IMG/VR virus record: IMGVR_UViG_3300017917_003339
Location: 1-64,000 of that record
DNA length: 64,000 bases
Source: a virus
Direction: 5' to 3' (one strand)
Positions 1 to 64,000 of the stretch are shown here, piece after piece. The notes below the pieces were generated by a model. It had not been told where the DNA came from. It did not search any database and saw only the letters and a list, made by a program, of their open reading frames with translations. How positions within the stretch are numbered: position 1 is the first letter of the stretch; each line of letters begins with the position of its first letter. The position numbers were made by a program, and so were the translations under genes.

Positions 1-800
1 ACCATTTCTCTGGTCAACCCGATTTCATCACCAACTTCTTGAAGTGTCATTGGTTGGTAACCATTAAGACCAAAAAGCATTTCCATGATTTTCTTGTTTC
101 TTGGTTTAAGTGTTGACAAGGCAATATTGATTTCTGACTTGATGTCAGTATCACCCAACAAATGGTCGGTTCTATCTGCGTCCTCATCAAACATTAAATC
201 AGAAACACATGTGGCGTTACCCTCATCTGAATGGATTTCTCTATCCAAAGAATCGATAGTCATTCCGTTAAGGCTATCCAACAAACGGAAATCATCTGAT
301 GACATTTCTCTAGAAAATTCAGAGATAACTTCCTCGATGTCAACTCTGTGACAGTTCTTTTGTTCAACAGCTGAAATGTATTTGTTCAACTTTGACAATT
401 CGTTGATACGATTTGCTGGGATACGTACAGTCTTACCGTAGTTAGATACATATTCCATGATTAATTTTCTCACCCACCAAACAGCGAACGAAATGAATTT
501 ATACCCTTTGGTTGGGTCATATTTCTCCACGGCTTTGATAAGACCGATGTTGCCCTCGTTTACCAAGTCTTCCAATGAAATCTTATCAGTGGCGTATTGC
601 TTAGCCACAGAAATTACGAAACGCAAGTTTTTAACCACCAATTCTTCTGAGGCTTCTTTGTCACCATTTACGGCTCTTTCAGCCAACTCAGCTTCTTGTG
701 CTGGTGTTAACATTTCGATTTCACTAACTTCTCTCATGTATTGAACGAAAGAAGAATTTTCTCTACTGGTAATCTTTTGATTGATTTTTAACGCTTTCAT
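1..800 (-). CDS. sigma-70 family RNA polymerase sigma factor (C-terminus beyond window)
   Basis: My translation from the ATG at 800 runs 266 codons open to the window edge. Region 2 is clear at about residues 52-130: LRFVISVAKQY, LEDLVNEGNIGLIKAVEKYD, YKFISFAVWWVRK, then KTVRIPANRINEL. Region 4 starts near residue 230 (LKPRNKKIMEMLFGLNG, TLQEVGDEIGLTRE) and its helix-turn-helix is cut by the edge. There is no region 1, so it begins like a group 2 or phage factor of the RpoD class. It would redirect host RNA polymerase. A TAnnTTTG element lies 26 nt upstream (827-834), so the host sigma may start its expression. It could read the second promoter motif seen in this window, but that is inference. 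Confidence 0.93.
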   Translation of the reverse strand, partial: MKALKINQKITSRENSSFVQYMREVSEIEMLTPAQEAELAERAVNGDKEASEELVVKNLRFVISVAKQYATDKISLEDLVNEGNIGLIKAVEKYDPTKGYKFISFAVWWVRKLIMEYVSNYGKTVRIPANRINELSKLNKYISAVEQKNCHRVDIEEVISEFSREMSSDDFRLLDSLNGMTIDSLDREIHSDEGNATCVSDLMFDEDADRTDHLLGDTDIKSEINIALSTLKPRNKKIMEMLFGLNGYQPMTLQEVGDEIGLTREM

Positions 801-826
801 ATACTGTAATTTTAATTATTATGGGG

Positions 827-834
827 CAAAGATA
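827..834 (-). promoter_or_regulatory. TAnnTTTG promoter element for the sigma factor
   Basis: The minus strand reads TATCTTTG, matching the Bacteroidota -7 consensus, in the only gap between smpB and the sigma gene, 26 nt before its ATG. Confidence 0.6.
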
Positions 835-845
835 ATACTTTATTT

Positions 846-1304
846 TTATTCTCCAAAACTTTTTTTCAAAGTTTTTTTCATGTCTCGGTCTAAGTCTTTT
901 TCTTTTATAGCTAATGACTTGTCTCTCACGTTTTTACCCTTAGCAAGACCGACAATAATTTTTATAAGACCCTTGTCGTTTAACACAATTTGTAAGGGAA
1001 CTATTGTTAAACCTTTCTCACCAACTTTCTGACCGAGGCGTTCAATTTCAATTTTTTTGGCCAACAGCTTTCTATCTCTGTTAGTGTCGTGGACGTAATT
1101 CTTAACACCACCGTTGTGTGGTGCCACATACATGCCCTTAACAAACAATTCACCCTCAGATATGTAGCAATAAGCCTCACTGATAGATGTTCTAGAATCT
1201 TTTATTGGTCTTATTTCAGAACCCTTTAATTGAATCCCGCATGAGAGTGTGTCAAGTATTTGGTATTCATAATACGCTTTACGATTCGATATTAGTGTTT
1301 TCAT
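846..1304 (-). CDS. smpB: SsrA-binding protein SmpB
   Basis: 152 aa, the usual SmpB length. The protein follows the family from the N-terminus: ISNRKAYYEYQILDTLSCGI, then QLKGSEIRPIKDSRTSISEA and the central KLLAKKIEIERLGQKV with GLTIVPLQI. SmpB carries tmRNA to stalled ribosomes. The C-terminal tail that senses the empty mRNA channel is Lys-rich here (IKEKDLDRDMKKTLKK), as expected. It overlaps the upstream gene by 26 nt, so the two are probably translated from one message. No tmRNA gene was recognised in the window; it may be elsewhere or the host RNA may be used. RNase R, its partner in non-stop mRNA decay, is at 7047-9026. Confidence 0.95.
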   Translation of the reverse strand: MKTLISNRKAYYEYQILDTLSCGIQLKGSEIRPIKDSRTSISEAYCYISEGELFVKGMYVAPHNGGVKNYVHDTNRDRKLLAKKIEIERLGQKVGEKGLTIVPLQIVLNDKGLIKIIVGLAKGKNVRDKSLAIKEKDLDRDMKKTLKKSFGE

Positions 1305-1758
1305 GTTTCTTTATAATTTTGGTTGATATATAGATTAAATCTATCGTTTTTACTTTTACTATAACATCCTTACGCCCATCCCTCTGATACAACTCGTATG
1401 GGTCTTTTACTTTCCCCACTTTTTTACCAGTCATTTTGGTTCTCATAAAGTCTTGTAATTTTAGTTTGTCAACTAAAATCCAATAATCTTCTGTTTCAAA
1501 AGCAAAGTAATCAGCTTCACCATATAACCAAGACAATTTTCCATGAACGTTTTTAATTTCGACCCAATGGAAATTCTCGTTATAAACAGTATCGTAGCGA
1601 TTTTCTTTTTTGATTGCTTTTACATCAATCTTTGTTGTTAGTTTCAAATCCCAATGTTCATACATGTCTTGTTCTTTGGTGGATGGTGTGACATTGGTGA
1701 AAAGGTTTGCAAACTCAGCTTCGCTTAATTTGCCAATAATAAATTCTTTATTGTTCAT
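1279..1758 (-). CDS. putative PD-(D/E)XK nuclease-like protein
   Basis: 159 aa, family not recognised with certainty. An acidic and Lys-bearing core (EHWDLKLTTKIDVKAIKK at about residues 34-51, then FHWVEIKNVHGKLSWLYGEAD at about 63-83) has the spacing of a PD-(D/E)XK fold: Asp in DVK followed by Glu-X-Lys in EIK. No other domain is visible. It overlaps smpB downstream and the phosphoesterase upstream by 11 nt, placing it inside one operon. Nuclease activity is inference from the motif only. Confidence 0.5.
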   Translation of the reverse strand: MNNKEFIIGKLSEAEFANLFTNVTPSTKEQDMYEHWDLKLTTKIDVKAIKKENRYDTVYNENFHWVEIKNVHGKLSWLYGEADYFAFETEDYWILVDKLKLQDFMRTKMTGKKVGKVKDPYELYQRDGRKDVIVKVKTIDLIYISTKIIKKHENTNIES

Positions 1759-2461
1759 TGTTTAAAATAATCTTTCTGGCTAACGGTTCACCATTTTGAA
1801 TCACCAAATATTCATTACTGGTCCCAAGACAATCAATAGCTATGACATTTCCAGCCATATGCATTTGTCGAACAGTAGTGTGACCAACAACGTATGTAAA
1901 CCCCTTGACCATATTTCTGAGCAAAGATGGAATTCTAACCCAGATTGGTGATTGGGTTACATCATCACCGCTTCGGTCAAGATTTTCACCATATTCAAAT
2001 CTGAACGCTTCCATGTTTTTCATAAACTTAACGTTTACAGATTCTTCAATGTTATACAAGTCAATTTCGTTGTTCTCAACCCAAGTTTGTGTTAGTCCAG
2101 CATGTGAAAAAATGTATTCATCAAACACGTGACACACTTGCAAGTGACCAGAAGTCAAAGCTGGTTGCAATACTTCGTTAATATCCATTGCAGCATACTG
2201 TTGATAACCTGAATAGGTTTCACCACATCCTTTAAGATAATGAAAGTCATGGTTGCCGATAAGCAAGAATACTTTGTCTGGGTTGGCTTTTTTAAATTCT
2301 AGAATTTCTTTGAAGTTTTGAATTTGAGTAGATGCGTCGATACCGTCTCTGGTGTCAAAGTAATCACCAATAAAAATAAATTTGTCAAAGTCTTCTTCAA
2401 CCTTGACAATTTGTTTCCATATATCACGACCATGTGTATCGCCTAAAGCAACAATTTTCAT
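1748..2461 (-). CDS. calcineurin-like metallophosphoesterase
   Basis: 237 aa from the ATG at 2461. This start is chosen because the longer reading frame runs into a TATATTTG promoter element at 2480-2487, while this ATG opens directly into MKIVALGDTHG. Metal-binding motifs appear in order: GDTHG, FIGDYFDTRDG, LIGNHDFHYLKG and a late GHTTVRQMH. The family includes protein phosphatases, nucleotidases and cyclic nucleotide or RNA phosphoesterases, and the substrate cannot be told. It is one of four such proteins in the window. Confidence 0.88.
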   Translation of the reverse strand: MKIVALGDTHGRDIWKQIVKVEEDFDKFIFIGDYFDTRDGIDASTQIQNFKEILEFKKANPDKVFLLIGNHDFHYLKGCGETYSGYQQYAAMDINEVLQPALTSGHLQVCHVFDEYIFSHAGLTQTWVENNEIDLYNIEESVNVKFMKNMEAFRFEYGENLDRSGDDVTQSPIWVRIPSLLRNMVKGFTYVVGHTTVRQMHMAGNVIAIDCLGTSNEYLVIQNGEPLARKIILNNEQ

Positions 2462-2479
2462 ATTCAGTACTATTTTTTG

Positions 2480-2487
2480 CAAATATA
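2480..2487 (-). promoter_or_regulatory. TAnnTTTG promoter element with -33 TTG
   Basis: Minus strand TATATTTG, with TTG 20 nt further upstream, the classic Bacteroidota spacing. It sits 18 nt before the phosphoesterase start. Confidence 0.7.
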
Positions 2488-2554
2488 CTAAATAAAATGA
2501 AAAAAATCAATTTTTTTTTAATATTTTTTAAAACAATTAAACTATTGGGGTAAA

Positions 2555-2710
2555 TTAATTGTATGTCCAGTTTGATGAATCATTGTGGTTATCTAATTCG
2601 ATATTATGATGATGACCATGGTGTTTGTCCTTTTTGTTATTTCTAACAATACTCATGATTCTATTTTTGATTTTGTATGTCTTTTGAATTATGTTTACAA
2701 TTTTTTTCAT
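2555..2710 (-). CDS. small histidine-rich protein, unknown
   Basis: 51 aa by my translation from the ATG at 2708-2710, beginning MKKIVNIIQKTYKIKNR. The basic N-terminal half is followed by a His-rich stretch (KHHGHHHN) and an acidic tail. It begins 4 nt after the glycosyltransferase stop, so it is probably co-transcribed. The histidines could bind a metal. No homology is known to me. Confidence 0.55.
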   Translation of the reverse strand: MKKIVNIIQKTYKIKNRIMSIVRNNKKDKHHGHHHNIELDNHNDSSNWTYN

Positions 2711-2714
2711 GTTT

Positions 2715-3743
2715 TTAATTTTTTAATTTTAATAACCATTGTAATTTGGCTTTAATGTTATATAAATTCAAACTAAAACTTTGTAACCATGTGATAAACT
2801 TTCTATATTTGTAAGCGAATTTTAGTTTTTTAACAATACCTTCATGTGAGGTAGGTGACACTTTCATTATCCATGGCATCCAACTTATATCATCAGAAGC
2901 CACTATTGGAACCTTAGCTGTAACAAAATCAGCTGTTACAATATTGAAAGATTCCGAGAAAGATACTTGCATTCCGATATCCATTTTAGAAGCAACTTCT
3001 AAAAATTCAGCGTGTTTGTACCATCTATGTTCAATCAATTCATGTTTAGAATGTTCAAACAACGCTCGAATATTTTTTAACACATTATCCCCAGATTGTT
3101 CAGTTCTAGTTCCATTGATATGGAATCTTAATTTTTTACCAATAAGCTCAGCAAATTCAATAGCCGCCATTGCTTGTTGGTATGTATTTTTCATTGGTCT
3201 AATAGCACCGAAAGAACCAATATCAACGTGGTCATTACTTTTCACATGCTCTTTTGGTGTGAATGGTTTTGCTTTATAAATATTAGGTAAAAAGATAAAC
3301 TTACCTTCTGGGAAACAGTAACTTAACTGTTCCGTTAGTTCAGTTGTGTTAGGAGCTATTTCAATTTTCAAATCATCGATAGAAGCATATTGTTTAATCC
3401 ATCTAGTTGCGATACCTTCATTGGCCAAAAATGGCGCTTTTGAATGTAACCTTACTATCCATCTTCTGTTCTTGTGTCTTTGGATTTGAAATAATTCTTT
3501 GAATTTTGCTGGTGGAACCCATATGGCCTCAATTATAACTACATCTGGATTGAATTTAGTAACAACCTTGTCGATAGCATTTGAGTCAACAACTGGGGTG
3601 ATTTTGGCATCAAAATCATTTTCATTTAGATAATTAACAACAAAACTAGCAGAATTAAATAACCCAGAAGTGACACCATAAGTGTCTTTTACTCTGTCAC
3701 ATGTTATAAATTGTATACGTTTTTTTGGTCTTTTTTCTTCCAT
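2715..3743 (-). CDS. glycosyltransferase (family 1-like, GT-B)
   Basis: 342 aa. An N-terminal Rossmann-like half (RIQFITCDRVKDTYGVTSGL) is followed by a C-terminal sugar-nucleotide half with the strand-loop VDIGSFGAIRPMKN near residue 175 and the region SFSESFNIVTADFVTAKVPI near residue 260, which matches the ESFG-type nucleotide-sugar binding segment of GT4-like enzymes. It likely modifies host surface glycan, virion protein or DNA; the acceptor is unknown. The start follows a second-class motif (3752-3766) by 9 nt. Confidence 0.7.
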   Translation of the reverse strand: MEEKRPKKRIQFITCDRVKDTYGVTSGLFNSASFVVNYLNENDFDAKITPVVDSNAIDKVVTKFNPDVVIIEAIWVPPAKFKELFQIQRHKNRRWIVRLHSKAPFLANEGIATRWIKQYASIDDLKIEIAPNTTELTEQLSYCFPEGKFIFLPNIYKAKPFTPKEHVKSNDHVDIGSFGAIRPMKNTYQQAMAAIEFAELIGKKLRFHINGTRTEQSGDNVLKNIRALFEHSKHELIEHRWYKHAEFLEVASKMDIGMQVSFSESFNIVTADFVTAKVPIVASDDISWMPWIMKVSPTSHEGIVKKLKFAYKYRKFITWLQSFSLNLYNIKAKLQWLLKLKN

Positions 3744-3751
3744 GATTGTTG

Positions 3752-3766
3752 TTTAATAATAAATAT
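3752..3766 (-). promoter_or_regulatory. second-class motif ATATTTATTATTAAA
   Basis: Minus strand ATATTTATTATTAAA ends 9 nt before the glycosyltransferase ATG. The same motif recurs before at least eight other genes in the window. Confidence 0.5.
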
Positions 3767-3821
3767 ATAAACAACGTCTAAACTAGTATTTTTTTTATGT
3801 TAATTTTGTAGAATTTTTTGT

Positions 3822-3915
3822 GGCTAGGGCAGGGCTCGAACCTGCGACCTCTCTTTGCTTTTAACAATGTTATTACGTCTAATAACGAGCGCTCTACCAA
3901 CTGAGCTACCTAGCC
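3822..3915 (-). tRNA. tRNA with 22-nt enlarged anticodon region, anticodon not assignable
   Basis: Acceptor GGCTAGG/CCTAGCC, D arm GCTC-AGTTGGTA-GAGC and T arm GCAGG-TTCGAGC-CCTGC are all perfect. Between D arm and T stem there are 45 nt instead of about 23. The enlarged piece can pair CTC/GAG at its base and holds a GTTATT/AATAAC hairpin. No 7-nt loop with U33 is found, so it is either an intron-bearing tRNA or a decayed one. Confidence 0.7.
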
Positions 3916-4110
3916 GTTTTCTAGTCTATTCCCAGTGTCAACCATGGCAGTAAAGTGTTCTAGACCACTTTTGTCAATTACCTATTGCTAGGGACTTAAC
4001 CGTTGGATTTCTTGCGGCCAATATTAGGGTCTTCACCTAAAAGAGACTCTTGTTCTCGGAAACCACTTGTGCTTCCATCGCCTTTTGCGACTCTTGACCT
4101 AATTGTGATG
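3916..4110 (-). other. long leader between promoter and tRNA
   Basis: 195 nt between the promoter at 4111 and the expanded tRNA. Reading frames are at most 13 codons. It could be a structured RNA or a degraded tRNA region; nothing specific was recognised. Confidence 0.4.
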
Positions 4111-4118
4111 CAAATATA
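4111..4118 (-). promoter_or_regulatory. TAnnTTTG promoter element for the tRNA leader
   Basis: Minus strand TATATTTG, followed downstream only by the noncoding leader and the tRNA at 3822-3915. Confidence 0.6.
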
Positions 4119-4153
4119 CTAACTTTTTAATCTAAAGTCAAATTTTCACCAAA

Positions 4154-4807
4154 TTATTTTTTAATTTCAACCACAATTGGTTTATTTTGAACGTTGTAGT
4201 TGAAGTTTAGCGTTGATGCGTTGACAAACACACCACCATCTGGGAACTCAAATTTACCATAAGCCTCATGTATGTGACCACACACAAACAATTTTAAGTT
4301 TGTCATTTCAGCTGACTTCTCCAACAGATAAGGACAACCAGTAGATACACCTCTTAGAGTCAAATCCAAGATACCTTTCATTGGTCCGTGTGTAATAAGA
4401 ACATCAGTGTCAAGCGGTATCATATCCCAATGTCTGCAAATGTCAGTACCCATTCTGTTGAAAGCCCAATCGTAGAACCATGGTTGAACTGGTGAACCCC
4501 AGAACTTTACGCCATCGATTTCAACACCACTATCATTTAGATAAGTAATGTTTGGGTACTTTTCTTGAAGCATTTCATTAACAACAAAACCAGTTGTCTT
4601 TTCAAACCAGAAATCATGATTCCCAGCGATAAAAATTTTATGTGTGTATGGTAATTCATTGAACCATTCTAAGAAGGCTTCAATTTCTTTAAAGCTACCT
4701 CTTCCTGACACATCACCAGCGTGTACCAACACATCCCCACCTTCTAACCAATCAGGTGGGATGTGCAAGTGTTGATTATGTGTATCGCTTATGCAAGTTA
4801 TTTTCAT
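4154..4807 (-). CDS. calcineurin-like metallophosphoesterase (Icc-type)
   Basis: 217 aa. All core motifs are visible: CISDTHNQH at the N-terminus, LVHAGDVSGRG near residue 28, IFIAGNHDFWFE near residue 58, VLITHGPMKGILD near residue 136 and FVCGHIHEAYG near residue 173. This order matches small metal-dependent phosphoesterases of the Icc type. The start codon overlaps the stop of the upstream glycosyltransferase by one base, indicating translational coupling. Substrate unknown. Confidence 0.9.
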   Translation of the reverse strand: MKITCISDTHNQHLHIPPDWLEGGDVLVHAGDVSGRGSFKEIEAFLEWFNELPYTHKIFIAGNHDFWFEKTTGFVVNEMLQEKYPNITYLNDSGVEIDGVKFWGSPVQPWFYDWAFNRMGTDICRHWDMIPLDTDVLITHGPMKGILDLTLRGVSTGCPYLLEKSAEMTNLKLFVCGHIHEAYGKFEFPDGGVFVNASTLNFNYNVQNKPIVVEIKK

Positions 4808-6024
4808 TACGAAAAGTTTTCATTTATGTCGAATGAACCACCAGAACCTGAACCTGAGAAGTCACCACCCCCAAATCCTTCTTTAAATGATTCATCGTTA
4901 TTATTTAACGCATCACCAACAATGGCGCCTAGTGGGTTTCCACCTACCATAGTCCCAATCATTGCTGAATCTGTAATGTAACCAATCATTGCTGATTCAA
5001 CAAAAGAATCATCGTTGTTTACTCTTACATTTGTTGTTTGAGTTTGACCAGTGTTTTCTCTATGTTTGAAATAACTTTTAACATAGGTATCGTCTTCGGC
5101 CACATACAAACCATTCTCATCTTTCTTGTTAATGGTCTTAGCAATCGGTGTGAACTCAGTAATGCGTTTTAAGTATTGTCTATTTTCAAGAGCACCATGC
5201 CAAATGTGGTACAAGTCACCTTCAACGTATCCCAATTTACCCTTGGTCTTTTTAAAGAATTTTTTAGACCATTTGTTTACAGCGTCAATGTCTTCGGTAA
5301 ACGATTTTGTAATACACTTATGACACAAGTGACCAGCAGCAGCGTGTGCTATGATGTGGTCAGCCCCACCAACAAGCGCTTTGTCATACAAAGGCATTTC
5401 GTCTAATAGACTTCTTTTAGCTCCCCATGCAAAACCAACGTGACCGTGTTTGTCATAGTTATGGTCATCAGAATAGTTTGTGTTTACGTAGTTAGCAGCA
5501 AAGCTTGTCCACATTCTTGGGTGGCGATGGCTTGTTGCTGTTAAATATCTGTAAGAGTCCAAATTAAAATCTGGTTCGAATTGGTCCTTTTCCAAGTGAA
5601 CGCAGTATTCAAACAGTTGAACGATACGATTTTTCTGTAATTGTTCAACGGCATCAACTAACCATCTTTTGTTTGTGAACAACACATCAGCATCAACCCA
5701 CATTACGTATTTAAACGAAGCTGGCAATTTTTTAATCAAACCATTTAACAATGTTTCTTTGTGCCAAAGAGTTGTCTGTGTATGTACAAGACTAAAGTTA
5801 GGGTTTGTATGGTCCAACTCTGGTTCATCATCACCAATAACACATTCAACAATTCTGTGATTCAAATGCTTGATTGATTCATAAAACTTGTTAAAAGCAA
5901 TCAAACGATAAGGATTTTTTTCTGGGTTGAAGTAACAAGCTACAATAACAGCCTCTGGATGGTTTACATATCCGTTATTGGTTACGCTAAGGAAAAGATT
6001 TTTGATTAATTGGAATATTCTCAT
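4807..6024 (-). CDS. GT-A type glycosyltransferase with Gly/Ser-rich tail
   Basis: 405 aa. The N-terminal 250 residues look like a GT-A glycosyltransferase: VIVACYFNPEKNPYRL, a DxD-type metal site in FKYVMWVDADVLF near residue 110, and an acceptor-side GHVGFAWGAKRS. After residue 330 the protein is low complexity, with two NPLGAIVG / SAMIG stretches and a Gly/Ser tail ending SFDINENFS. The AAA ATPase at 13065-14309 ends in a related SFDISE segment. A TAnnTTTG element lies 24 nt upstream and the stop is coupled to the next gene. Confidence 0.72.
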   Translation of the reverse strand: MRIFQLIKNLFLSVTNNGYVNHPEAVIVACYFNPEKNPYRLIAFNKFYESIKHLNHRIVECVIGDDEPELDHTNPNFSLVHTQTTLWHKETLLNGLIKKLPASFKYVMWVDADVLFTNKRWLVDAVEQLQKNRIVQLFEYCVHLEKDQFEPDFNLDSYRYLTATSHRHPRMWTSFAANYVNTNYSDDHNYDKHGHVGFAWGAKRSLLDEMPLYDKALVGGADHIIAHAAAGHLCHKCITKSFTEDIDAVNKWSKKFFKKTKGKLGYVEGDLYHIWHGALENRQYLKRITEFTPIAKTINKKDENGLYVAEDDTYVKSYFKHRENTGQTQTTNVRVNNDDSFVESAMIGYITDSAMIGTMVGGNPLGAIVGDALNNNDESFKEGFGGGDFSGSGSGGSFDINENFS

Positions 6025-6048
6025 TTTGTTTTTATTTTAAATTCTTCG

Positions 6049-6056
6049 CAAAGATA
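6049..6056 (-). promoter_or_regulatory. TAnnTTTG promoter element
   Basis: Minus strand TATCTTTG, 24 nt before the GT-A glycosyltransferase ATG. Confidence 0.6.
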
Positions 6057-6085
6057 CCAAAAGAATTTTAATCTTCCAAACAAAT

Positions 6086-6223
6086 TTATGAATTATTTTT
6101 CTTTTCTTTTTCTTCTTTTAGTTGCATGTATATCGTTTTACTACCCTTAAATCGAGTTGAAGCTCCGAACTCTCTTATGTGAGTCTTAGTTGTCCCACTG
6201 GCGTCTAAGTGTTTGTATTCCAT
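6086..6223 (-). CDS. small basic protein overlapping the upstream gene
   Basis: 45 aa by my translation from the ATG at 6221-6223 (MEYKHLDASGTTKTHIREF), ending in a Lys/Glu-rich tail. It starts inside the last 13 codons of the 270-aa gene in another frame and continues into the only otherwise empty stretch here. The composition looks coding, but support is limited to an open frame filling the gap. Confidence 0.45.
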   Translation of the reverse strand: MEYKHLDASGTTKTHIREFGASTRFKGSKTIYMQLKEEKEKKNNS

Positions 6224-6998
6224 ATTCAAAAGTTGATGGGTTGTTACTCATTAAGCGTTCTGACGCTCTTTCCACAGCGCCATCATACCATACGTCGTAA
6301 CGTTTCATTATGTATTCATAGATACTTGGTGATTGACTACCAAAAATAGATTCAATCTTAGGTCTAGTTAACTCACCATGACCAATCCATGTGACTTTCC
6401 AGTTTCTTGGACCCAATGTTACAACTAGCTGACTGAACAAATCATTTATCTTTTCATCAATCACAGTATCTTTATACCATGTTAACAAATACTCGTTGGC
6501 ATATTCTCGTTGTTGGAACCCTTCAAACTTCAATTCGTTTTCAAAATCTGAAATAGCCTTGTCAAAAGATAATCTATCTGAATCAACCTTTTTTAGGTAT
6601 TGAATATGCTTTTCCAACTTAGGTAACAAAACGGCTTGATTGTAATAGTCTGACAAGTATTCTAAAATAAAAGACTTTTTGTATTTTTCAGAATCACCAA
6701 ATTTTTTCAATAACTCCTCTGAAATCTTAACAAACCCCTTATTCAAATTTTGTTTTTTAACAAAATCATCCAAGTCTTTTACAAGTTTTCCTTTTTGGTC
6801 GGTTATCCACTCACTTACAATGTTGTATGTGCTGTGTTCACCACCACCAAAGTCTCCTAGAATCAGTCTTAATTCAGAATGAAACGCATCAATAGATAAT
6901 GTTTTGTTTTCTACTTTATCATAAATTTTAAATTGGTCCGACAATTGAACAACATAATTTCTATTTACAAAATTCGTAATAATCTTTTTATCAGTCAT
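6186..6998 (-). CDS. unknown 270-aa protein
   Basis: 270 aa, soluble, mostly helical by composition, no known motif recognised. A Gly-rich turn (GDFGGGEHSTYN) lies near residue 50 and the C-terminal half is rich in aromatic residues and Arg (YDVWYDGAVERASERLM). A second-class motif variant lies about 35 nt upstream (7033-7045). No function is proposed. Confidence 0.75.
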   Translation of the reverse strand: MTDKKIITNFVNRNYVVQLSDQFKIYDKVENKTLSIDAFHSELRLILGDFGGGEHSTYNIVSEWITDQKGKLVKDLDDFVKKQNLNKGFVKISEELLKKFGDSEKYKKSFILEYLSDYYNQAVLLPKLEKHIQYLKKVDSDRLSFDKAISDFENELKFEGFQQREYANEYLLTWYKDTVIDEKINDLFSQLVVTLGPRNWKVTWIGHGELTRPKIESIFGSQSPSIYEYIMKRYDVWYDGAVERASERLMSNNPSTFEYGIQTLRRQWDN

Positions 6999-7032
6999 AT
7001 ATCTAATTTTTACCCAATATAGTAATTTTATG

Positions 7033-7045
7033 TGTAAAAATAAAT
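7033..7045 (-). promoter_or_regulatory. second-class motif variant
   Basis: Minus strand ATATTTATTTTTA, a weak match, 34 nt before the 270-aa gene. Confidence 0.3.
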
Positions 7046-7046
7046 A

Positions 7047-9026
7047 TTAAAGATTGATTAAAGATAAATTTATGTTCTTTTTTTCAATGTCTACACTAGA
7101 TACAATTACATGAACCATATCACCAAGTCTAATTTTGTGACCTGTGTTGTAACCCTTGATACAATGGTTATTCACATCAGCTTGATACGTATCCCCTTGT
7201 ACCTCAGACAACTTGATAAGTCCCTCACACTTGTTTTCAAGTATCTCAACAAAGATACCGTACTCAGTAACCGAACTCACGATTCCCTTGAATACTTTGC
7301 CAATGTTATCATTCATGTAAACACATTGCATGAATTTGATTGAATCTCTTTCAGCCTTTTGAGCCTTTTGTTCTCTGGCCGACAAGTGTTGACACTTGGT
7401 TTCAAGCTTCTCAATCTTTGGCAGCGTTGGTTTGTTTTCCAAATACAAACTAAGCAATCTGTGAACGATTACGTCTGGATAACGTCTGATTGGACTGGTA
7501 AAGTGGCTGTAGTCTTTGAATCCAAGACCGTAGTGACCAATGTTCTTTGTAGAATAGTTGGCTTTCTGCATGGTTCTTACAACCAAGTTGTTAATCATGT
7601 CTTCCTCAGCAGTTCCTCTTACATCAATCAATAACTGATTAAGAGACCTTGTGGTTTCCTCTGGTGTGTCTATGCGTATGTCATATCCAAACTGTGAAAT
7701 AAACTCTTTTAAAGAGGCTAATTTTACTTCGTTTGGTTTGTCATGGGCTCTGTTTACGTTAGGCAACCCTCGGCTGTTTATGTATTGGGCAACGTGTCTG
7801 TTTGCCAACAACATAAATTCCTCAATCAACTTGTTTGAGTCTTTGGCAACCTTGAAGTGAATACCAATTGGCTTGTTGTTTTCATCCAACTTGAACTTAA
7901 CCTCTTGCTTGTCAAAGGAAATTGAACCTCTCTTTGAACGAGTCTTACGCATTCTCTGAGCTATCTTATTTAACAGTCTAACAGCATCAAACATTTTCTT
8001 TACTTCCGTAGCATATCTCATACTACTATCAATATTCATGTTTTTTATAAATTCAAAATCAGATATGTCAGTTTCCCATTTACCTTCCGATTCAATAATT
8101 GTTTGCGCTTCTTCGTATGTAAGTCTACAATCAGAGTTTATTACAGTTCTACCGAACCATTCTTCCAACACATGACCGTTTTGGTCAATCTTAAACACCG
8201 CTGAGAAACACAACTTGTCCTCGTTAGGTCTAAGACTACACAATCCATTAGACAAGTTCTCAGGAAGCATTGGAACACATCTGTCAACTAGATACACACT
8301 GGTACCTCTGGCAAACGCTTCTTTATCCAACTGTGTATCTGGTCGCAAGTAATGTGATACGTCAGCAATGTGAACACCAACATACAATTCACCGTCAACC
8401 CATTCAACACTCAACGCGTCATCAAAGTCTTTAGCATCCGCTGGGTCAATGGTAAACGTCAATACGTTACGCATATCTCTGCGCTTGTCAATCTCAGCTT
8501 GTGTGATTTCTGTTGGGATTGCTCTAGCCTCAGCCAATACTTCTTCATCAAAGTCGTATGGCAACCCATATTCTTCAAGAATACTGTGGATTTCAGTTTC
8601 GTGTTCACCAGCTTCACCCAACACCTTAACAACTTCACCGTTAGGGTTCTTGGCATCATCTTTCCATTCAGTAAGTCTAACCACAACCTTTTGCCCATCC
8701 TCAGCGTTATTAATCGCGTTTAATGGAATATAAAAGTCAACTGGTAGTTTGTTACTATCAGGGATAAAAAATGCGAATTTGGGACTTATTTGAAGCGTAC
8801 CCACAAACTCTGTTCTGAATCGTTCAACGATTTCAATTACTTCACCTTCCATTGCACGACCAACACCTTCTTTCACACGGATTTTAACTTTATCCAAGTG
8901 CAATGCTTTGTTGGTGTTAGACTTGTGAATGTAGATGTCTTTTGGTAGGTTTGGGTCAGTCAAGTATGCTGAACCACTGGCGTTTACACTAATTCTTCCT
9001 TCTAAAATATCTCCTATGTTAATCAT
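7047..9026 (-). CDS. rnr: ribonuclease R (RNB family 3'-5' exoribonuclease)
   Basis: 659 aa, close to bacterial RNase R but with a short N-terminal region. Cold-shock OB domains occupy about residues 1-140. The RNB catalytic domain starts near 185, with the metal-binding signature DPADAKDFDDAL at 194-205, then HIADVSHYLRPD and the late GFKDYSHFTSPIRRYPD. An S1 domain fills the C-terminus (GKVFKGIVSSVTEYGIFVEI). The enzyme degrades structured RNA and works with SmpB/tmRNA on non-stop mRNA; SmpB is encoded 6 kb away. RNase R also degrades defective tRNAs, relevant to the odd tRNA set here. Overlaps the next gene by 8 nt. Confidence 0.95.
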   Translation of the reverse strand: MINIGDILEGRISVNASGSAYLTDPNLPKDIYIHKSNTNKALHLDKVKIRVKEGVGRAMEGEVIEIVERFRTEFVGTLQISPKFAFFIPDSNKLPVDFYIPLNAINNAEDGQKVVVRLTEWKDDAKNPNGEVVKVLGEAGEHETEIHSILEEYGLPYDFDEEVLAEARAIPTEITQAEIDKRRDMRNVLTFTIDPADAKDFDDALSVEWVDGELYVGVHIADVSHYLRPDTQLDKEAFARGTSVYLVDRCVPMLPENLSNGLCSLRPNEDKLCFSAVFKIDQNGHVLEEWFGRTVINSDCRLTYEEAQTIIESEGKWETDISDFEFIKNMNIDSSMRYATEVKKMFDAVRLLNKIAQRMRKTRSKRGSISFDKQEVKFKLDENNKPIGIHFKVAKDSNKLIEEFMLLANRHVAQYINSRGLPNVNRAHDKPNEVKLASLKEFISQFGYDIRIDTPEETTRSLNQLLIDVRGTAEEDMINNLVVRTMQKANYSTKNIGHYGLGFKDYSHFTSPIRRYPDVIVHRLLSLYLENKPTLPKIEKLETKCQHLSAREQKAQKAERDSIKFMQCVYMNDNIGKVFKGIVSSVTEYGIFVEILENKCEGLIKLSEVQGDTYQADVNNHCIKGYNTGHKIRLGDMVHVIVSSVDIEKKNINLSLINL

Positions 9027-9309
9027 AAATTTCTACTACTTTTCCATAGACTTGTTTGGTCCAACCATTAACAAATCCTTGATTATTACTAATTTGGCAA
9101 CCTCTTTTGTCATTCTTAGCAGTTACTAGGTGAGTATAAAACTTACCCTTTACCTTGCAGTAAACGATGTCATCAACTTCTACAGACTCCCACGTTGCTG
9201 GTTCCAGCTTGTGTTTCTGTCCAGATTTGATTAGAGGCAGCATTGAGTTTCCTTTTTCACTGGTAGTCACCGTTCCACCACTCAATAATATTTCTAATTT
9301 CTTATTCAT
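9019..9309 (-). CDS. S24/S26 peptidase-like domain protein
   Basis: 96 aa from the ATG at 9309; the longer frame would run through the TATTTTTG promoter at 9314-9321. The sequence shows the serine-peptidase fold signature GNSMLPLIKSGQ near residue 18, then VEVDDIVYCKVKGKFYTHLV, matching the LexA/signal-peptidase beta-rich domain in which the Ser of SM is the nucleophile. The general base expected after it is not obvious, so activity is uncertain. Confidence 0.65.
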   Translation of the reverse strand: MNKKLEILLSGGTVTTSEKGNSMLPLIKSGQKHKLEPATWESVEVDDIVYCKVKGKFYTHLVTAKNDKRGCQISNNQGFVNGWTKQVYGKVVEIYD

Positions 9310-9313
9310 ATTG

Positions 9314-9321
9314 CAAAAATA
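9314..9321 (-). promoter_or_regulatory. TAnnTTTG promoter element
   Basis: Minus strand TATTTTTG only 4 nt before the peptidase-like ATG, so the message would be nearly leaderless. It also serves RNase R downstream. Confidence 0.45.
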
Positions 9322-9345
9322 CTTAATTTTTTTGTTATTACCAAT

Positions 9346-9375
9346 AAAAAAACCCACTAATTTTTAGTGGGCTGT
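9346..9375 (-). terminator. intrinsic terminator after the HAD gene
   Basis: Arms CCCACTAA / TTAGTGGG around a 3-nt loop, followed on the minus strand by a T run. It follows the stop of the gene at 9379-9900. Confidence 0.8.
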
Positions 9376-9378
9376 TTA

Positions 9379-9900
9379 TCAGTGCCTTGTTGAAGGTACA
9401 ACGTTTATGTTAAAATCGTTAAGTCTGCCTGACTCAACCTTATCATCACCCCACGCTTGGAAGATTGGAATGTGTTCTTCCCTATCATCCCATAATTCAA
9501 CCTCTTTGATTGATGGGTGTTGTTGAAGAATCTGGTCAAAGGTTTTCTTCTTTGCAGATTCTGTGCTACCACCTCTGTTAAAGTGATATTCGTGGAACTT
9601 AAGTCCATGTCTATCAAGGATGTCTTTAACCAAATCAGTTAATTTAACCATTCTACCAGTAACCATAACAACCATGGTGTTAGGGTCTTGAATTTCTTTT
9701 TTGTAATCTCTGATTACGCTTGGTATTGTTGGCATGTCAAACACTTGCATGTCAAGGCTCATGGGTTGTCCCCACCATCCAGCATGTGGCCAATCCTTGC
9801 CAGTTTTTTGTTTGTATGTTTTTTTACCGTCTTCTGGTAGCGGTGTGTCTACAAGCGTTCCGTCAAAGTCAAATACCGCTAATTTTGTAAATTTTTTCAT
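9379..9900 (-). CDS. HAD domain of Swiss Army Knife RNA-repair type
   Basis: 173 aa. HAD motif I is LAVFDFDGTLVDTPLP at residues 7-22, motif II is VVMVTGRMVKLTD near residue 77, and the last acidic motif is VELWDDREEHIPIF near residue 134. The insert DWPHAGWWGQPMSLD between them is characteristic of the HAD domains found in Swiss Army Knife RNA repair proteins. Such enzymes are proposed to remove phosphates from broken RNA ends. A second HAD of this kind is at 24271-24858. Substrate inferred from family only. Confidence 0.82.
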   Translation of the reverse strand: MKKFTKLAVFDFDGTLVDTPLPEDGKKTYKQKTGKDWPHAGWWGQPMSLDMQVFDMPTIPSVIRDYKKEIQDPNTMVVMVTGRMVKLTDLVKDILDRHGLKFHEYHFNRGGSTESAKKKTFDQILQQHPSIKEVELWDDREEHIPIFQAWGDDKVESGRLNDFNINVVPSTRH

Positions 9901-9904
9901 AATT

Positions 9905-10747
9905 TTAATTTTCTGTTTCTAAACGTTTAATAACGTCTTTAATGTTGATAAACGATATAATGATTTGTGGTAAGATTGAAACAGCTGCCACGAAATCAAA
10001 CAAATATCGATATGTTGAAAATACACTACCCACACTCACTGTATTAAATACTACGTAATATGTCAATAGCGCTGTCACTGTACCGTAGGCAATGAATTGA
10101 ATCAAGAAGAAAAACTTAGCATCCAAGTTAGATAACTTTATAGATAGCATTTGTCTACGTCTTAATAAATTGTTAACCAACGAAATTTTTCTATGGTTGA
10201 TTATCTCCGTTTGTTCTTCAGATATGTCGTTTGAAGCCTTGGTAATCTCAGCAATTTTTGGTGAGAAGTAATAACTTACAAACAAAGTCAAAGCACCGCT
10301 AATAATCAAAAAAGGAATCAATGTTGCATCCACTAACGATATGAAATAAATTGAACCCAACAAACCGAAAGCGGCATAAAGTATGCTAAGCATGTCTTTT
10401 TCAAAGAAACTAACAACGCTGGCCATAAGACTAAGTCTGGCGTTTATCTTGGTCGTTTCAACATTGTTGTCAAATTGATTGCTGGTTTCAATGGAAGCAA
10501 ATCGTCTGTATATCTTTGAGAAAACGATTGTATCGTAAATCCTACTCATGTAGTTGAACACCATGAGACCTAGGAAAGTAAGAAGCAAATAAATTACAAA
10601 CGAATAATCCTTAGCAATTAAGTGGTCGATTGACTCACCTAACACCTTAGGGTATATTAACATGAAAATTGATTGCATTGAAAATAAGAAATACGATAGT
10701 AAAATCTGTTTCCAGTTTTCTGTGAATATTGCTTTTAATTTGTCCAT
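9905..10747 (-). CDS. ABC-type six-transmembrane domain without ATPase
   Basis: 280 aa. Six hydrophobic segments are spaced as in ABC exporter membrane domains, starting with ILLSYFLFSMQSIFMLIYP and including a long cytoplasmic loop with a coupling-helix-like stretch (ETSNQFDNNVETTKINARL). There is no Walker A and the protein ends where the nucleotide-binding domain would start. No ATPase gene is adjacent. It resembles stand-alone ABC six-TM proteins of unknown role and is unusual for a phage. Confidence 0.7.
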   Translation of the reverse strand: MDKLKAIFTENWKQILLSYFLFSMQSIFMLIYPKVLGESIDHLIAKDYSFVIYLLLTFLGLMVFNYMSRIYDTIVFSKIYRRFASIETSNQFDNNVETTKINARLSLMASVVSFFEKDMLSILYAAFGLLGSIYFISLVDATLIPFLIISGALTLFVSYYFSPKIAEITKASNDISEEQTEIINHRKISLVNNLLRRRQMLSIKLSNLDAKFFFLIQFIAYGTVTALLTYYVVFNTVSVGSVFSTYRYLFDFVAAVSILPQIIISFINIKDVIKRLETEN

Positions 10748-10769
10748 TTAAAACACTGTTATTGGTTAT

Positions 10770-11162
10770 CTAAAATATAAAAGAGAATAAAGCAAAACAA
10801 AAAACAAACATTAACATAAACAATAACAACAAATTTCCCTTGTGTATCTTAAGATAACCAGAATATGCGTTTTTATCAGCCAACAACGAACCGTATATTC
10901 TCTTGGTTGCTGAACCAATCAGCTCTTTGGTAATTGGACCATGAGCATTTATGGCTTGTTTCAAGGCACCGCTGATTCTTTTGGTTTCAAGCGTTTTGTC
11001 TTTTTTTAATTTATCAATGGTTGCTAGATTGGCCTTCTCGTAATCTTCAACTATCGACATCAACTGGTCTATGTCTTTCTCAGTTAGTTTGTTTTTTGGA
11101 AAATTATTTGATAATTTGTTTCTTAATTTTCCGTTTCTTGTTTTTAAAATATTAAACTTCAT
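10770..11162 (-). CDS. tail-anchored membrane protein, unknown
   Basis: 130 aa. A charged helical region (KLTEKDIDQLMSIVEDYEK) precedes a single C-terminal transmembrane segment (LLLLFMLMFVFCFALFSFIF), so the body likely faces the cytoplasm. It lies 22 nt upstream of the ABC-type membrane protein and may act with it. Function unknown. Confidence 0.7.
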   Translation of the reverse strand: MKFNILKTRNGKLRNKLSNNFPKNKLTEKDIDQLMSIVEDYEKANLATIDKLKKDKTLETKRISGALKQAINAHGPITKELIGSATKRIYGSLLADKNAYSGYLKIHKGNLLLLFMLMFVFCFALFSFIF

Positions 11163-11175
11163 TCATTAAACAGTG

Positions 11176-11183
11176 CAAAAATA
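11176..11183 (-). promoter_or_regulatory. TAnnTTTG promoter element
   Basis: Minus strand TATTTTTG, 13 nt before the 130-aa gene. A second-class motif lies just upstream. Confidence 0.5.
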
Positions 11184-11210
11184 CATCTTATATTTGAGTT
11201 ATGCAACTCT

Positions 11211-11222
11211 TTTAATAAATAT
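11211..11222 (-). promoter_or_regulatory. second-class motif variant ATATTTATTAAA
   Basis: Minus strand ATATTTATTAAA upstream of the TAnnTTTG element at 11176, suggesting tandem control of the 130-aa gene. Confidence 0.35.
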
Positions 11223-11227
11223 TTTTA

Positions 11228-11815
11228 TTATTCCAAAAGTTGTCTACTTTGTGCTTCATAAAGTGCAGCAAGACTTTGTTTGGCATCGTCACCCACGTTG
11301 TCTAATAAACCACTATCTATCCATTTTCTTAGAATTTCTTGTCTATCTGGGTTTCTAGGTTTTGCTATGGTTATGTTTGGATTTTCATCCACTGGGTCAG
11401 CCGCTAATATGTAGTTTGGTGTTGGGTGGTCTAGTTCCCCATATTGATGGTCCAAGTGGAACAAATGACCAGTTGGTCCTTTTAGTGGTTGTACCGCCAC
11501 TAAATCTTGCCCTACAGTAGCTGCCATAACTCTTCTAACAATAGGCATAGCGAAATTGTAATCAATGCTATTGCTTTTCCAATAGAACTTTAAACAGTAA
11601 TCTGGTTTTTGTGATTTAGCCCAATCGTGTATAAGCCATTTGGTTCTAGTAAAAGAATAACCAAATAGTGTGACAAGTTCTTCAATTAGCTTTTTAGCGT
11701 CGGTAGGTACCTTCCATTGTCTTTCATCATCAAACGCATATATACCAGCGTTTCCAATTTCGCTTTTGTCTAAATAATAATTTTCCGTTAGATAACTGAC
11801 TATGTATTTTTTCAT
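11228..11815 (-). CDS. unknown 195-aa protein
   Basis: 195 aa, soluble. Notable segments are YSFTRTKWLIHDWAKSQK near residue 53 and a His/Asp-rich HLFHLDHQYGELDHPTPNY near residue 117. The C-terminus is helical and Gln-rich. No family was recognised. It is separated from infC by 37 nt. Confidence 0.7.
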   Translation of the reverse strand: MKKYIVSYLTENYYLDKSEIGNAGIYAFDDERQWKVPTDAKKLIEELVTLFGYSFTRTKWLIHDWAKSQKPDYCLKFYWKSNSIDYNFAMPIVRRVMAATVGQDLVAVQPLKGPTGHLFHLDHQYGELDHPTPNYILAADPVDENPNITIAKPRNPDRQEILRKWIDSGLLDNVGDDAKQSLAALYEAQSRQLLE

Positions 11816-11852
11816 AGTCCAATTATACTAACGGAAAACTAAAATGTAAACC

Positions 11853-12359
11853 TTATTTTTTTGTTTTAGGTTTAAGAGTACATTGCAATTTTTTGCCTTC
11901 AAGTTTTGGAATAGATTCAGCCGAACCATGTTCTTCAACACTAACAATAAGCTTTAACATAAGTTCTTGACCCTTATCTACAAAAGCCATCTCACGACCT
12001 CTAAACTGCATGGTTAATTTAACCTTGTGTCCTTTGTCTAAGAACTCACAGATGTGTTTTGTTCTGTATGACAAATCGTTTTCAGAAGTGTTTGGTCCCA
12101 ATTTGATTTCTTTTACGTCAAGAGATTTTTGTTTAGGTTTTTTGCTTAGTTCGTAAACAAATTTCTCATAGTTCATAATTTTACAAACTGGTGGTTGAGC
12201 GTTTTCATTGATAAGAACCAAATCCAACTCTTGTTCATCAGCCATTTTCTGGGCTTCTCTAATGGATATGATTCCATGTTCACCAACACGCACTATTGGG
12301 TGTGTAATTTCAGAATTTAACTTGTGTTGTTTTTCTTTTTGCTTGTTTTTTTTGTTCAT
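11853..12359 (-). CDS. infC: translation initiation factor IF-3
   Basis: 168 aa, full length. The N-terminal domain reads LNSEITHPIVRVGEHGI then REAQKMADEQELDLVLI and PPVCKIMNYEKFVYE. The C-terminal domain includes KEIKLGPNTSENDLSYR and KVKLTMQFRGREM, the surface that contacts the 30S subunit. IF-3 controls start-codon choice and subunit dissociation. A phage copy could retune initiation towards its own SD-less messages. It abuts the upstream gene with no gap. Confidence 0.95.
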   Translation of the reverse strand: MNKKNKQKEKQHKLNSEITHPIVRVGEHGIISIREAQKMADEQELDLVLINENAQPPVCKIMNYEKFVYELSKKPKQKSLDVKEIKLGPNTSENDLSYRTKHICEFLDKGHKVKLTMQFRGREMAFVDKGQELMLKLIVSVEEHGSAESIPKLEGKKLQCTLKPKTKK

Positions 12360-12827
12360 CTAAATGTGTTTTCTCATAAATTCGATTAACTCTTCCATGG
12401 TATCAAATTGGTTGACACCGTAAAACTCACAGGTTACATCTATGTTACCTTTTTTCCAGAAACCATCTGGACATACCACCATAAGTTTTTTCTCTTTAGC
12501 ATGCAAGCCTAATTCAAGCATACTAATTGGTGATAGAGTGTTTGGGTCATATACCATTACAATAATGTGAGACATTTCCATTGAGTTTAACTCCCAATTT
12601 ACTTGTTCAACAAAATTGGAATCTTCAATTGTTTGACCCCATGATGAATCCCAATCATCTCGTCTTGGGTTAAGAAATCTGATAGGTTTATCAGACAACG
12701 CGGCAATAAATTCTTTTTGCCATTCTTTTGCTTTGCCCATCTCGATGCTACCAGCCAAGAATACGTTGATGTATTCTTGGTCAATGGTAACAGGGTTTGG
12801 GGCTTGTACTTCAATTGCTTTTGGCAT
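12360..12827 (-). CDS. nucleoside 2-deoxyribosyltransferase-like protein
   Basis: 155 aa. The opening strand INVFLAGSIEMGKAKEW, the segment FLNPRRDDWDSSWG near residue 50 and the acidic late motif DPNTLSPISMLELGLHAKEK match nucleoside 2-deoxyribosyltransferase-like proteins, where the Glu of the last motif is the nucleophile. Family members cleave or exchange N-glycosidic bonds of nucleosides or related ligands. In a phage rich in NAD+ and ADP-ribose genes, a role in nucleotide ligand metabolism is plausible but inferred. Confidence 0.75.
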   Translation of the reverse strand: MPKAIEVQAPNPVTIDQEYINVFLAGSIEMGKAKEWQKEFIAALSDKPIRFLNPRRDDWDSSWGQTIEDSNFVEQVNWELNSMEMSHIIVMVYDPNTLSPISMLELGLHAKEKKLMVVCPDGFWKKGNIDVTCEFYGVNQFDTMEELIEFMRKHI

Positions 12828-12831
12828 AAAT

Positions 12832-13035
12832 TTAGTTTAAACTGATATCTATGTCTATGGCTGCATCATTATCTTCGTCGTCATCGTTTCCAGAATCTTC
12901 GACGTTGGTAATATTCATCGATTCGATAATTTCATGTAATTCATCTAAAACATCTACGGATATTGAACCCGTTTCATTGTCATAGGTGATATTCACAATG
13001 TATTCACCTAAATCGATTGTTTTTTTAGTAACCAT
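12832..13035 (-). CDS. small acidic protein
   Basis: 67 aa, unknown. The N-terminal half is beta-rich (YIVNITYDNETGSISVDVL) and the C-terminus is strongly acidic (DSGNDDDEDNDAAIDIDIS). It sits between the AAA ATPase and the deoxyribosyltransferase-like gene and is probably in their operon. Confidence 0.6.
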   Translation of the reverse strand: MVTKKTIDLGEYIVNITYDNETGSISVDVLDELHEIIESMNITNVEDSGNDDDEDNDAAIDIDISLN

Positions 13036-13064
13036 TTCTTTTTCATAGTTATCAAAATGTTATT

Positions 13065-14309
13065 TTATCCACCAGAAGACTCGCTTATGTCAAAGGATTC
13101 GTGAATCATTGGTTCTTCGCTAGAAAGCTTAAACGAAATGCTCTCACCGACAGATTTTTTGTTTTGGTTTCTACGACCATTTTCGTAATCATCCCAAGCC
13201 TTAGTTATGTTTTTAAGGAACTCAGAAGATTTCTTCTTAGGTCTAGTAACTTGTGTGCTTCCGAAACCATCATAAGCGTAAGCGTAGTTAACAAGGTCAG
13301 CATCTTCAATTTTAACCATGATGTTTTCTTTGAAACCAACTGGTTGACCGTCTTCCAATTCGTATGGCTCAACTTCAATTGTGTTGTAGTTAATAACTCT
13401 TACGATTTCACCAACACTCACATTGTCAACTTCTAATGAATAACCCACTGTGCCTTCGTTAAACATAGGTCTTGGGTGAACAGCAATGTTTGAAGCGATT
13501 TCAGTAAGCGTACCATCTTCCTCACGGATAGATACGTTATATTTACCTTTAAGCTTTTTAACGTTGAAGATTCCCTCGAACGCTGTTGGTGATTCTTCGT
13601 GAATGTTAACCTCATTCAACACCGCTTTAACAATATCCACTGTGATTGTTTCAAGACTAGAAATGAATTGAACACAATCGTTTGTGAATTGTTTGTGAAT
13701 CAAGATATCATCAATGATTTCTTTGATAATAGCTGGTTTCAAGTGGTCGAATGTTTTAAGATAACGAACACGACCTGGTCTTTGAATCATGTTAGATTCA
13801 ACTCTCAACTCATTGGTTGTCAACAAAAACACACGTCTGTACTCAGAGTTTGATGCACCATCCATGATTGTAAGCATGTTTGAAGCGTTTCCAAATGTCT
13901 TCTCGTACTCATCAATAAATATCGTGATATTTTGAGGAATACTATTTAAGAACGGAGGAAATTGTGGTTTATTTTCACCAACAATGATAATCGGCTGATT
14001 TAGCTGATTAGCGATTTGTTTTGATGTAACCGTTTTTCCAGTTCCTTTGAGACCATTTAACAAGATACCCAAGTTACCATGGTCAGTTGCGTTGTATGTT
14101 TTGAGAACACGTTTAATTAAATCGGATTCCAAACCATATAATTTGTAATCAAACGTAAAGTTGTCAGCAACCTTAGCCAAATATGGTCTTTCGAACATAT
14201 CCAAAGCTACTTTATAAATTACGTTTTCGAGTTTTTCAAACTCCTCTGATGGATAACCCAAATACAAGGCGTTACCATCGGCATTCCAGACTTTTTTTAC
14301 TTCAGCCAT
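13065..14309 (-). CDS. AAA+ ATPase
   Basis: 414 aa. Walker A is LLNGLKGTGKTVTSKQ at about residues 83-98, Walker B is ITIFIDEYEKTFG near residue 130, sensor 1 is FLLTTNELRVE and an arginine-finger-like QRPGRVRYLK follows. The last 150 residues are beta-rich and end in IHESFDISESSGG. A paralogous AAA ATPase lies at 32257-33573. The target is unknown. Composition and position suggest a phage housekeeping or remodelling ATPase. Confidence 0.85.
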   Translation of the reverse strand: MAEVKKVWNADGNALYLGYPSEEFEKLENVIYKVALDMFERPYLAKVADNFTFDYKLYGLESDLIKRVLKTYNATDHGNLGILLNGLKGTGKTVTSKQIANQLNQPIIIVGENKPQFPPFLNSIPQNITIFIDEYEKTFGNASNMLTIMDGASNSEYRRVFLLTTNELRVESNMIQRPGRVRYLKTFDHLKPAIIKEIIDDILIHKQFTNDCVQFISSLETITVDIVKAVLNEVNIHEESPTAFEGIFNVKKLKGKYNVSIREEDGTLTEIASNIAVHPRPMFNEGTVGYSLEVDNVSVGEIVRVINYNTIEVEPYELEDGQPVGFKENIMVKIEDADLVNYAYAYDGFGSTQVTRPKKKSSEFLKNITKAWDDYENGRRNQNKKSVGESISFKLSSEEPMIHESFDISESSGG

Positions 14310-14318
14310 ATATTAATT

Positions 14319-14543
14319 TTAAATTGTTACAAAATCAACGGTAAGACTACCGCCCATGTTAAAGAATTTACAAGGCTCAAGCCCATAATCCATTAACACA
14401 TTTTTTACTATTGTTTTCATTTCTGTCGAGTTGCCAGTGATAATTTCTGCTTGGTCGACTCCAAGTTTTATGCAATCCCAAACAAATGAATCTAACACGT
14501 CTGGAACTTCGCTATGTCTTAACCCGTGTAAATCTAGTTTCAT
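14319..14543 (-). CDS. Smr domain protein
   Basis: 74 aa, a stand-alone Smr domain. The signature MKLDLHGLRHSEVPDVLD opens the protein, EIITGNS lies in the middle (the HGxG-like site is changed to TGNS), and GGSLTVDF closes it. Smr domains bind or nick nucleic acid; some cut mRNA at stalled ribosomes, which would fit with SmpB and RNase R here. Overlaps the Nudix gene by 4 nt. Confidence 0.82.
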   Translation of the reverse strand: MKLDLHGLRHSEVPDVLDSFVWDCIKLGVDQAEIITGNSTEMKTIVKNVLMDYGLEPCKFFNMGGSLTVDFVTI

Positions 14544-14995
14544 TGTTCTATGATTTCTTTAATTTTGTCTAAACACTTAACTTGCGTATCGTGCAATATG
14601 TCTTTGGCTTCGTCAAGTGTTACCCACTTGTAACCATCCATTTCAGGAAAACCACCTCTGTCCTCTGGTACGTTTGAGTTGCATTTCAACTCAACAGCAT
14701 CCCAATCAAACTTTGAATTCTTGTTCTCATAAACCAAAAAAGGATAAAGCATCTTTTTCTTGTGTTTGTAGTTAACAGAGTTCAACGGATATATTGTGAA
14801 ATCGGTAGAACCGTTCAAGTCCAAGTTGGTTTCTTCGTAAGTTTCCCTAAACGCTGCTTCTAGGAAGATTTCATCATCTTCCACTTTACCCTTGGGAATA
14901 CTGTAAAAATTTTTTGGGTGGTTTGTTGGATGACAAACCAATAATGTCTTGTCTTTTTTGACAATAAACAACCCAGATGCAATCGTTTTACCCAT
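14540..14995 (-). CDS. Nudix hydrolase
   Basis: 151 aa. The Nudix box is IPKGKVEDDEIFLEAAFRET followed by YEETNL at about residues 34-58, with the REtyEE core intact. The N-terminal strand ASGLFIVKKDKTLLVCH is typical. Substrates of this family include ADP-ribose, dinucleoside polyphosphates, oxidised dNTPs and RNA caps; the specific one cannot be read. A second Nudix domain is fused to the NMN adenylyltransferase at 31202. Confidence 0.9.
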   Translation of the reverse strand: MGKTIASGLFIVKKDKTLLVCHPTNHPKNFYSIPKGKVEDDEIFLEAAFRETYEETNLDLNGSTDFTIYPLNSVNYKHKKKMLYPFLVYENKNSKFDWDAVELKCNSNVPEDRGGFPEMDGYKWVTLDEAKDILHDTQVKCLDKIKEIIEQ

Positions 14996-14997
14996 GA

Positions 14998-15354
14998 TTA
15001 AATAAGTTTAGAACCAACACTAAAGTAATCCAAACCAACTCGTGGTTTTTCAGCGTCATCATTTGTACCAACAACAATCATCGCTTCACTTACAATACCC
15101 ATCATAGTAACAGGTTCCAAGTTAACAATAAAAGGCATTGTCAAATCAAACAAAAATTCTGGTTCATGTGTTGAACCAATGTTTGTGACAACAGTTTTTT
15201 GGTCTTCTTCGTTAACCCCAAAAATAACTGTCAATTTAAGCAATTTACTGCTTTTTGGGACACGTTCAGCATGAATAATTTTACCAATGCGTATATCCAA
15301 CTTCTTCTCGATTTCCAAGAACTCTGAGAAGGGTATTTTATCCTTTGTTTTCAT
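14998..15354 (-). CDS. tRNA-binding domain protein (Trbp111/CsaA/MetG-C type)
   Basis: 118 aa from the ATG at 15354 (an ATG 9 nt earlier is also possible). The OB-fold reads LDIRIGKIIHAERVPKSSKL then LKLTVIFGVNEEDQKTVVTN and MMGIVSEAMIVV, the pattern of free-standing tRNA-binding proteins and the MetRS C-terminal domain. These bind the tRNA elbow without base specificity. In this phage it could act as a chaperone for its large and odd tRNA pool; that role is inferred. Confidence 0.88.
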   Translation of the reverse strand: MKTKDKIPFSEFLEIEKKLDIRIGKIIHAERVPKSSKLLKLTVIFGVNEEDQKTVVTNIGSTHEPEFLFDLTMPFIVNLEPVTMMGIVSEAMIVVGTNDDAEKPRVGLDYFSVGSKLI

Positions 15355-15520
15355 TAAAACCAAAATTATTTTTTATTAACTCAATTTGTTTATTGTTTTC
15401 AGCAATCGCGTCATAAACTTCTGATGTACGAGTATGACCAACCATACGTCGTAAAATTAGATTTGATTGTTCTAAAGAAGCAATTACCCCCTCTAAAACG
15501 TGAATAGGTACTTTGTACAT
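15338..15520 (-). CDS. small helical protein, unknown
   Basis: 60 aa (MYKVPIHVLEGVIASLEQSN), likely two helices. The start overlaps the stop of the HAD gene by one base and the end overlaps the tRNA-binding gene, so it is probably translated within that operon. No motif recognised. Confidence 0.6.
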   Translation of the reverse strand: MYKVPIHVLEGVIASLEQSNLILRRMVGHTRTSEVYDAIAENNKQIELIKNNFGFNENKG

Positions 15521-15939
15521 TATATAATAGAATTAGCTTTTAATATCATTTCTAAATGAAACCAATCAACATAAGGTCTTGACGATAACTCTTTGTTAAA
15601 AGCCAATGGAACACCAATAGCTATATCATCTATCAAGTATTGACCGTAGGCCTTTGGACTATCAGTCCACTCATGTTGGGTTGGGTTTGTGTTAATACCG
15701 TACAATGGAATGTCGTTCTTTGCAAACCAATCTACAGCTTCTTGTAAACAATCTCTTACCTCACCATCAGGGTGAATGTAAGGTCTGTGACTTCGCATTG
15801 TAAACAAAATCAGTTTGTGACCTTTAGCCACTAATTGTTTAAGGACTGGTACCGCACCTATGTCTTTACCAACGTATGGGAAGTCATGTGTTGTACACGT
15901 ACCGTCAAAATCAACTAATATTTCAAATGTTTTATTCAT
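15520..15939 (-). CDS. HAD-like hydrolase
   Basis: 139 aa. Motif I is FEILVDFDGTCTTHDFP at residues 5-21, motif II is KLILFTMRSHRPYIHPDG near residue 42 and the late acidic site is GQYLIDDIAIGVPL near residue 101. No large cap domain is present, as in minimal phage HADs. It may dephosphorylate a nucleotide or small metabolite. One of four HADs in the window. Confidence 0.8.
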   Translation of the reverse strand: MNKTFEILVDFDGTCTTHDFPYVGKDIGAVPVLKQLVAKGHKLILFTMRSHRPYIHPDGEVRDCLQEAVDWFAKNDIPLYGINTNPTQHEWTDSPKAYGQYLIDDIAIGVPLAFNKELSSRPYVDWFHLEMILKANSII

Positions 15940-15943
15940 AATA

Positions 15944-15951
15944 CAAAGATA
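15944..15951 (-). promoter_or_regulatory. TAnnTTTG promoter element
   Basis: Minus strand TATCTTTG, 4 nt before the HAD start, implying a near-leaderless message. Confidence 0.5.
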
Positions 15952-15974
15952 CTAAATTACTTTTAATGTTGCAA

Positions 15975-16003
15975 TAAAAAAGTGGGATTTTTTATCCCAC
16001 TTT
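15975..16003 (-). terminator. intrinsic terminator
   Basis: Arms AAAGTGGGA / TCCCACTTT around an AT-rich loop, followed by T residues. The 5' arm overlaps the stop codon of the 528-aa gene. Confidence 0.75.
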
Positions 16004-17588
16004 ATATTTTAAATGTTGTAAACTCACCATCGACAAAGTTTATGTGTTGAGCCCTACCATCGTTGTGAATGATTACGTGTGATTGTAACCATGAACTTGG
16101 TCCTTGATTGTAGCCAACTCGAAGTTTGGTGGTGGTTCCTACAGCCATAGCACCGTCCTTACGACCTGGTGAATGATAGTGACCAACCACAATCTTAGTG
16201 TTCAATTTTCTGAACTGTAACAAAGAACCTCTACTACCGTTTGAACCCACATCACCATGCTGTCCTAACTCCCAACCCTTAACTCGATATGATGATGCTC
16301 TACCAAGTGTTTTGAACCTTGGGAACTTCTCGTTAATCAATGCTGGGATAACTCCTTTCACACTGTAAGGGTCTTTACCATATTGTTCAAGCAATATGTC
16401 AGAATACTTCATGTAAAGCCTTGAGTTTTTGAAAGTTGGTTGTTTTTTCCAATCCTCATTCTTAAGCCATCTGTCCAAGAAATCATCGTGGTTACTTCTT
16501 ACAATTACCACATTCTTAAATTTGTCAAATGGTTCAAGACCCATAAGCATTGCGTTAACTTCTTTCTCCAAGTCGTTGGTACCAGCAATTTCTTTACCAT
16601 ACTGAATGAAAGGGTCTTTCATTTGATGGTGGCTGATTGAATCACCATCGAATACGTCATGCAACACAACGTGTTCTGGTGTGACCTTGTCTAAGAATTC
16701 AAGTGTTTTATCTAACACTTCTTGGTCGTGGTGTCCGTAGTGTAAATCACCCAACACCGCAGCGGCCACTGAATTTATCTGGTGTATGCTACCATCTTCA
16801 ACTCGATAAATTAAATCAGTGAAGTTACCAGACTTGTCGTCAGCAGTTACTTGTCTTACAAAGAACGTTTCATCATCCTTGATTTCAACAACAGCAAAAC
16901 CAAATGTGTGGTGGAATTCACCAACTTTACCTGCCTTGGCATCTGTATAGTTCTTAACCGTTACAGCACCAGTTGTAAGCATGATTTTTGGCTTATTTCC
17001 GTCTAATACAGGAATCATTTCTAGCTGTACCTTCGGACTACCAAAGATACACGAGTTAACCCCGCTAATGGCTTGCATTCCAGTCATTGGATTTACAGCA
17101 GTTGGTTGTACTTTGATGTCAGACATAATTGACACGTACTTGTGAATGTCATGTCGGTTAGCATCTAAATAGGGTTCAACTTCTTTTTTCCAATGTTCTT
17201 CGTTTTTGTTATTGTTAGTCCAAATACTAGTTGGGTTTTTATAACGGCCAGCAATTATAAGAATCTCAGCATCAATAAATTCAGCATAAGCTTCCATATT
17301 GCGCAACAATTTCTTATGAACTGGAGTGTTATTTTGAGCCCAGCTTATAATGAACCTTTTCTTTTCAGAGTCGTGTTCTTTAGACTTGGCTTTAATGTAC
17401 TGTTCGGGTTCTACTTCTTGTTTTTCTTTAAACCCCAACTTTTCAGAACACCATTTACGGACTGTTCTTTCAGATTTACCGAAAAGCTTCATAAGAAGAA
17501 TCATTCGGTCATCCCATGGCAAATCTTTATTTAAATAAATGCTTCGGGCTTGTTCAATTTGTTCATTTGTAAGTTCTTTAAACTTCAT
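16002..17588 (-). CDS. helix-turn-helix + calcineurin-like phosphoesterase protein
   Basis: 528 aa. An N-terminal helix-turn-helix-like region (MILLMKLFGKSERTVRKWCS) is followed by a central domain of unknown type and, from about residue 275, a phosphoesterase-like core: AAVLGDLHYGHHD, VVLHDVFDGDSISHHQ, VVIVRSNHDDFLDRW and late GQHGDVGSN plus VVGHYHSPGRKDG. The GD, NHD and GHxH elements fit calcineurin-like enzymes. Proteins of this architecture recur in phages and are usually unnamed. Upstream lies a TAnnTTTG element. Confidence 0.72.
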   Translation of the reverse strand: MKFKELTNEQIEQARSIYLNKDLPWDDRMILLMKLFGKSERTVRKWCSEKLGFKEKQEVEPEQYIKAKSKEHDSEKKRFIISWAQNNTPVHKKLLRNMEAYAEFIDAEILIIAGRYKNPTSIWTNNNKNEEHWKKEVEPYLDANRHDIHKYVSIMSDIKVQPTAVNPMTGMQAISGVNSCIFGSPKVQLEMIPVLDGNKPKIMLTTGAVTVKNYTDAKAGKVGEFHHTFGFAVVEIKDDETFFVRQVTADDKSGNFTDLIYRVEDGSIHQINSVAAAVLGDLHYGHHDQEVLDKTLEFLDKVTPEHVVLHDVFDGDSISHHQMKDPFIQYGKEIAGTNDLEKEVNAMLMGLEPFDKFKNVVIVRSNHDDFLDRWLKNEDWKKQPTFKNSRLYMKYSDILLEQYGKDPYSVKGVIPALINEKFPRFKTLGRASSYRVKGWELGQHGDVGSNGSRGSLLQFRKLNTKIVVGHYHSPGRKDGAMAVGTTTKLRVGYNQGPSSWLQSHVIIHNDGRAQHINFVDGEFTTFKI

Positions 17589-17621
17589 TAAAAATTTTGT
17601 GTTATCAAAATGTTATTTTTA

Positions 17622-17629
17622 CAAATATA
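17622..17629 (-). promoter_or_regulatory. TAnnTTTG promoter element
   Basis: Minus strand TATATTTG, 33 nt before the 528-aa gene. Confidence 0.6.
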
Positions 17630-17653
17630 CTAACATATTTGCATATAAGCAAG

Positions 17654-18469
17654 TTAATCAGTGACTATCTCACTTTTTGGTATCAAAGACATGAGGTATT
17701 CTCGGTCTTGAGTGAAAACTGGTGTGTTATAATCTGGTAACCATTTACTACGTTGTACTGGTTCACCGTTTTGTCCTTCAATTGTTATCACATGTCTTTT
17801 AATGACAGTGCCTCGTTTATACTTTGGCGCATAGTCATTCCAATTAACACCCTTCTCTTGGAAAAGCATTTCTTGTTTTTCGTCACTAGACTTGTTCATT
17901 GTAGCTGAGTGACCCAACAACGCGTGTGCCGCCATACTAACGCTGTTACGAGTACAGTCTTGCTGGCGCCAGATAAAATAGTTGGCAACCTCTCTGATGT
18001 CTGGAATAACAAACACCCTTGAGTCGAATACCGCATCAATTTCTGGAAAATCACCAGTTACAAGCTTTTCGATTACTTCTTCTTTGGTGTATTTAAAACT
18101 CAATAAAAGTCTAAGCATCATTTTGTTAAACGAAGCTGTTATCTTTGAAGCTGAAATACTACATAGCTTCTGTACTTTACCATCAAATGGTAACTCAGAA
18201 TCAATGTTGTCAATTGTTGAAAACACAAGGCTGATTTCATCTGATTGAGTATAAGCAAAGGCTGGTACCATGTACTTACATAACTCGATTGTAGCAGCAT
18301 CCATTACGTTTGACAACAAGTCATCAAACGGCTTATTGAATTTTTTGGTATATTTGCTAAAACCCTTACCATCAAGTCGTATGATAACATACGACCTGTT
18401 TGGTATCTTAAGGTTATAACATGACTCGTATTCTTTCATACGGTCTGATAATGATTGAGTTTTTCCCAT
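17654..18469 (-). CDS. tRNA(His) guanylyltransferase-like 3'-5' polymerase (Thg1-like)
   Basis: 271 aa, typical length. The catalytic palm motifs are visible: VIIRLDGKGFSKYTKKFNKP near residue 28 and FAYTQSDEISLVFS near residue 72, carrying the two metal-binding Asp sites. Later WRQQDCTRNSVSMAAHALLG matches the family. Thg1 adds G to the 5' end of tRNA-His; bacterial and archaeal Thg1-like proteins repair 5'-truncated tRNAs by templated 3'-5' addition. No tRNA-His was found in the window, so a repair or processing role for the phage tRNAs is the more attractive reading. Confidence 0.92.
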   Translation of the reverse strand: MGKTQSLSDRMKEYESCYNLKIPNRSYVIIRLDGKGFSKYTKKFNKPFDDLLSNVMDAATIELCKYMVPAFAYTQSDEISLVFSTIDNIDSELPFDGKVQKLCSISASKITASFNKMMLRLLLSFKYTKEEVIEKLVTGDFPEIDAVFDSRVFVIPDIREVANYFIWRQQDCTRNSVSMAAHALLGHSATMNKSSDEKQEMLFQEKGVNWNDYAPKYKRGTVIKRHVITIEGQNGEPVQRSKWLPDYNTPVFTQDREYLMSLIPKSEIVTD

Positions 18470-18474
18470 TGTGT

Positions 18475-18750
18475 TTAAAAATTTTTTAAAATATCTTTAA
18501 TGATTTCCTCTCTTGTTATCACTCCATCTGAAATAAGTTTATTGTTAGCATTAACCTGAGCTTTAAGTAAAGTATCCATGTCTTCCATTTTGACAATAAA
18601 TTTACTTCCATTTCTTTGGTAAAAAATTTCTTTGGTTTTTAACTCTTCCTCAACAAGATTATATACTTTATTCATGTACTCGTCTGGAAGTGAAGTGTTA
18701 AAATCTTCACCTTTACTGTTTTTAAATCTAATTTTTTCTATTTTTCCCAT
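18475..18750 (-). CDS. unknown 91-aa protein
   Basis: 91 aa, charged (MGKIEKIRFKNSKGEDFNTS), probably a small beta/alpha protein. It lies 5 nt upstream of the Thg1-like gene and is likely co-transcribed. No family recognised. Confidence 0.65.
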   Translation of the reverse strand: MGKIEKIRFKNSKGEDFNTSLPDEYMNKVYNLVEEELKTKEIFYQRNGSKFIVKMEDMDTLLKAQVNANNKLISDGVITREEIIKDILKNF

Positions 18751-18762
18751 AATTATAATTTT

Positions 18763-19707
18763 TTAACCTCCACAACCACCGCAGCCACCGCATCCTGATG
18801 AACCACACCCTGATGAACCACACCCTGATGAACCACATCCTGATGAACTACTACTGCTGTCGCTACCGCACCCGAAAAAAGATGAGATTATCGTACAACC
18901 GCTGTCAGCCGAGCTAGATGAAGAATTAGATGAGGACCTAGATGATGAACTAGATGAGGACCTAGACGATGAACTAGATGAGGACCTAGACGATGAACTA
19001 TTGTATCTACTAGAAGTGTTATTGTATCTGTTGCTTCTAGAACTTCTAGTTAAATATCGATATATACCTCTGAATAAGAAGTAGAAACCAATAGAAATTA
19101 AAATAGCCCAGATAACGACTGATATCTCACCTTCTGAATCCGATGGTTTTGCTGATAAAAACAAAACCGCACCAAACAATGTAAACAAGATTGTCGCAAG
19201 GCTTAATGTGTGTTTTTGAACCTTTTCTTTGTTTAACACATAGTTATCGTGCATGCTCACACGTCTAAAGTTAATCTTACCAAATCTGATTTCGTGACTT
19301 GGCCAAATGTCTCTTGGTGCGTCATGGCCGAATTCGTTTCGATAAAATTCAAGCGTTTGTGAGTATTGGTCGTCGTATCTTTTTTTCTCTACAACACCAC
19401 CCTTGGTTGGACCGTGATGTAATCTAAACCCACCGAGAGTATTTTCACACATTTCTACCCAATATGAGTAGGAATAAACCAAGTGCAAATGCCATGCTTG
19501 GTCTACTTCATCTGATGGCGTCAAGGACTTTCCAGATACGACTGACATGTAGATGAATTTCTTGTATTCATCAACCACTCGTTTTGAAAACTCAATCGAC
19601 CATCCATTCTCTCTGGCAAGTCTGTCAGTAAAAGAGAATGACGCTTCTGGGTTATCTAAACTAAAGTTAGATAGTTTTTCCCACAATTCTAAATTTGTCT
19701 TTACCAT
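18763..19707 (-). CDS. glycine-rich-domain protein-like, membrane, Cys/Gly tail
   Basis: 314 aa. The first 150 residues hold the signature of glycine-rich domain-containing proteins: SGKSLTPSDEVDQAWHLHLV and YWVEMCENTLGGFRLHHGPT. Two transmembrane segments follow near residues 170-215. The tail is first Ser/Arg-rich, then Ser-rich, and ends in repeats of CGSSG and CGG. Eukaryotic and bacterial relatives are poorly understood. The tail repeat suggests slippage-prone DNA at 18770-19000. Confidence 0.75.
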   Translation of the reverse strand: MVKTNLELWEKLSNFSLDNPEASFSFTDRLARENGWSIEFSKRVVDEYKKFIYMSVVSGKSLTPSDEVDQAWHLHLVYSYSYWVEMCENTLGGFRLHHGPTKGGVVEKKRYDDQYSQTLEFYRNEFGHDAPRDIWPSHEIRFGKINFRRVSMHDNYVLNKEKVQKHTLSLATILFTLFGAVLFLSAKPSDSEGEISVVIWAILISIGFYFLFRGIYRYLTRSSRSNRYNNTSSRYNSSSSRSSSSSSSRSSSSSSSRSSSNSSSSSADSGCTIISSFFGCGSDSSSSSSGCGSSGCGSSGCGSSGCGGCGGCGG

Positions 19708-19720
19708 ATTTTAATTTTTA

Positions 19721-19728
19721 CAAATATA
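19721..19728 (-). promoter_or_regulatory. TAnnTTTG promoter element
   Basis: Minus strand TATATTTG, 13 nt before the glycine-rich-domain gene and overlapping the start of the intergenic gap. Confidence 0.6.
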
Positions 19729-19732
19729 CTGA

Positions 19733-20668
19733 TTATTTTTCTAACCACAAAAAATCATGGCTAATTTTTGTGTCATACAAGCAAAATTCTACGATAACCT
19801 TTTCGTATTCCATACCATTTCTGGTCAAATGCAATTTGGTTCGTTGTACATCATGCTTAACTTTCTCATAGTTAACATCATACCATCTGAGTGTCATCAT
19901 GTTAACAAACATTCCGTTGTCCAACTTCTTAAAGTAGTTTCTGGACAAGTGAGCATTGTTAATCTCTGCCAATTCTTGAAGTCTTGGTTTCTGGTCTTCC
20001 GTTATAATACAACCAATATGTGCTTCAAAGTAACAATCCTTTGGCATCGGGGCATCACCAACTGGAGCAGCTGGGTGCCATGGCACTGTTTCAATCTTCT
20101 TGCGGACAACCTTAAAACCTTGGCTTTCTAACACACTTTCAATCTTTAAACATTCATTGTAAGCCCCAGTGTTGGTACCGAAAAAGTGTGATGATGTCAT
20201 TACGTCACGCATAACGCTTTGACCTTTGTTCTCTAAATCTAAGATGATTGGTTTAACTGGGGTTGCTGAATTTATCAACCCACAGATACCTCTGAATCTA
20301 TCTTCTTGACCTTCTTTCAATTGTACCGTAACATGTATCTCAAATGGAATCATGTCGTCAACTTGGGATTCTTTGTATTGAATACCTTGCCATTTTTCCG
20401 CTTTTAAGCGCATTGTTTCTTCGATTTCCTCGTGGGAATACCCTAACTCATATGCGATGGAGATAGCGGTTAAAATCACGTCTACTGACTCTTCTAGGAT
20501 TCTACCTTTCTCTATGAATCTGTGGATTGTACCAGCAGCATTGTCAAAAGGCAATACCACCTTGGCCAACTCACCAGATTCCTCAGCAACCTTAAGTGCT
20601 TTTTGAGATAGCGTTTTCTTGTCAGCTAGTGAAAGTCTTTGTATATAGTCTAATAACTTGAATTCCAT
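19733..20668 (-). CDS. MazG-like nucleotide pyrophosphohydrolase fused to an unknown domain
   Basis: 311 aa. The N-terminal 95 residues are MazG-like: KVAEESGELAKVVLPFDNAA then ILEESVDVILTAISIAYELG, with the EExxE and ExxxD metal sites. The remaining 200 residues (from MIPFEIHVTVQLKEGQEDRF) form two similar-looking alpha/beta halves that I do not recognise. The start overlaps the stop of the PRPP synthetase by one base, tying it to nucleotide supply. Phage MazG proteins degrade dNTPs or alarmones. Confidence 0.78.
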   Translation of the reverse strand: MEFKLLDYIQRLSLADKKTLSQKALKVAEESGELAKVVLPFDNAAGTIHRFIEKGRILEESVDVILTAISIAYELGYSHEEIEETMRLKAEKWQGIQYKESQVDDMIPFEIHVTVQLKEGQEDRFRGICGLINSATPVKPIILDLENKGQSVMRDVMTSSHFFGTNTGAYNECLKIESVLESQGFKVVRKKIETVPWHPAAPVGDAPMPKDCYFEAHIGCIITEDQKPRLQELAEINNAHLSRNYFKKLDNGMFVNMMTLRWYDVNYEKVKHDVQRTKLHLTRNGMEYEKVIVEFCLYDTKISHDFLWLEK

Positions 20669-21651
20669 TAGAATCTTTCCCCTTTTAAACCTTCATAACT
20701 TGAATGACTGTTAATGGCTAGGATGGCTAAACCAATTTGTTTTGCCATAGATACCACTTTTATCTTAGGGATACCGTAACCTATAGGTTCGTTACCCTTA
20801 TCCAACGAATCACTGATAACCAATTCGGTAAGAACTGATTTTTCAATACGACCCAAAGCAGGACCAGACAACACGCCATGGCTGATAATTGCTCTAACGC
20901 TGTTGGCACCAGCTTCCATGATAACTTCAGCGGCTTTACATAGTGTACCAGCGGTATCAACCATATCATCCAATATGATTACGTCTTTGCCAGTTACATC
21001 ACCGATGATAACCATTTCATCAATTACGTTAGCTTGTTTACGTGTTTTATCAAGCATTACATAGTTAATAGCAATATCATGATATTTACCCAATTGGTCT
21101 TTCATGCGCTTAACGCGTTTACCAGAACCAGCATCAGGACCACACAAGATTGTATTCTCGTTGTAGATGCTAGCGATGTAGCTATCGAAAATGTTTTTAC
21201 CTTCCAAGTGTGTTATTGGAATGTTGAAGAACCCTTGGATTTGGTCAGCATGTAAGTCAAATGTAACCACACCTGTGGCACCACGATGCTCAATCATTTC
21301 AGCCATAACCTTTGCACCGATTGGACCACGAGATTGGTCTTTCTTGTCTTGGCGAGCATAAGGAAAGTAAGGTAAGATAGGGATAATCTCTTTGGCGGCA
21401 GCACGCTTAGCAGCATCTATCGCCAAATTGAGTTTGATAATCTCATCTGAGTTGTTAGGGCTTGTCAGCAAGTAAACACGTTTACCTCTGATTGAATTGC
21501 AGAAATCAACACATAATTCACCATCGGAAAATTTTTGTGAATTGGCATAATCAACAAAAATTGGGTCTGTAGACTTTTCTCGAATTGATTTGATAATCGC
21601 TTCGGCCAATTTTTGTCTGTCATCAATTGATATAAGGACTGATTCTAACAT
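20668..21651 (-). CDS. prs: ribose-phosphate pyrophosphokinase (PRPP synthetase)
   Basis: 327 aa, normal length. Family blocks are intact: LPYFPYARQDKKDQSRGPIG near residue 93, GVVTFDLHADQIQGFF near residue 132, and the PRPP loop VIILDDMVDTAGTLCKA near residue 224. It makes PRPP from ribose 5-phosphate and ATP. PRPP is the co-substrate of the NAMPT encoded 6.5 kb away, so the phage carries all steps from ribose 5-phosphate and nicotinamide to NAD+. It has its own TAnnTTTG promoter. Confidence 0.95.
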   Translation of the reverse strand: MLESVLISIDDRQKLAEAIIKSIREKSTDPIFVDYANSQKFSDGELCVDFCNSIRGKRVYLLTSPNNSDEIIKLNLAIDAAKRAAAKEIIPILPYFPYARQDKKDQSRGPIGAKVMAEMIEHRGATGVVTFDLHADQIQGFFNIPITHLEGKNIFDSYIASIYNENTILCGPDAGSGKRVKRMKDQLGKYHDIAINYVMLDKTRKQANVIDEMVIIGDVTGKDVIILDDMVDTAGTLCKAAEVIMEAGANSVRAIISHGVLSGPALGRIEKSVLTELVISDSLDKGNEPIGYGIPKIKVVSMAKQIGLAILAINSHSSYEGLKGERF

Positions 21652-21667
21652 AAGTTGTAATTTTTAG

Positions 21668-21675
21668 CAAAGATA
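21668..21675 (-). promoter_or_regulatory. TAnnTTTG promoter element
   Basis: Minus strand TATCTTTG, 16 nt before the PRPP synthetase start. Confidence 0.6.
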
Positions 21676-21681
21676 CAAAAT

Positions 21682-21710
21682 AAAAAATGAATAACCAAGC
21701 GGTTATTCAT
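21682..21710 (-). terminator. intrinsic terminator
   Basis: Arms TGAATAACC / GGTTATTCA with loop AAGC, then a T run on the minus strand. The stop codon of the 57-aa gene lies in the first arm. Confidence 0.78.
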
Positions 21711-21876
21711 CTTTTTTTAATTTTTTGCTAATCCAGTAGGCTCCATATGCGATAGCGGCTGCTATTGCTATGTATTTTACAAGATGAACAAAGATTACCA
21801 CACCAACAAATATCATCTTAAAGACGATAATAAGCAGCAATGCTGCCAAAAAGAATAAAATTAGTTTAAGTTTCAT
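21703..21876 (-). CDS. small membrane protein
   Basis: 57 aa by my translation from the ATG at 21874-21876. Two hydrophobic segments (LILFFLAALLLIIVF and YIAIAAAIAYGAYWI) and a basic tail KKLKKDE suggest two transmembrane helices with a cytoplasmic C-terminus. Its stop codon is inside the terminator hairpin. Function unknown. Confidence 0.65.
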   Translation of the reverse strand: MKLKLILFFLAALLLIIVFKMIFVGVVIFVHLVKYIAIAAAIAYGAYWISKKLKKDE

Positions 21877-21887
21877 ATTTTTTGTTT

Positions 21888-22244
21888 TTAATCAATTTTT
21901 TTCCACACTCTATCGTGCCATTTTGTCTTGTATGTCCCTAACTCATAGCTACCATTGTACAACACAATGTCAAGCGCTGTTGGTAGTTCGGAATACAATT
22001 TATCCCATTCAGCTTTCTGTTCTTCTGAAAAACCCTCCGTTTGTATTTTGAAAGTTTTTTCTTCATCCCTGAAACCATTTAGAATTATGTCTATGGCTTC
22101 ATAAATGGTGTCTTCACCGAACGGTGGTATATAATCTTCACCATCGTTATGCATGTTAACTATAAAACCGTCTTTTAGGCTCCAACGTAAATTTTTTAAG
22201 AGTTTTACGTGTTCCTCTTTTAATTCAAATTTAATTACGCTCAT
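21888..22244 (-). CDS. unknown 118-aa protein
   Basis: 118 aa, acidic, alpha/beta (SVIKFELKEEHVKLLKNLRW). The start overlaps the Sir2 stop by one base, so the two are translationally coupled. No family recognised. Coupling suggests a partner or regulator of the sirtuin, which is inference. Confidence 0.7.
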   Translation of the reverse strand: MSVIKFELKEEHVKLLKNLRWSLKDGFIVNMHNDGEDYIPPFGEDTIYEAIDIILNGFRDEEKTFKIQTEGFSEEQKAEWDKLYSELPTALDIVLYNGSYELGTYKTKWHDRVWKKID

Positions 22245-22999
22245 TACTCGTCGTTTTTATCACTTCCAATGGCTTGAACCATTAGATTATTAACCAATTC
22301 TGTTACCCCTTCAACAGCACCCTTTTCAATGTAAGTGATGTTAAGTTCTGGGTACTCCAACCCTAACGATTTTGTTGGCGCTGGGTCGACAAAATAGATA
22401 GGCACATCTCGTTTACACTTTTCAAAAAAGTTATAAGTGTAACCAATATTCATACTGGTACCAATCACAATGATTATGTCAGCTTCAATAAACGCTTCTA
22501 ACGCATTGTAAAAGAAAAACGGAAACTCACCAAACCAAACAATGTGTGGTCTTAACTGTGAACCGTATTCTTCATCCTTATCACCAATGTTTATATCATC
22601 GTAACCAATATCATAAACCTTTTGTGTTGCAACTAATAGTGGGTTGTCCATACCAAAACATGTTCTAGCCTTAGTCAACTCACCGTGTAAGTGTAAGATT
22701 TTAGTTGAACCCGCTCTTTCGTGTAGGTCGTCTACGTTTTGTGTGACAATCGTTACATCATACTCTGATTCAAGTGTAACCAACGCTTTGTGGGCATCGT
22801 TAGGATGAACAGTTGGTAACTGTCTACGTCTTGCGTTGTAGAAATCCAATACCTTAGAACGGTCTTTTCTCCAACCTTCTGGTGTGGCAACTTCATCAAT
22901 CTTAAAGTTTTCCCACAACCCATCCTTGGTATCCCTAAACGTATCGATACCAGACTCTTTGCTGACTCCAGCACCTGTAAATATAACTACCTTTTTCAT
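22244..22999 (-). CDS. Sir2-family NAD+-dependent deacylase
   Basis: 251 aa. NAD+-binding motifs: FTGAGVSKESGIDTFR at residues 7-22 and TQNVDDLHERAG at 86-97; the catalytic His is H105 in LHLHGEL. A YNARRR stretch at 54-59 gives the Tyr-x-x-Arg pair seen in CobB/SIRT5-type desuccinylases. The zinc-binding Cys pairs are missing, with a single Cys in ARTCFGMD. It may deacylate proteins or, as some Sir2 domains do, consume NAD+. It belongs to the NAD+ and ADP-ribose gene block. Confidence 0.92.
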   Translation of the reverse strand: MKKVVIFTGAGVSKESGIDTFRDTKDGLWENFKIDEVATPEGWRKDRSKVLDFYNARRRQLPTVHPNDAHKALVTLESEYDVTIVTQNVDDLHERAGSTKILHLHGELTKARTCFGMDNPLLVATQKVYDIGYDDINIGDKDEEYGSQLRPHIVWFGEFPFFFYNALEAFIEADIIIVIGTSMNIGYTYNFFEKCKRDVPIYFVDPAPTKSLGLEYPELNITYIEKGAVEGVTELVNNLMVQAIGSDKNDE

Positions 23000-23301
23000 T
23001 ATCTAAGGGTTCTAATGAACGCCAAGGTTCTTAGAAATAATCTAAGTGTTATGAAAAAACCACCAACAAAACCAAAGTCATACCATGCTCCGTTGTTACG
23101 TACTGCATATATCGCCACATCGTCCCATATAAGACTACCAATAAAAGATGGGAACATAATCAAACCATGCCATGTTCCACCCCAGAACCCGTATACATGC
23201 TCGTCAGGGTTCGTGAAAGTCACATGTGCTGCATCAGCACATCCAGTGAATAACATTGCTGCCAGCAACGCTATAATTACTACTAAAATTCTTTTTTTCA
23301 T
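22999..23301 (-). CDS. putative lipoprotein with membrane segments
   Basis: 100 aa. The N-terminus is a signal peptide with lipobox (LLAAMLFTGC, Cys at about residue 20). The rest is aromatic-rich with a predicted hydrophobic C-terminal helix (FVGGFFITLRLFLRTLAF). Envelope location is likely. Phage lipoproteins often mediate superinfection exclusion, but nothing specific shows this here. Coupled to Sir2 by a one-base overlap. Confidence 0.65.
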   Translation of the reverse strand: MKKRILVVIIALLAAMLFTGCADAAHVTFTNPDEHVYGFWGGTWHGLIMFPSFIGSLIWDDVAIYAVRNNGAWYDFGFVGGFFITLRLFLRTLAFIRTLR

Positions 23302-23684
23302 TCGTCTAATAATTTTTTAAGTCTTTTTTTAACTTCTTGTTTTACCCTTTCTTCAAAGGTTCTACTCATTACATTTTCAATGACTTCTTGAGTAATTTTG
23401 TTTATTTTGTTATCAACGTGTTGTCTTAAAGATAACTCAAATTCATTTAGTTTTTTATCAAGTTCACGCTTAAGGTATTCTTTCTTACATTCAATCTCAT
23501 CACTTGTCATTGAACTAAAATGTAAGTCAATAAATTTATTCAACTCTTCTTTGAGTTCTATTGGTGTGATAACCATTGTATCACCCTTTTGGTTTTCAAA
23601 ACTTATTGTTTTCTTTTCAAATGGTAACCATGTGTCATCGATTCTTAACTTATTAAATTCTTTTAATTTAGATATTCTCGCCAT
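23298..23684 (-). CDS. unknown helical protein
   Basis: 128 aa. A beta N-terminal third (DTWLPFEKKTISFENQKGD) precedes a long, charged coiled-coil-like region (ECKKEYLKRELDKKLNEFEL) to the C-terminus. Overlaps both neighbours by a few bases, in operon. No family recognised. Confidence 0.68.
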   Translation of the reverse strand: MARISKLKEFNKLRIDDTWLPFEKKTISFENQKGDTMVITPIELKEELNKFIDLHFSSMTSDEIECKKEYLKRELDKKLNEFELSLRQHVDNKINKITQEVIENVMSRTFEERVKQEVKKRLKKLLDE

Positions 23685-24111
23685 AATGGTTAAACATTAA
23701 CTCATAAACCTCAGCCCATTCTGTTTCGGCATCAAAACCAGCCTTGTCTTCAAACAAAACATTCATGTAAGGTTTTTTATCGTAATTGCCATAACCCTTA
23801 AGGTCTGTGACAACTTCTGGATTTTCATTCACATACTTAAAATGAATGTTATTCTCTTCAAACAATTGAAGATATTCTTCAACTTCATTTGGGTGAGAAC
23901 ATGTGTATATCACCATTTCAACATCTGGCAATTTGCTTAAATATTGCAAGGTCTCTTTGGCCATTGGGTAAAATTCCTTTGGAACATTACCTGCCTTGTA
24001 ATTTGGTCTTAGTATTGTACTATGAATGTCAAAAAACCAAAATGTTTTGTCCCACCCTCTTTGACTCTTAAGGTCAAAATGATTGATTTGAATTGCTCTT
24101 GTTATGCTCAT
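23668..24111 (-). CDS. HAD-like phosphatase
   Basis: 147 aa. Motif I is TFWFFDIHSTILRPNY near residue 23, with Asp-x-His in place of Asp-x-Asp. Motif II is VEMVIYTCSHPNEVEEYL near residue 64, and a late acidic site is NVLFEDKAGFDAE. The His at motif I position 3 is unusual and may change or weaken catalysis. Overlaps the neighbouring genes by 4-17 nt. Confidence 0.7.
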   Translation of the reverse strand: MSITRAIQINHFDLKSQRGWDKTFWFFDIHSTILRPNYKAGNVPKEFYPMAKETLQYLSKLPDVEMVIYTCSHPNEVEEYLQLFEENNIHFKYVNENPEVVTDLKGYGNYDKKPYMNVLFEDKAGFDAETEWAEVYELMFNHYGENI

Positions 24112-24290
24112 AATTTGTATAATTGTCTAAAATCAACTACTTTCATTGAATAATACGTATCTCCTTGTTTGAAGAATACGGTGTCGCCAATTTGTGTTGT
24201 GTTTTTAGGTTCCCATTTTTCCAACACACTTATTGGTAACACGGTTTCGCCTTCATTGGCTACACCAACTTTAATCGACTGTTCCGCCAT
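24108..24290 (-). CDS. unknown small beta-rich protein
   Basis: 60 aa (MAEQSIKVGVANEGETVLPI), probably a small beta barrel-like domain, overlapping the HAD genes on both sides. No family recognised. Confidence 0.6.
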   Translation of the reverse strand: MAEQSIKVGVANEGETVLPISVLEKWEPKNTTQIGDTVFFKQGDTYYSMKVVDFRQLYKL

Positions 24291-24858
24291 TAGTATCGTT
24301 TAAAAATTTTATTATTTTCTCTTTGACCCCAGATTGTTTAATACCCTCATAGAGTCTTGGTGTGTGAACAAAGTTCTTAAGTCCATAAACCAAATTACCG
24401 TCAGGTGTTATGTATTCACCAAGTTGCATATCATCTACCGCCACCCAAGATTCAACTTGGTTGTTTTTAAGCCAATGGTCAATCTCAAGAATTCTAGCAC
24501 GTTCATACCAACCCTTGTACATAAACATAGCACCAGCCAATTCATCAAAATCGCTAAGTTTAGGTGTTAGTGCTATGGGTTTTTTTATAATGCCTTGTGA
24601 TTCATAAAAAATACCTAATTCTTCTAAATTAGCCCATCTTTTCCAATCAGAAGAAACAACTATTTCAGCACCAGTTTTTTCAAGGATTTCATTAAGAACC
24701 TTTATGGCTTTTTTGTTGAAATTATCAAATCGTTCTATAACTGGAATAGACCCGTCGGCTATTGTTTGCCCAACACTTCTATTTTGTTTCTTGAATCGGC
24801 TACCAAATTCACTACCTAAACATATAACCCCATCGTGGTCTAAAAATATAACTTTCAT
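24271..24858 (-). CDS. HAD domain of Swiss Army Knife RNA-repair type
   Basis: 195 aa. Motif I is MKVIFLDHDGVICLGSEFG, motif II is AEIVVSSDWKRWANLEELG near residue 65, and the acidic site SWVAVDDMQLGEY lies near residue 131. The SSDWK form and the WxxVDD ending are typical of HADs attached to Swiss Army Knife RNA repair modules. With the HAD at 9379 and the Thg1-like protein it forms a possible RNA end-repair set. Confidence 0.8.
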   Translation of the reverse strand: MKVIFLDHDGVICLGSEFGSRFKKQNRSVGQTIADGSIPVIERFDNFNKKAIKVLNEILEKTGAEIVVSSDWKRWANLEELGIFYESQGIIKKPIALTPKLSDFDELAGAMFMYKGWYERARILEIDHWLKNNQVESWVAVDDMQLGEYITPDGNLVYGLKNFVHTPRLYEGIKQSGVKEKIIKFLNDTNGGTVD

Positions 24859-24862
24859 AAAA

Positions 24863-24897
24863 AAATAAATTCGTACCGCAAAGATACGAATTTATTT
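24863..24897 (-). terminator. combined terminator and promoter palindrome
   Basis: Perfect 13-bp arms AAATAAATTCGTA / TACGAATTTATTT around 9 nt, followed by a T run on the minus strand. The loop and arm edge contain TATCTTTG (24879-24886), the -7 element of the next gene. It can end transcription of the 84-aa gene and start that of the HAD gene. Confidence 0.6.
24879..24886 (-). promoter_or_regulatory. TAnnTTTG element inside the palindrome
   Basis: Minus strand TATCTTTG, 20 nt before the HAD ATG at 24858. Confidence 0.6.
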
Positions 24898-24904
24898 TGA
24901 AAAA

Positions 24905-25159
24905 TCAAAGCTTTATTACGATTATTTCCATTGTCCCTCTTTGTTCAAAAGTTTCCACGAATTCAACCCATTTGTCGTCATCTATTTCAAACAAATCTGA
25001 TTCTAATTCTAAACCTATTTCATTTAGAGAATCTTCATAGGTATTCTCCCAATAATCACCATCGTGAATTACCTTTAAAAGCTCTAATACTTCTTTTCTA
25101 TTCTCTAACTTAGCAACATTGAAATGGCCATTGCCATCCATACATACACAGGCTACCAT
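24905..25159 (-). CDS. unknown acidic 84-aa protein
   Basis: 84 aa (MVACVCMDGNGHFNVAKLEN), with an acidic helical middle (YEDSLNEIGLELESDLFEID). It starts on the last base of the macro-domain gene, so it is coupled to it and may act with it. No family recognised. Confidence 0.65.
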   Translation of the reverse strand: MVACVCMDGNGHFNVAKLENRKEVLELLKVIHDGDYWENTYEDSLNEIGLELESDLFEIDDDKWVEFVETFEQRGTMEIIVIKL

Positions 25160-25824
25160 TATGGAACATATTTTACAACCGTAACATCTTCACCGTTCAG
25201 TTCCTCTTGGATTATCCTTTCAATGATATTCCAATCACCACCAGCCAATCCAGCGCCAATCATCGGCAACCCGAATTTCTTGCCACTAAACTTAGCTTTC
25301 ATGGCAGCTAAGGACTTGCGTAAAGCTGTGTAATCTAAGTCCATTCTACCTTGCAAACGTCCCTTGTAGTCAAATTGACCATACAAGTTTACAACGATGG
25401 GTGTTGTGTTCTCAGTGTAGGTAATGGTTCCTAGCTTGTCTTGGTCACCAGAATTGGTGGTGCAATCAACAGCGTAAGCCTCAGGGAACTTATGTTTAAT
25501 TTGTGGGGCTATACCAGCACCCATTGTACAAAAGCAGTTGCAACAGTGTGCGATAACTTCGTACTGGTCAGCGTCGCGAACTAAATCGCCTTCTACATAC
25601 TTTATCATACTCAATACAGGTTTTGTTAAGTCTCGGTATAAGAACACAGTCTCAACACTGTATCGTCTTAAACCGTTAATTATTGTTGGATTCAATACTG
25701 AATCAATTGTTTTCAATCGGTGTTTTCCGATTTTAAGGATTTTTTTTACTTGGCCGCTTCTTAGCGTTTTGTATCTCCCAGTCTTTTTGATTAGGAAATC
25801 GTCTTTTTTCAACTCGTTAACCAT
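25159..25824 (-). CDS. macro domain protein (ADP-ribose binding/hydrolysing)
   Basis: 221 aa. The first 75 residues are a basic extension (KKTGRYKTLRSGQVKKILKI). The macro domain follows: IKYVEGDLVRDADQYEVIAH, the CNCFCTMGAGIAPQIKHKFP loop near residue 95 and the GLPMIGAGLAGGDWNIIERI phosphate-binding loop near residue 190. Closest by eye to ADP-ribose-1''-phosphatase or DarG-like macro domains. It may remove ADP-ribose from protein or nucleic acid or clear ADP-ribose products. Overlaps the NADAR gene by 8 nt. Confidence 0.92.
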   Translation of the reverse strand: MVNELKKDDFLIKKTGRYKTLRSGQVKKILKIGKHRLKTIDSVLNPTIINGLRRYSVETVFLYRDLTKPVLSMIKYVEGDLVRDADQYEVIAHCCNCFCTMGAGIAPQIKHKFPEAYAVDCTTNSGDQDKLGTITYTENTTPIVVNLYGQFDYKGRLQGRMDLDYTALRKSLAAMKAKFSGKKFGLPMIGAGLAGGDWNIIERIIQEELNGEDVTVVKYVP

Positions 25825-26302
25825 TTTGTTCTTTTTTTATAGTTTCACGTACTTTCATGATGGCTTCACCAAGCCAGTTGGTTCCTTTCCATTTTGACTT
25901 GTCAAGGATGTGTGGGTCTGTTTCATGTAACCCTATACCCCAAATGGTATCGTAAGGACTAGCTTCAACTAATTCTCTATCGCCAGTTTTTAACAACTCC
26001 GATTTCATTTTAGGGTTTTGTGTGAACTTAGCGTAGTTTGCTTCGTAAACGATTTCACGACATACAGCTTCCCATTGGTCTTTGTCAAACCCCTTAACTT
26101 TTCTACCCAAGGCTTTTTGTTCTTTTGGACCTTTGGTTTCCATGATTTCTTTGTAAGAATCAACATCACCAAACAACAAGGCTTTTTTGGCCATCATGTA
26201 TTGCTCACAGCAATTGTATTTAACTCCGTCGATTGTAAACTCTGAGGGACACCATTGGCTAAACGTGCCACCCCAGAAGAATACGTATTTGTCTGTTTTC
26301 AT
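25817..26302 (-). CDS. NADAR (YbiA-like) family protein
   Basis: 161 aa, full domain. Signature segments are VFFWGGTFSQWCPSEF near residue 7, CCEQYMMAKKALLFGD near residue 31, and SPYDTIWGIGLHETDPHI near residue 124. NADAR proteins act on N-glycosidic bonds of ADP-ribose-like or riboflavin-pathway compounds; some remove ADP-ribose from guanine in nucleic acids. Directly coupled to the macro domain gene, which strengthens a role in reversing ADP-ribosylation. Confidence 0.92.
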   Translation of the reverse strand: MKTDKYVFFWGGTFSQWCPSEFTIDGVKYNCCEQYMMAKKALLFGDVDSYKEIMETKGPKEQKALGRKVKGFDKDQWEAVCREIVYEANYAKFTQNPKMKSELLKTGDRELVEASPYDTIWGIGLHETDPHILDKSKWKGTNWLGEAIMKVRETIKKEQNG

Positions 26303-26916
26303 TATTCAGATAAAGATTTAAAGTGTCTTTTACCGATTTCGTCATAAGCGTTAGCCACAAGGCTGTACGTATACTCGAATAATCGTCTAAAAGGGTTGTT
26401 CAACAAAGTTGCTAACAATGACAACGGCCAATAAGAAATCCAAGCTACAATAGCTGATTTGTTTTCACTACCTATTGGCACGACTTTTATTTTTAACTCA
26501 GCCATTGATTTAACATTGTAACTCCAGATACTTAACCCATTATCTTTAAGCCTATCGCATAACATGGATATATGATTATCATTTTTTTCATCAAAGTCAG
26601 GTCGGTCTATAATTAACTTGGCTTTTGTTCTTTTGAAAATGTTAATTTTACGTTTAACAAATTCATTCCACTTCAAGAATGACCAAATTACACCTGCGAC
26701 TAAATACCCTAACACAAATAGTGTTGTGGATGCATAATCGTTCTTCACGAATTCCCAGACATCACGTCCGTAATTCCATAACAACAAAGCTAATGCAATA
26801 CTTACTGCGGTTGTTGCTACCCCTTCTTTTTCTACCTCTAGTGAAATCATTGTCACTATGGCCGCTACTATACCTACTATAAGTATTACATAGCTATTTG
26901 CTAAAATTTCTAACAT
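26302..26916 (-). CDS. membrane protein with four predicted TM segments
   Basis: 204 aa. Three hydrophobic segments lie in the first 85 residues (VILIVGIVAAIVTMISL, VSIALALLLWNYG, TLFVLGYLVAGVIWSFL). A soluble middle (DRPDFDEKNDNHISMLCDRL) and a further hydrophobic stretch (WISYWPLSLLATLL) follow. One-base overlap with the NADAR gene. Function unknown; membrane partners of ADP-ribose enzymes are conceivable but unproven. Confidence 0.68.
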   Translation of the reverse strand: MLEILANSYVILIVGIVAAIVTMISLEVEKEGVATTAVSIALALLLWNYGRDVWEFVKNDYASTTLFVLGYLVAGVIWSFLKWNEFVKRKINIFKRTKAKLIIDRPDFDEKNDNHISMLCDRLKDNGLSIWSYNVKSMAELKIKVVPIGSENKSAIVAWISYWPLSLLATLLNNPFRRLFEYTYSLVANAYDEIGKRHFKSLSE

Positions 26917-27145
26917 CTCTAATGTGTGTTAATATTGGTTTATAAATAATTTTTAACCCTAAGAGTTTTAATAAGTCGGTAATAGTTGATAATTCGTGTT
27001 TAAGAATTGGGGTGTTTTCTATAAATTCAATTATGGGTTCAAAATCATTTGAATATTTATCAAACTTTATAAAAACACCCCTATCTTCCAATCTGATTGT
27101 AACGTTATTACCGAGTAACGTTTCAGCAGATACATCTTTAATCAT
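26894..27145 (-). CDS. unknown 83-aa protein
   Basis: 83 aa (MIKDVSAETLLGNNVTIRLE), small alpha/beta. It lies 5 nt downstream of NAMPT and overlaps the membrane protein by 23 nt, in the same operon. No family recognised. Confidence 0.65.
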   Translation of the reverse strand: MIKDVSAETLLGNNVTIRLEDRGVFIKFDKYSNDFEPIIEFIENTPILKHELSTITDLLKLLGLKIIYKPILTHIRDVRNFSK

Positions 27146-27150
27146 ACGTA

Positions 27151-28713
27151 TTAAACTAATTTGGCACGTTCTCTAACCTCTTCAAAGGTCCATTCTTGGG
27201 TTAGTTTACCCATGTTAAACACTTCTACTAATTCGTCTTTTACAGTCTCAAAATCAGGTTCAGCTGATGTTACAGTTCTGTATGTACCATCATCGTTTTT
27301 AACCAATTTCAATCGACCTTTTTTAGACTTCTTGAATGAGCGAGTAATATTACCGTCAGCATCCATTTCAGTTGGTGATTTAACCACGTCGACCTCTTTA
27401 CCATCCAACACAGCAAAGCATGCTTTGGTTGCGAAGTTTTGAGTATCACGGTCAATACCAGCTTGTAGCAATTTACCACCCATACCCAACGCTAAGTTCT
27501 CTGGAGAAATCTTTTCTTCTTCAAGCAACGCGTAGATTTCTTTGATAGATTCCAAGTTGATACCATCACCTTGAATCACACGTACTTGTGGTGGCAATAC
27601 TTTGTAACCTTTATCGTTTACAGTGTAACCGAATTTGTCAAAAAGAATACGGAAAATCTCTCTAAGTGAGTTGATTACGTGTCCAGAATCAGGACGGATA
27701 ACGAGTTGGTTGCCAGGCTCGGCAGGTCTAGAAAGGATAAGGTCTTTCAATTCACCACCCCAATAATCAGAACATGCTCTAAAGATGTTAAATGAGTCAG
27801 AAACACAAGCCACAAGCCCAGTTGGGAACAATGTCAATACGCGTTTCATCATTTCAATTTCACCATCTTCACCTCTAAGTGTCATGATTGAGTGTTCAGT
27901 TGCAGGGATTGACAAACCATAAACGGTGTCAGTGTTGTAGTTTTCTACAATGTACTTAGAGCCCATTAGCGTGTCTGAACCTCTAAAGTTTACAAGGTGA
28001 GCAGAACCACCAATACCCGCTGATTCAACAGAAGATACACCTCTGAAACCGAAGTCATTCAATACGAAATCTACAAGGAAACTTCTAAGAGCATCATCGT
28101 AAGATGTGCAGTTTTTGAACGCTTCGTCAACAATTTTACGAACTTCTCTTGAAAGAGTAGCTACAGTGATAGGATACCACACTTGTAAAAGGATTGTTTC
28201 TAAGAAGTTAGTTAACCAAGCACACTCTGGGTCAAGGCTTTCGATAATCATAAGTACGTTGTGTGTACCTACTACAGTCCCCTCAGGAACAGCTTTGATG
28301 CTTACTGGCAAACGACCATCGTATTTGTCAACGATGTAGTCAAATTTACGTCTGTCAAATACATCGTCACGACCAAACACACCATGTTTGGTTCCAAGAT
28401 AATCATACGCTTCATCAATTTCCTCACGTGTGATAGCTAAACCCTCTAGGTATCGTTTCATGATGATTTGAAGACCGTAGAATACAGTTTCTGAGAATTT
28501 ACCACCTCTTGATTCCAAATAGGAAACCATTTTGGTCATTTCAGTACCGTAAAACTCATGATGCGAATACTTGTAAGCATCAGAACAAAGAATTAAATTC
28601 TCTGGTTTTTCTAGGATTTTAGCAATTGGTTTTGCTAAGGATTCAACCAACGCCATGTCGTTGATTTCAATCGCTTCCCTAAGTCGCTCAATAAGATATT
28701 TTTTTAGTCTCAT
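27151..28713 (-). CDS. nicotinamide phosphoribosyltransferase (NAMPT)
   Basis: 520 aa. Homology begins near residue 36 (NLILCSDAYKYSHHEFYG) and is strong throughout: DFGFRGVSSVESAGIGGSAH at 221-239, SIPATEHSIM at 268-277 with H273 matching the catalytic His, and VIRPDSGHVINSL at 338-350. It makes NMN from nicotinamide and PRPP. The first 33 residues are an extra, basic helix (MRLKKYLIERLREA) not found in ordinary NAMPT and similar to the N-termini of three other proteins here. PRPP synthetase and NMN adenylyltransferase genes flank it, completing NAD+ synthesis. Confidence 0.96.
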   Translation of the reverse strand: MRLKKYLIERLREAIEINDMALVESLAKPIAKILEKPENLILCSDAYKYSHHEFYGTEMTKMVSYLESRGGKFSETVFYGLQIIMKRYLEGLAITREEIDEAYDYLGTKHGVFGRDDVFDRRKFDYIVDKYDGRLPVSIKAVPEGTVVGTHNVLMIIESLDPECAWLTNFLETILLQVWYPITVATLSREVRKIVDEAFKNCTSYDDALRSFLVDFVLNDFGFRGVSSVESAGIGGSAHLVNFRGSDTLMGSKYIVENYNTDTVYGLSIPATEHSIMTLRGEDGEIEMMKRVLTLFPTGLVACVSDSFNIFRACSDYWGGELKDLILSRPAEPGNQLVIRPDSGHVINSLREIFRILFDKFGYTVNDKGYKVLPPQVRVIQGDGINLESIKEIYALLEEEKISPENLALGMGGKLLQAGIDRDTQNFATKACFAVLDGKEVDVVKSPTEMDADGNITRSFKKSKKGRLKLVKNDDGTYRTVTSAEPDFETVKDELVEVFNMGKLTQEWTFEEVRERAKLV

Positions 28714-28730
28714 ATTAATTAAAATTTATG

Positions 28731-28738
28731 CAAATATA
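28731..28738 (-). promoter_or_regulatory. TAnnTTTG promoter element for NAMPT
   Basis: Minus strand TATATTTG, 17 nt before the NAMPT ATG. Confidence 0.65.
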
Positions 28739-28755
28739 CAATTTTATTTTTGTTC

Positions 28756-29100
28756 CTACAAATTATTTGTGTTAATTATCAACACTTTTTTTCCTAGTTT
28801 TTCCGCTTTGGATATGGAATCCTTGGTACCCTTAGATTCCATATCCCAGAAAGCAACTACAAATTCAGCTTCTTCAATTATTTGAGTATTGCGTTTAAAA
28901 CCAGCTGATTTACCATACTTTTCCCAATCAGGTAAAAAGATTTTTGTCGGTATGTTGTTTTCGTTGGCAAAGCGCTCACCTAATTTGTCAGCACCAACAG
29001 CGCCACCGCTAACTATTTCGGTTATTTTTAACCCTGATAGCGTTTCAACAACTTTATCATAGTTGTTAAACCCTCTTGAACCAACCACAGCTACTTTCAT
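28756..29100 (-). CDS. SLOG-family (DUF2493/YspA-like) nucleotide-ligand binding protein
   Basis: 114 aa, one Rossmann-like domain. MKVAVVGSRGFNNYDKV opens it, VSGGAVGADKLGERFA near residue 33 is the ligand-binding GGAxGAD motif, and FVVAFWDMESKGTKDSI near residue 80 closes the fold. SLOG proteins sense or cleave nucleotide ligands, including NAD+-derived ones in defence systems. Its place between NAMPT and the rest of the block supports such a ligand. Overlaps the next gene by 4 nt. Confidence 0.85.
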   Translation of the reverse strand: MKVAVVGSRGFNNYDKVVETLSGLKITEIVSGGAVGADKLGERFANENNIPTKIFLPDWEKYGKSAGFKRNTQIIEEAEFVVAFWDMESKGTKDSISKAEKLGKKVLIINTNNL

Positions 29101-30206
29101 TCTAACACACCATTTTCGTTTCTAACCGCAAAGTACTCTGTGGTTAACTTTGATGGTTCTTTAACCCCAGCAGCAGCCAATAACTCTTTCATTTCGTGCA
29201 TAACAGCCTTGTGGTAGTTGTACACCCTAACTTTTTTGTCTTCTGGGTTAAGACCCTTGATAAGAATTTTGTTTTGGGTTGCTATACCTACTGGGCATGT
29301 GTTTTTATTGCACTCTCTAGCTTGAATACATCCAAGGCTAAGCATGAACGCTCTAGCAGCGTTTACAATGTCAGCACCGTTGGCTCTTAGCTTAAGTATG
29401 TCATAAGCTGACGTGGCTTTACCAGAAGCTATAACTCTGATATCCTCTCTAAGTCCAAACAAAGACAATGTTTCATCAACATAACGCAACGCATCCATAA
29501 GTGGCATACCAACATGGTTGGTGAATACTATTGGAGCAGCACCAGTACCGCCTTCACCACCGTCAACTGTTATGAAATCTGGCCACATTTTATGAACAGC
29601 CATTTCATTACAAAGTCTTTTAAATTCATATTCATCACCCAAACACAATTTAATTCCGATTGGAAGACCATTGCTAAGGCTACGCAAACGTGCAATAAAG
29701 ATTAATAATTCTTTTGGATTTGAAAAAGCAGAGTGAAATGGTGGGCTTAACACATCAGTGTTTGGTTCTACACCACGAATATCCGCAATTTCTTGTGTAT
29801 TCTTGGCAGCTGGCAATATACCGCCGTGACCAGGTTTGGCCCCTTGTGACAGTTTAATTTCCACCAACTTAACGTTGGCTTTTTTGATAGAAGCTAAGAA
29901 TGCTTTCTCATCAAAAACTCTTTTACCATCAATGGTTTTACCAGCTCCAAAATACCCTGTACCTATTTGGAAACACAAATCACCACCGTTTTTGATATGG
30001 TATGGGGAAATCCCACCCTCACCAGTATTGTGATAAAATTGTCCCAACTTGGCACCACCATTCAAAGCCAACACAGCAGCGTTGGACAATGCGCCATAAC
30101 TCATGGCGCTGATATTGAAGATAGAAGCTGAATAAGGCTTCTTACAAAATTTTGAACCTATTTGTATTCTAGGGATTGTTACATCGTCAACAGATACTGG
30201 GTACAT
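29097..30206 (-). CDS. FMN-binding glutamate synthase-like protein, C-terminal part (frameshifted)
   Basis: 369 aa. FMN-barrel motifs: SAMSYGALSNAAVLALNGGA near residue 34, EIKLSQGAKPGHGGILPAAK near residue 116, FITVDGGEGGTGAAP near residue 212, and the 3Fe-4S-type Cys cluster in CIQARECNKNTCPVG near residue 303. In relatives this domain follows the N-terminal segment encoded just upstream in another frame (30214-30597). The shift lies at a run of six T (plus strand, 30231-30236). Either the gene is inactivated, needs a +1 frameshift, or the assembly has an indel. Confidence 0.85.
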   Translation of the reverse strand: MYPVSVDDVTIPRIQIGSKFCKKPYSASIFNISAMSYGALSNAAVLALNGGAKLGQFYHNTGEGGISPYHIKNGGDLCFQIGTGYFGAGKTIDGKRVFDEKAFLASIKKANVKLVEIKLSQGAKPGHGGILPAAKNTQEIADIRGVEPNTDVLSPPFHSAFSNPKELLIFIARLRSLSNGLPIGIKLCLGDEYEFKRLCNEMAVHKMWPDFITVDGGEGGTGAAPIVFTNHVGMPLMDALRYVDETLSLFGLREDIRVIASGKATSAYDILKLRANGADIVNAARAFMLSLGCIQARECNKNTCPVGIATQNKILIKGLNPEDKKVRVYNYHKAVMHEMKELLAAAGVKEPSKLTTEYFAVRNENGVLE

Positions 30207-30213
30207 AGAATGT

Positions 30214-30597
30214 CTAAGGAATTCGTACCCTTTTTTGGTATACGTCTAGCTGAGTTCCAAATGGTGTGCTATTGACATCACCCTTGGCTTTTTGGTAAAC
30301 GTCAGAGCGTTTCTCTCTGTTGTAAGGCGTTCCGTTAGTATCGTGTTCAATAAAGTATTGCTGTATCTTTGAACGCTCGTGTTCAAAAACCCATCTAAGC
30401 CTACCCAATAGTGGATAGTTTCGTAACAACGCGTGTTTTGTTTGCATAATGTCGTGAATAACAACAACCAAACAAACAGCTGAAATAGTTGCCAAAGCCC
30501 ATAACACAGGACTTTGTAGGAAGTATGATGCAAATCCGAAGATAAACATCCAAGCGATAAAAAATGTCAGTATTTTATCTCTAGTAAGATTGCTCAT
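30214..30597 (-). CDS. FMN-binding glutamate synthase-like protein, N-terminal part (frameshifted)
   Basis: 127 aa. Two membrane segments (FFIAWMFIFGFASYFL and ALATISAVCLVVVIHD) precede QQYFIEHDTNGTPYNREKRS and FGTQLDVYQK, the usual N-terminal region of bacterial FMN-binding glutamate synthase family proteins. The frame then reads RVRIP and stops, while the other frame continues GYEFLRHSMYPV into the barrel domain as in intact homologues. The two pieces are therefore one broken or frameshifted gene. Confidence 0.82.
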   Translation of the reverse strand: MSNLTRDKILTFFIAWMFIFGFASYFLQSPVLWALATISAVCLVVVIHDIMQTKHALLRNYPLLGRLRWVFEHERSKIQQYFIEHDTNGTPYNREKRSDVYQKAKGDVNSTPFGTQLDVYQKRVRIP

Positions 30598-30599
30598 GA

Positions 30600-31205
30600 T
30601 TATTTAATTTTTACGTTCTCAAAATCAACGTGTAAGTCTGTGGTAAATTCTTTACCGAATCTGTTTTTAACAACTTTTAAAGTTGTGTTAGGTCTTTTCT
30701 TCCAAAACAAAAGAAAATCATACCATTTTTTTCCGTGGTTAACTCTTTTAATAGCGACAAACATGTCAGCAAGATGTAATTGAGAACGATTGGTTTGAAA
30801 ACTATCGTTCTTTGGTGCAAAACGTTTTAACTGAGTTGAGACGAATATTGGTGTATTGTAGTCTTGAGACAGACGAGCCAAATCTTCATAATTTATAATC
30901 GGAAAATCAATTATCACCAAATCAAATCCCTTTTGGAAAAAAGGTTTTAAGTTAGTTTCAGGTAAGACCACAGAGTCAATAGTGATAGCACCATTAACAT
31001 CTACTTTTTTACCCAAATATTTCTCAATTCTTTTTAAGATTGGTTTAGATTTTGTTTCGGTAAGATATAATACTTTCTTCCCATCTAAATAAACCTCAGC
31101 GGCCAATATAGAAAGCAATGTGGTTTTACCACTACCAGCGTATGAACCAAAAAACACTTTTGGTTTGTCTTCTAGGTTTAGCCCTAGTAATTTTAATAAT
31201 TTCAT
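30600..31205 (-). CDS. RecA/DnaB-like P-loop ATPase
   Basis: 201 aa. Walker A is FFGSYAGSGKTTLLSILA at residues 18-35 and Walker B is FDLVIIDFPIINYEDLA near residue 93. A polar strand FVSTQLKRFAP follows, as in DnaB, RadA and KaiC cores, and the C-terminus is a beta hairpin (TLKVVKNRFGKEF). Only one ATPase domain and no helicase N-terminus are present. It may be a recombination or helicase accessory factor. Overlaps nadM by 4 nt. Confidence 0.75.
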   Translation of the reverse strand: MKLLKLLGLNLEDKPKVFFGSYAGSGKTTLLSILAAEVYLDGKKVLYLTETKSKPILKRIEKYLGKKVDVNGAITIDSVVLPETNLKPFFQKGFDLVIIDFPIINYEDLARLSQDYNTPIFVSTQLKRFAPKNDSFQTNRSQLHLADMFVAIKRVNHGKKWYDFLLFWKKRPNTTLKVVKNRFGKEFTTDLHVDFENVKIK

Positions 31206-32188
31206 TTTAAAGCAATCAATTTGTCGGTTACTACTTTTTTCAAGAATGTTTTCATAAGTTCAATATGCTCTGGAACGATTTTATCCTCCAATTTCCATGT
31301 GTATTTGATTGGTGGTACGTGACCGTCGCCAAGACTTGGTTCTTGTTCATGTTCAAACAAATCAGTCAAATCAAAATATTTAACCTCAGCAATATCGTCA
31401 GAAGCCTCAGGTTTTCCCATTTGGTCCCATTCATAGAACAAGAACAATGTTGTCATGATACCAGAATCTTCTCTCTCATAACGCCAATCCTTGATTTGTT
31501 GACTGGCAACATACGTTGGTTTAAGGCCAGATAATTTGGTTTCTTCAAACAACTCTCTACGAGCAGCGGTTTCATAACAATCATCCGTTCTGTCGACAAA
31601 CCCACCAACAAATCTAAATTTGTCTTCTGCTGGTTTTCTCGCTAAAAGGATTTGTCCGTTATAGTTGGCTACAACAATGTCAACAGTTGGATAAGTTACT
31701 GGTCTTTGTTTTGAAATACCGTAGATGACCCCAGCTCTGAAATCCTCAGAGTCTAACACTTCACTAGAAGCATTTGCTCTAATATCTGTAGCGTTGTGTG
31801 AAGACACTTGGTCTAGCATTTCTGTTTTGTGTTCCCCTGAATAGAAAGGAATAAATGAATCTCTGCTACCATACAAGATAGCTTGTTTTTCAGGGAATAT
31901 CGTTGCAAGAGTGTTGTCAACATTTTCAGACCATTTTTCATCGCTTCTATGGTCTGGCAACGCCATAACAATAACCTCTGGGTATCTTTCTTGGATTAAT
32001 TTTCTACGAGTTGCAAAATCCAATGGATTTCTTTTTGTGTTTTGAATTCTAGGGATTCCCAAGAAAACAACAACGTTTGAGTGCATTTCACATACTTTGT
32101 CTAAAACGCTAGTATGTCCTTCGTGTAAATATGGTGTTTGGAATCTTCCAATCATTACACCAACTTCTGGTTTTTTAATATCTTCCAT
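31202..32188 (-). CDS. nadM: bifunctional NMN adenylyltransferase / Nudix hydrolase
   Basis: 328 aa. The N-terminal nucleotidyltransferase has GRFQTPYLHEGHTSVL at 14-29 with the HxGH motif at 22-25, and GISKQRPVTYPT near 157-168. The C-terminal Nudix domain has FVGGFVDRTDD and ARRELFEET at about 193-217; the first acid of the Nudix box is Asp. NadM-Nudix proteins join NMN and ATP to NAD+ and hydrolyse ADP-ribose. With NAMPT and PRPP synthetase it completes a three-step NAD+ route. Own TAnnTTTG promoter upstream. Confidence 0.95.
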   Translation of the reverse strand: MEDIKKPEVGVMIGRFQTPYLHEGHTSVLDKVCEMHSNVVVFLGIPRIQNTKRNPLDFATRRKLIQERYPEVIVMALPDHRSDEKWSENVDNTLATIFPEKQAILYGSRDSFIPFYSGEHKTEMLDQVSSHNATDIRANASSEVLDSEDFRAGVIYGISKQRPVTYPTVDIVVANYNGQILLARKPAEDKFRFVGGFVDRTDDCYETAARRELFEETKLSGLKPTYVASQQIKDWRYEREDSGIMTTLFLFYEWDQMGKPEASDDIAEVKYFDLTDLFEHEQEPSLGDGHVPPIKYTWKLEDKIVPEHIELMKTFLKKVVTDKLIALK

Positions 32189-32207
32189 TTTTTATTCTTT
32201 TACGATG

Positions 32208-32215
32208 CAAATATA
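32208..32215 (-). promoter_or_regulatory. TAnnTTTG promoter element for nadM
   Basis: Minus strand TATATTTG, 19 nt before the nadM ATG. Confidence 0.65.
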
Positions 32216-32250
32216 CACAAAAAATCCCAATAAAAAAATTTATTGGGACT
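32216..32250 (-). terminator. intrinsic terminator
   Basis: Arms TCCCAATAAA / TTTATTGGGA around 4 nt, followed by T residues, after the AAA ATPase stop. Confidence 0.8.
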
Positions 32251-32256
32251 TTTTTT

Positions 32257-33573
32257 TTAGTTAATAAAACCCATTTTGGATTTTTCTTTGTCTACTTGGC
32301 TCATATAGAAGCCTTTGTACGACTCTTTGATAAGACTCACAGTGTCTTCAAGGGTCCAATTTTCATCTTCTTCTGACATTTCAATGATGTTGTCAGCCAA
32401 GTTAGCAATAAACGCACCAGTAATATTTGGTTTTTTACCACCAATGTTTTCGGTTAACGCATCATATACTTCTTTGATTCTCCATTTCTCTGGTAAGTGG
32501 ATATCACAAACTTTGATGATTTGTTCTTCGTTCAAGAATGTGTAATCCAAAGTGAAGTTGAAACGACCTGGTCTCTCTGCCGCTTTGTCAACAAGTCCTT
32601 TGTCGTTGGTTGAAGCCAAAAGGCTGATTTTACGTTTCTTAACACCATCAAAGAATGATAAGAATTGACCAAGCATTCTTGTGTAGGACCCGTTATCACG
32701 AGAACCCAAGTACAAGTCGATGTCGTCCATGATGATTACAGCGCTTTCAAAAATCTCACATGCTTCCATGATTGAATTCAAGTCACCAGTAGTGGTAAAG
32801 TCTGGAATCACAAAGGTAACATCTGGGATAAGACGACGACAGATTTCACGGATACTTTCGGTTTTTCCCGTACCAGGCTCGCCATTCAATAAGTATCTAG
32901 CACTACCACCTCTGGCCACACGAGTAATAAAGTGTTCAATGTATCTACGTTGAACAGGAGTCATAATTAACTCGTTAGACGCCTCTTTGATGTCGATTAC
33001 AGAGATACCCTTAAAACGACCCTCGATAAGAGAAATTTTAATACACTTGCCTTTGTACTCAGAGTTGTTGAACGCAAGAGATTTGATTTTCTTGAACGCT
33101 TCTTCGAACTCTTTGTATTTGAGACCTTTCTTGCTTGTGATGTGGATTTGGTTAATTAAATCACCTCTACCATCTGTAAACATTTTGGTTTGGATAAACC
33201 ACTCATTTTCATCCTCGGCAAACGTACAGTTAAACCAGAAAGAATCAATGTTGTTGAAAGAACCACCAATAGTAATTCTACCGATGTTATCAGTGTCACC
33301 GTACATTCTAACACTGATGTCTTTGTTGTTTTTTTTGACGTATGCGTCATGAAGAAAAGAATTTACGATAGCAAATTCAACAAACGATACTTCTTCTGTG
33401 TGTTCGTTGCTAGTATAGTCATCAAATTCATCTTCATCTAGGTCGATTGGCTTAGATTCTGGGTCCGTATAAGTAATTTCTGGTTCTTGCATGTTTTTAC
33501 TTTTTTTATTTGATTTTAAAGAGTTAACAATGTCTTCAAATGGTAACTCTATTGTTTTAATCTTATTTGACAT
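32257..33573 (-). CDS. AAA+ ATPase (second copy)
   Basis: 438 aa from the ATG at 33573; an ATG 45 nt earlier is possible but would lie within the upstream gene. Walker A is LLNGEPGTGKTESIREICRR near residue 225, Walker B is AVIIMDDIDLYLG near residue 273, sensor 1 is LLASTNDKGLVDKA and the box AAERPGRFNFTLD carries the arginine finger. The first 200 residues are a substrate or adaptor domain of unknown type. It resembles the ATPase at 13065 in its ATPase core. Role unknown. Confidence 0.85.
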   Translation of the reverse strand: MSNKIKTIELPFEDIVNSLKSNKKSKNMQEPEITYTDPESKPIDLDEDEFDDYTSNEHTEEVSFVEFAIVNSFLHDAYVKKNNKDISVRMYGDTDNIGRITIGGSFNNIDSFWFNCTFAEDENEWFIQTKMFTDGRGDLINQIHITSKKGLKYKEFEEAFKKIKSLAFNNSEYKGKCIKISLIEGRFKGISVIDIKEASNELIMTPVQRRYIEHFITRVARGGSARYLLNGEPGTGKTESIREICRRLIPDVTFVIPDFTTTGDLNSIMEACEIFESAVIIMDDIDLYLGSRDNGSYTRMLGQFLSFFDGVKKRKISLLASTNDKGLVDKAAERPGRFNFTLDYTFLNEEQIIKVCDIHLPEKWRIKEVYDALTENIGGKKPNITGAFIANLADNIIEMSEEDENWTLEDTVSLIKESYKGFYMSQVDKEKSKMGFIN

Positions 33574-33595
33574 AAAATTTGTTTTAATGGTTATT

Positions 33596-34186
33596 TTAAT
33601 GGTGGTCAACTGATTCAATTTCTCTACTTTTCATAATCTCTTTGATTTGAGAATAGCTGACTGGCTTATAATCCCATCCGTTGCAACCCATATCCAAAAC
33701 TTTACGTTTGTAATACTCTGGGTTGTTTGGTACCAGACTCTGGTGACAGTGACCGTGCAAATGCCAATCACCGTGGTGTGCTTTGTCCCATGATAATATA
33801 GGATAGTGCATTATCATTATCCCTTGATATTTTCTTGGGTTATCAGTGTCTAACACCGATAAGTTAATGTAATCGCTTACTGTTTCAAATCTGCCTAGTT
33901 TGCGTATGTCTTTTTCATTGTCATGATTACCCAATACGAAGTGTATCTTACCGTTTAGCTGGTCTACAATCGCCTTTGCAGCACCGCCAGAGCGGTCGAA
34001 GCATAAGTCACCCATGTAGATTACTGTATCGTTTACACCAACCAATTCGTTCCAATTCTCTATGAGCGTATGGTCCATCTCTTGCGAGTTGGCGAATGGT
34101 CGGTTATCGTATTTAATAACGTTAGTATGACAAAAATGATAATCAGACGCAAACCAAACGTTTTGGTTATCTATTTTTAATCTCAT
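33596..34186 (-). CDS. calcineurin-like metallophosphoesterase
   Basis: 196 aa. Motifs in order: WFASDYHFCHTNVIKYDNRP near residue 11, VIYMGDLCFDRSGGA near residue 56, FVLGNHDNEKDIRK near residue 84, MIMHYPILSWDK near residue 125 and HLHGHCHQSLVP near residue 143. This DxHFxH form is common in phages and bacteria and may act on cyclic nucleotides or RNA ends. Overlaps the upstream gene by 20 nt. Confidence 0.9.
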   Translation of the reverse strand: MRLKIDNQNVWFASDYHFCHTNVIKYDNRPFANSQEMDHTLIENWNELVGVNDTVIYMGDLCFDRSGGAAKAIVDQLNGKIHFVLGNHDNEKDIRKLGRFETVSDYINLSVLDTDNPRKYQGIMIMHYPILSWDKAHHGDWHLHGHCHQSLVPNNPEYYKRKVLDMGCNGWDYKPVSYSQIKEIMKSREIESVDHH

Positions 34187-34769
34187 TTTTTTCTAACTGT
34201 TCTTTTAATTTTAACAGCGCTTCACTGGCGTCACCCAATGAATATGTTGCACCATGTTTTTTTGTTTCTAATTTTTTTACTTTGTTTTGGATGTTCTCGT
34301 CTCCAATTTGTTTTGCTCTTTCTAAGAAAGACTCACGTCTGATGTCACCCAACAACCAATTGATGTGTTTATCACCTCTAAGTGATTTGGTGATAACCCA
34401 ATCAAAAAATTCTTGATAGGCATCGATAGACATGAACGTTGTGGTTTTTTCGCCAGTCACCCCAAGTTTTCTATCACCAACTAATTTTTTCATTGGTGTA
34501 ATGCTAGGTGCCTTGTCATCCAACGCTAGTTTAAGACTTTCCAAAAAGTCTTTTTTGAACTGCTCAGTTTGTGTTCCTTCAAGGATGTCTTGGATTGAGA
34601 ATAGTTTATCCCCAGTTAAAACACAAACGAATGGTCCTTTTGGTCTGTCGAAAACTTTTTCAGCTTTGTTTATTGGTACATATGAACGTACCAAATGGTT
34701 TAAAAAGTTTCTCTTTTTGTTGTCGGTTAGCATAGCATCTAGCTTTGCGAAAATTTCTTGTTTGTCCAT
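34167..34769 (-). CDS. unknown 200-aa protein
   Basis: 200 aa. An N-terminal region with LVRSYVPINKAEKVFDRPKG, a middle SIDAYQEFFDWVITKSLRGD, and a Lys-rich coiled-coil C-terminus (KLKEQLEKNEIKNR). No motif or family recognised. It overlaps the phosphoesterase gene, so the two may be co-translated. Confidence 0.7.
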   Translation of the reverse strand: MDKQEIFAKLDAMLTDNKKRNFLNHLVRSYVPINKAEKVFDRPKGPFVCVLTGDKLFSIQDILEGTQTEQFKKDFLESLKLALDDKAPSITPMKKLVGDRKLGVTGEKTTTFMSIDAYQEFFDWVITKSLRGDKHINWLLGDIRRESFLERAKQIGDENIQNKVKKLETKKHGATYSLGDASEALLKLKEQLEKNEIKNR

Positions 34770-34771
34770 TT

Positions 34772-35167
34772 TTATGATAAAATTATGTAATTAAATACTG
34801 CAAAAATTTGAAGATAATGTAACCATTGGTCAAAGCCTATGGTGGTGAAAAACTGCCTATATTTTTTGTTTTTGTAATATCTTCCAGTGATACGACTGGT
34901 GATGTAATCCGTAATAAAATGCATCACAAATATCGACAAAGCTGCTATTACGTATTGTAATAAGGTTGCATGTAAGCCAACTATCGAAAATAGTATAAAC
35001 CATGATAGAATAGTCGTTAAAGTATAAACACCTACATGCATCCCTAACCAATAATTGCTGGTACTTTTATTGTTAGCCATTTGTTCGGTTTGCAAAACGA
35101 AATCCGCAACCCAATGAACAAATAGGAAAAATAATACGTAAGCAAAAAATATAGTAACTAAATCCAT
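34772..35167 (-). CDS. DUF3307 membrane protein
   Basis: 131 aa, about four transmembrane segments. The N-terminal FLFVHWVADFVLQTEQMANN and the central MHFITDYITSRITGRYYKNK with His/Asp residues in the membrane border match the DUF3307 family, which recurs in phages and bacteria. Function unknown. One-base overlap with the YqeY-like gene. Confidence 0.8.
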   Translation of the reverse strand: MDLVTIFFAYVLFFLFVHWVADFVLQTEQMANNKSTSNYWLGMHVGVYTLTTILSWFILFSIVGLHATLLQYVIAALSIFVMHFITDYITSRITGRYYKNKKYRQFFTTIGFDQWLHYLQIFAVFNYIILS

Positions 35168-35559
35168 TACACTTCTGCAATTATAGTAGAAACTAGCTTC
35201 ATATCAGCTAACCCTTTATATTCTTTGCTAAACAAGCCCATGATTTGACCTGCGTTTGTAAAACCGCTATTTTTGTAACCACTGATGATTTCTCTGATTT
35301 GAGCTTCATCCATCAATTGTGGTAAATACGGTTTTAAGTATTCCAACTCAGTCAAAGATTGTTCGTTGTCAGTTTGTTTAAGCGATTTTTCCAATCTACG
35401 TAGAATAGTCAATGTGTTACCGTCATTGCTAACCACATTTGGTCGCATTTCTTCATTTTGGATTTCACTCTTTAAGAGACCCAAAAAATTCTTTCTATCC
35501 ATGTCCTTGGCTTTAAACGCTTCGATAAAATCTGCGTTAATTCTTTCTTTAATTGTCAT
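35167..35559 (-). CDS. GatB/YqeY domain protein
   Basis: 130 aa, shorter than typical YqeY (about 150). It begins MTIKERINADFIEAFKAKDM and has ELEYLKPYLPQLMDEAQIRE near residue 70 and AGQIMGLFSKEYKGLADMKL near residue 105, as in the family. The domain is shared with the tRNA-binding tail of GatB amidotransferase. It fits the translation and tRNA theme, with a precise role unknown. Confidence 0.85.
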   Translation of the reverse strand: MTIKERINADFIEAFKAKDMDRKNFLGLLKSEIQNEEMRPNVVSNDGNTLTILRRLEKSLKQTDNEQSLTELEYLKPYLPQLMDEAQIREIISGYKNSGFTNAGQIMGLFSKEYKGLADMKLVSTIIAEV

Positions 35560-35564
35560 GATAA

Positions 35565-35903
35565 TTAATGTTTGTTTATGAAATAATAATGATAAGCGTT
35601 GTCTCCGTCAACAGCATAATACGCTAAAGTTAACTCACCTTTTTGTACTCTATCGGCTATGTGTTTTCTTTCTTCGATATCAGCATTGGATGCGACTCTT
35701 ATCGTTTTAAAATCTGTTTTTTTTCTTTTTTCTTCTTTTGGTTTTGGTTCCTCTATAGAAACCTCAACGGGTTTAACTTCCTCAACTTTAGGTTTTGTAA
35801 CTCTAGTCTTAACGGGTTTTGGTTCCTCAACTTTCTCCCTTTTTTTAGGAACTATGGGTTTAACCACTGGTTTAAGTTCTGCTTTTTTTCTTTCCTTAGC
35901 CAT
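35565..35903 (-). CDS. Lys/Pro/Glu-rich protein with C-terminal domain
   Basis: 112 aa. Residues 1-65 are a repetitive extended arm of KP, VE and EE units (KPVKTRVTKPKVEEVKPVEV). The last 45 residues look folded (IRVASNADIEERKHIADRVQ) and end YAVDGDNAYHYYF. An extended linker with a small binding domain is likely. Function unknown. Confidence 0.65.
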   Translation of the reverse strand: MAKERKKAELKPVVKPIVPKKREKVEEPKPVKTRVTKPKVEEVKPVEVSIEEPKPKEEKRKKTDFKTIRVASNADIEERKHIADRVQKGELTLAYYAVDGDNAYHYYFINKH

Positions 35904-35909
35904 ATGTTA

Positions 35910-35917
35910 CAAAGTTA
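35910..35917 (-). promoter_or_regulatory. TAnnTTTG promoter element
   Basis: Minus strand TAACTTTG, 6 nt before the Lys/Pro-rich gene. Confidence 0.45.
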
Positions 35918-35930
35918 CTAAATTAAAATG

Positions 35931-36437
35931 TTAAAAACAATCTTTTAGTTGTTTTTTTTCGTATAATTCAAATCTGAATTTAAGACCATTTTCTTCGTGC
36001 ATCTCACTACCTTCAACAAGACACCAATCTTCTGAGTTTAACCCTTCCAAAAAGACATCACCTTCAATCTCGTGGTGTATTTGAGTCAAATACAATCTGT
36101 GAGCGTATTTAAACGCTTCTCTGTACAATTCAGCACCACCAATTATGAAAACTTGGTCATGGCTATTTTCGTTTGATGTTAGGATTTGTTCTAAGTCATT
36201 TGACACAATAGCACCGTTGGCCACATAATTTTCATCTCTAGTCATCACAATGTTCTTACGATTAGGCAAAGGTCTGAATTTTTCTGGTATACTCTCCCAA
36301 CACTTACGACCCATAACCACAGTGTGTCCCTTGGTTGTGTCTTTAAAGTATTTCATGTCTGTTGGCAAATGCCATGGCAAATCGTTATCTTTACCGATAA
36401 CTAAATTAGTTGACGCTGCTACGATTATGTTTATCAT
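35931..36437 (-). CDS. dihydrofolate reductase
   Basis: 168 aa, full length. Signature segments: VIGKDNDLPWHLPTDMKYFK near residue 13, TVVMGRKCWESIPEKFRPLP near residue 39, NIVMTRDENYV near residue 62 and VFIIGGAELYREAFKYAHRL near residue 94. It reduces dihydrofolate with NADPH for thymidylate synthesis. Common in large phages. A short unknown gene overlaps its start by 32 nt. Confidence 0.95.
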   Translation of the reverse strand: MINIIVAASTNLVIGKDNDLPWHLPTDMKYFKDTTKGHTVVMGRKCWESIPEKFRPLPNRKNIVMTRDENYVANGAIVSNDLEQILTSNENSHDQVFIIGGAELYREAFKYAHRLYLTQIHHEIEGDVFLEGLNSEDWCLVEGSEMHEENGLKFRFELYEKKQLKDCF

Positions 36438-36615
36438 CTTCTTGTTGTTTTAAGGTTTCGTCTGTTATTGATACTAGAGTGTTTTTATCGTAAGTCATTA
36501 CATCAAAAACAACTGAGCGGCCTTGGTTTAGCCAGCGTTTGAAAATGAGTTCTCCTTTTCCATTGAATAAGTACAACTCGTTTCCGTGAATTTCTTTTCT
36601 AAATGTCCCTTCCAT
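36406..36615 (-). CDS. unknown 69-aa protein
   Basis: 69 aa, beta-rich (EIHGNELYLFNGKGELIFKR) with an acidic tail. Overlaps DHFR by 32 nt and follows the bestrophin-like gene by 2 nt, so in operon. No family recognised. Confidence 0.6.
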   Translation of the reverse strand: MEGTFRKEIHGNELYLFNGKGELIFKRWLNQGRSVVFDVMTYDKNTLVSITDETLKQQEDDKHNRSSVN

Positions 36616-36617
36616 AA

Positions 36618-37529
36618 TTATGATTTTAAGGTTTCAAGCATTGTTTTAAACAATTTATGTGTTGGTAAATCGTTAGGGTCTCCAGCAAACGGATTTTCAA
36701 TCTCACTACTGATAATCTCAACCCCAGCAATTATATAATATATCAACATTACTAGTGGAACTGACCAGATACCTAAGTCATGGAACATACCGAATGGCAA
36801 TGTTAACAAATAAATCATCACACTAACTTTGATATGAAACACGTAAGACAAAGGGATTGGTGTGTTTTTGATTCTTTCCAATTGGTTAGAATATTCCATC
36901 AATTTTAAGAAAGAATTATTTAACATACCCTTTACGTTATCGTCTTGTTTAAGATATGAAACGTTTCTAAACAAACTTTCCAAGTAATTTTTTTGTTTTA
37001 CATGAAAAGCAAGTGAATGTTGATTGTCTTGACCAATGGTAAGGTAATTTCTAAGTGATAATAGAAAATCATTCAATTGTTTCTTTATTTCACGTACATG
37101 GTCCGATTCATATATATCTAAATGTGATATTCTTAAACTATTAAGTCTAGCTGTTACGATTGATACTTCGCTGGCTACACTAGCGATAATCTTTCTACCA
37201 TCCCACCAACGGTCATACGCTGTATTGGTTCTAAATACTAACAATAAACCAATCACGATACCAATAAGGCTGTGCATAGCTGATGGGATTGTAAAAGATG
37301 TTAATTCAAAATATTTTATTGAATACCAAACAACAAATGTAAACAACCCCATCCCTAGTGTTCTGTATAACAAAACCTTCAAGTAAATGTTCGGTTTAGC
37401 AAACAATAAATAAAAAATGTTACCCTTGATTTTACTCTGAATCTCGTTGGATTTAATATCTGAAATCACAACTAAGTTCTTGCCTTTTTTCGTTAAGCTT
37501 TTCAACCAATTTGGTATAAAATTCTTCAT
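36618..37529 (-). CDS. bestrophin-like membrane channel
   Basis: 303 aa. The bestrophin/UPF0187 core is clear: FTIPSAMHSLIGIVIGLLLV near residue 76 and RTNTAYDRWWDGRKIIASVA near residue 98, with hydrophobic segments before and near residues 225-270 (MIYLLTLPFGMFHDLGIW). Bacterial relatives are pentameric anion or cation channels of the inner membrane. Rare in phages; a role in ion balance or exclusion is speculation. Its start overlaps the next small gene by 77 nt, so the true start may be later. Confidence 0.85.
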   Translation of the reverse strand: MKNFIPNWLKSLTKKGKNLVVISDIKSNEIQSKIKGNIFYLLFAKPNIYLKVLLYRTLGMGLFTFVVWYSIKYFELTSFTIPSAMHSLIGIVIGLLLVFRTNTAYDRWWDGRKIIASVASEVSIVTARLNSLRISHLDIYESDHVREIKKQLNDFLLSLRNYLTIGQDNQHSLAFHVKQKNYLESLFRNVSYLKQDDNVKGMLNNSFLKLMEYSNQLERIKNTPIPLSYVFHIKVSVMIYLLTLPFGMFHDLGIWSVPLVMLIYYIIAGVEIISSEIENPFAGDPNDLPTHKLFKTMLETLKS

Positions 37530-37653
37530 TGTTTGTTTGTTGTTTAAAATTTTCTAAATAGTTTGCAGCATTCTTTACATGCACACATGTTGTACATGAA
37601 GCTATAATGTTACTAGCCTTGTTAACCGCTTTTGTTAAATCAAGTTTATTCAT
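37453..37653 (-). CDS. unknown small helical protein
   Basis: 66 aa from the ATG at 37653 (MNKLDLTKAVNKASNIIASC), helical and Cys-containing (CTTCVH). It lies 1 nt from the thioesterase stop and overlaps the bestrophin N-terminus by 77 nt in another frame, so one of the two starts may be misplaced. Confidence 0.5.
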   Translation of the reverse strand: MNKLDLTKAVNKASNIIASCTTCVHVKNAANYLENFKQQTNNEEFYTKLVEKLNEKRQELSCDFRY

Positions 37654-37654
37654 A

Positions 37655-38074
37655 TTATTCCTCTTTAAGAGAAAGCTTTTCAAAACTCAAATTGTGGTGG
37701 TGAGATTTTTTGTTTTTCATACTAACAAACGTAAAGTTAGCAGCACATATTTCTTCAACTTCACCAGTTTGGCTTTCTCGCGTTACTGTAATTTTGATTT
37801 GGATAGAAGAACGACCTAGTCCCTTAATCTCAGCTTTCATTGTAATTAAATCACCTAAGAAGGCTGGTTTCTTGAAGTCGATTTTGTCGACACTAGCGGT
37901 AACCGCCCCATCACATTCTGTGTCATATAATGCTCTACGAACAACCTTAACACCAGCAACGTCCATCTCGGCCATTACTTTACCACCAAATAGTGTATCA
38001 GCATAATTTAAGTCTTGCGGGAACACTGTGAATGAATGAGTGGCAGTTAATCTATCACCTTTAAATTTTTCCAT
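37655..38074 (-). CDS. acyl-CoA thioesterase, YciA-like hotdog fold
   Basis: 139 aa. The hotdog pattern is clear: FTVFPQDLNYADTLFGGKVM near residue 16, with the catalytic-region Asn/Asp and GG turn, the helix AEMDVAGVKVVRRAL, and DKIDFKKPAFLGDLITMKAE near residue 63. It hydrolyses acyl-CoA thioesters. Unusual in phages, it could remodel host lipid or CoA pools. One-base overlap with the upstream gene. Confidence 0.88.
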   Translation of the reverse strand: MEKFKGDRLTATHSFTVFPQDLNYADTLFGGKVMAEMDVAGVKVVRRALYDTECDGAVTASVDKIDFKKPAFLGDLITMKAEIKGLGRSSIQIKITVTRESQTGEVEEICAANFTFVSMKNKKSHHHNLSFEKLSLKEE

Positions 38075-38316
38075 TACTTTAATTCTTTATTTAGTCTAAC
38101 AATAATTTTTGTAATCATGTCATTCCCATTGACGTATCCGTTGTCTTCGGCCACACCAACCATAAAACATAACGCTTCTGTTAAACAGTTTATGTCTGTG
38201 GTAATCACCTCTTTAGCTTCTTCAGCTGTTGTTGGTGGTGCCACATCCTCAGGTTTGTTTATTGAAATCGGAGTTTTGCTTTCTGTGTCGATGGTAATGT
38301 TTATTACGGTTTTCAT
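38074..38316 (-). CDS. unknown 80-aa protein
   Basis: 80 aa from the ATG at 38316 (MKTVINITIDTESKTPISIN), chosen because the longer frame runs through the promoter at 38331. An N-terminal beta strand region is followed by a helix (EVITTDINCLTEALCFMVGV). No family recognised. Confidence 0.65.
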   Translation of the reverse strand: MKTVINITIDTESKTPISINKPEDVAPPTTAEEAKEVITTDINCLTEALCFMVGVAEDNGYVNGNDMITKIIVRLNKELK

Positions 38317-38330
38317 ACTAATATTTTTTG

Positions 38331-38338
38331 CAAATATA
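38331..38338 (-). promoter_or_regulatory. TAnnTTTG promoter element
   Basis: Minus strand TATATTTG, 14 nt before the 80-aa gene. It is back to back with the plus-strand motif at 38361. Confidence 0.6.
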
Positions 38339-38360
38339 CTAATTATTTCAACAAATACCA

Positions 38361-38374
38361 ATATTTATAGTAAA
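38361..38374 (+). promoter_or_regulatory. second-class motif on the plus strand
   Basis: Plus strand ATATTTATAGTAAA, 9 nt before the ATG of the only plus-strand gene, proving the motif is oriented with the gene. Confidence 0.55.
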
Positions 38375-38383
38375 AATTAATGT

Positions 38384-38536
38384 TATGGCTAAAACACAAT
38401 CAAAATCAACAAGCGTTTCTGTTAGAATTGCAAAACCTAAGAAAAAAAGACCAGGCGTACACGCAAAGTCAAAGTCGTCAAAATTAAAGAAATCTAAAAA
38501 TTACTTGAAAAAGTACAAAGGACAGGGTCAAAATTA
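38384..38536 (+). CDS. small basic protein, the only plus-strand gene
   Basis: 50 aa by my translation (MAKTQSKSTSVSVRIAKPKK), very rich in Lys and Ser (KKKRPGVHAKSKSSKLKKSK), ending YKGQGQN. Similar short basic proteins occur in Bacteroidota phages without known function. It may bind nucleic acid or be packaged. A second-class motif precedes it and a bidirectional terminator follows it. Confidence 0.75.
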
Positions 38537-38564
38537 AAAAGAGGGGTCAAACCCCTCTTTTTTT
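38535..38564. terminator. bidirectional terminator
   Basis: Arms GAGGGGT / ACCCCTC with loop CAA, A run on one side and T run on the other. It ends both the plus-strand gene and the converging minus-strand gene at 38563. Confidence 0.82.
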
Positions 38565-40017
38565 AATATGTGTATTTAAACCACGTTTCATAATTTTTAC
38601 CTAACGCATCCAGCGCTAACTCAACTTCTTTTAAACATTCGTTGATACCGCCACCGACGAGAACTATATTGTTAAGTCTATCTATAAAATCCATAAGGTC
38701 TGGAATGTTAATACAATCATCAGAATCTTCCATAAGTTCTCTTATGTTCTCTGAACCATATTCATCAACAAACGCCCCCCAAAAATCCTCATCTAGCTCC
38801 CTAGAATCGTTTATGTTGTTATCACGCATGAATTTAACTAAGTTTACTAGTTCTTCATCATCACCACCACGGTCCATACAATTCCTAAAGAAGGCATAAC
38901 CCTTGTCGTATAAAGTAGCTTCATAAGCTATATCTTCATCAAGCCCATTTTCAAAAAGCCAATTTCTATACTCACCTTCTGATACCATACCTAAAGTGTC
39001 ATAACCATTGTATAAGAATGTAAGACCAGCTAACTCATCTATGTGTTGGTTGATATATTGAAACAATTTATATTGCATACCACCCATATATGGTGCGTAC
39101 TCTGGTTGAACATCTACCACGACTAAGTGTCTACCAACAGCGCTTTCTTTAATAAGGTCAGATTCTTTAAGTGTTTTTTGTTGTAATTTGTCTACCCCTC
39201 TATTTAATAACTTTTCCCTTACAGAGATATAATAGGTGTATAGTCGTTTAATTAAACGAGTAGCCATTTTAGGTTTAATAACTTTAAACCCTTCAAATTT
39301 TTGTTCAAATTCGTTTTTTACCCTATCAAAAGGCACCATATCAAAAGAACCATCGCTTTTTTTAAAGATTAATCTTAGATTTTTAATTGTTTCTGTGAAT
39401 CTAGCGTTTATTTCGTGTGGTAACCTTAAATAATCTTTGTATTGTTGTGGTGTGATTGGAGCGTTTTCATCTGGATAATCAGCTCTATATTTTGCAACAG
39501 TCTTATTAGCCACATATTTTCTTTTGCTTCTCCAAGCATCATAAGCATGTTGTAATTCATGTGCAACCGTATCACGCATATCATTGGTTATAATATCTTT
39601 ATAAACATTATCAACCATTTGTTCAATTGATTCTTGGGTGATAGGTCCTGATAACTTTGTTAACACATGTCTTTCTAACGATTCTTTAATTTGTTGTGGA
39701 GACAACCTTAATATTAACAAACCATCATCATCTGAATATGGTTTGAATTTCCCTGCGGTGCTATCATCACCTAATGACCTACTAAATTTAACAACTAATT
39801 TAAAATTACTTAAAAAATCATTTATTTTAGTGTATATAGCTTTGGTTTTATCAAATATATTAAAAATAGATGTAAAAACGTTTAAAGCACTTCTTTGTCG
39901 TATTGCAAGATTAACAATATTCCTAATAGCCGCTTTTAAGACATCAGCGCTCAACACACTGATATCCGTAATTGTTTCAAAATCTTCTTTTAATAGTTTT
40001 TTGATTAAATCTCTCAT
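38563..40017 (-). CDS. HELQH zinc-peptidase-like protein
   Basis: 484 aa. It begins with the short tag MRDLIKKLLKEDF, shared in form with three other proteins here. A metallopeptidase-like site DTVAHELQHAYDAWRSKRK is at about residues 153-171 (HExxH). A second, unrelated part starts near residue 305 (GRHLVVVDVQPEYAPYM), a pattern reminiscent of isochorismatase-like openings but not followed through. Function unknown. A packaged protease is one idea. Confidence 0.62.
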   Translation of the reverse strand: MRDLIKKLLKEDFETITDISVLSADVLKAAIRNIVNLAIRQRSALNVFTSIFNIFDKTKAIYTKINDFLSNFKLVVKFSRSLGDDSTAGKFKPYSDDDGLLILRLSPQQIKESLERHVLTKLSGPITQESIEQMVDNVYKDIITNDMRDTVAHELQHAYDAWRSKRKYVANKTVAKYRADYPDENAPITPQQYKDYLRLPHEINARFTETIKNLRLIFKKSDGSFDMVPFDRVKNEFEQKFEGFKVIKPKMATRLIKRLYTYYISVREKLLNRGVDKLQQKTLKESDLIKESAVGRHLVVVDVQPEYAPYMGGMQYKLFQYINQHIDELAGLTFLYNGYDTLGMVSEGEYRNWLFENGLDEDIAYEATLYDKGYAFFRNCMDRGGDDEELVNLVKFMRDNNINDSRELDEDFWGAFVDEYGSENIRELMEDSDDCINIPDLMDFIDRLNNIVLVGGGINECLKEVELALDALGKNYETWFKYTY

Positions 40018-40021
40018 TTGA

Positions 40022-40129
40022 TTATTTTAATTTACTTAGAATTTCTTCGTTTTGTCTGATTAATTTAATTCTTTTTACAATGTTACCTCTGTTAGGTTTT
40101 GCTTTGGGTTTTTCTTTTCTTCTTGCCAT
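40022..40129 (-). CDS. small basic protein
   Basis: 35 aa by my translation (MARRKEKPKAKPNRGNIVKR), ending NEEILSKLK. A second-class motif ends 9 nt before the ATG and the stop lies 4 nt before the next start, so it probably leads that transcript. Confidence 0.5.
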   Translation of the reverse strand: MARRKEKPKAKPNRGNIVKRIKLIRQNEEILSKLK

Positions 40130-40138
40130 AATATTGTT

Positions 40139-40152
40139 TTTACTATAAATAT
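40139..40152 (-). promoter_or_regulatory. second-class motif ATATTTATAGTAAA
   Basis: Minus strand ATATTTATAGTAAA, identical to the plus-strand copy at 38361, 9 nt before the 35-aa gene. Confidence 0.5.
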
Positions 40153-40163
40153 CTGGCCTAAAT

Positions 40164-40189
40164 AAAAAAACCCATCATATGATGGGTTT
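40164..40189 (-). terminator. terminator of the tRNA array
   Basis: Palindrome CCCATCATATGATGGG followed by a T run on the minus strand, just after the last tRNA-like gene of the array. Confidence 0.78.
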
Positions 40190-40192
40190 AGT

Positions 40193-40316
40193 GGAGGGGG
40201 CGGGAATCGAACCACGCGTTTTTCAAATTTACAGTTTGCTTGATAATAAATTTATTTGCTGCAAACATTCTTTAACAGAAGCAGAATGTGTGTTTAACCA
40301 ACATTTCAACCCCTCC
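40193..40316 (-). tRNA. tRNA-Tyr(GTA)-like with about 45-nt insertion
   Basis: 124 nt. Acceptor GGAGGGG/CCCCTCC and loop TTCGATT are present; the T stem has one bulge. The anticodon arm reads CAAA-CTGTAAA-TTTG (GTA). Between the D arm (GAAATG.../CATTC) and this arm lie about 45 extra nt that can fold as CATTC...GAATG and TTTGC...GCAAA, using exon bases. Two normal tRNA-Tyr genes exist at 43353 and 43445. Confidence 0.55.
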
Positions 40317-40326
40317 TTGTTTTAGA

Positions 40327-40438
40327 GCCTAGCAGAGGACTCGAACCTCTCCTTATTCACCTAACGCAGCTTGTACAATGCCACTTGGTTCTCTTTCTGC
40401 TGGGATTTGCAGCGTGCTCCCTGATACACTAACTAGGC
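40327..40438 (-). tRNA. expanded tRNA-like gene, anticodon unclear
   Basis: 112 nt. Acceptor GCCTAGT/GCTAGGC, D arm GTGT-ATCAGGGA-GCAC and T arm AGAGG-TTCGAGT-CCTCT pair well. About 40 extra nt lie between D arm and T arm, with complementary GCAG and CTGC segments. No canonical 7-nt anticodon loop was found. Confidence 0.5.
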
Positions 40439-40457
40439 AAATTCATGAAGCTTTTTC

Positions 40458-40544
40458 ACACCTGACAGGATTCGAACCTGCAATCTGGGGCTATCTAAAA
40501 CGCAAGTGCTGGGTCCCCATGTGATACCCTTTCACTACAAGCAT
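40458..40544 (-). tRNA. tRNA-like gene with 24-nt anticodon loop
   Basis: 87 nt. D arm GTGA-AAGGGTA-TCAC and T arm GCAGG-TTCGAAT-CCTGT are good; the acceptor pairs largely by G-U. The anticodon stem TGGGG/CCCCA closes a 24-nt loop instead of 7, with no clear anticodon. Confidence 0.5.
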
Positions 40545-40764
40545 AATACTCACTTCAAGACTACTCAGTACACGTACTAACCATACCTACGCATCTTTTT
40601 ACTCATTTACCATTCTTTACCGCTTTTTCCCAAAATACCTTATCATGCCCTTCCCATGATTTGGTTTTTAAAGCCTTTGCGTTTGATATATTCTGGAATA
40701 CTCACAGCACGCCTTGATAAACTTTCAATCAACTCTCAATATGCTTTTCAACATACCTTTCATA
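40545..40764 (-). other. unexplained noncoding stretch
   Basis: 220 nt between tRNA-like genes. No frame beyond about 15 codons from an ATG and no tRNA arm found. It could be an uncharacterised RNA or relic. Confidence 0.35.
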
Positions 40765-40799
40765 GAGCGGATGACGGGATTCGAACCCGCGACCTCTGA
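40765..40799 (-). pseudogene. 3' part of a disrupted tRNA
   Basis: Variable region, T arm (GCGGG-TTCGAAT-CCCGT) and acceptor strand CATCCGC without a 5' part. The acceptor is the exact complement of GCGGATG at 41359-41365, beyond the HNH gene and tRNA-Gly. Confidence 0.65.
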
Positions 40800-40870
40800 G
40801 CGACTAACCAGAATCGAACTGGCATCCTCGACTTGGCAAGCCGATGCACTAACCGTTGTGCTATAGTCGC
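40800..40870 (-). tRNA. tRNA-Gly(GCC)
   Basis: 71 nt, perfect acceptor GCGACTA/TAGTCGC and loop TTGCCAA. It lies directly against the 3' tRNA fragment and 2 nt after the HNH stop. Confidence 0.92.
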
Positions 40871-40871
40871 G

Positions 40872-41276
40872 TTATTTTTTTTCTTGTCTCTTTACCCTAC
40901 GTAATTCTCTACCATTACCTTTATTCAGCGCACCAAATGTTGGTGTTAGAGAATGACAATTAGGGCAAAGTAACTTTAAATTATCCAAAGAATTATTATC
41001 AGAATTCCCATCAATATGTTCTAATTGTATTGGAACGTTATTGGTGATTGGGTTTCTTTCATTCCAACCACATTCCATACATTTTTCACCATATTTGAAA
41101 ATTAAATAATTTCGATAATTATTGATATAAAGAGTGGTATCACCTTTTTCAATATTTTCAAATATTAATTTTCTTTTATGTTCACCTTGGCAGTTATTAT
41201 TACAGTATACATTCCTATTAGGGATTTTACCACCGCAATTTAAACATTCTTTTTCTAATTTTTCTCTTTCTCTCAC
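40872..41276 (-). CDS. HNH homing endonuclease (GTG start proposed)
   Basis: 134 aa from a GTG at 41276 (VREREKLEKECLNCGGKIPN). The longer open frame would translate a tRNA 5' half, so it is rejected. An N-terminal Cys cluster (CLNCGG, CNNNCQGEHKRK) precedes the HNH core: KCMECGWNERNP, QLEHIDGNSDNNSLDNLKLL and CPNCHSLTPTFG. Free-standing phage HNH enzymes of this kind cut near their insertion site and spread. The start codon lies in one arm of an inverted repeat whose loop holds a second-class motif. It splits a tRNA gene. Confidence 0.88.
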   Translation of the reverse strand: MREREKLEKECLNCGGKIPNRNVYCNNNCQGEHKRKLIFENIEKGDTTLYINNYRNYLIFKYGEKCMECGWNERNPITNNVPIQLEHIDGNSDNNSLDNLKLLCPNCHSLTPTFGALNKGNGRELRRVKRQEKK

Positions 41277-41315
41277 GGACAACCTTATTTTATTATAAAT
41301 ATCGGTCGTCCGTGA
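41273..41315 (-). repeat. inverted repeat over the HNH start
   Basis: Minus-strand arms TCACGGACGACC and GGTTGTCCGTGA (12 bp, one G-U) enclose ATATTTATAATAAA. The downstream arm contains the proposed GTG start. Confidence 0.75.
41289..41302 (-). promoter_or_regulatory. second-class motif in the hairpin loop (HNH)
   Basis: Minus strand ATATTTATAATAAA inside the 41273-41315 inverted repeat, 12 nt before the GTG. Confidence 0.55.
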
Positions 41316-41337
41316 AAAAGTTAAAAAAAATTTGGCG

Positions 41338-41365
41338 CTCAACCAGCCGAGCTCCATCCGCAGTT
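41338..41365 (-). pseudogene. 5' part of a disrupted tRNA
   Basis: Acceptor GCGGATG and D arm GCTC-GGCTGGTT-GAGC, then the sequence turns into A/T-rich leader of the HNH gene. Its partner 3' part is at 40765-40799. Confidence 0.65.
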
Positions 41366-41441
41366 TGTGGCACTCTCGCCACCCGTCACCTTATCCTGTG
41401 TTGTTTAATTTCGGACGTTTAAGGTCACACCGACGTACTTC

Positions 41442-42248
41442 TTACCAATACCACCATTTAGCTTCGTTTCTTGGTCTGTATTTGAACTCGTAGAAGTCTT
41501 GACTCCAAGCACTTGCACAAGCCCAATTGGTCCAATCACTATCGGTGATAAATTCTTTTTCAGACATCTCAACACCTTGTTCTTTATACCACTCATAAGA
41601 GTCGTTAATGAAATCAGTGTTAAGGTTCTTTTGAAGAGCCATTTTATCATTTCTTCTGTTGGCTTTTTTGTATCTTTTCAAAAATCTAGAATAACCGCTG
41701 TCGTTCCATGGTTTCATTCTAACTTCAATAGCCCAGATTTGGTCTTTGATAAAAGCTCTTTCACTTTCCAACTCACCATCTACCACTTTGCGGTGAGTGA
41801 TGTAGCTGTTTTTGATTTTAGTAACCAAGTAGTGTTGTGGGATGTAAGGAACATAGTAACTATATTCTTGTCCCCAAACAAACTCGGTTCTTTTGTGAAG
41901 ATACTCTTGAACCCATGGTAAAAAACCATCGTATTCTTTTTGAGTGACTCTTCTAAAGTATGGTCTTTTGTCCCACACTTTACCTTTTTTGTTTTTGATA
42001 TAGAACTCTTTGGTTCTAGACCAAGTTTCAACTGCAAAGTTGTCAATAAAGTATTGGTATAACCAAGCTACTCTATCTTCTCGTTTTGCAACATCTTCTC
42101 TTAGAGTTAAGAAAGCGTTGTAACCGTGATGTACTGGTTTTTCAAGCTCAACATAACCTAAATTTCTGATGGCTTGGATAAGCTCATCTTCTCTTTCGCG
42201 TAACGCTAATAAGCGTTTGTAATCTTTGTGTTTTGTGTTTTTACTCAT
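41442..42248 (-). CDS. unknown 268-aa protein, Trp/Tyr-rich
   Basis: 268 aa, basic and very aromatic (YSYYVPYIPQHYLVTKIKNS; C-terminus RNEAKWWYW). Starts MSKNTKHKDYKRLLALRERE. No motif or family recognised. Its promoter is not obvious; it lies 65 nt from the next gene. Confidence 0.7.
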   Translation of the reverse strand: MSKNTKHKDYKRLLALREREDELIQAIRNLGYVELEKPVHHGYNAFLTLREDVAKREDRVAWLYQYFIDNFAVETWSRTKEFYIKNKKGKVWDKRPYFRRVTQKEYDGFLPWVQEYLHKRTEFVWGQEYSYYVPYIPQHYLVTKIKNSYITHRKVVDGELESERAFIKDQIWAIEVRMKPWNDSGYSRFLKRYKKANRRNDKMALQKNLNTDFINDSYEWYKEQGVEMSEKEFITDSDWTNWACASAWSQDFYEFKYRPRNEAKWWYW

Positions 42249-42312
42249 TGTTCTCGGTGTTGGTAATTAGTACCTTACCACCTCGAACCTTTAAAAATTG
42301 CCATCATAGTTT

Positions 42313-42579
42313 TTATTTTAAATCAATTTTACCAACTATTGTAAAACCCTTAGGTTTCCATCTTTCTTTTTCTTTGTCACTTATTGTGTTGCCGTTTTTA
42401 CCGACATGAAATTTATGACAAGACTTGCATTTATACGCCACCACTTTGAATTTTCTTTCAGGTAGTGCGTTCACACTCTTAGCGTGCTTGATAGCTTGCT
42501 CAAGTGTGTCGAAGGCTTTTTTAGGTTTATCAACCAATTGACCGTTTATTCTACTTACTACTTGAGTTGTGCAATCCAT
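42313..42579 (-). CDS. small Cys/His protein
   Basis: 88 aa from the ATG at 42579 (MDCTTQVVSRINGQLVDKPK). A possible zinc site CKSCHKFHVG lies near residue 54. Its start overlaps the stop of the upstream gene, supporting this ATG over one 42 nt earlier. Function unknown. Confidence 0.65.
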   Translation of the reverse strand: MDCTTQVVSRINGQLVDKPKKAFDTLEQAIKHAKSVNALPERKFKVVAYKCKSCHKFHVGKNGNTISDKEKERWKPKGFTIVGKIDLK

Positions 42580-42806
42580 TATGAATTTTCTTTGATGTAT
42601 CTTCTGATTACCGCTTCGCAATCACGCTCAACATCTGGTTGTTTTCTTTTTTTCTTTTGACTTTCCCATTTGTCTTTCTCAACTTCTTTGAAAAACAAAT
42701 CATCAAAAATTTCTACATAACCAATAATTTTATCTTGATAAAGAATATATGTTAAATTGTTGGTTGAATAGAATTTTGGTACGATTCTGAAATCTTCTCT
42801 ATTCAT
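42579..42806 (-). CDS. unknown 75-aa protein
   Basis: 75 aa (MNREDFRIVPKFYSTNNLTY) with a beta N-terminus and a charged C-terminus (KKKRKQPDVERDCEAVIRRY). First gene after a TAnnTTTG element. No family recognised. Confidence 0.65.
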   Translation of the reverse strand: MNREDFRIVPKFYSTNNLTYILYQDKIIGYVEIFDDLFFKEVEKDKWESQKKKRKQPDVERDCEAVIRRYIKENS

Positions 42807-42826
42807 AATATTTACGTTTTATGATG

Positions 42827-42834
42827 CAAATATA
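42827..42834 (-). promoter_or_regulatory. TAnnTTTG promoter element
   Basis: Minus strand TATATTTG, 20 nt before the 75-aa gene. Confidence 0.6.
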
Positions 42835-42845
42835 CGAATTATTTT

Positions 42846-43115
42846 TTAAATACCAAAATTTTCTTCACCCATTTTTTTTATTAACACAGCTTCAGAAATA
42901 GCATGTTTAGCATCTTCTAAATCCTTGGCAAATGTAACAACCTCACCATCCCATAGGGTTATTTTAATATAACCATCTTCACCCTTTTCAATGACAGTGT
43001 TTTTCATATCTTCAACCATCTTAGCCAATCGTCTATTTCTACTTTCCCAGTCTCTGAGAAATCTTTTCTTTCCTTCTTCGGTCATAAAACGACCAGTAAA
43101 ACTTAACCCTTTCAT
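42846..43115 (-). CDS. unknown 89-aa protein
   Basis: 89 aa from the ATG at 43115 (MKGLSFTGRFMTEEGKKRFL); the earlier in-frame ATG would nearly touch tRNA-Thr. Helical N-terminus, then a beta segment (YIKITLWDGEVVTF). No family recognised. Confidence 0.6.
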   Translation of the reverse strand: MKGLSFTGRFMTEEGKKRFLRDWESRNRRLAKMVEDMKNTVIEKGEDGYIKITLWDGEVVTFAKDLEDAKHAISEAVLIKKMGEENFGI

Positions 43116-43135
43116 AATACTTAAATTTAATTTGA

Positions 43136-43207
43136 GCACTAGACGGGCCTCGAACCCATGACCTCTCCCATACCAAGGGAGTGTTCTGCCTACTGAACTA
43201 CAAGTGC
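43136..43207 (-). tRNA. tRNA-Thr(GGT)
   Basis: 72 nt, loop TTGGTAT, stem CTCCC/GGGAG, acceptor with one mismatch. No CCA encoded. Confidence 0.9.
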
Positions 43208-43214
43208 ATTTAGA

Positions 43215-43287
43215 GCCTCCGACAGGAATCGAACCTGCGACCTTCTCCTTACAAGGGAGTTGCTCTGGCCTGCTGAGCTACGGAGGC
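43215..43287 (-). tRNA. tRNA-Thr(TGT)
   Basis: 73 nt, acceptor GCCTCCG/CGGAGGC, loop CTTGTAA. Confidence 0.92.
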
Positions 43288-43352
43288 ATAACGGCCTATA
43301 ACGTTTGCCATTCGGTGCATTTTGTTTCTCGCAGAACACTTACTGCTTGTGT

Positions 43353-43434
43353 GAGAGTAGTAGGATTCGAACCTACTCAGGCATAGCCAACGGTTTTACA
43401 GACCGCCCCAGCTCTCCAACTCTGGCGTACTCCC
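43353..43434 (-). tRNA. tRNA-Tyr(GTA)
   Basis: 82 nt class II-type with short variable arm GGC-TAT-GCC; stem GCGGT/ACCGT, loop CTGTAAA. Confidence 0.9.
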
Positions 43435-43444
43435 AATATTTAGT

Positions 43445-43522
43445 GGGCCTAGTAGGAATCGAACCTACAAGAATTAACACGATTTTACAGACCGCTGAGC
43501 TCACCACCTGCTCAATAGACCC
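43445..43522 (-). tRNA. tRNA-Tyr(GTA), second copy
   Basis: 78 nt, acceptor GGGTCTA/TAGGCCC, loop CTGTAAA, shorter variable region than the first copy. Confidence 0.82.
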
Positions 43523-43528
43523 AAGTTC

Positions 43529-43588
43529 AGGGTGGTGTATCGGTTTCAAATTAAAAGTTTGATGATAATGATTGCTGAAACCACCCTT
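43529..43588 (-). other. minimal tRNA-like hairpin
   Basis: 60 nt. Ends AGGGTGGT/ACCACCCT pair, GGTTTC/GAAACC pairs inside, and an anticodon-like arm CAAA-CTTTTAA-TTTG would read TTT (Lys). No T arm and no clear D arm. It is either a tRNA relic or an arm-less tRNA-like RNA. Confidence 0.45.
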
Positions 43589-43592
43589 TAGT

Positions 43593-43663
43593 TGGAGGAT
43601 AGGGACTCGAACCCTAAAAACGACAGTCAAAGTGTCGTATGTTGCCAATTACATCATCCTCCA
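43593..43663 (-). tRNA. tRNA-Gln(TTG)
   Basis: 71 nt, acceptor TGGAGGA/TCCTCCA, stem CGACA/TGTCG, loop CTTTGAC. Confidence 0.92.
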
Positions 43664-43673
43664 ATATGTTAGT

Positions 43674-43754
43674 TGGGAAAGAGGGACTCGAACCCCCATG
43701 TACTTCGCGTCTTCTGGCTCAAAACCAGAGGTGTTACCATTACACCATTTCCCA
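43674..43754 (-). tRNA. tRNA-Gln(TTG), second copy, long variable region
   Basis: 81 nt, acceptor TGGGAAA/TTTCCCA, stem TCTGG/CCAGA, loop TTTTGAG. The variable region is about 15 nt instead of 5. Confidence 0.8.
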
Positions 43755-43760
43755 AAATTT

Positions 43761-43809
43761 CTAATTCTATGCTTGTCCTCACGCAACTCTATGAATTAGT
43801 AACAGTCTC
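43761..43809 (-). repeat. inter-tRNA spacer repeat, copy 1
   Basis: Plus-strand CTAATTCTATGC ... ATGAATTAGTAACAGTCTC between tRNA-Gln and tRNA-Gly. CTAATTC/GAATTAG can pair. Copies at 43898 and 59681. Confidence 0.7.
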
Positions 43810-43818
43810 ATCAACTGA

Positions 43819-43890
43819 GCGGAAGACGGGACTCGAACCCGCAACCCCCGACTTGGAAGGACGGTGCTCTACCAATTGAGCTACTTCCGC
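43819..43890 (-). tRNA. tRNA-Gly(TCC)
   Basis: 72 nt, acceptor GCGGAAG/CTTCCGC, loop CTTCCAA. Confidence 0.92.
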
Positions 43891-43897
43891 AAATTTT

Positions 43898-43949
43898 TAA
43901 TTCTATGCAGACACTTACAAATGGGCCCCTATGAATTAATAACAGTCTC
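43898..43949 (-). repeat. inter-tRNA spacer repeat, copy 2
   Basis: Same ends as copy 1 (TAATTCTATGC ... ATGAATTAATAACAGTCTC) between tRNA-Gly and tRNA-Pro; the middle differs. Confidence 0.65.
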
Positions 43950-43956
43950 TTCTCGT

Positions 43957-44031
43957 CGGGATGACTGGACTCGAACCAGCATGATGTCCTGCTCCCAAAG
44001 CAGGCGACTTAACCAATTAGTCCACATCCCG
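43957..44031 (-). tRNA. tRNA-Pro(TGG)
   Basis: 75 nt, acceptor CGGGATG/CATCCCG, loop TTTGGGA. Its first 15 nt also encode the last residues and stop of the HNH gene. Confidence 0.93.
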
Positions 44032-44568
44032 TTTAAATTTTTCTACATATTCTAAAACCGTTTCTTCTATTAAATTTCTATACCTACTATGCCAATAAGC
44101 ATGATGTGTTGCACATAGAGGTATTAAATTCTCAGGTTTATTATTGTTTCTATCCCCATCTAAATGGTGAACATCTAACAATAATTTTTCATCACAAACA
44201 ACACATTTATGTTCGTGGTGTAAGAAACATGTTGACCTGTATGCATGTTCTTTCCAGTTTGGGTTTTTATCACCACTTCTAAAGAAAGAGTTTGCACAAG
44301 CATGAGAACATGTAATTTTTTCTCTTTTTGAACCTGATTGAGTTTCAAATTCATTCTCACAAACAGGACAAATTTTAATTATTCGTTCATATTTGAGAAA
44401 ATGTTTTTTCTTTCTATTAGGTTCAAATTTTAAACCATTTATTTCAAATAACGCATCTAACTTTTTATACCCAGCACCATTATTGCTGATATTTAACCTT
44501 TTACAAGCTTCATTTTTAGAACTACATTCTAGTATAATTTTTTCTAATTCTTCTTTTTCGATATTCAT
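44017..44568 (-). CDS. HNH homing endonuclease, second
   Basis: 183 aa. Central Cys pair (IIKICPVCENEFETQS, CSHACANSFFRSG) and the HNH core HKCVVCDEKLLLDVHHLDGD then NNKPENLIPLCATHHAYWHS. The N-terminal third resembles a DNA-binding helix-turn-helix (ACKRLNISNNGAGYKKLDAL). The last codons and stop lie in the 5' end of tRNA-Pro, and a truncated tRNA-Pro lies upstream, so the gene sits in a tRNA gene pair. A second-class motif and inverted repeat flank the start. Confidence 0.9.
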   Translation of the reverse strand: MNIEKEELEKIILECSSKNEACKRLNISNNGAGYKKLDALFEINGLKFEPNRKKKHFLKYERIIKICPVCENEFETQSGSKREKITCSHACANSFFRSGDKNPNWKEHAYRSTCFLHHEHKCVVCDEKLLLDVHHLDGDRNNNKPENLIPLCATHHAYWHSRYRNLIEETVLEYVEKFKRDVD

Positions 44569-44607
44569 AACTTATTTTTATTATAAATATCATCAAATGT
44601 CGAAAAA
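44554..44607 (-). repeat. inverted repeat around the HNH-2 start
   Basis: Arms TTTTTCGATATT and AATGTCGAAAAA (plus strand, 11 of 12 paired) enclose the start codon and ATATTTATAATAAA. Confidence 0.6.
44577..44590 (-). promoter_or_regulatory. second-class motif in the hairpin loop (HNH-2)
   Basis: Minus strand ATATTTATAATAAA, 8 nt before the HNH-2 ATG. Confidence 0.55.
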
Positions 44608-44624
44608 ATCACTTTTGGGAAATT

Positions 44625-44673
44625 TTATTTTCTGCATCCCAAATGCAGCGGATTAGCCAACTTTCCCACTACC
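44625..44673 (-). pseudogene. truncated tRNA-Pro(TGG), no T arm
   Basis: Acceptor 5' strand CGGGTAG, D arm GG-AAAGTTGGCTAAT-CC and perfect anticodon arm CTGCA-TTTGGGA-TGCAG, then A/T-rich HNH leader instead of T arm and acceptor 3' strand. Confidence 0.7.
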
Positions 44674-44685
44674 CGTAATATTTGT

Positions 44686-44758
44686 ACCCCCGAAGGGACT
44701 CGAACCCATGACCCCCCGCTTAAAAGGCGGGTGCTCTAACCAACTGAGCTACGAAGGC
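44686..44758 (-). tRNA. tRNA-Lys(TTT)
   Basis: 73 nt, stem CCCGC/GCGGG, loop CTTTTAA, acceptor GCCTTCG paired with several G-U. Confidence 0.9.
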
Positions 44759-44764
44759 ATTTGT

Positions 44765-44836
44765 TCCCCCGACGGGCCTCGAACCCGCTACCCACTGGTT
44801 AAAAGCCAGTTGCCCGTCCACATGAGCTTCGAAGGA
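44765..44836 (-). tRNA. tRNA-Lys(TTT), second copy
   Basis: 72 nt, acceptor TCCTTCG/CGGGGGA, stem ACTGG/CCAGT, loop CTTTTAA. Confidence 0.9.
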
Positions 44837-44854
44837 ATTTATATTTCTATTTGT

Positions 44855-44925
44855 TCCCCCGCCCAGAGTCGAACTGGATTCCGTAGATTAAAAGTCTACT
44901 GCATCACCACCAATGCTTCGAGGGA
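44855..44925 (-). tRNA. tRNA-Lys(TTT), third copy
   Basis: 71 nt, acceptor TCCCTCG/CGGGGGA, stem GTAGA/TCTAC, loop CTTTTAA. Confidence 0.9.
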
Positions 44926-45012
44926 ATATGTATCTTGCCCCTCAAAACATTGAGGGAATTACTGTTTACTCTTTATCTTCTTTATTGTTTTCATTGTTTT
45001 TATTTTATTTGG

Positions 45013-45086
45013 CCTCCCAGAAGGATTCGAACCTTCCATCCATAAGCCCCCAATGGGCTGCGCTTTTCCTACTAAGCTATGGGACG
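45013..45086 (-). tRNA. tRNA with non-standard anticodon arm
   Basis: 74 nt, good D arm GCTT/AAGC and T arm GAAGG/CCTTC, acceptor CGTCCCA/TGGGAGG with one mismatch. The anticodon arm AGCC-CATTGGG-GGCT puts A at position 33; a shifted reading would give TGG or TTG. Confidence 0.6.
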
Positions 45087-45103
45087 CATATTTTATTTTT
45101 GTC

Positions 45104-45195
45104 TGGTAAACAGGATTCGAACCTGTGGTAGACACTACCTTTGTGCCCACATCGGATTCCAAGTCCGACCGCTTAAACCATCTCGCGCATTACCA
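45104..45195 (-). tRNA. class II tRNA with anticodon loop CTTGGAA
   Basis: 92 nt with long variable region (GGTAG-TGT-CTACC hairpin). Stem TCGGA/TCCGA. The loop reads TGG (Pro) although long variable arms mark Ser, Leu or Tyr tRNAs. Probably tRNA-Ser derived; identity uncertain. Confidence 0.7.
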
Positions 45196-45210
45196 GTTAT
45201 TTTGTTGCAT

Positions 45211-45246
45211 AAAAAAACCCAGTTTAGATTTTACTCTGAACTGGGT
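45211..45246 (-). terminator. intrinsic terminator after the 33-aa gene
   Basis: Arms ACCCAGTT / AACTGGGT, then seven T on the minus strand. Confidence 0.82.
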
Positions 45247-45271
45247 CTATAATTTGTACTTGCGTACTTTA

Positions 45272-45373
45272 TTATATTGTTGTCAAGTCTGAAAACATGA
45301 CATACCCAGTCGACCTGAACGGTTTCCCGCCCTTAGGTTGATATTGCGTTTGATATGTTTTAGTTGTTTTCAT
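45272..45373 (-). CDS. 33-aa peptide gene in promoter-terminator cassette
   Basis: MKTTKTYQTQYQPKGGKPFR then STGYVMFSDLTTI, by my translation. It sits alone between two promoter-like motifs and a strong terminator. The cassette is repeated, with a different peptide, at 61759-61992. It may instead be a small RNA. Confidence 0.5.
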   Translation of the reverse strand: MKTTKTYQTQYQPKGGKPFRSTGYVMFSDLTTI

Positions 45374-45392
45374 AACTTTGTTTTTTGTTTTG

Positions 45393-45403
45393 TTTATAAA
45401 TAT
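45393..45403 (-). promoter_or_regulatory. second-class motif variant (33-aa cassette)
   Basis: Minus strand ATATTTATAAA, 19 nt before the 33-aa ATG; same as at 61927. Confidence 0.45.
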
Positions 45404-45450
45404 GTTGTTTTTTAAAAAAATTCTGTTTTTGTTTATTAATTTTTACAATG

Positions 45451-45458
45451 CAAAGATA
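45451..45458 (-). promoter_or_regulatory. TAnnTTTG promoter element (33-aa cassette)
   Basis: Minus strand TATCTTTG upstream of the second-class motif; the flanking sequence resembles that around 61985. Confidence 0.6.
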
Positions 45459-45515
45459 CTAACTATTATAATACAAGTCAAGTTTTTTTGTAAAAAAATT
45501 TAAAATATTTTATAA

Positions 45516-45995
45516 CTACTTGAATTTCAGTTTAATATCCATTGAAATTTTTTCTGGCGCTGGGGTTGAACCACCGAAATATGGGTTTAATTGGTATCTT
45601 ACAAAATCCCATGATGAGGTTCTTTTTGCCGCCACAACTGATTTATTGATTCTTATCTTGTAATAATCGTCAAGAATATCAATTGCAAAATAGTGTTGTT
45701 TGTTAGGTTCCACGTGTGTTATTGCAAACACACTTCTAACGGTATTGTTGTAAATTATCCCAACTATCTCAACCATGTCTGGATATCTTGGGTTGTATCT
45801 CCAACCGATTCTAACGCTATCAATATGGTGTGACCAGCTATCTGATAACCCAATTAGTTTGTTTGAATCCTTTTGTTTTGGTATTGAATACTTGTAACCA
45901 TCTATAAAGGTAAAGACCCCACTTATGGAGTCTTTGATAGTGAACGTTGGAATCAACGTACTTCTATGTTTACCTTTATTGATAGTGTATATCAT
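45516..45995 (-). CDS. unknown 159-aa protein
   Basis: 159 aa from the ATG at 45995 (MIYTINKGKHRSTLIPTFTI), chosen because it overlaps the stop of the upstream 56-aa gene by ATGA. Beta-rich and aromatic (VRIGWRYNPRYPDMVEIVGI; WDFVRYQLNPYFGG). No family recognised. Confidence 0.7.
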   Translation of the reverse strand: MIYTINKGKHRSTLIPTFTIKDSISGVFTFIDGYKYSIPKQKDSNKLIGLSDSWSHHIDSVRIGWRYNPRYPDMVEIVGIIYNNTVRSVFAITHVEPNKQHYFAIDILDDYYKIRINKSVVAAKRTSSWDFVRYQLNPYFGGSTPAPEKISMDIKLKFK

Positions 45996-46162
45996 TTTCT
46001 TCTGTAAGAGTTTATCGCAAAATATGTTAGTGCTATAAAGCTGTAACCGATGTATAGACCACAAGGGATTGTTATAAATTTAGACCAAGCTTCATCTTGG
46101 AAAAGAAGACCTACAAAACCTAGTATGGCCGATGTTACTAATAAATATAAATTTACTTTCAT
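45992..46162 (-). CDS. small membrane protein
   Basis: 56 aa by my translation (MKVNLYLLVTSAILGFVGLL), two transmembrane helices, second near IPCGLYIGYSFIALTYF, basic end YRRK. Stop overlaps the next start by 4 nt (ATGA), a strong sign of coupling. Confidence 0.7.
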   Translation of the reverse strand: MKVNLYLLVTSAILGFVGLLFQDEAWSKFITIPCGLYIGYSFIALTYFAINSYRRK

Positions 46163-46168
46163 TTATTT

Positions 46169-46609
46169 TTATTTTTTTGCTTTATTAGCGTTTCGCTTTG
46201 CGATTCTATCTCTTAGCTTTGCCGCCAACTCGTAATTTTCTTCTTTAACCGCAGTTTCCAATTGTTGTTCCAATGGGATTCTAGGTTTCTTGGTGTTTGT
46301 TTTGTTTTTTGATTCAGAAAACGGAACATCTGATATAACCGTCTTAATAATTTTACCGTGTTGTGTTTCCCAAATTCTTTTTTGGTAATACATACCACCT
46401 TCCTCATAGCTTTCCACCTTGTCTGGCTCACCCAAAGAAGAATCAAAATTCTTAAGAGCCTTAATGTGGTCAAAAATGTCTCTGTCGCTGATATCACCAT
46501 TATCGTTTAACTTATTAAAAAGTTTATCCATAAAGTTTTCAGCCTCGTTTTTTTTATTGTTTGACTTATCATTCATAAAGTCATTGAACAATGAATCGAA
46601 ATCACTCAT
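46169..46609 (-). CDS. UVR-domain protein
   Basis: 146 aa. The C-terminal UVR motif is LEQQLETAVKEENYELAAKL then RDRIAKRN, as in UvrB/UvrC and McsA-type adaptors. The middle (GGMYYQKRIWETQHGKIIKT) is a small beta unit. It may mediate protein contacts. Ends 6 nt before the 56-aa membrane gene and overlaps the next gene by 4 nt. Confidence 0.78.
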   Translation of the reverse strand: MSDFDSLFNDFMNDKSNNKKNEAENFMDKLFNKLNDNGDISDRDIFDHIKALKNFDSSLGEPDKVESYEEGGMYYQKRIWETQHGKIIKTVISDVPFSESKNKTNTKKPRIPLEQQLETAVKEENYELAAKLRDRIAKRNANKAKK

Positions 46610-47076
46610 TTTTTAGCAGATTTATTTGTTAGTTTCTTTTTTGTTTTAATAGTACTGTATTTTAGAATTCTATAAACATTTATCTTTGACAAATAAATGA
46701 ATAAACCGAAAAATACTGTAGCCAAAAAATACATTATTGACATTGTGTACCAATAGTTTTGTGTTAGTTGGTTTATACCGTAAACAACCCAATCGTAACC
46801 TAACGGATTTAAAAATAACCCTACCGTTACCAACATGTTGCCTACAGCTCTTTTGTTTGTTTTAAAGAAGTAGTAAGACAAGGATAACGCTAACAGCGCC
46901 AACCCATATAGAACGTACATTGTACTCCAATAATCGTTGGTCAATTGAGTCAGTTTGTATACCAAAATATCGAACCCAAAAGGGTTTAGAAAGGTCGCCA
47001 TCATCAAGCTGGCTGTCGCCATTTTCTTTCTCATTCCTGTAACTATCACCTTCCATACATTTGTGTTTAATGACAT
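46606..47076 (-). CDS. membrane protein with internal duplication
   Basis: 156 aa from the ATG at 47076. Four transmembrane segments arise from two tandem copies of one unit: FLNPFGFDILVYKLTQLTND near residue 28 and FLNPLGYDWVVYGINQLTQN near residue 87, each followed by a YW-x-TM helix. Each unit has two helices. Such duplications are typical of small transporters or channels. A second-class motif lies 37 nt upstream. Confidence 0.75.
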   Translation of the reverse strand: MSLNTNVWKVIVTGMRKKMATASLMMATFLNPFGFDILVYKLTQLTNDYWSTMYVLYGLALLALSLSYYFFKTNKRAVGNMLVTVGLFLNPLGYDWVVYGINQLTQNYWYTMSIMYFLATVFFGLFIYLSKINVYRILKYSTIKTKKKLTNKSAKK

Positions 47077-55031: not shown

Positions 55032-55547
55032 TTAAAATTTTTTTCCAATCAACAGATAATAGTTTGAATTTGTTTTTCTTACAGATGTTGATTCTGATGC
55101 GTATATAGGTTCATCAGAATCAATATAGTAATCACGTACTATATCATCTAAAACCTCTTTCAAACTACAACCATCTTCTGAAAAATAAAGTTCAGCATAG
55201 TTTACGTAATCATCCTCATCGATTCCAACAGTGTCTTCAATCATCGATGTATCACAATCATCACTAGTGATGACAATAATGTTATCCGAATTATGTAAAC
55301 TTTTTCTTGAAAAAGCTTCAATTTGTTCATAAAGACCCTTACCGATAATCGCGAAATCTTCACACGCATCAACTTCTGCTGGTACGATAACCATTTGGTC
55401 ACATTCCAATAATTGTTTATGTGAATAGGTACCACCTTTGAATTCAACTATTTCCAAGTTGTAATTGGAAAGAGTTTGGCGAACTCTAGCCACCACATCT
55501 GGGTTAGCTTTGTTAGACTTCGCCAAGTACACTTTCATCTTTTTCAT
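55032..55547 (-). CDS. Rossmann-like protein (deoxyribosyltransferase/TIR-like fold?)
   Basis: 171 aa. It opens MKKMKVYLAKSNKANPDVVA with a strand-loop-helix, then QLLECDQMVIVPAE and IIGKGLYEQIEAFSRKS, a layout like nucleoside deoxyribosyltransferase-like or TIR-like nucleotide-binding folds. The C-terminal half is acidic (DDYVNYAELYFSEDGCS). No catalytic assignment is safe. If enzymatic it would be another NAD+-type glycosidase-like protein. Confidence 0.55.
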   Translation of the reverse strand: MKKMKVYLAKSNKANPDVVARVRQTLSNYNLEIVEFKGGTYSHKQLLECDQMVIVPAEVDACEDFAIIGKGLYEQIEAFSRKSLHNSDNIIVITSDDCDTSMIEDTVGIDEDDYVNYAELYFSEDGCSLKEVLDDIVRDYYIDSDEPIYASESTSVRKTNSNYYLLIGKKF

Positions 55548-55553
55548 AGCAGA

Positions 55554-55889
55554 TTACTTTTCAGTTTCTTCTTCACCGAAGTATTCGTTGTAGATAGCTT
55601 CGGCTTCAGCCAATTCAACCTCTTTCAAAGCTAAATCCATACGACATTGGTGTAATTCGGAAACCCATTTAGCTGGTTCGAAATCTGGATGACCAGGTCT
55701 CAACGATGTTGTGTTTTCTGGTGCCAAGTCGGTTAACTTGTTGATAGTGCTTTTTAATTTAGATTTCTCTTTTTTCAAGTTGTTGATGAAAGAGTTTAAC
55801 TCCAATACAACATCTTCTGCCAAGTCGCTTGCTCTATTAGCCAATGTAGCTGAATTGCTAGACGAAATCATTTTTTCAAATTTACTCAT
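55554..55889 (-). CDS. coiled-coil protein, unknown
   Basis: 111 aa from the ATG at 55889 (MSKFEKMISSSNSATLANRA), chosen because the longer frame runs through the promoter at 55924. Two helical segments (NSFINNLKKEKSKLKSTINK; MDLALKEVELAEAEAIYNEY) likely pair. No family recognised. Confidence 0.68.
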   Translation of the reverse strand: MSKFEKMISSSNSATLANRASDLAEDVVLELNSFINNLKKEKSKLKSTINKLTDLAPENTTSLRPGHPDFEPAKWVSELHQCRMDLALKEVELAEAEAIYNEYFGEEETEK

Positions 55890-55923
55890 AAAGTTTATTT
55901 TTAATGTTATAATTAATACATTG

Positions 55924-55931
55924 CAAATATA
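55924..55931 (-). promoter_or_regulatory. TAnnTTTG promoter element
   Basis: Minus strand TATATTTG, 34 nt before the 111-aa gene. Confidence 0.6.
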
Positions 55932-55957
55932 CGAGTAATTTTCCAATCTAGCAAATC

Positions 55958-58285
55958 TTACTTAAGAAATTTTTTGATTTTTTTGATTTCTTCAAATAAT
56001 TTGTAGTTTTTGAAGTAAGAAGGGATATCTTTGATAAACATGAATCCATTATAGGTGCTGTTATCATCCTTATGGACCACAGTGGTATATATTGAACCGT
56101 TGGTTTTGATTTTGCTTCTGTCGAAGACAATTCTAACCAATTCGTTTTCTATCTCATTGGTGTTTTCATCTTGACCTAAATTTTTAAGTGTTTTTTCAAA
56201 AGCGGTAAGAATATCGTACTTGGTTTTCTTCAGAGCTTCAATTTCATCTTCTGAACGTTCATCTTCCTCATCGTTATCATATATTTTGTCATCTATGATT
56301 TCGTAGATTTCATCTTTTATACGTTGCTCTATCGCAGCACTATCAATATTCATGTTATTATGTTCTCTTATGGTTTCCCATAATTCATCATAACTGCTCG
56401 GTAACTCAGCTTGTTCAAGCATGTCCTCCAACAAAGATTCAAAAGCACTTTCAAAGTCTGTTTTGTCTTTGGTTAAAATATCAGCATCTGAAATCAACGC
56501 ACCAATAAAATTAGGTATTGCTATTGTTATCTCTTTATAGTCTCTACTACGATAACTATATCTATTTGATTCATATGTTATTATTTTTTGAAACTTATTA
56601 CTAAGGTCTGTAAAGGTTTCTTCTTCAGCTTCATCTTGAGCATTTGAATATACTTCGTCTATGTATTCTTTGATTGAATCTTCTACCCCAAATTTTTCTA
56701 ACATAGAAGCTACAATTTCTTGTGTTGGGTTGATTCCATTTTTTCTTAACCTCGTAACCAATTCTGAATCTGTTAAGACTCTTTCAATAAAATGCTGATA
56801 TTCTTCGTCAAGACCATCTCTCCATCCTTCAAAATAACTATCATTCCATGACTGCCAATTGCTATCTGACAATTCAGACATTAAGTCTTCCAAATTATGA
56901 CCAAACTTAACATCAGAACCAAATTCAAATGTAAGTTTATCTGAATAATCGCCATATGTAACAGATACTGTATCTGGTAGCATTTCATTTAAAGTTTCAA
57001 TGGTCGCATCATCTTCTTTATACCTATGTTCAGCACTATGTTTTAACCCATCGATAATTGGTTTAATTTCAGAATAGTTTTTTACCAATTTACCAGAAGC
57101 ATGTTTTTCAAGCATTTCTAATTTATCAGCACCGTTAATAGCAATGAAATTACCAATTTGTTTTTTGTTTAGGCTACTTAAATACGCTGAAATTCTATCG
57201 TCTGGTAAAACAACCAACTCAGTATACATCATACGTAGCCTTTTTCTATTCCAATTGTCAGCGTTCAAATAAGTGTCCAATTTTCTATCACTAATTTGTG
57301 CATAACGCTTAACAAGTTTAGAATTGTTTTTGATACTAGCAAATTGCTCATCATCCAATCCAATACCAAATGAAACATACAAATTCTTTAAGTCATCTGG
57401 CAGCATCAAGAATTGGTTAGTTGAAATTGGCCTTGCAATTGTTGGGTATATATCCAAATAAGCCTTTTTATCTTCGTAGCTAAGACTTTTAAATTCGTTG
57501 TCGCTTATCCCTTTTTTGAATCTCTCATGTTGAGCTCTTTCTTCTGGTGTGAACGGTTTTGGTTTTAATACTTCTTTGATACCAGCTAACTTAGGGTTTA
57601 TTTCAAGTATTTGGTTCCAACTCATTTGATTATCACCATCATTGTTTGCTGATGTAACTATGTATTGTGGTGTTTCGTTATCCTCAGGGTTAAGGTTCTT
57701 AGGTACTTGAATAACAAAGAAGTGGTATCTATTTTCAAAACCACCACTAACACCGCCTTTTTTTGCAATAGCAGCCAATTCTGTTTCAGTTGCTTTAACA
57801 TCCTTAACAAAATAAAATGCTGGTTCGTATGGTTTAAATCTGTAAGTATAGAACATGTTTGAAGAGTCTGACCTTGCGACACACCAGCTATATGGCATAC
57901 TACCCTTGTATTTGATACAAGCTCTTGGGCTATCAGCATAAAACACTTCTATACCATTTTTGTTGTACACAGCTTCACCAGTAACTTCAATGTCATTTTG
58001 TTTCGACATAGTTGTTTTTACTGGTCTTTGACCTGACACATAATCTACAAGAGTTTCAAGGGAATTAAATGTTGGATAAGCGTCAATATCAAAACGCTTT
58101 TCAACTGGAACGTTGATATTTAAGTCTGGATTAAGAGCTTCACGGTATTTACCATCTCTAATGTGTTTGAATTTTTCAATATAACTTCTAACAATCTCTG
58201 GGTCATAATTTTGAGATATGAATTTCTGAGTTTGACTCTTGAAATCTTCGTTTAATAAATCCTTGAATATATGTGATAATTTCAT
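55958..58285 (-). CDS. large unknown protein with N-terminal tag-like helix
   Basis: 775 aa. The N-terminus MKLSHIFKDLLNEDF resembles the short tag seen on three other proteins here. Near residue 130 a conserved-looking block KGSMPYSWCVARSDSSNMFY occurs; similar WC-containing blocks are frequent in unnamed proteins of giant phages. The remainder is helical, repetitive in style (FLMLPDDLKNLYVSFGIGLD) and acidic. Function unknown; a virion or injected protein is possible. A second-class motif lies 8 nt upstream. Confidence 0.68.
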   Translation of the reverse strand: MKLSHIFKDLLNEDFKSQTQKFISQNYDPEIVRSYIEKFKHIRDGKYREALNPDLNINVPVEKRFDIDAYPTFNSLETLVDYVSGQRPVKTTMSKQNDIEVTGEAVYNKNGIEVFYADSPRACIKYKGSMPYSWCVARSDSSNMFYTYRFKPYEPAFYFVKDVKATETELAAIAKKGGVSGGFENRYHFFVIQVPKNLNPEDNETPQYIVTSANNDGDNQMSWNQILEINPKLAGIKEVLKPKPFTPEERAQHERFKKGISDNEFKSLSYEDKKAYLDIYPTIARPISTNQFLMLPDDLKNLYVSFGIGLDDEQFASIKNNSKLVKRYAQISDRKLDTYLNADNWNRKRLRMMYTELVVLPDDRISAYLSSLNKKQIGNFIAINGADKLEMLEKHASGKLVKNYSEIKPIIDGLKHSAEHRYKEDDATIETLNEMLPDTVSVTYGDYSDKLTFEFGSDVKFGHNLEDLMSELSDSNWQSWNDSYFEGWRDGLDEEYQHFIERVLTDSELVTRLRKNGINPTQEIVASMLEKFGVEDSIKEYIDEVYSNAQDEAEEETFTDLSNKFQKIITYESNRYSYRSRDYKEITIAIPNFIGALISDADILTKDKTDFESAFESLLEDMLEQAELPSSYDELWETIREHNNMNIDSAAIEQRIKDEIYEIIDDKIYDNDEEDERSEDEIEALKKTKYDILTAFEKTLKNLGQDENTNEIENELVRIVFDRSKIKTNGSIYTTVVHKDDNSTYNGFMFIKDIPSYFKNYKLFEEIKKIKKFLK

Positions 58286-58293
58286 GCTAATTT

Positions 58294-58307
58294 TTTAATA
58301 TAAATAT
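58294..58307 (-). promoter_or_regulatory. second-class motif ATATTTATATTAAA
   Basis: Minus strand ATATTTATATTAAA, 8 nt before the 775-aa gene. Confidence 0.5.
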
Positions 58308-58317
58308 CACAAAAAAA

Positions 58318-58842
58318 CTAAACAGACATCCTTTTAACCATCTTTCTGTATATTCTATCTTCAAAATCTTTCATCAAAGAATCTGGGATTCTAATTCCTT
58401 TAGATTCGAATTCACCTATAATCTCACGTTTAAGAAATGTACCCTCAACAATTCCATCACCCCATTGGTCACACCAAAGTCCCCAGCTTTTCTTACCAAC
58501 AATCACAGCCTTGACTATGTTTGGGTGTCTGGTTACTATGGGTTTTCCACCAGAGTATTGTCCGTTATCGAATTTTCTAAATGTGTTTTTACCTTCGGAT
58601 TCATTGACATCAAATTCAACATTGACGATAGAACCGCAAAAGGTAAGAATACCTTTCCTATAAGAAGATAGAAAGAAATTGAAGATTTCATTGAAGTTGT
58701 CGGAATACTTTGATAACTTTCTATCAAGTCTGTTACCAGTTTCCTTTTTGCGTAATTCAATACGCTCTTGTTTTGTTAGGCTCCCAAGCGGTCGCCTCCT
58801 GATTGTGTTGTTTTCATATTCTTGTGTTTTTTGTTTAACCAA
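58318..58842 (-). CDS. unknown 174-aa protein
   Basis: 174 aa, basic N-terminus (RRRPLGSLTKQERIELRKKE), then an alpha/beta body with VKAVIVGKKSWGLWCDQWGD near residue 113 and a basic C-terminus. It overlaps the GluRS-like gene by 67 nt. No family recognised. Confidence 0.68.
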   Translation of the reverse strand: MVKQKTQEYENNTIRRRPLGSLTKQERIELRKKETGNRLDRKLSKYSDNFNEIFNFFLSSYRKGILTFCGSIVNVEFDVNESEGKNTFRKFDNGQYSGGKPIVTRHPNIVKAVIVGKKSWGLWCDQWGDGIVEGTFLKREIIGEFESKGIRIPDSLMKDFEDRIYRKMVKRMSV

Positions 58843-59579
58843 TTTAATTTATTCAAGTCAATACTTGAATTAGATTTTACAATATGACCATCTGGAAAAT
58901 GTTTTATCATATCAGACATACTCAATACTGGAAAATCTTTGTCAAAGTTTGCGTTTGGATGTGACCAACCAAATTTAAACAACCAATTCAACAACGCATC
59001 AACATCATAGTCATTATAATCATCCGTAGTACAGTTACCAGTTCTTTTAGATAACTTACTACCCTTATAAAACAATAAACCAGCATGTTGAACATTTGGA
59101 AATTGTTTTTGACCATATACGTTGCAAATCATATCCCACAACTTTTGTTGTTTTGGTAAATTTGTAATGTGGTCCACACCTCTGATTATGTCTGTAATGT
59201 CATAATCATAGTCATCTAATATCGAAGCAAAATTATAGGTTGGATAACCGTTATCTCTAAGGATAACCATATCGTAATCTCCCATGTTTACGTTTAACGT
59301 ACCATCGTCTTTTTTAAACCCTATAGCTGTTGCCACTTGTTTGTATCGGTCAAGTCTGCTACTTTGCTTAAATGTTACATCATAATTTAACCCAAAGTAA
59401 TTCATTTGTTGATATATGAAATCTACATCTGAATCATTGTTCCTAGACAAATCTGTGTCATCGATTCTAAGGATAAAATTACCATCATTTGATTTACTCA
59501 ATAAATAATTGAATAAAGCAGTACGTAATGTCCCTAAATGAAATTTGCCCGTTGGTGAAGGGGCAATTCTTGTTTTCAT
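58776..59579 (-). CDS. truncated glutamyl-tRNA synthetase-like protein
   Basis: 267 aa from the ATG at 59579; the longer frame starts inside tRNA-Ala. Class I signatures: RIAPSPTGKFHLGTLRTALF at residues 3-22 (HIGH variant HLGT) and FYKGSKLSKRTG near residue 190 (KMSKS variant). The order of blocks (NFILRIDDTDLSRN, DDYDYDITDIIRGVDHITNL, LLNWLFKFGWSHP) fits GluRS/GluQ-RS. The anticodon-binding domain of full GluRS is absent. It may charge tRNA-Glu or modify tRNA-Asp as GluQ-RS does; both tRNA types lie just upstream. Confidence 0.88.
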   Translation of the reverse strand: MKTRIAPSPTGKFHLGTLRTALFNYLLSKSNDGNFILRIDDTDLSRNNDSDVDFIYQQMNYFGLNYDVTFKQSSRLDRYKQVATAIGFKKDDGTLNVNMGDYDMVILRDNGYPTYNFASILDDYDYDITDIIRGVDHITNLPKQQKLWDMICNVYGQKQFPNVQHAGLLFYKGSKLSKRTGNCTTDDYNDYDVDALLNWLFKFGWSHPNANFDKDFPVLSMSDMIKHFPDGHIVKSNSSIDLNKLNWLNKKHKNMKTTQSGGDRLGA

Positions 59580-59601
59580 AATACTATTTTTTATATTTTG
59601 T

Positions 59602-59673
59602 GGAGCTGACGGGAGTTGAACCCGCATCCTCTACCTTGCAAAGGTAGCGCTCAGCCAGTTGAGCTACAGCCCC
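59602..59673 (-). tRNA. tRNA-Ala(TGC)
   Basis: 72 nt, acceptor GGGGCTG/CAGCTCC, stem CTACC/GGTAG, loop TTTGCAA. Confidence 0.94.
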
Positions 59674-59680
59674 AAAATTT

Positions 59681-59728
59681 CTAATTCTACGCTTACAATA
59701 TGTAGTTCTATGAATTAGTAACAGTCTC
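59681..59728 (-). repeat. inter-tRNA spacer repeat, copy 3
   Basis: CTAATTCTACGC ... ATGAATTAGTAACAGTCTC on the plus strand between tRNA-Ala and the expanded tRNA-Asp, matching 43761 and 43898. Confidence 0.7.
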
Positions 59729-59736
59729 ATCTGTGC

Positions 59737-59856
59737 GGACGCAGTGGGACTCGAACCCACAGCTTTTTCGTGACAGGAAAATTAACTAATGCTGCTGGAG
59801 ATAACCTTGTCAGGTTATGACTTGTTTTTAACATGTTACCCTTACACCATACGTCC
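59737..59856 (-). tRNA. tRNA-Asp(GTC) with 50-nt insertion
   Basis: 120 nt. Acceptor GGACGTA/TGCGTCC, D arm GTGT-AAGGGTA-ACAT, anticodon arm TTTTC-CTGTCAC-GAAAA and T arm GTGGG-TTCGAGT-CCCAC are all complete. Exactly 50 extra nt lie between the D arm and the anticodon stem, holding a hairpin ATAACCT-GACA-AGGTTAT. Removing them restores a normal tRNA. Confidence 0.75.
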
Positions 59857-59995
59857 AAAAATACCTTTACATTTCAAAGGTTAAGCAGGTTTAGTTGCGG
59901 ACTTTCCTTCCAGTCAGTGCTTCTTTTTCCAGAGATTGCCTCTATACGCACGTTATCTGACAATTTTAACACGAAGCGACCGTGTTAGCAATCGT
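59857..59995 (-). other. noncoding spacer in tRNA array
   Basis: 139 nt. It contains GGAAGGAAAGTCCGCAAC, faintly like the RNase P RNA core, but the rest of that RNA is absent. No gene supported. Confidence 0.35.
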
Positions 59996-60068
59996 GGAGA
60001 CTGCGGGAGTCGAACCCGCGACCTTCTGCGTGCAAGGCAGACGCTCTAGCCAGCTGAGCTAAGTCCCC
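59996..60068 (-). tRNA. tRNA-Ala(TGC), second copy
   Basis: 73 nt, acceptor GGGGACT/AGTCTCC, stem TCTGC/GCAGA, loop CTTGCAC. Confidence 0.94.
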
Positions 60069-60079
60069 AAATATTTTAG

Positions 60080-60149
60080 AAGCGCAATTGGTTTCGAACC
60101 AATGTTTCCAGCTACGCGCCAGCGTCCTAAGCCCCTAGACGATACACTT
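60080..60149 (-). tRNA. tRNA-Glu-like with damaged anticodon arm
   Basis: 70 nt. D arm GTCT-AGGGGCTTA-GGAC is Glu-like, T arm ATTGG/CCAAT and acceptor AAGTGTA/TGCGCTT pair. The anticodon region is about 3 nt short and forms no proper arm. Probably decayed. Confidence 0.5.
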
Positions 60150-60252
60150 TAACTACTCTCAATACAACTGCCATCATATATTGAGTAGAATGGCCTTGTT
60201 ACTTCACCTTTCAGTTGGCAGACCTACTTGGTTTTTCACTCACCTTTTTTGC

Positions 60253-60325
60253 CGAGATACTGGGATTCGAACCCAGTTCGCACGCCGTGACAGGGCGGCA
60301 TCCTTCGCCAGTGGACCTTACCTCG
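60253..60325 (-). tRNA. tRNA-Asp(GTC)
   Basis: 73 nt, acceptor CGAGGTA/TATCTCG, loop CTGTCAC. Confidence 0.9.
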
Positions 60326-60335
60326 AATCTATGGC

Positions 60336-60408
60336 GGTCTGTACGGGACTCGAACCCGTGACCTTCGCCGTGACAGGGCGACATTGTAACCAACTCTACT
60401 AACAGACC
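60336..60408 (-). tRNA. tRNA-Asp(GTC), another copy
   Basis: 73 nt, acceptor GGTCTGT/ACAGACC, stem TCGCC/GGCGA, loop CTGTCAC; weak D stem. Confidence 0.9.
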
Positions 60409-60418
60409 AAATATTGGT

Positions 60419-60490
60419 AGTCTGTACGGGATTCGAACCCGTGTTTTACCCGTGAAAGGGGCACGTCCTGACCAACTAGACGAACAGACC
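60419..60490 (-). tRNA. tRNA-Glu(TTC)
   Basis: 72 nt, D arm GTCT/GGAC, stem TGCCC/GGGTA, loop CTTTCAC. Confidence 0.92.
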
Positions 60491-60524
60491 ATTTAGATTT
60501 TTGATTACTGGAATCTTAACCAGA

Positions 60525-61163
60525 TTATTTTCTCCCTTTTAACCAACCTTCGTTTAAATAAGTTTCAAGGTCTTCTTTTTTAATTTTTTTGTTAGTACCA
60601 TCCTTGGTTATCCAACATGTACCATATTGACTGTTTGTTTCACCAGTCCCAGTACCTTTTCTTTTTTCTGATATTAATTGTTTAGTTTCTTCCGAATGAC
60701 ATTTACCTTCAAAAGTATTATAATTAATTTTACCTAATTTATGTGCTTTTTTTAATGTTTCAGATGATATTTCTGTATGTTTTTTAAAAAACTCTTCATC
60801 AATTTTTAATTTGTCAGAAAACGCTTTTCCACCAGCCTTAATACATTTCTCCATATGTTCTTTATTAGCAAAACCACCTTGACCACCTTCTTTTAAATTC
60901 ATACATAAACCATCAGATATCAACTCTTTTGTTATAATTTCAATCTCTCTAAGAACTAATTTTTCTCTTGTTGGTAAAAATTCTAATATTTCTTTTGTAT
61001 GGTTTTCAACACCATATTTCCTAATACTATATCTTAATATCTTACCACTTCCCATGTAACCGTCATCTAATTTCGTAGTTGAATGCATTCCAATATACCA
61101 TCTTCCTGTTACATTACATGTTGTTTTATATATGTAATGTATATTTGCTTTTTTTCTTGCCAT
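60525..61163 (-). CDS. GIY-YIG homing endonuclease
   Basis: 212 aa. The GIY-YIG core is HYIYKTTCNVTGRWYIGMHS at residues 9-28 with KYGVENHTKEILEFLPTREK and LVLREIEIITKELISDGLCM following; the catalytic Arg and Glu regions are in place. C-terminal DNA-binding elements follow (SEETKQLISEKRKGTG and a Lys-rich tail). It lies between two tRNA-Glu genes. A 14-bp inverted repeat with a second-class motif in its loop adjoins the start codon. Confidence 0.92.
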   Translation of the reverse strand: MARKKANIHYIYKTTCNVTGRWYIGMHSTTKLDDGYMGSGKILRYSIRKYGVENHTKEILEFLPTREKLVLREIEIITKELISDGLCMNLKEGGQGGFANKEHMEKCIKAGGKAFSDKLKIDEEFFKKHTEISSETLKKAHKLGKINYNTFEGKCHSEETKQLISEKRKGTGTGETNSQYGTCWITKDGTNKKIKKEDLETYLNEGWLKGRK

Positions 61164-61204
61164 TTCAGTTTATCTTTAATAATAAATATCAAGATAAACT
61201 GAAA
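61163..61204 (-). repeat. perfect 14-bp inverted repeat at the GIY-YIG start
   Basis: Arms TTTCAGTTTATCTT and AAGATAAACTGAAA (plus strand) enclose a 14-nt loop with ATATTTATTATTAAA. The arm nearer the gene touches the start codon. Confidence 0.82.
61175..61189 (-). promoter_or_regulatory. second-class motif in the hairpin loop (GIY-YIG)
   Basis: Minus strand ATATTTATTATTAAA, 11 nt before the ATG. Confidence 0.55.
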
Positions 61205-61224
61205 AGTACAAAAAAGTTTATGGT

Positions 61225-61299
61225 AGCCTCGACGGGGCTCGAACCCGCATTGCACACCTTGAAAGGATGGCTTCCTAGTCCGATTTAGAAGACAAGGCC
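61225..61299 (-). tRNA. tRNA-Glu(TTC), second copy
   Basis: 75 nt, acceptor GGCCTTG/CGAGGCT, loop CTTTCAA; anticodon stem with one mismatch. Confidence 0.82.
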
Positions 61300-61357
61300 A
61301 TGTTTATCGTTTCGGTTACCCCCACGCAGTGCACTTACGCAGGGACCTACTCCTTGT

Positions 61358-61520
61358 AGGAATGAGTGGATTCGAACCACTGACCTTCTCCCTTATGATG
61401 GGAGTCGTTCTGAATGTGTTTTTTCAACCAACTTAATGGTAATTCATTAAGCACACACCCCGATTGTTGTTATTTACCATCTCCTTAAGGAGCCAATCAG
61501 ACCGCTGAACGTACATTCCT
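61358..61520 (-). tRNA. tRNA-Met(CAT) with about 86-nt D-loop insertion
   Basis: 163 nt. Acceptor AGGAATG/CATTCCT, D stem CGTTC/GAACG, anticodon arm CTCCC-ATCATAA-GGGAG and T arm AGTGG-TTCGAAT-CCACT are complete. The D loop holds about 86 extra nt with hairpins CTCC-TTAA-GGAG and ATGGTAA/TTACCAT. Removal yields a 77-nt tRNA. CAT could be Met or lysidine-modified Ile. Confidence 0.75.
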
Positions 61521-61523
61521 AGT

Positions 61524-61595
61524 GGTACCTCCCAGATTCGAACTGGGGACACCTGCATCTTCAGTGCAGTGCTCTACCAACTGAGCTAAGGTACC
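61524..61595 (-). tRNA. tRNA-Phe(GAA), second copy
   Basis: 72 nt, acceptor GGTACCT/AGGTACC, stem CTGCA/TGCAG, loop CTGAAGA. Confidence 0.94.
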
Positions 61596-61609
61596 TTTTA
61601 ATTTCGTTG

Positions 61610-61617
61610 CAAAGATA
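61610..61617 (-). promoter_or_regulatory. TAnnTTTG promoter element of the tRNA array
   Basis: Minus strand TATCTTTG, 14 nt upstream of tRNA-Phe. Confidence 0.6.
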
Positions 61618-61675
61618 CAACTTATTTTTTAATCTCCAAATTTTCAATGAACTTTTTTTATTTTTTTTTTCTTGT

Positions 61676-61745
61676 GGAATCAACGGGAGTCGACCCCGTG
61701 TCTCTGGCTCTTCAGGCCAGCGCTAAACCCCTCAGCTATGACTCC
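61676..61745 (-). tRNA. tRNA-Phe(GAA), third copy
   Basis: 70 nt, acceptor GGAGTCA/TGATTCC, stem CTGGC/GCCAG, loop CTGAAGA. The T loop reads GTCGACT, with G replacing the usual T54. Confidence 0.82.
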
Positions 61746-61758
61746 AATTTTTGTACAT

Positions 61759-61790
61759 AAAAAAAGCCTGACTTATTAGGGTCAGGCTTG
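61759..61790 (-). terminator. intrinsic terminator after the 29-aa gene
   Basis: Arms GCCTGAC / GTCAGGC and a T run on the minus strand. Confidence 0.82.
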
Positions 61791-61817
61791 TTACTATGGT
61801 TGAGTTATTTCTAACTG

Positions 61818-61907
61818 TTAACTATTGGCAACACACGACCCTCCAGAAGAGCAATCCTCCTCGGCAGCAAAAAATGCAAAATCAAATATGTTAGCAAAAG
61901 TTCTCAT
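61818..61907 (-). CDS. 29-aa peptide gene in promoter-terminator cassette
   Basis: MRTFANIFDFAFFAAEEDCS then SGGSCVANS by my translation. It has an aromatic N-terminal part, an EED core and two Cys at the C-terminus. Same arrangement as the 33-aa gene at 45272. It could be a peptide or a small RNA. Confidence 0.5.
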   Translation of the reverse strand: MRTFANIFDFAFFAAEEDCSSGGSCVANS

Positions 61908-61926
61908 AGTAATATTTTTATGTTTG

Positions 61927-61937
61927 TTTATAAATAT
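61927..61937 (-). promoter_or_regulatory. second-class motif variant (29-aa cassette)
   Basis: Minus strand ATATTTATAAA, 19 nt before the 29-aa ATG. Confidence 0.45.
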
Positions 61938-61984
61938 GTTCTTTTTTTAAAAAGTTTATTTTTTGTTTGTTTTTAAATTCTTTG

Positions 61985-61992
61985 CAAATATA
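61985..61992 (-). promoter_or_regulatory. TAnnTTTG promoter element (29-aa cassette)
   Basis: Minus strand TATATTTG, in the same context as at 45451. Confidence 0.6.
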
Positions 61993-62042
61993 CGAACTAT
62001 TTTAATACTAGTCAAGTTTTTTTGCAACTTTTTTAAATTATT

Positions 62043-64000: not shown

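What the first reader, a model, noticed from the sequence alone, without database searches (positions are those of the whole stretch)
20668..32188. Three-enzyme NAD+ synthesis set in a phage
PRPP synthetase, NAMPT and NMN adenylyltransferase-Nudix give ribose 5-phosphate to PRPP, nicotinamide to NMN, and NMN to NAD+. NAMPT plus NMN adenylyltransferase is the known NARP2 type of phage NAD+ reconstitution that overcomes NAD+-depleting immunity. Here each gene has its own promoter and PRPP supply is included.
Basis: partly seen in the sequence, partly recalled or inferred. Interest (0 to 1): 0.75.

Follow-up and report, generated by a model that had tools for sequence, protein, structure and literature searches.

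The report
Phage NAD+ salvage gene cluster
A large virus of Bacteroidota-type bacteria carries all three enzymes needed to turn ribose 5-phosphate and nicotinamide into NAD+, set among ADP-ribose-handling genes; this fits a known way for phages to rebuild NAD+ that bacterial defences destroy, here with the sugar-phosphate supply enzyme added, but no activity has been shown.

Summary
On the minus strand, 20668-21651 encodes a class I PRPP synthase, 27151-28713 a true NAMPT, and 31202-32188 an NMN adenylyltransferase fused to a Nudix domain. Motifs, family models, trees and a predicted fold support all three, and they are under purifying selection. It is not NARP1: the NAMPT lacks the Namat selectivity motif, and the synthase does not group with Adps. 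The set is NARP2-like (NAMPT plus NMNAT) with a PRPP synthase added. All three enzymes recur in the same block in 21 of 26 distinct related contigs.

(1) The genes sit in one block with Sir2, Macro, NADAR, SLOG and HAD genes. (2) NMNAT-NAMPT-NADAR and NMNAT-NAMPT-Prs-like operons occur on Bacteroidota chromosomes beside an NrtR-like gene. (3) The promoters are Bacteroidota -7 elements (TAnnTTTG), conserved for NMNAT and often for the synthase, rarely for NAMPT.

Best reading: a module of Bacteroidota type that regenerates NAD+ during infection. The anti-NADase role is inferred. The Nudix domain plus the synthase could also recycle ADP-ribose to PRPP, making it a NARP1 equivalent by other chemistry; this is untested. 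Verdict: new variant of a known kind.

The parts
31202..32188 (-). NMN adenylyltransferase fused to Nudix (NadM/NatV type); GRFQ..LHEGH, NATDIR and RELFEE motifs intact
32207..32215 (-). Bacteroidota -7 element TATATTTGC of NMNAT, 18 nt before ATG; preceded by a terminator-like hairpin at 32254-32219
30600..31205 (-). small P-loop ATPase-like ORF
   Evidence: (weak)
29097..30206 (-). stand-alone glutamate-synthase FMN/Fe-S-like domain; in 3 of 26 relatives
28756..29100 (-). SLOG (YAcAr) protein, next to NAMPT; in 13 of 26 relatives
27151..28713 (-). nicotinamide phosphoribosyltransferase (Nampt type, GMGGKLLQ..DRD)
28730..28738 (-). -7 element TATATTTGC of NAMPT, 16 nt before ATG; rarely conserved in relatives
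25817..26302 (-). NADAR N-glycosidase-family protein
25159..25824 (-). Macro-domain protein (ADP-ribose processing)
24271..24858 (-). HAD_SAK_2 phosphatase (Swiss-army-knife RNA-repair HAD)
24878..24886 (-). -7 element TATCTTTGC of the HAD_SAK gene
23668..24111 (-). small conserved protein (DIHxT motif), weakly HAD-like; lies between NAMPT and NADAR in Fulvivirga chromosomes (56-58% identity)
22244..22999 (-). CobB/Sirt5-like sirtuin; no match to PADLOC defence models
21888..22244 (-). conserved small protein of unknown function, next to PRS in 26 of 26 relatives
20668..21651 (-). class I ribose-phosphate pyrophosphokinase (PRPP synthase)
21667..21675 (-). -7 element TATCTTTGC of PRS, 15 nt before ATG; terminator-like hairpin upstream at 21715-21682

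Best explanation
The block encodes a complete phage-borne NAD+ salvage module of Bacteroidota type. PRPP synthase makes PRPP from ribose 5-phosphate and ATP. NAMPT joins PRPP to nicotinamide, giving NMN. NMNAT adenylylates NMN to NAD+. The Nudix domain, by family, cleaves ADP-ribose to AMP plus ribose 5-phosphate (or NAD+ to AMP plus NMN) and may feed PRPP synthesis. Macro, NADAR and SLOG proteins probably process ADP-ribose derivatives. The most likely role is to hold up or restore NAD+ while the infected cell's NADase defences destroy it (a NARP2-like function). Shown here: gene identities, intact motifs, purifying selection, conserved synteny, promoter-like elements. Inferred: enzyme activities, flux, host, and the anti-defence role.
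For: NAMPT: Nampt-type motif and 100/100 separation from the Namat clade; pocket residues corresponding to human Y18, F193, R196, D219, H247, R311 and D313 are present. PRS: groups with bacterial Prs, apart from four Adps or Adps-like proteins (100/99), and passes PRK01259, which Adps does not. NMNAT-Nudix: NadM fold and motifs. Synteny: 21 of 26 distinct contigs carry all three enzymes in the block. Selection: dN/dS 0.04-0.26. Origin: the closest chromosomal NAMPTs found are from Bacteroidota (57-63%), and their operons hold NMNAT with NADAR and g23668 (Fulvivirga) or with a Prs-like gene (Mucilaginibacter), with an upstream gene resembling the ADPR-responsive repressor NrtR. Literature: NAMPT plus NadM in phages, also beside NADAR, is proposed to counter NAD+ depletion (PMC9503650; PMC7824862).
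Against: No activity or infection data exist. The record is a 92.5-kb metagenomic fragment and the host is inferred. PRS has its own terminator-flanked unit with MazG and might serve nucleotide synthesis instead. The Nudix core of two relatives (L009, L103) is degenerate, so ADP-ribose cleavage is not universal in the family. Three distinct related lineages with full flanks replace NAMPT with a remote NAMPT-like protein.
Confidence: 0.58

Rival explanations
1. General metabolic boost: the phage raises NAD+ and PRPP for its own large replication and nucleotide synthesis, without any NADase defence being involved.
For: DHFR (35931-36437) and MazG lie nearby; PRS is a separate promoter/terminator unit directly upstream of MazG; PRPP is a general precursor; the same genes look like housekeeping operons in Bacteroidota.
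Against: The conserved block is filled with ADP-ribose-handling genes (Macro 19, Sir2 21, NADAR 15 of 26) rather than nucleotide-synthesis genes.
Confidence: 0.25
2. NAD+ supply for NAD+-consuming RNA repair: the sirtuin acts with HAD_SAK, Thg1 and RNA ligase to mend cleaved tRNAs, and the salvage enzymes replace the NAD+ used.
For: HAD_SAK_2 at 24271-24858 and Thg1 at 17654-18469, an RNA ligase in the same record at 72564-73151, more than 30 tRNA genes; sirtuin plus SAK-HAD neighbourhoods are described as candidate RNA repair (PMC9503650).
Against: The sirtuin is CobB/Sirt5-like; it is absent from 5 of 26 contigs, of which two (042518_001152 and 021142_000007) still have all three NAD+ enzymes.
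Confidence: 0.13
3. NARP1: the synthase is Adps and the NAMPT homologue is Namat, making NAD+ directly from ADP-ribose pyrophosphate.
For: Both pathways pair a Prs homologue with a Nampt homologue, and Adps is often annotated as ribose-phosphate pyrophosphokinase.
Against: The Namat motif GSx..x..xTRD is absent, with GMGGKLLQAGIDRD in its place; trees separate both proteins from Adps and Namat; an NMNAT is encoded, which NARP1 does not need.
Confidence: 0.02

Closest known systems
NARP2 / KVP40-type NadV + NatV NAD+ salvage (for example Vibrio phage VspSw_1)
   Same: Nampt-type phosphoribosyltransferase plus NMNAT-Nudix; in VspSw_1 the two genes are adjacent.
   Different: Here a class I PRPP synthase is added; VspSw_1, Tunturi_5 and D481 have none. 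The block also carries Sir2, Macro, NADAR, SLOG and HAD genes.
NARP1 (Adps + Namat; SPbetaL1, Bas63)
   Same: Uses a Prs homologue and a Nampt homologue to make NAD+ from nicotinamide.
   Different: The window proteins are of the PRPP-using types; no Namat clamp motif, not Adps, and an NMNAT is present.
Bacteroidota chromosomal operons: NrtR-like / NMNAT / NAMPT / g23668 / NADAR (Fulvivirga) and NrtR-like / NMNAT / NAMPT / Prs-like (Mucilaginibacter)
   Same: Same gene content and order for the core; NAMPT 57-63%, NMNAT 41-47%, NADAR 50-52%, g23668 56-58% identity.
   Different: No NrtR-like regulator was seen beside the phage genes; phage PRS is a different Prs subfamily (about 25% identity to the Mucilaginibacter one).
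Huge phages LR756504, LR756502, LR745206 (634-642 kb, metagenomic)
   Same: All encode a Prs, an NMNAT-Nudix and a NAMPT or NAMPT-like gene.
   Different: Prs lies elsewhere in those genomes; LR745206 has the remote NAMPT-like type.

Membership tests
NARP2-type NAD+ reconstitution | Nampt (PRPP-using, not Namat) encoded | tested here: met
   (by sequence)
NARP2-type NAD+ reconstitution | NMN adenylyltransferase encoded | tested here: met
   (motifs and predicted fold)
NARP2-type NAD+ reconstitution | restores NAD+ and phage growth under NADase defence | not testable with these tools
   needs an experiment; the original 2024 paper is not in the library, so its definition is taken from my own knowledge and from reviews
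NARP1 | Namat SCH motif GSx..x..xTRD | tested here: not met
   window GMGGKLLQAGIDRD; SPbetaL1 GSFTYQYNTRD; Bas63 GSYTYQYMTRD
NARP1 | Prs homologue of the Adps clade | tested here: not met
   tree 100/99 apart from four Adps or Adps-like proteins; 309 bits to PRK01259 against 74-101 for Adps
Class I PRPP synthase | PRK01259 model over its cut-off and conserved PYARQD, DLHA.QIQGFF and DDM.DT.GT motifs | tested here: met
NadM bifunctional NMNAT/Nudix | HxGH and [SN]xTxxR nucleotidyltransferase motifs plus REx2EE Nudix core | tested here: met
   Nudix box has a one-residue insertion and E to D before the core
NadM bifunctional NMNAT/Nudix | NCBIfam equivalog cut-off | tested here: not met
   best 49 bits against a cut-off of 397: divergent, so named by motif and fold only
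Sirtuin-centred RNA repair neighbourhood | sirtuin with HAD_SAK or RNA ligase nearby | tested here: met
   the RNA ligase is about 50 kb away, so only weakly linked
Sirtuin-centred RNA repair neighbourhood | sirtuin of the RNA-repair clade, acting on RNA 2'-phosphates | not tested
   no sirtuin tree was built; best models are CobB-type deacylases

The most novel reading that the evidence does not exclude
The set forms a closed recycling loop for both products of NADase defences. The Nudix domain splits ADP-ribose to ribose 5-phosphate and AMP, PRPP synthase turns the ribose 5-phosphate into PRPP, NAMPT adds the freed nicotinamide and NMNAT completes NAD+. Macro, NADAR and SLOG proteins would feed in ADP-ribose from immune signals. 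This would be a functional equivalent of NARP1 reached by different chemistry, in huge phages of Bacteroidota.
Probability: 0.28. Interest if true: 0.65.

Novelty: new variant of a known kind. Interest (0 to 1): 0.45.

Why it matters
NAD+ depletion is a common bacterial defence, and the known phage answers either rebuild NAD+ from ADP-ribose (NARP1) or from nicotinamide (NARP2). A block that also encodes PRPP supply and ADP-ribose handling, conserved across a lineage of large phages, would show that some phages carry the whole salvage chain rather than depending on host PRPP. Its match to Bacteroidota operons points to a host source and gives a concrete gene set to test.

Tried and rejected
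NARP1 (Adps/Namat): rejected on motif, tree and family scores.

Sigma-70 promoters: no excess over shuffles, 46 against 48.8 +/- 6.6; replaced by the Bacteroidota -7 element.

Defence-type SIR2 NADase: no PADLOC match; the protein is CobB-like.

Remote NAMPT-like proteins in L053-L055, L067, L075, L077 and L102 as in-place Namat: they lack the Namat motif; substrate unknown.

NAD+-dependent DNA ligase as the NAD+ consumer: none in the 92.5-kb record.

Rfam intron in the split NAMPT genes of L022, L023, L025: no hit.

Close DNA relatives among named phages: none.

g23668 structure: model of moderate confidence, only weak HAD-fold hits.

Full report
WHAT IS THERE. The window is part of a 92,494-base IMG/VR virus record, linear and probably a fragment. 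It is 36% GC, and 88 of 100 non-overlapping ORFs lie on the minus strand. ARAGORN finds 32 tRNA genes and Rfam 33. The three named genes are at the stated coordinates, spread through an 11.5-kb block of about 20 tightly packed ORFs. That block also holds a CobB/Sirt5-like sirtuin, a Macro protein, a NADAR protein, a SLOG protein, a HAD_SAK_2 phosphatase and a stand-alone glutamate-synthase-like domain. No named phage record is similar at DNA level.

THE PRPP SYNTHASE. 20668-21651 scores 309 bits against NCBIfam PRK01259 (cut-off 297) and aligns with human PRPS1 and other solved class I enzymes at E about 1e-60. Adps, the NARP1 enzyme that is usually annotated under the same name, scores only 74-101 against that model. 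In the tree the window protein groups with bacterial and huge-phage Prs, apart from four Adps or Adps-like proteins with 100/99 support; the Adps branches are long, so finer placement is unsure.

THE NAMPT. 27151-28713 scores 515 bits against PRK09198 (cut-off 405) and matches solved vertebrate NAMPT at E about 1e-119 to 1e-123. The published Namat signature is GSx..x..xTRD with aromatic residues that hold adenine (PMC12774641). SPbetaL1 Namat has GSFTYQYNTRD and Bas63 has GSYTYQYMTRD; the window has GMGGKLLQAGIDRD. The residues that correspond to human Y18, F193, R196, D219, H247, R311 and D313 are present (the numbering was mapped by me). The tree separates the window clade from Namat with 100/100.

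THE NMNAT-NUDIX. 31202-32188 is divergent: its best NCBIfam hits are all bifunctional NadM models, but far below their equivalog cut-offs. The nucleotidyltransferase motifs (GRFQ..LHEGH, NATDIR) and the Nudix catalytic core (RELFEE) are present. The predicted structure (mean pLDDT 84, pTM 0.52, so the mutual orientation of the two domains is not reliable) has NadM entries 2qjt, 2r5w and 2qjo as its top six PDB hits. The Nudix box has a one-residue insertion before the core, and the core is degenerate in two relatives (L009, L103).

CONSERVATION. Scans of IMG/VR gave 92 loci from related contigs up to 368 kb. Among 26 contigs distinct by their identity pattern, with enough flank, all three enzymes are present in 21, in the order NMNAT - NAMPT - Macro - small conserved gene - Sir2 - PRS. 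Over the 26: Macro 19, Sir2 21, NADAR 15, g23668 25, g21888 26, SLOG 13. The raw tally of NAMPT is 25; it includes three remote NAMPT-like proteins and one fragment, which I left out of the 21. These are metagenomic contigs, and de-duplication was crude. dN/dS against up to six relatives is 0.04-0.26 for the three enzymes, with synonymous sites partly saturated.

PROMOTERS. A sigma-70 scan finds nothing above shuffles. The Bacteroidota -7 consensus TAnnTTTG (PMC9723704) does explain the gaps: exact TATnTTTGC occurs 15-19 nt before the ATG of NMNAT, NAMPT, HAD_SAK and PRS. In the window this element occurs 19 times on the coding strand against 3 on the other, and 10 of the 19 fall in the 7.6% of sequence just upstream of ORF starts. 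In relatives TAnnTTTG precedes NMNAT in 23 of 26, PRS in 27 of 46, HAD_SAK in 7 of 8, but NAMPT in only 5 of 27; most other genes of the block have 0-18%. Terminator-like hairpins lie before NMNAT and PRS. So the claim of own promoters is supported for NMNAT, fairly for PRS and weakly for NAMPT, at motif level only. By layout, NADAR and Macro would follow NAMPT in one transcript.

HOST AND ORIGIN. The bacterial sequences form a sister group to the phage clade (98/93). In Fulvivirga the local order is NrtR-like / NMNAT / NAMPT / g23668 / NADAR, and in Mucilaginibacter NrtR-like / NMNAT / NAMPT / Prs-like. The regulator resembles the ADPR-responsive repressor model at 133-139 bits, below its cut-off of 400. 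Together with the promoter element this makes a Bacteroidota host and a Bacteroidota source for the module likely; both are inferences.

COMPARISON. The three enzymes together are the canonical PRPS-Nampt-Nmnat salvage chain as described in PMC12774641. Phage NadV plus NadM, and NADAR beside them, have been described and proposed to counter NAD+ depletion (PMC9503650; PMC7824862). In phages carrying NAMPT, or NAMPT with NMNAT, namely D481, VspSw_1 and Tunturi_5, no Prs match was found; the huge phages LR745206, LR756502 and LR756504 do have one. I found no description of a phage block that joins class I Prs, NAMPT and NMNAT, but the library holds open-licence papers only and the original NARP paper could not be read.

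MECHANISM. Most likely: PRPP from R5P and ATP; NMN from PRPP and nicotinamide; NAD+ from NMN and ATP. If the Nudix domain acts on ADP-ribose, its product R5P would close the loop, so that both products of a NADase (nicotinamide and ADP-ribose) return to NAD+. That step is inference from the NadM family; the Nudix box variation speaks for caution. Rivals are a general metabolic boost, and NAD+ supply for RNA repair, for which HAD_SAK, Thg1 and an RNA ligase in the record give some support. No tool here can decide between them.

VERDICT. Real, conserved and correctly identified in its chemistry; the defence role is plausible but unproven. It is a known kind of pathway with an added enzyme and an unusually rich ADP-ribose neighbourhood.

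Noticed in passing
L022:8596-11128 (also L023, L025): The NAMPT gene is split by an insert of about 1 kb; in L022 and L023 it carries an HNH-like ORF (219 aa). L023 has a second insert and an extra C-terminal NAMPT fragment at 12453-12788. No Rfam intron was found.
   Followed up: partly
L053:2022-3683, L067:394-2142, L075:2845-4494, L077:5102-6781, L102:15935-17596: A remote NAMPT-like family (FGQGGGLRNxLKRD, about 25% identity) sits where NAMPT would be; neither Nampt nor Namat by motif.
   Followed up: partly
29097-30206: Stand-alone glutamate-synthase FMN/Fe-S-like domain in a phage, no PHROG match; present in 3 of 26 related contigs, between NMNAT and NAMPT.
   Followed up: partly
23668-24111: Small DIHxT protein of unknown function, 56-58% identical to a gene between NAMPT and NADAR in Fulvivirga chromosomes; probably part of NAD+ salvage.
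   Followed up: partly
61221-61299: tRNA-like gene called as tRNA-Sec (tca) by ARAGORN, among more than 30 tRNA genes; may be a stop-codon reader.
   Followed up: no
58776-59627: ORF of 283 aa resembling glutamyl-tRNA synthetase (224 bits to gltX, below cut-off), shorter than the full enzyme.
   Followed up: no
36618-37529: Bestrophin-family membrane protein, unexpected in a phage.
   Followed up: no
L009, L103: NMNAT-Nudix relatives with a degenerate Nudix core (RKISED, RKFMDE), so Nudix activity may be dispensable in part of the family.
   Followed up: partly
L099:9950-11530 (Prevotella phage Lak-B5): NAMPT homologue with a Namat-like motif (GSFTYNVRSRD); Lak-B5 also has a weak Prs match at 413605-414252, so a NARP1 candidate in Lak phages.
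   Followed up: no

What the first reader, a model, noticed from the sequence alone, without database searches (positions are those of the whole stretch)
61358..61520. tRNA-Met(CAT) with about 86 nt inserted in the D loop
Acceptor, D stem, anticodon arm and T arm are complete, but the D loop carries a structured 86-nt insertion. It is the only CAT tRNA seen here, so its maturation would matter.
Basis: partly seen in the sequence, partly recalled or inferred. Interest (0 to 1): 0.72.

Follow-up and report, generated by a model that had tools for sequence, protein, structure and literature searches.

The report
Phage tRNA with large D-loop insert
A very large bacterial virus carries an otherwise perfect tRNA gene reading the AUG codon whose D loop holds an extra 88-nucleotide, two-hairpin piece, one of several tRNA genes with odd insertions in such viruses; if the piece is cut out, these viruses would have a tRNA-splicing process that nobody has described.

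Summary
Window 61357-61520 (minus strand) is a complete CAU-anticodon tRNA gene (acceptor 7/7, anticodon stem 5/5, T stem 5/5, D stem 4-5 bp) with a 98-100 nt D loop. The extra 88 nt (61500-61413) lie after G18-G19 and fold as two abutting hairpin domains. Chance is about 0.005 per shuffled window. It is not the phage's only CAT tRNA: a normal one lies at 83073-83147 and a compressed, conserved one at 82411-82480 of the same 92.5-kb record.

It is no known intron: no Rfam match, too short for group I or II, no bulge-helix-bulge, no splicing endonuclease. It belongs to a wider pattern. The same phage has a tRNA-Asp whose anticodon stem is interrupted by about 50 nt, and other huge phages carry insertions in tRNA helices, with insert families shared within one phage. 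The phage encodes an RNA kinase-phosphodiesterase and a T4-type RNA ligase, enough to rejoin cut tRNA halves.

I favour an intron-like insert removed by an unidentified cut and rejoined by these enzymes (0.42); a retained extension or a decaying gene remain open. A close relative lacks this tRNA at the same place, so conservation of this insert is unproven. Lak phages set a precedent (PMC6784885).

The parts
61357..61520 (-). tRNA gene, anticodon CAT, with D-loop insertion (61357 is the discriminator A; no encoded CCA)
   Evidence: descriptor; fold
61501..61520 (-). 5' exon part: acceptor 5' strand, U8-A9, D stem 5' strand, D loop up to G18-G19-U20 (AGCGGT)
61413..61500 (-). 88-nt insertion in the D loop between position 20 and A21 (boundaries inferred from canonical D-loop length; shift of a nucleotide or two possible)
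61460..61500 (-). insert domain 1: hairpin closed by CUGAUUG/CAAUCGG with inner CUCC-UUAA-GGAG
   Evidence: whole insert -21.6 kcal/mol vs -14.2 +/- 2.7 in 500 shuffles, 1% as low
61413..61459 (-). insert domain 2: GGUGUGU/ACACAUU outer helix, CUUAAUG-AAUUAC-CAUUAAG inner hairpin, A-rich 3' side
61358..61412 (-). 3' exon part: D stem 3' strand, anticodon arm (61388-61404), T arm, acceptor 3' strand
61522..61595 (-). tRNA-Phe directly upstream, two bases away; presumably cotranscribed
61610..61617 (-). TATCTTTG, a Bacteroidota-type promoter -7 element (TAnnTTTG) about 15 nt before the tRNA-Phe
   Evidence: read; consensus from own knowledge
59736..59856 (-). second insertion-bearing tRNA of the same array: tRNA-Asp(GTC) whose anticodon-stem 5' side is interrupted by about 50 nt (about 59782-59831)
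   Evidence: ARAGORN 119.2 after removal, not found before
9379..9900 (-). HAD_SAK_1 protein (HAD domain of Swiss Army Knife RNA repair proteins)
   Evidence: Pfam PF10307, E 6.8e-14
24271..24858 (-). HAD_SAK_2 protein (same kind)
   Evidence: Pfam PF18143, E 6.9e-20
17654..18469 (-). Thg1-family tRNA 3'-5' polymerase / guanylyltransferase
   Evidence: Pfam PF04446, E 1.8e-30

Best explanation
The gene makes a CAU tRNA precursor in which an 88-nt two-hairpin intervening sequence interrupts the D loop after G18-G19. Shown: the intact exons, the position, the fold, the lack of known intron motifs, and a phage-encoded RNA end-healing and sealing set. Inferred: RNase P and 3' processing release the precursor, an unidentified nuclease (host or phage) cuts at the base of the hairpin module, the kinase-phosphodiesterase heals the ends, and the T4-RNA-ligase-1-type ligase joins the halves into a canonical 76-nt tRNA. 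It would be one case of a wider intron-like phenomenon in tRNA genes of huge phages.
For: Exons fully intact, with the removed form scoring as a normal tRNA. Insert fold better than 99% of 500 shuffles, its two domains spanning the insert end to end. The same array has a tRNA-Asp with an insertion that breaks the anticodon stem, so unless removed that tRNA is dead. In LR756501 a tRNA-Arg and a tRNA(CAT) carry 45- and 68-nt inserts at the same place (29/30), alike in sequence, whose removal restores ACGGC/GCCGT. LR756500 has four tRNAs, and LR756511 at least three, with family-specific inserts at different positions. The phage encodes an RNA ligase like T4 Rnl1 (record 77054-78178) and a kinase plus tRNA_lig_CPD protein (79365-80303), the latter 80% identical in relative G007. 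Precedent: tRNA introns in Lak phages (PMC6784885).
Against: The insert sits in a loop and breaks no helix, so removal is not required by the sequence. It shares no clear motif with the Asp insert or with the other phages' insert families. In the close relative G007 the Phe-Glu junction has no CAT tRNA at all, so there is no evidence that this insert is conserved. No cutting enzyme is identified; EndA is absent. Ligase and kinase-phosphodiesterase are equally explained by repair of tRNAs cut by host defences. I chose the removal boundaries to restore a normal D loop, so the good score after removal is partly built in.
Confidence: 0.42

Rival explanations
1. Retained extension: the mature RNA keeps the two-hairpin D-loop module, either as a working tRNA with an expansion or as a tRNA-like decoy or regulatory RNA.
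For: The module is inserted in the naturally variable part of the D loop (20/20a), folds on its own, and ends at the loop. Relatives L014 and L015 have two neighbouring tRNAs with D-loop hairpin inserts at the same place (42 and 17 nt, nearly identical in the two contigs). G000 and G007 share a Ser-like tRNA with a 20-nt D loop whose acceptor and T stems differ by compensating changes.
Against: In the predicted fold G18 is paired (unpaired probability 0.065) and the D stem forms with only 0.44 probability when unconstrained, which would disturb the elbow. No known bacterial tRNA has such a D loop, to my knowledge; a review of non-canonical tRNAs gave none in the passages read.
Confidence: 0.3
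2. Gene in decay or transit: a recently gained tRNA hit by an insertion and no longer used; the normal CAT tRNA at 83 kb does the work.
For: Absent from the same junction in G007. Two other CAT tRNA genes in the record. The array is full of odd second copies and homing endonuclease genes.
Against: Every exon stem is perfectly paired and the conserved bases are in place, unlike a decaying gene; the insert folds better than 99% of shuffles.
Confidence: 0.23
3. Sequence or assembly artefact.
For: Single metagenome-derived record; no second copy found.
Against: Insert is exactly within the D loop, has its own fold, and similar gene anatomy recurs in independent assemblies.
Confidence: 0.05

Closest known systems
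tRNA introns of Lak megaphages (Devoto et al. 2019, PMC6784885)
   Same: Huge phage, Bacteroidota-type host, extra sequence in otherwise intact tRNA genes, no known intron class, mechanism unknown
   Different: The Lak tRNA-Thr case (L069, gene ending near 2340) has its insert in the anticodon loop and contains a nested tRNA; here the insert is in the D loop and holds no tRNA
Archaeal bulge-helix-bulge tRNA introns at non-canonical positions
   Same: Small introns anywhere in the tRNA body, including outside the anticodon loop
   Different: No BHB fold here and no splicing endonuclease gene in the phage record
Group I introns in bacterial and phage tRNA genes; group II intron in the D stem of chloroplast trnG
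   Same: Intervening sequence in a tRNA gene
   Different: 88 nt is far below either ribozyme core; no Rfam match
Fungal-type tRNA ligase pathway (kinase, cyclic phosphodiesterase, ligase) and T4 Pnkp/Rnl1 tRNA repair
   Same: The phage has a kinase-phosphodiesterase protein and a separate T4 Rnl1-like ligase
   Different: Whether they join these exons or repair defence-cut tRNAs is unknown
tmRNA (tRNA domain with a large internal insertion)
   Same: tRNA ends with a large internal RNA
   Different: Here the full cloverleaf with anticodon arm is kept and there is no tag reading frame match

Membership tests
Canonical elongator-type tRNA(CAT) | 7-5-5 stems, 7-nt anticodon loop with U33, TTCRA T loop, G18G19 | tested here: met
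   (after removing the insert)
Canonical elongator-type tRNA(CAT) | D loop of 7-11 nt | tested here: not met
   98-100 nt
Group I or II intron | conserved ribozyme core | tested here: not met
   no Rfam hit in 61300-61530 at E up to 10 other than a weak T-arm match; 88 nt
BHB intron spliced by EndA | bulge-helix-bulge at the junctions | tested here: not met
   none with an excised length of 60-110 nt
BHB intron spliced by EndA | splicing endonuclease PF01974 | tested here: not met
   0 of 7 phage records, rings in 4 archaeal controls; record is partial and a host enzyme is not excluded
Huge-phage tRNA introns (Lak type) | excision shown by alleles with and without the insert | tested here: inconclusive
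   relative G007 lacks the whole gene, not only the insert
Huge-phage tRNA introns (Lak type) | insert in the anticodon loop | tested here: not met
   insert is in the D loop
Insert families of LR756500, LR756501, LR756511 | family core (ATTACAG-type, YACAGCAAMAC, or ACTTGG...TACAAAC) | tested here: not met
   no core match at 61413-61500; strict LR756511-type pattern absent from the whole record
Heal-and-seal RNA repair/splicing set | kinase, cyclic phosphodiesterase and ligase | tested here: met
   PF13671 E 5.6e-10; PF08302 E 2.5e-4, just under its cut-off; PF09511 E 3.5e-14
Any spliced tRNA | joined exons in RNA | not testable with these tools
   no transcript data

The most novel reading that the evidence does not exclude
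Huge phages carry small, previously unclassified introns at many positions of their tRNA genes (D loop, D stem, 9/10, 26/27, anticodon stem), in families specific to each phage lineage, and mature them with phage RNA healing and sealing enzymes; the CAT tRNA here is a D-loop case.
Probability: 0.33. Interest if true: 0.86.

Novelty: new variant of a known kind. Interest (0 to 1): 0.6.

Why it matters
Bacterial tRNA introns are known essentially only as self-splicing group I (and rare group II) introns. Short inserts that break tRNA helices in several huge phages, in records that also encode RNA ligases, would imply a tRNA maturation route not described for bacteria or their viruses. It would make the unexplained tRNA introns of Lak phages testable: named genes, named junctions and a simple readout, the presence of spliced 76-nt tRNA.

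Tried and rejected
Exact-pattern scans of IMG/VR with exon or insert sequence found nothing. A DNA search for the whole gene in two related records gave only 14-19 nt chance or T-arm matches. A pattern for the LR756501-type insert gave 15 matches, none in a tRNA. A pattern for the LR756511-type insert gave 93 matches; 8 (in 7 contigs) formed the hairpin and only L158 (two copies) lay in tRNAs. Group I, group II, BHB and tmRNA readings were rejected as described. A nested tRNA inside the insert was considered, because LR756504 (L075, T arm near 5193) and Lak have such cases; the insert has no T-arm sequence. My first intron-anywhere scoring script was faulty (variable loop of 6 excluded, so it missed this gene) and is not used. 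Many descriptor hits of class J are chimeras between neighbouring tRNAs and were discarded.

Full report
What is there. The window is part of a 92,494-bp virus record with about 50 tRNA genes, nearly all on the minus strand. It encodes SmpB, RNase R, IF3, a Thg1-like enzyme and a GluRS-like protein, so it is a phage. Its nearest relatives are huge phages: LR756500 (462 kb) shares a 604-aa protein at 70% identity, LR745206 (635 kb) the GluRS-like protein at 64%, and the IMG/VR contig G007 (362 kb) a 775-aa protein at 82%. These LR records are, from my own knowledge, of the set of Al-Shayeb et al. (PMC7162821). That paper reports up to 67 tRNAs per genome, and a word search of it gave no mention of introns.

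The gene. On the minus strand 61520-61357 reads AGGAATG TA C GTTC AGCGGT [88 nt] CA GAAC G A CTCCC ATCATAA GGGAG AAGGTC AGTGG TTCGAAT CCACT CATTCCT A. All stems are Watson-Crick paired. In 200 dinucleotide shuffles the descriptor gave 0.045 long-D-loop hits per window and 0.005 with full acceptor and T stem. ARAGORN does not find the gene; with the 88 nt removed it scores 112.7 as a normal CAT tRNA. I chose the boundaries to leave a normal D loop, so that score is not independent proof. The insert folds into two abutting hairpin domains (41 and 47 nt) at -21.6 kcal/mol against -14.2 +/- 2.7 for 500 shuffles, 1% of which fold as well. Left in place, it pairs G18 and lowers D-stem formation to 0.44. 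The gene follows tRNA-Phe after two bases, behind a Bacteroidota-type promoter.

Not the only CAT tRNA. A normal one lies at 83073-83147. A 70-nt one with a short D arm lies at 82480-82411; its counterpart in G007 differs in acceptor (CCGCA/TGCGG to CCGAG/CTCGG) and T stem (TCGGG/CCCGA to ATGGG/CCCAT) by changes that keep the pairs.

A wider pattern. I listed T arms not covered by an ARAGORN tRNA and looked for a matching acceptor strand upstream. In the same phage, 59856-59736 is a tRNA-Asp(GTC) whose anticodon stem 5' side is broken by about 50 nt; removal gives ARAGORN 119.2. In LR756501 a tRNA-Arg(TCT) and a tRNA(CAT) have 45- and 68-nt inserts at the same site, ACG^GC, ending in CACAGCAAAACAAAAC and TACAGCAACACAAACCAA; removal gives 124.4 and 119.9. 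In LR756500 four tRNAs have 62-69 nt inserts, at position 9/10 or in the D loop, with a shared 8-bp helix (ATAACTTT/AAAGTTAT, with changes on both sides) and ATTACAG. In LR756511 three tRNAs have inserts with ACTTGG-hairpin-CYCC...TACAAAC. In all ten cases scored, removal gave ARAGORN 100-124, and without it the gene was missed or, once, scored 89. The shuffle control for the long-D-loop class gave 1 hit in 1.44 Mb. D-loop inserts at the same place as here (after GG) occur in L014 and L015. Rfam shows no known intron or ribozyme in the LR756500, LR756501 or LR756511 stretches searched.

Mechanism. EndA is absent from seven phage records tested, while archaeal controls ring, and there is no BHB in this gene. 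RtcB is present only in LR756501, twice. A T4-type RNA ligase is in this phage (77054-78178; best solved relative T4 RNA ligase 1, E 1.6e-9) and in most of the others. A 312-aa protein at 79365-80303 joins a P-loop kinase domain (AAA_33, E 5.6e-10) to a weak fungal tRNA-ligase phosphodiesterase match (E 2.5e-4, just below the Pfam cut-off), and G007 has it at 80% identity. Two HAD-SAK proteins and Thg1 complete an RNA repair set. Such a set can rejoin tRNA halves whatever cut them: an intron-excising nuclease or a host defence nuclease. The sequence cannot tell these apart.

Judgement. Splicing is my first choice at 0.42, because helix-breaking inserts recur in this phage and its relatives and because sealing enzymes are present. 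For this particular gene the evidence is weaker than for the Asp and the LR756501 genes: the insert is in a loop, shares no motif with the others, and the gene is missing from the same junction of G007. Retention (0.30) and decay (0.23) are live.

Comparison. Lak phages were reported with 'enigmatic' tRNA introns (PMC6784885). I found no paper describing D-loop or other body introns in phage tRNAs in the searches made; the library lacks many journals.

Noticed in passing
LR756511.1 about 288000-291450, minus strand (L062:7990-11440); L158:3921-4355: A compact RNA element (ACTTGG-hairpin-YCCC...A(G)C(A/T)TACAAAC), nine strong copies of its tail in 3.5 kb, inside tRNAs, and also in what looks like permuted form flanking whole tRNAs (3' half before, 5' half after). 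Not in Rfam; also in a second contig. Looks like an unknown tRNA-linked intron or processing element.
   Followed up: partly
L016:107-206, L024:3213-3292, L037:2981-3059: tRNA-like genes in which the anticodon arm seems to come before a D-loop-like GG sequence, i.e. possibly arm-permuted tRNAs.
   Followed up: no
record 83797-83890 (L010), G007 counterpart in L087 near 3039: Ser-like tRNA with a 20-nt D loop, conserved between two phages with compensating stem changes.
   Followed up: partly
L075, T arm near 5193 (LR756504): D-loop insertion after GG that appears to contain a nested tRNA with T loop TTCGTTC.
   Followed up: no
window 53120-53246: Y-RNA-like (YrlA) match below the gathering score next to tRNA-like fragments.
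   Followed up: no
window 58776-59627: GluRS-like protein of 283 aa with only the catalytic domain, while relatives L014 and L015 carry Glu-bodied tRNAs with odd anticodons.
   Followed up: no
window 43755-43816, 43891-43954, 59674-59735: A repeated spacer between neighbouring tRNAs: GAGACTGTTAYTAATTCATAG ... ATAGAATTARAAATTT, with the potential to pair CTAATTC/GAATTAG.
   Followed up: no
window 60525-61163: GIY-YIG/NUMOD3 homing endonuclease gene within the tRNA array; a second one from about 84621 to 83974 between the two His tRNAs.
   Followed up: no
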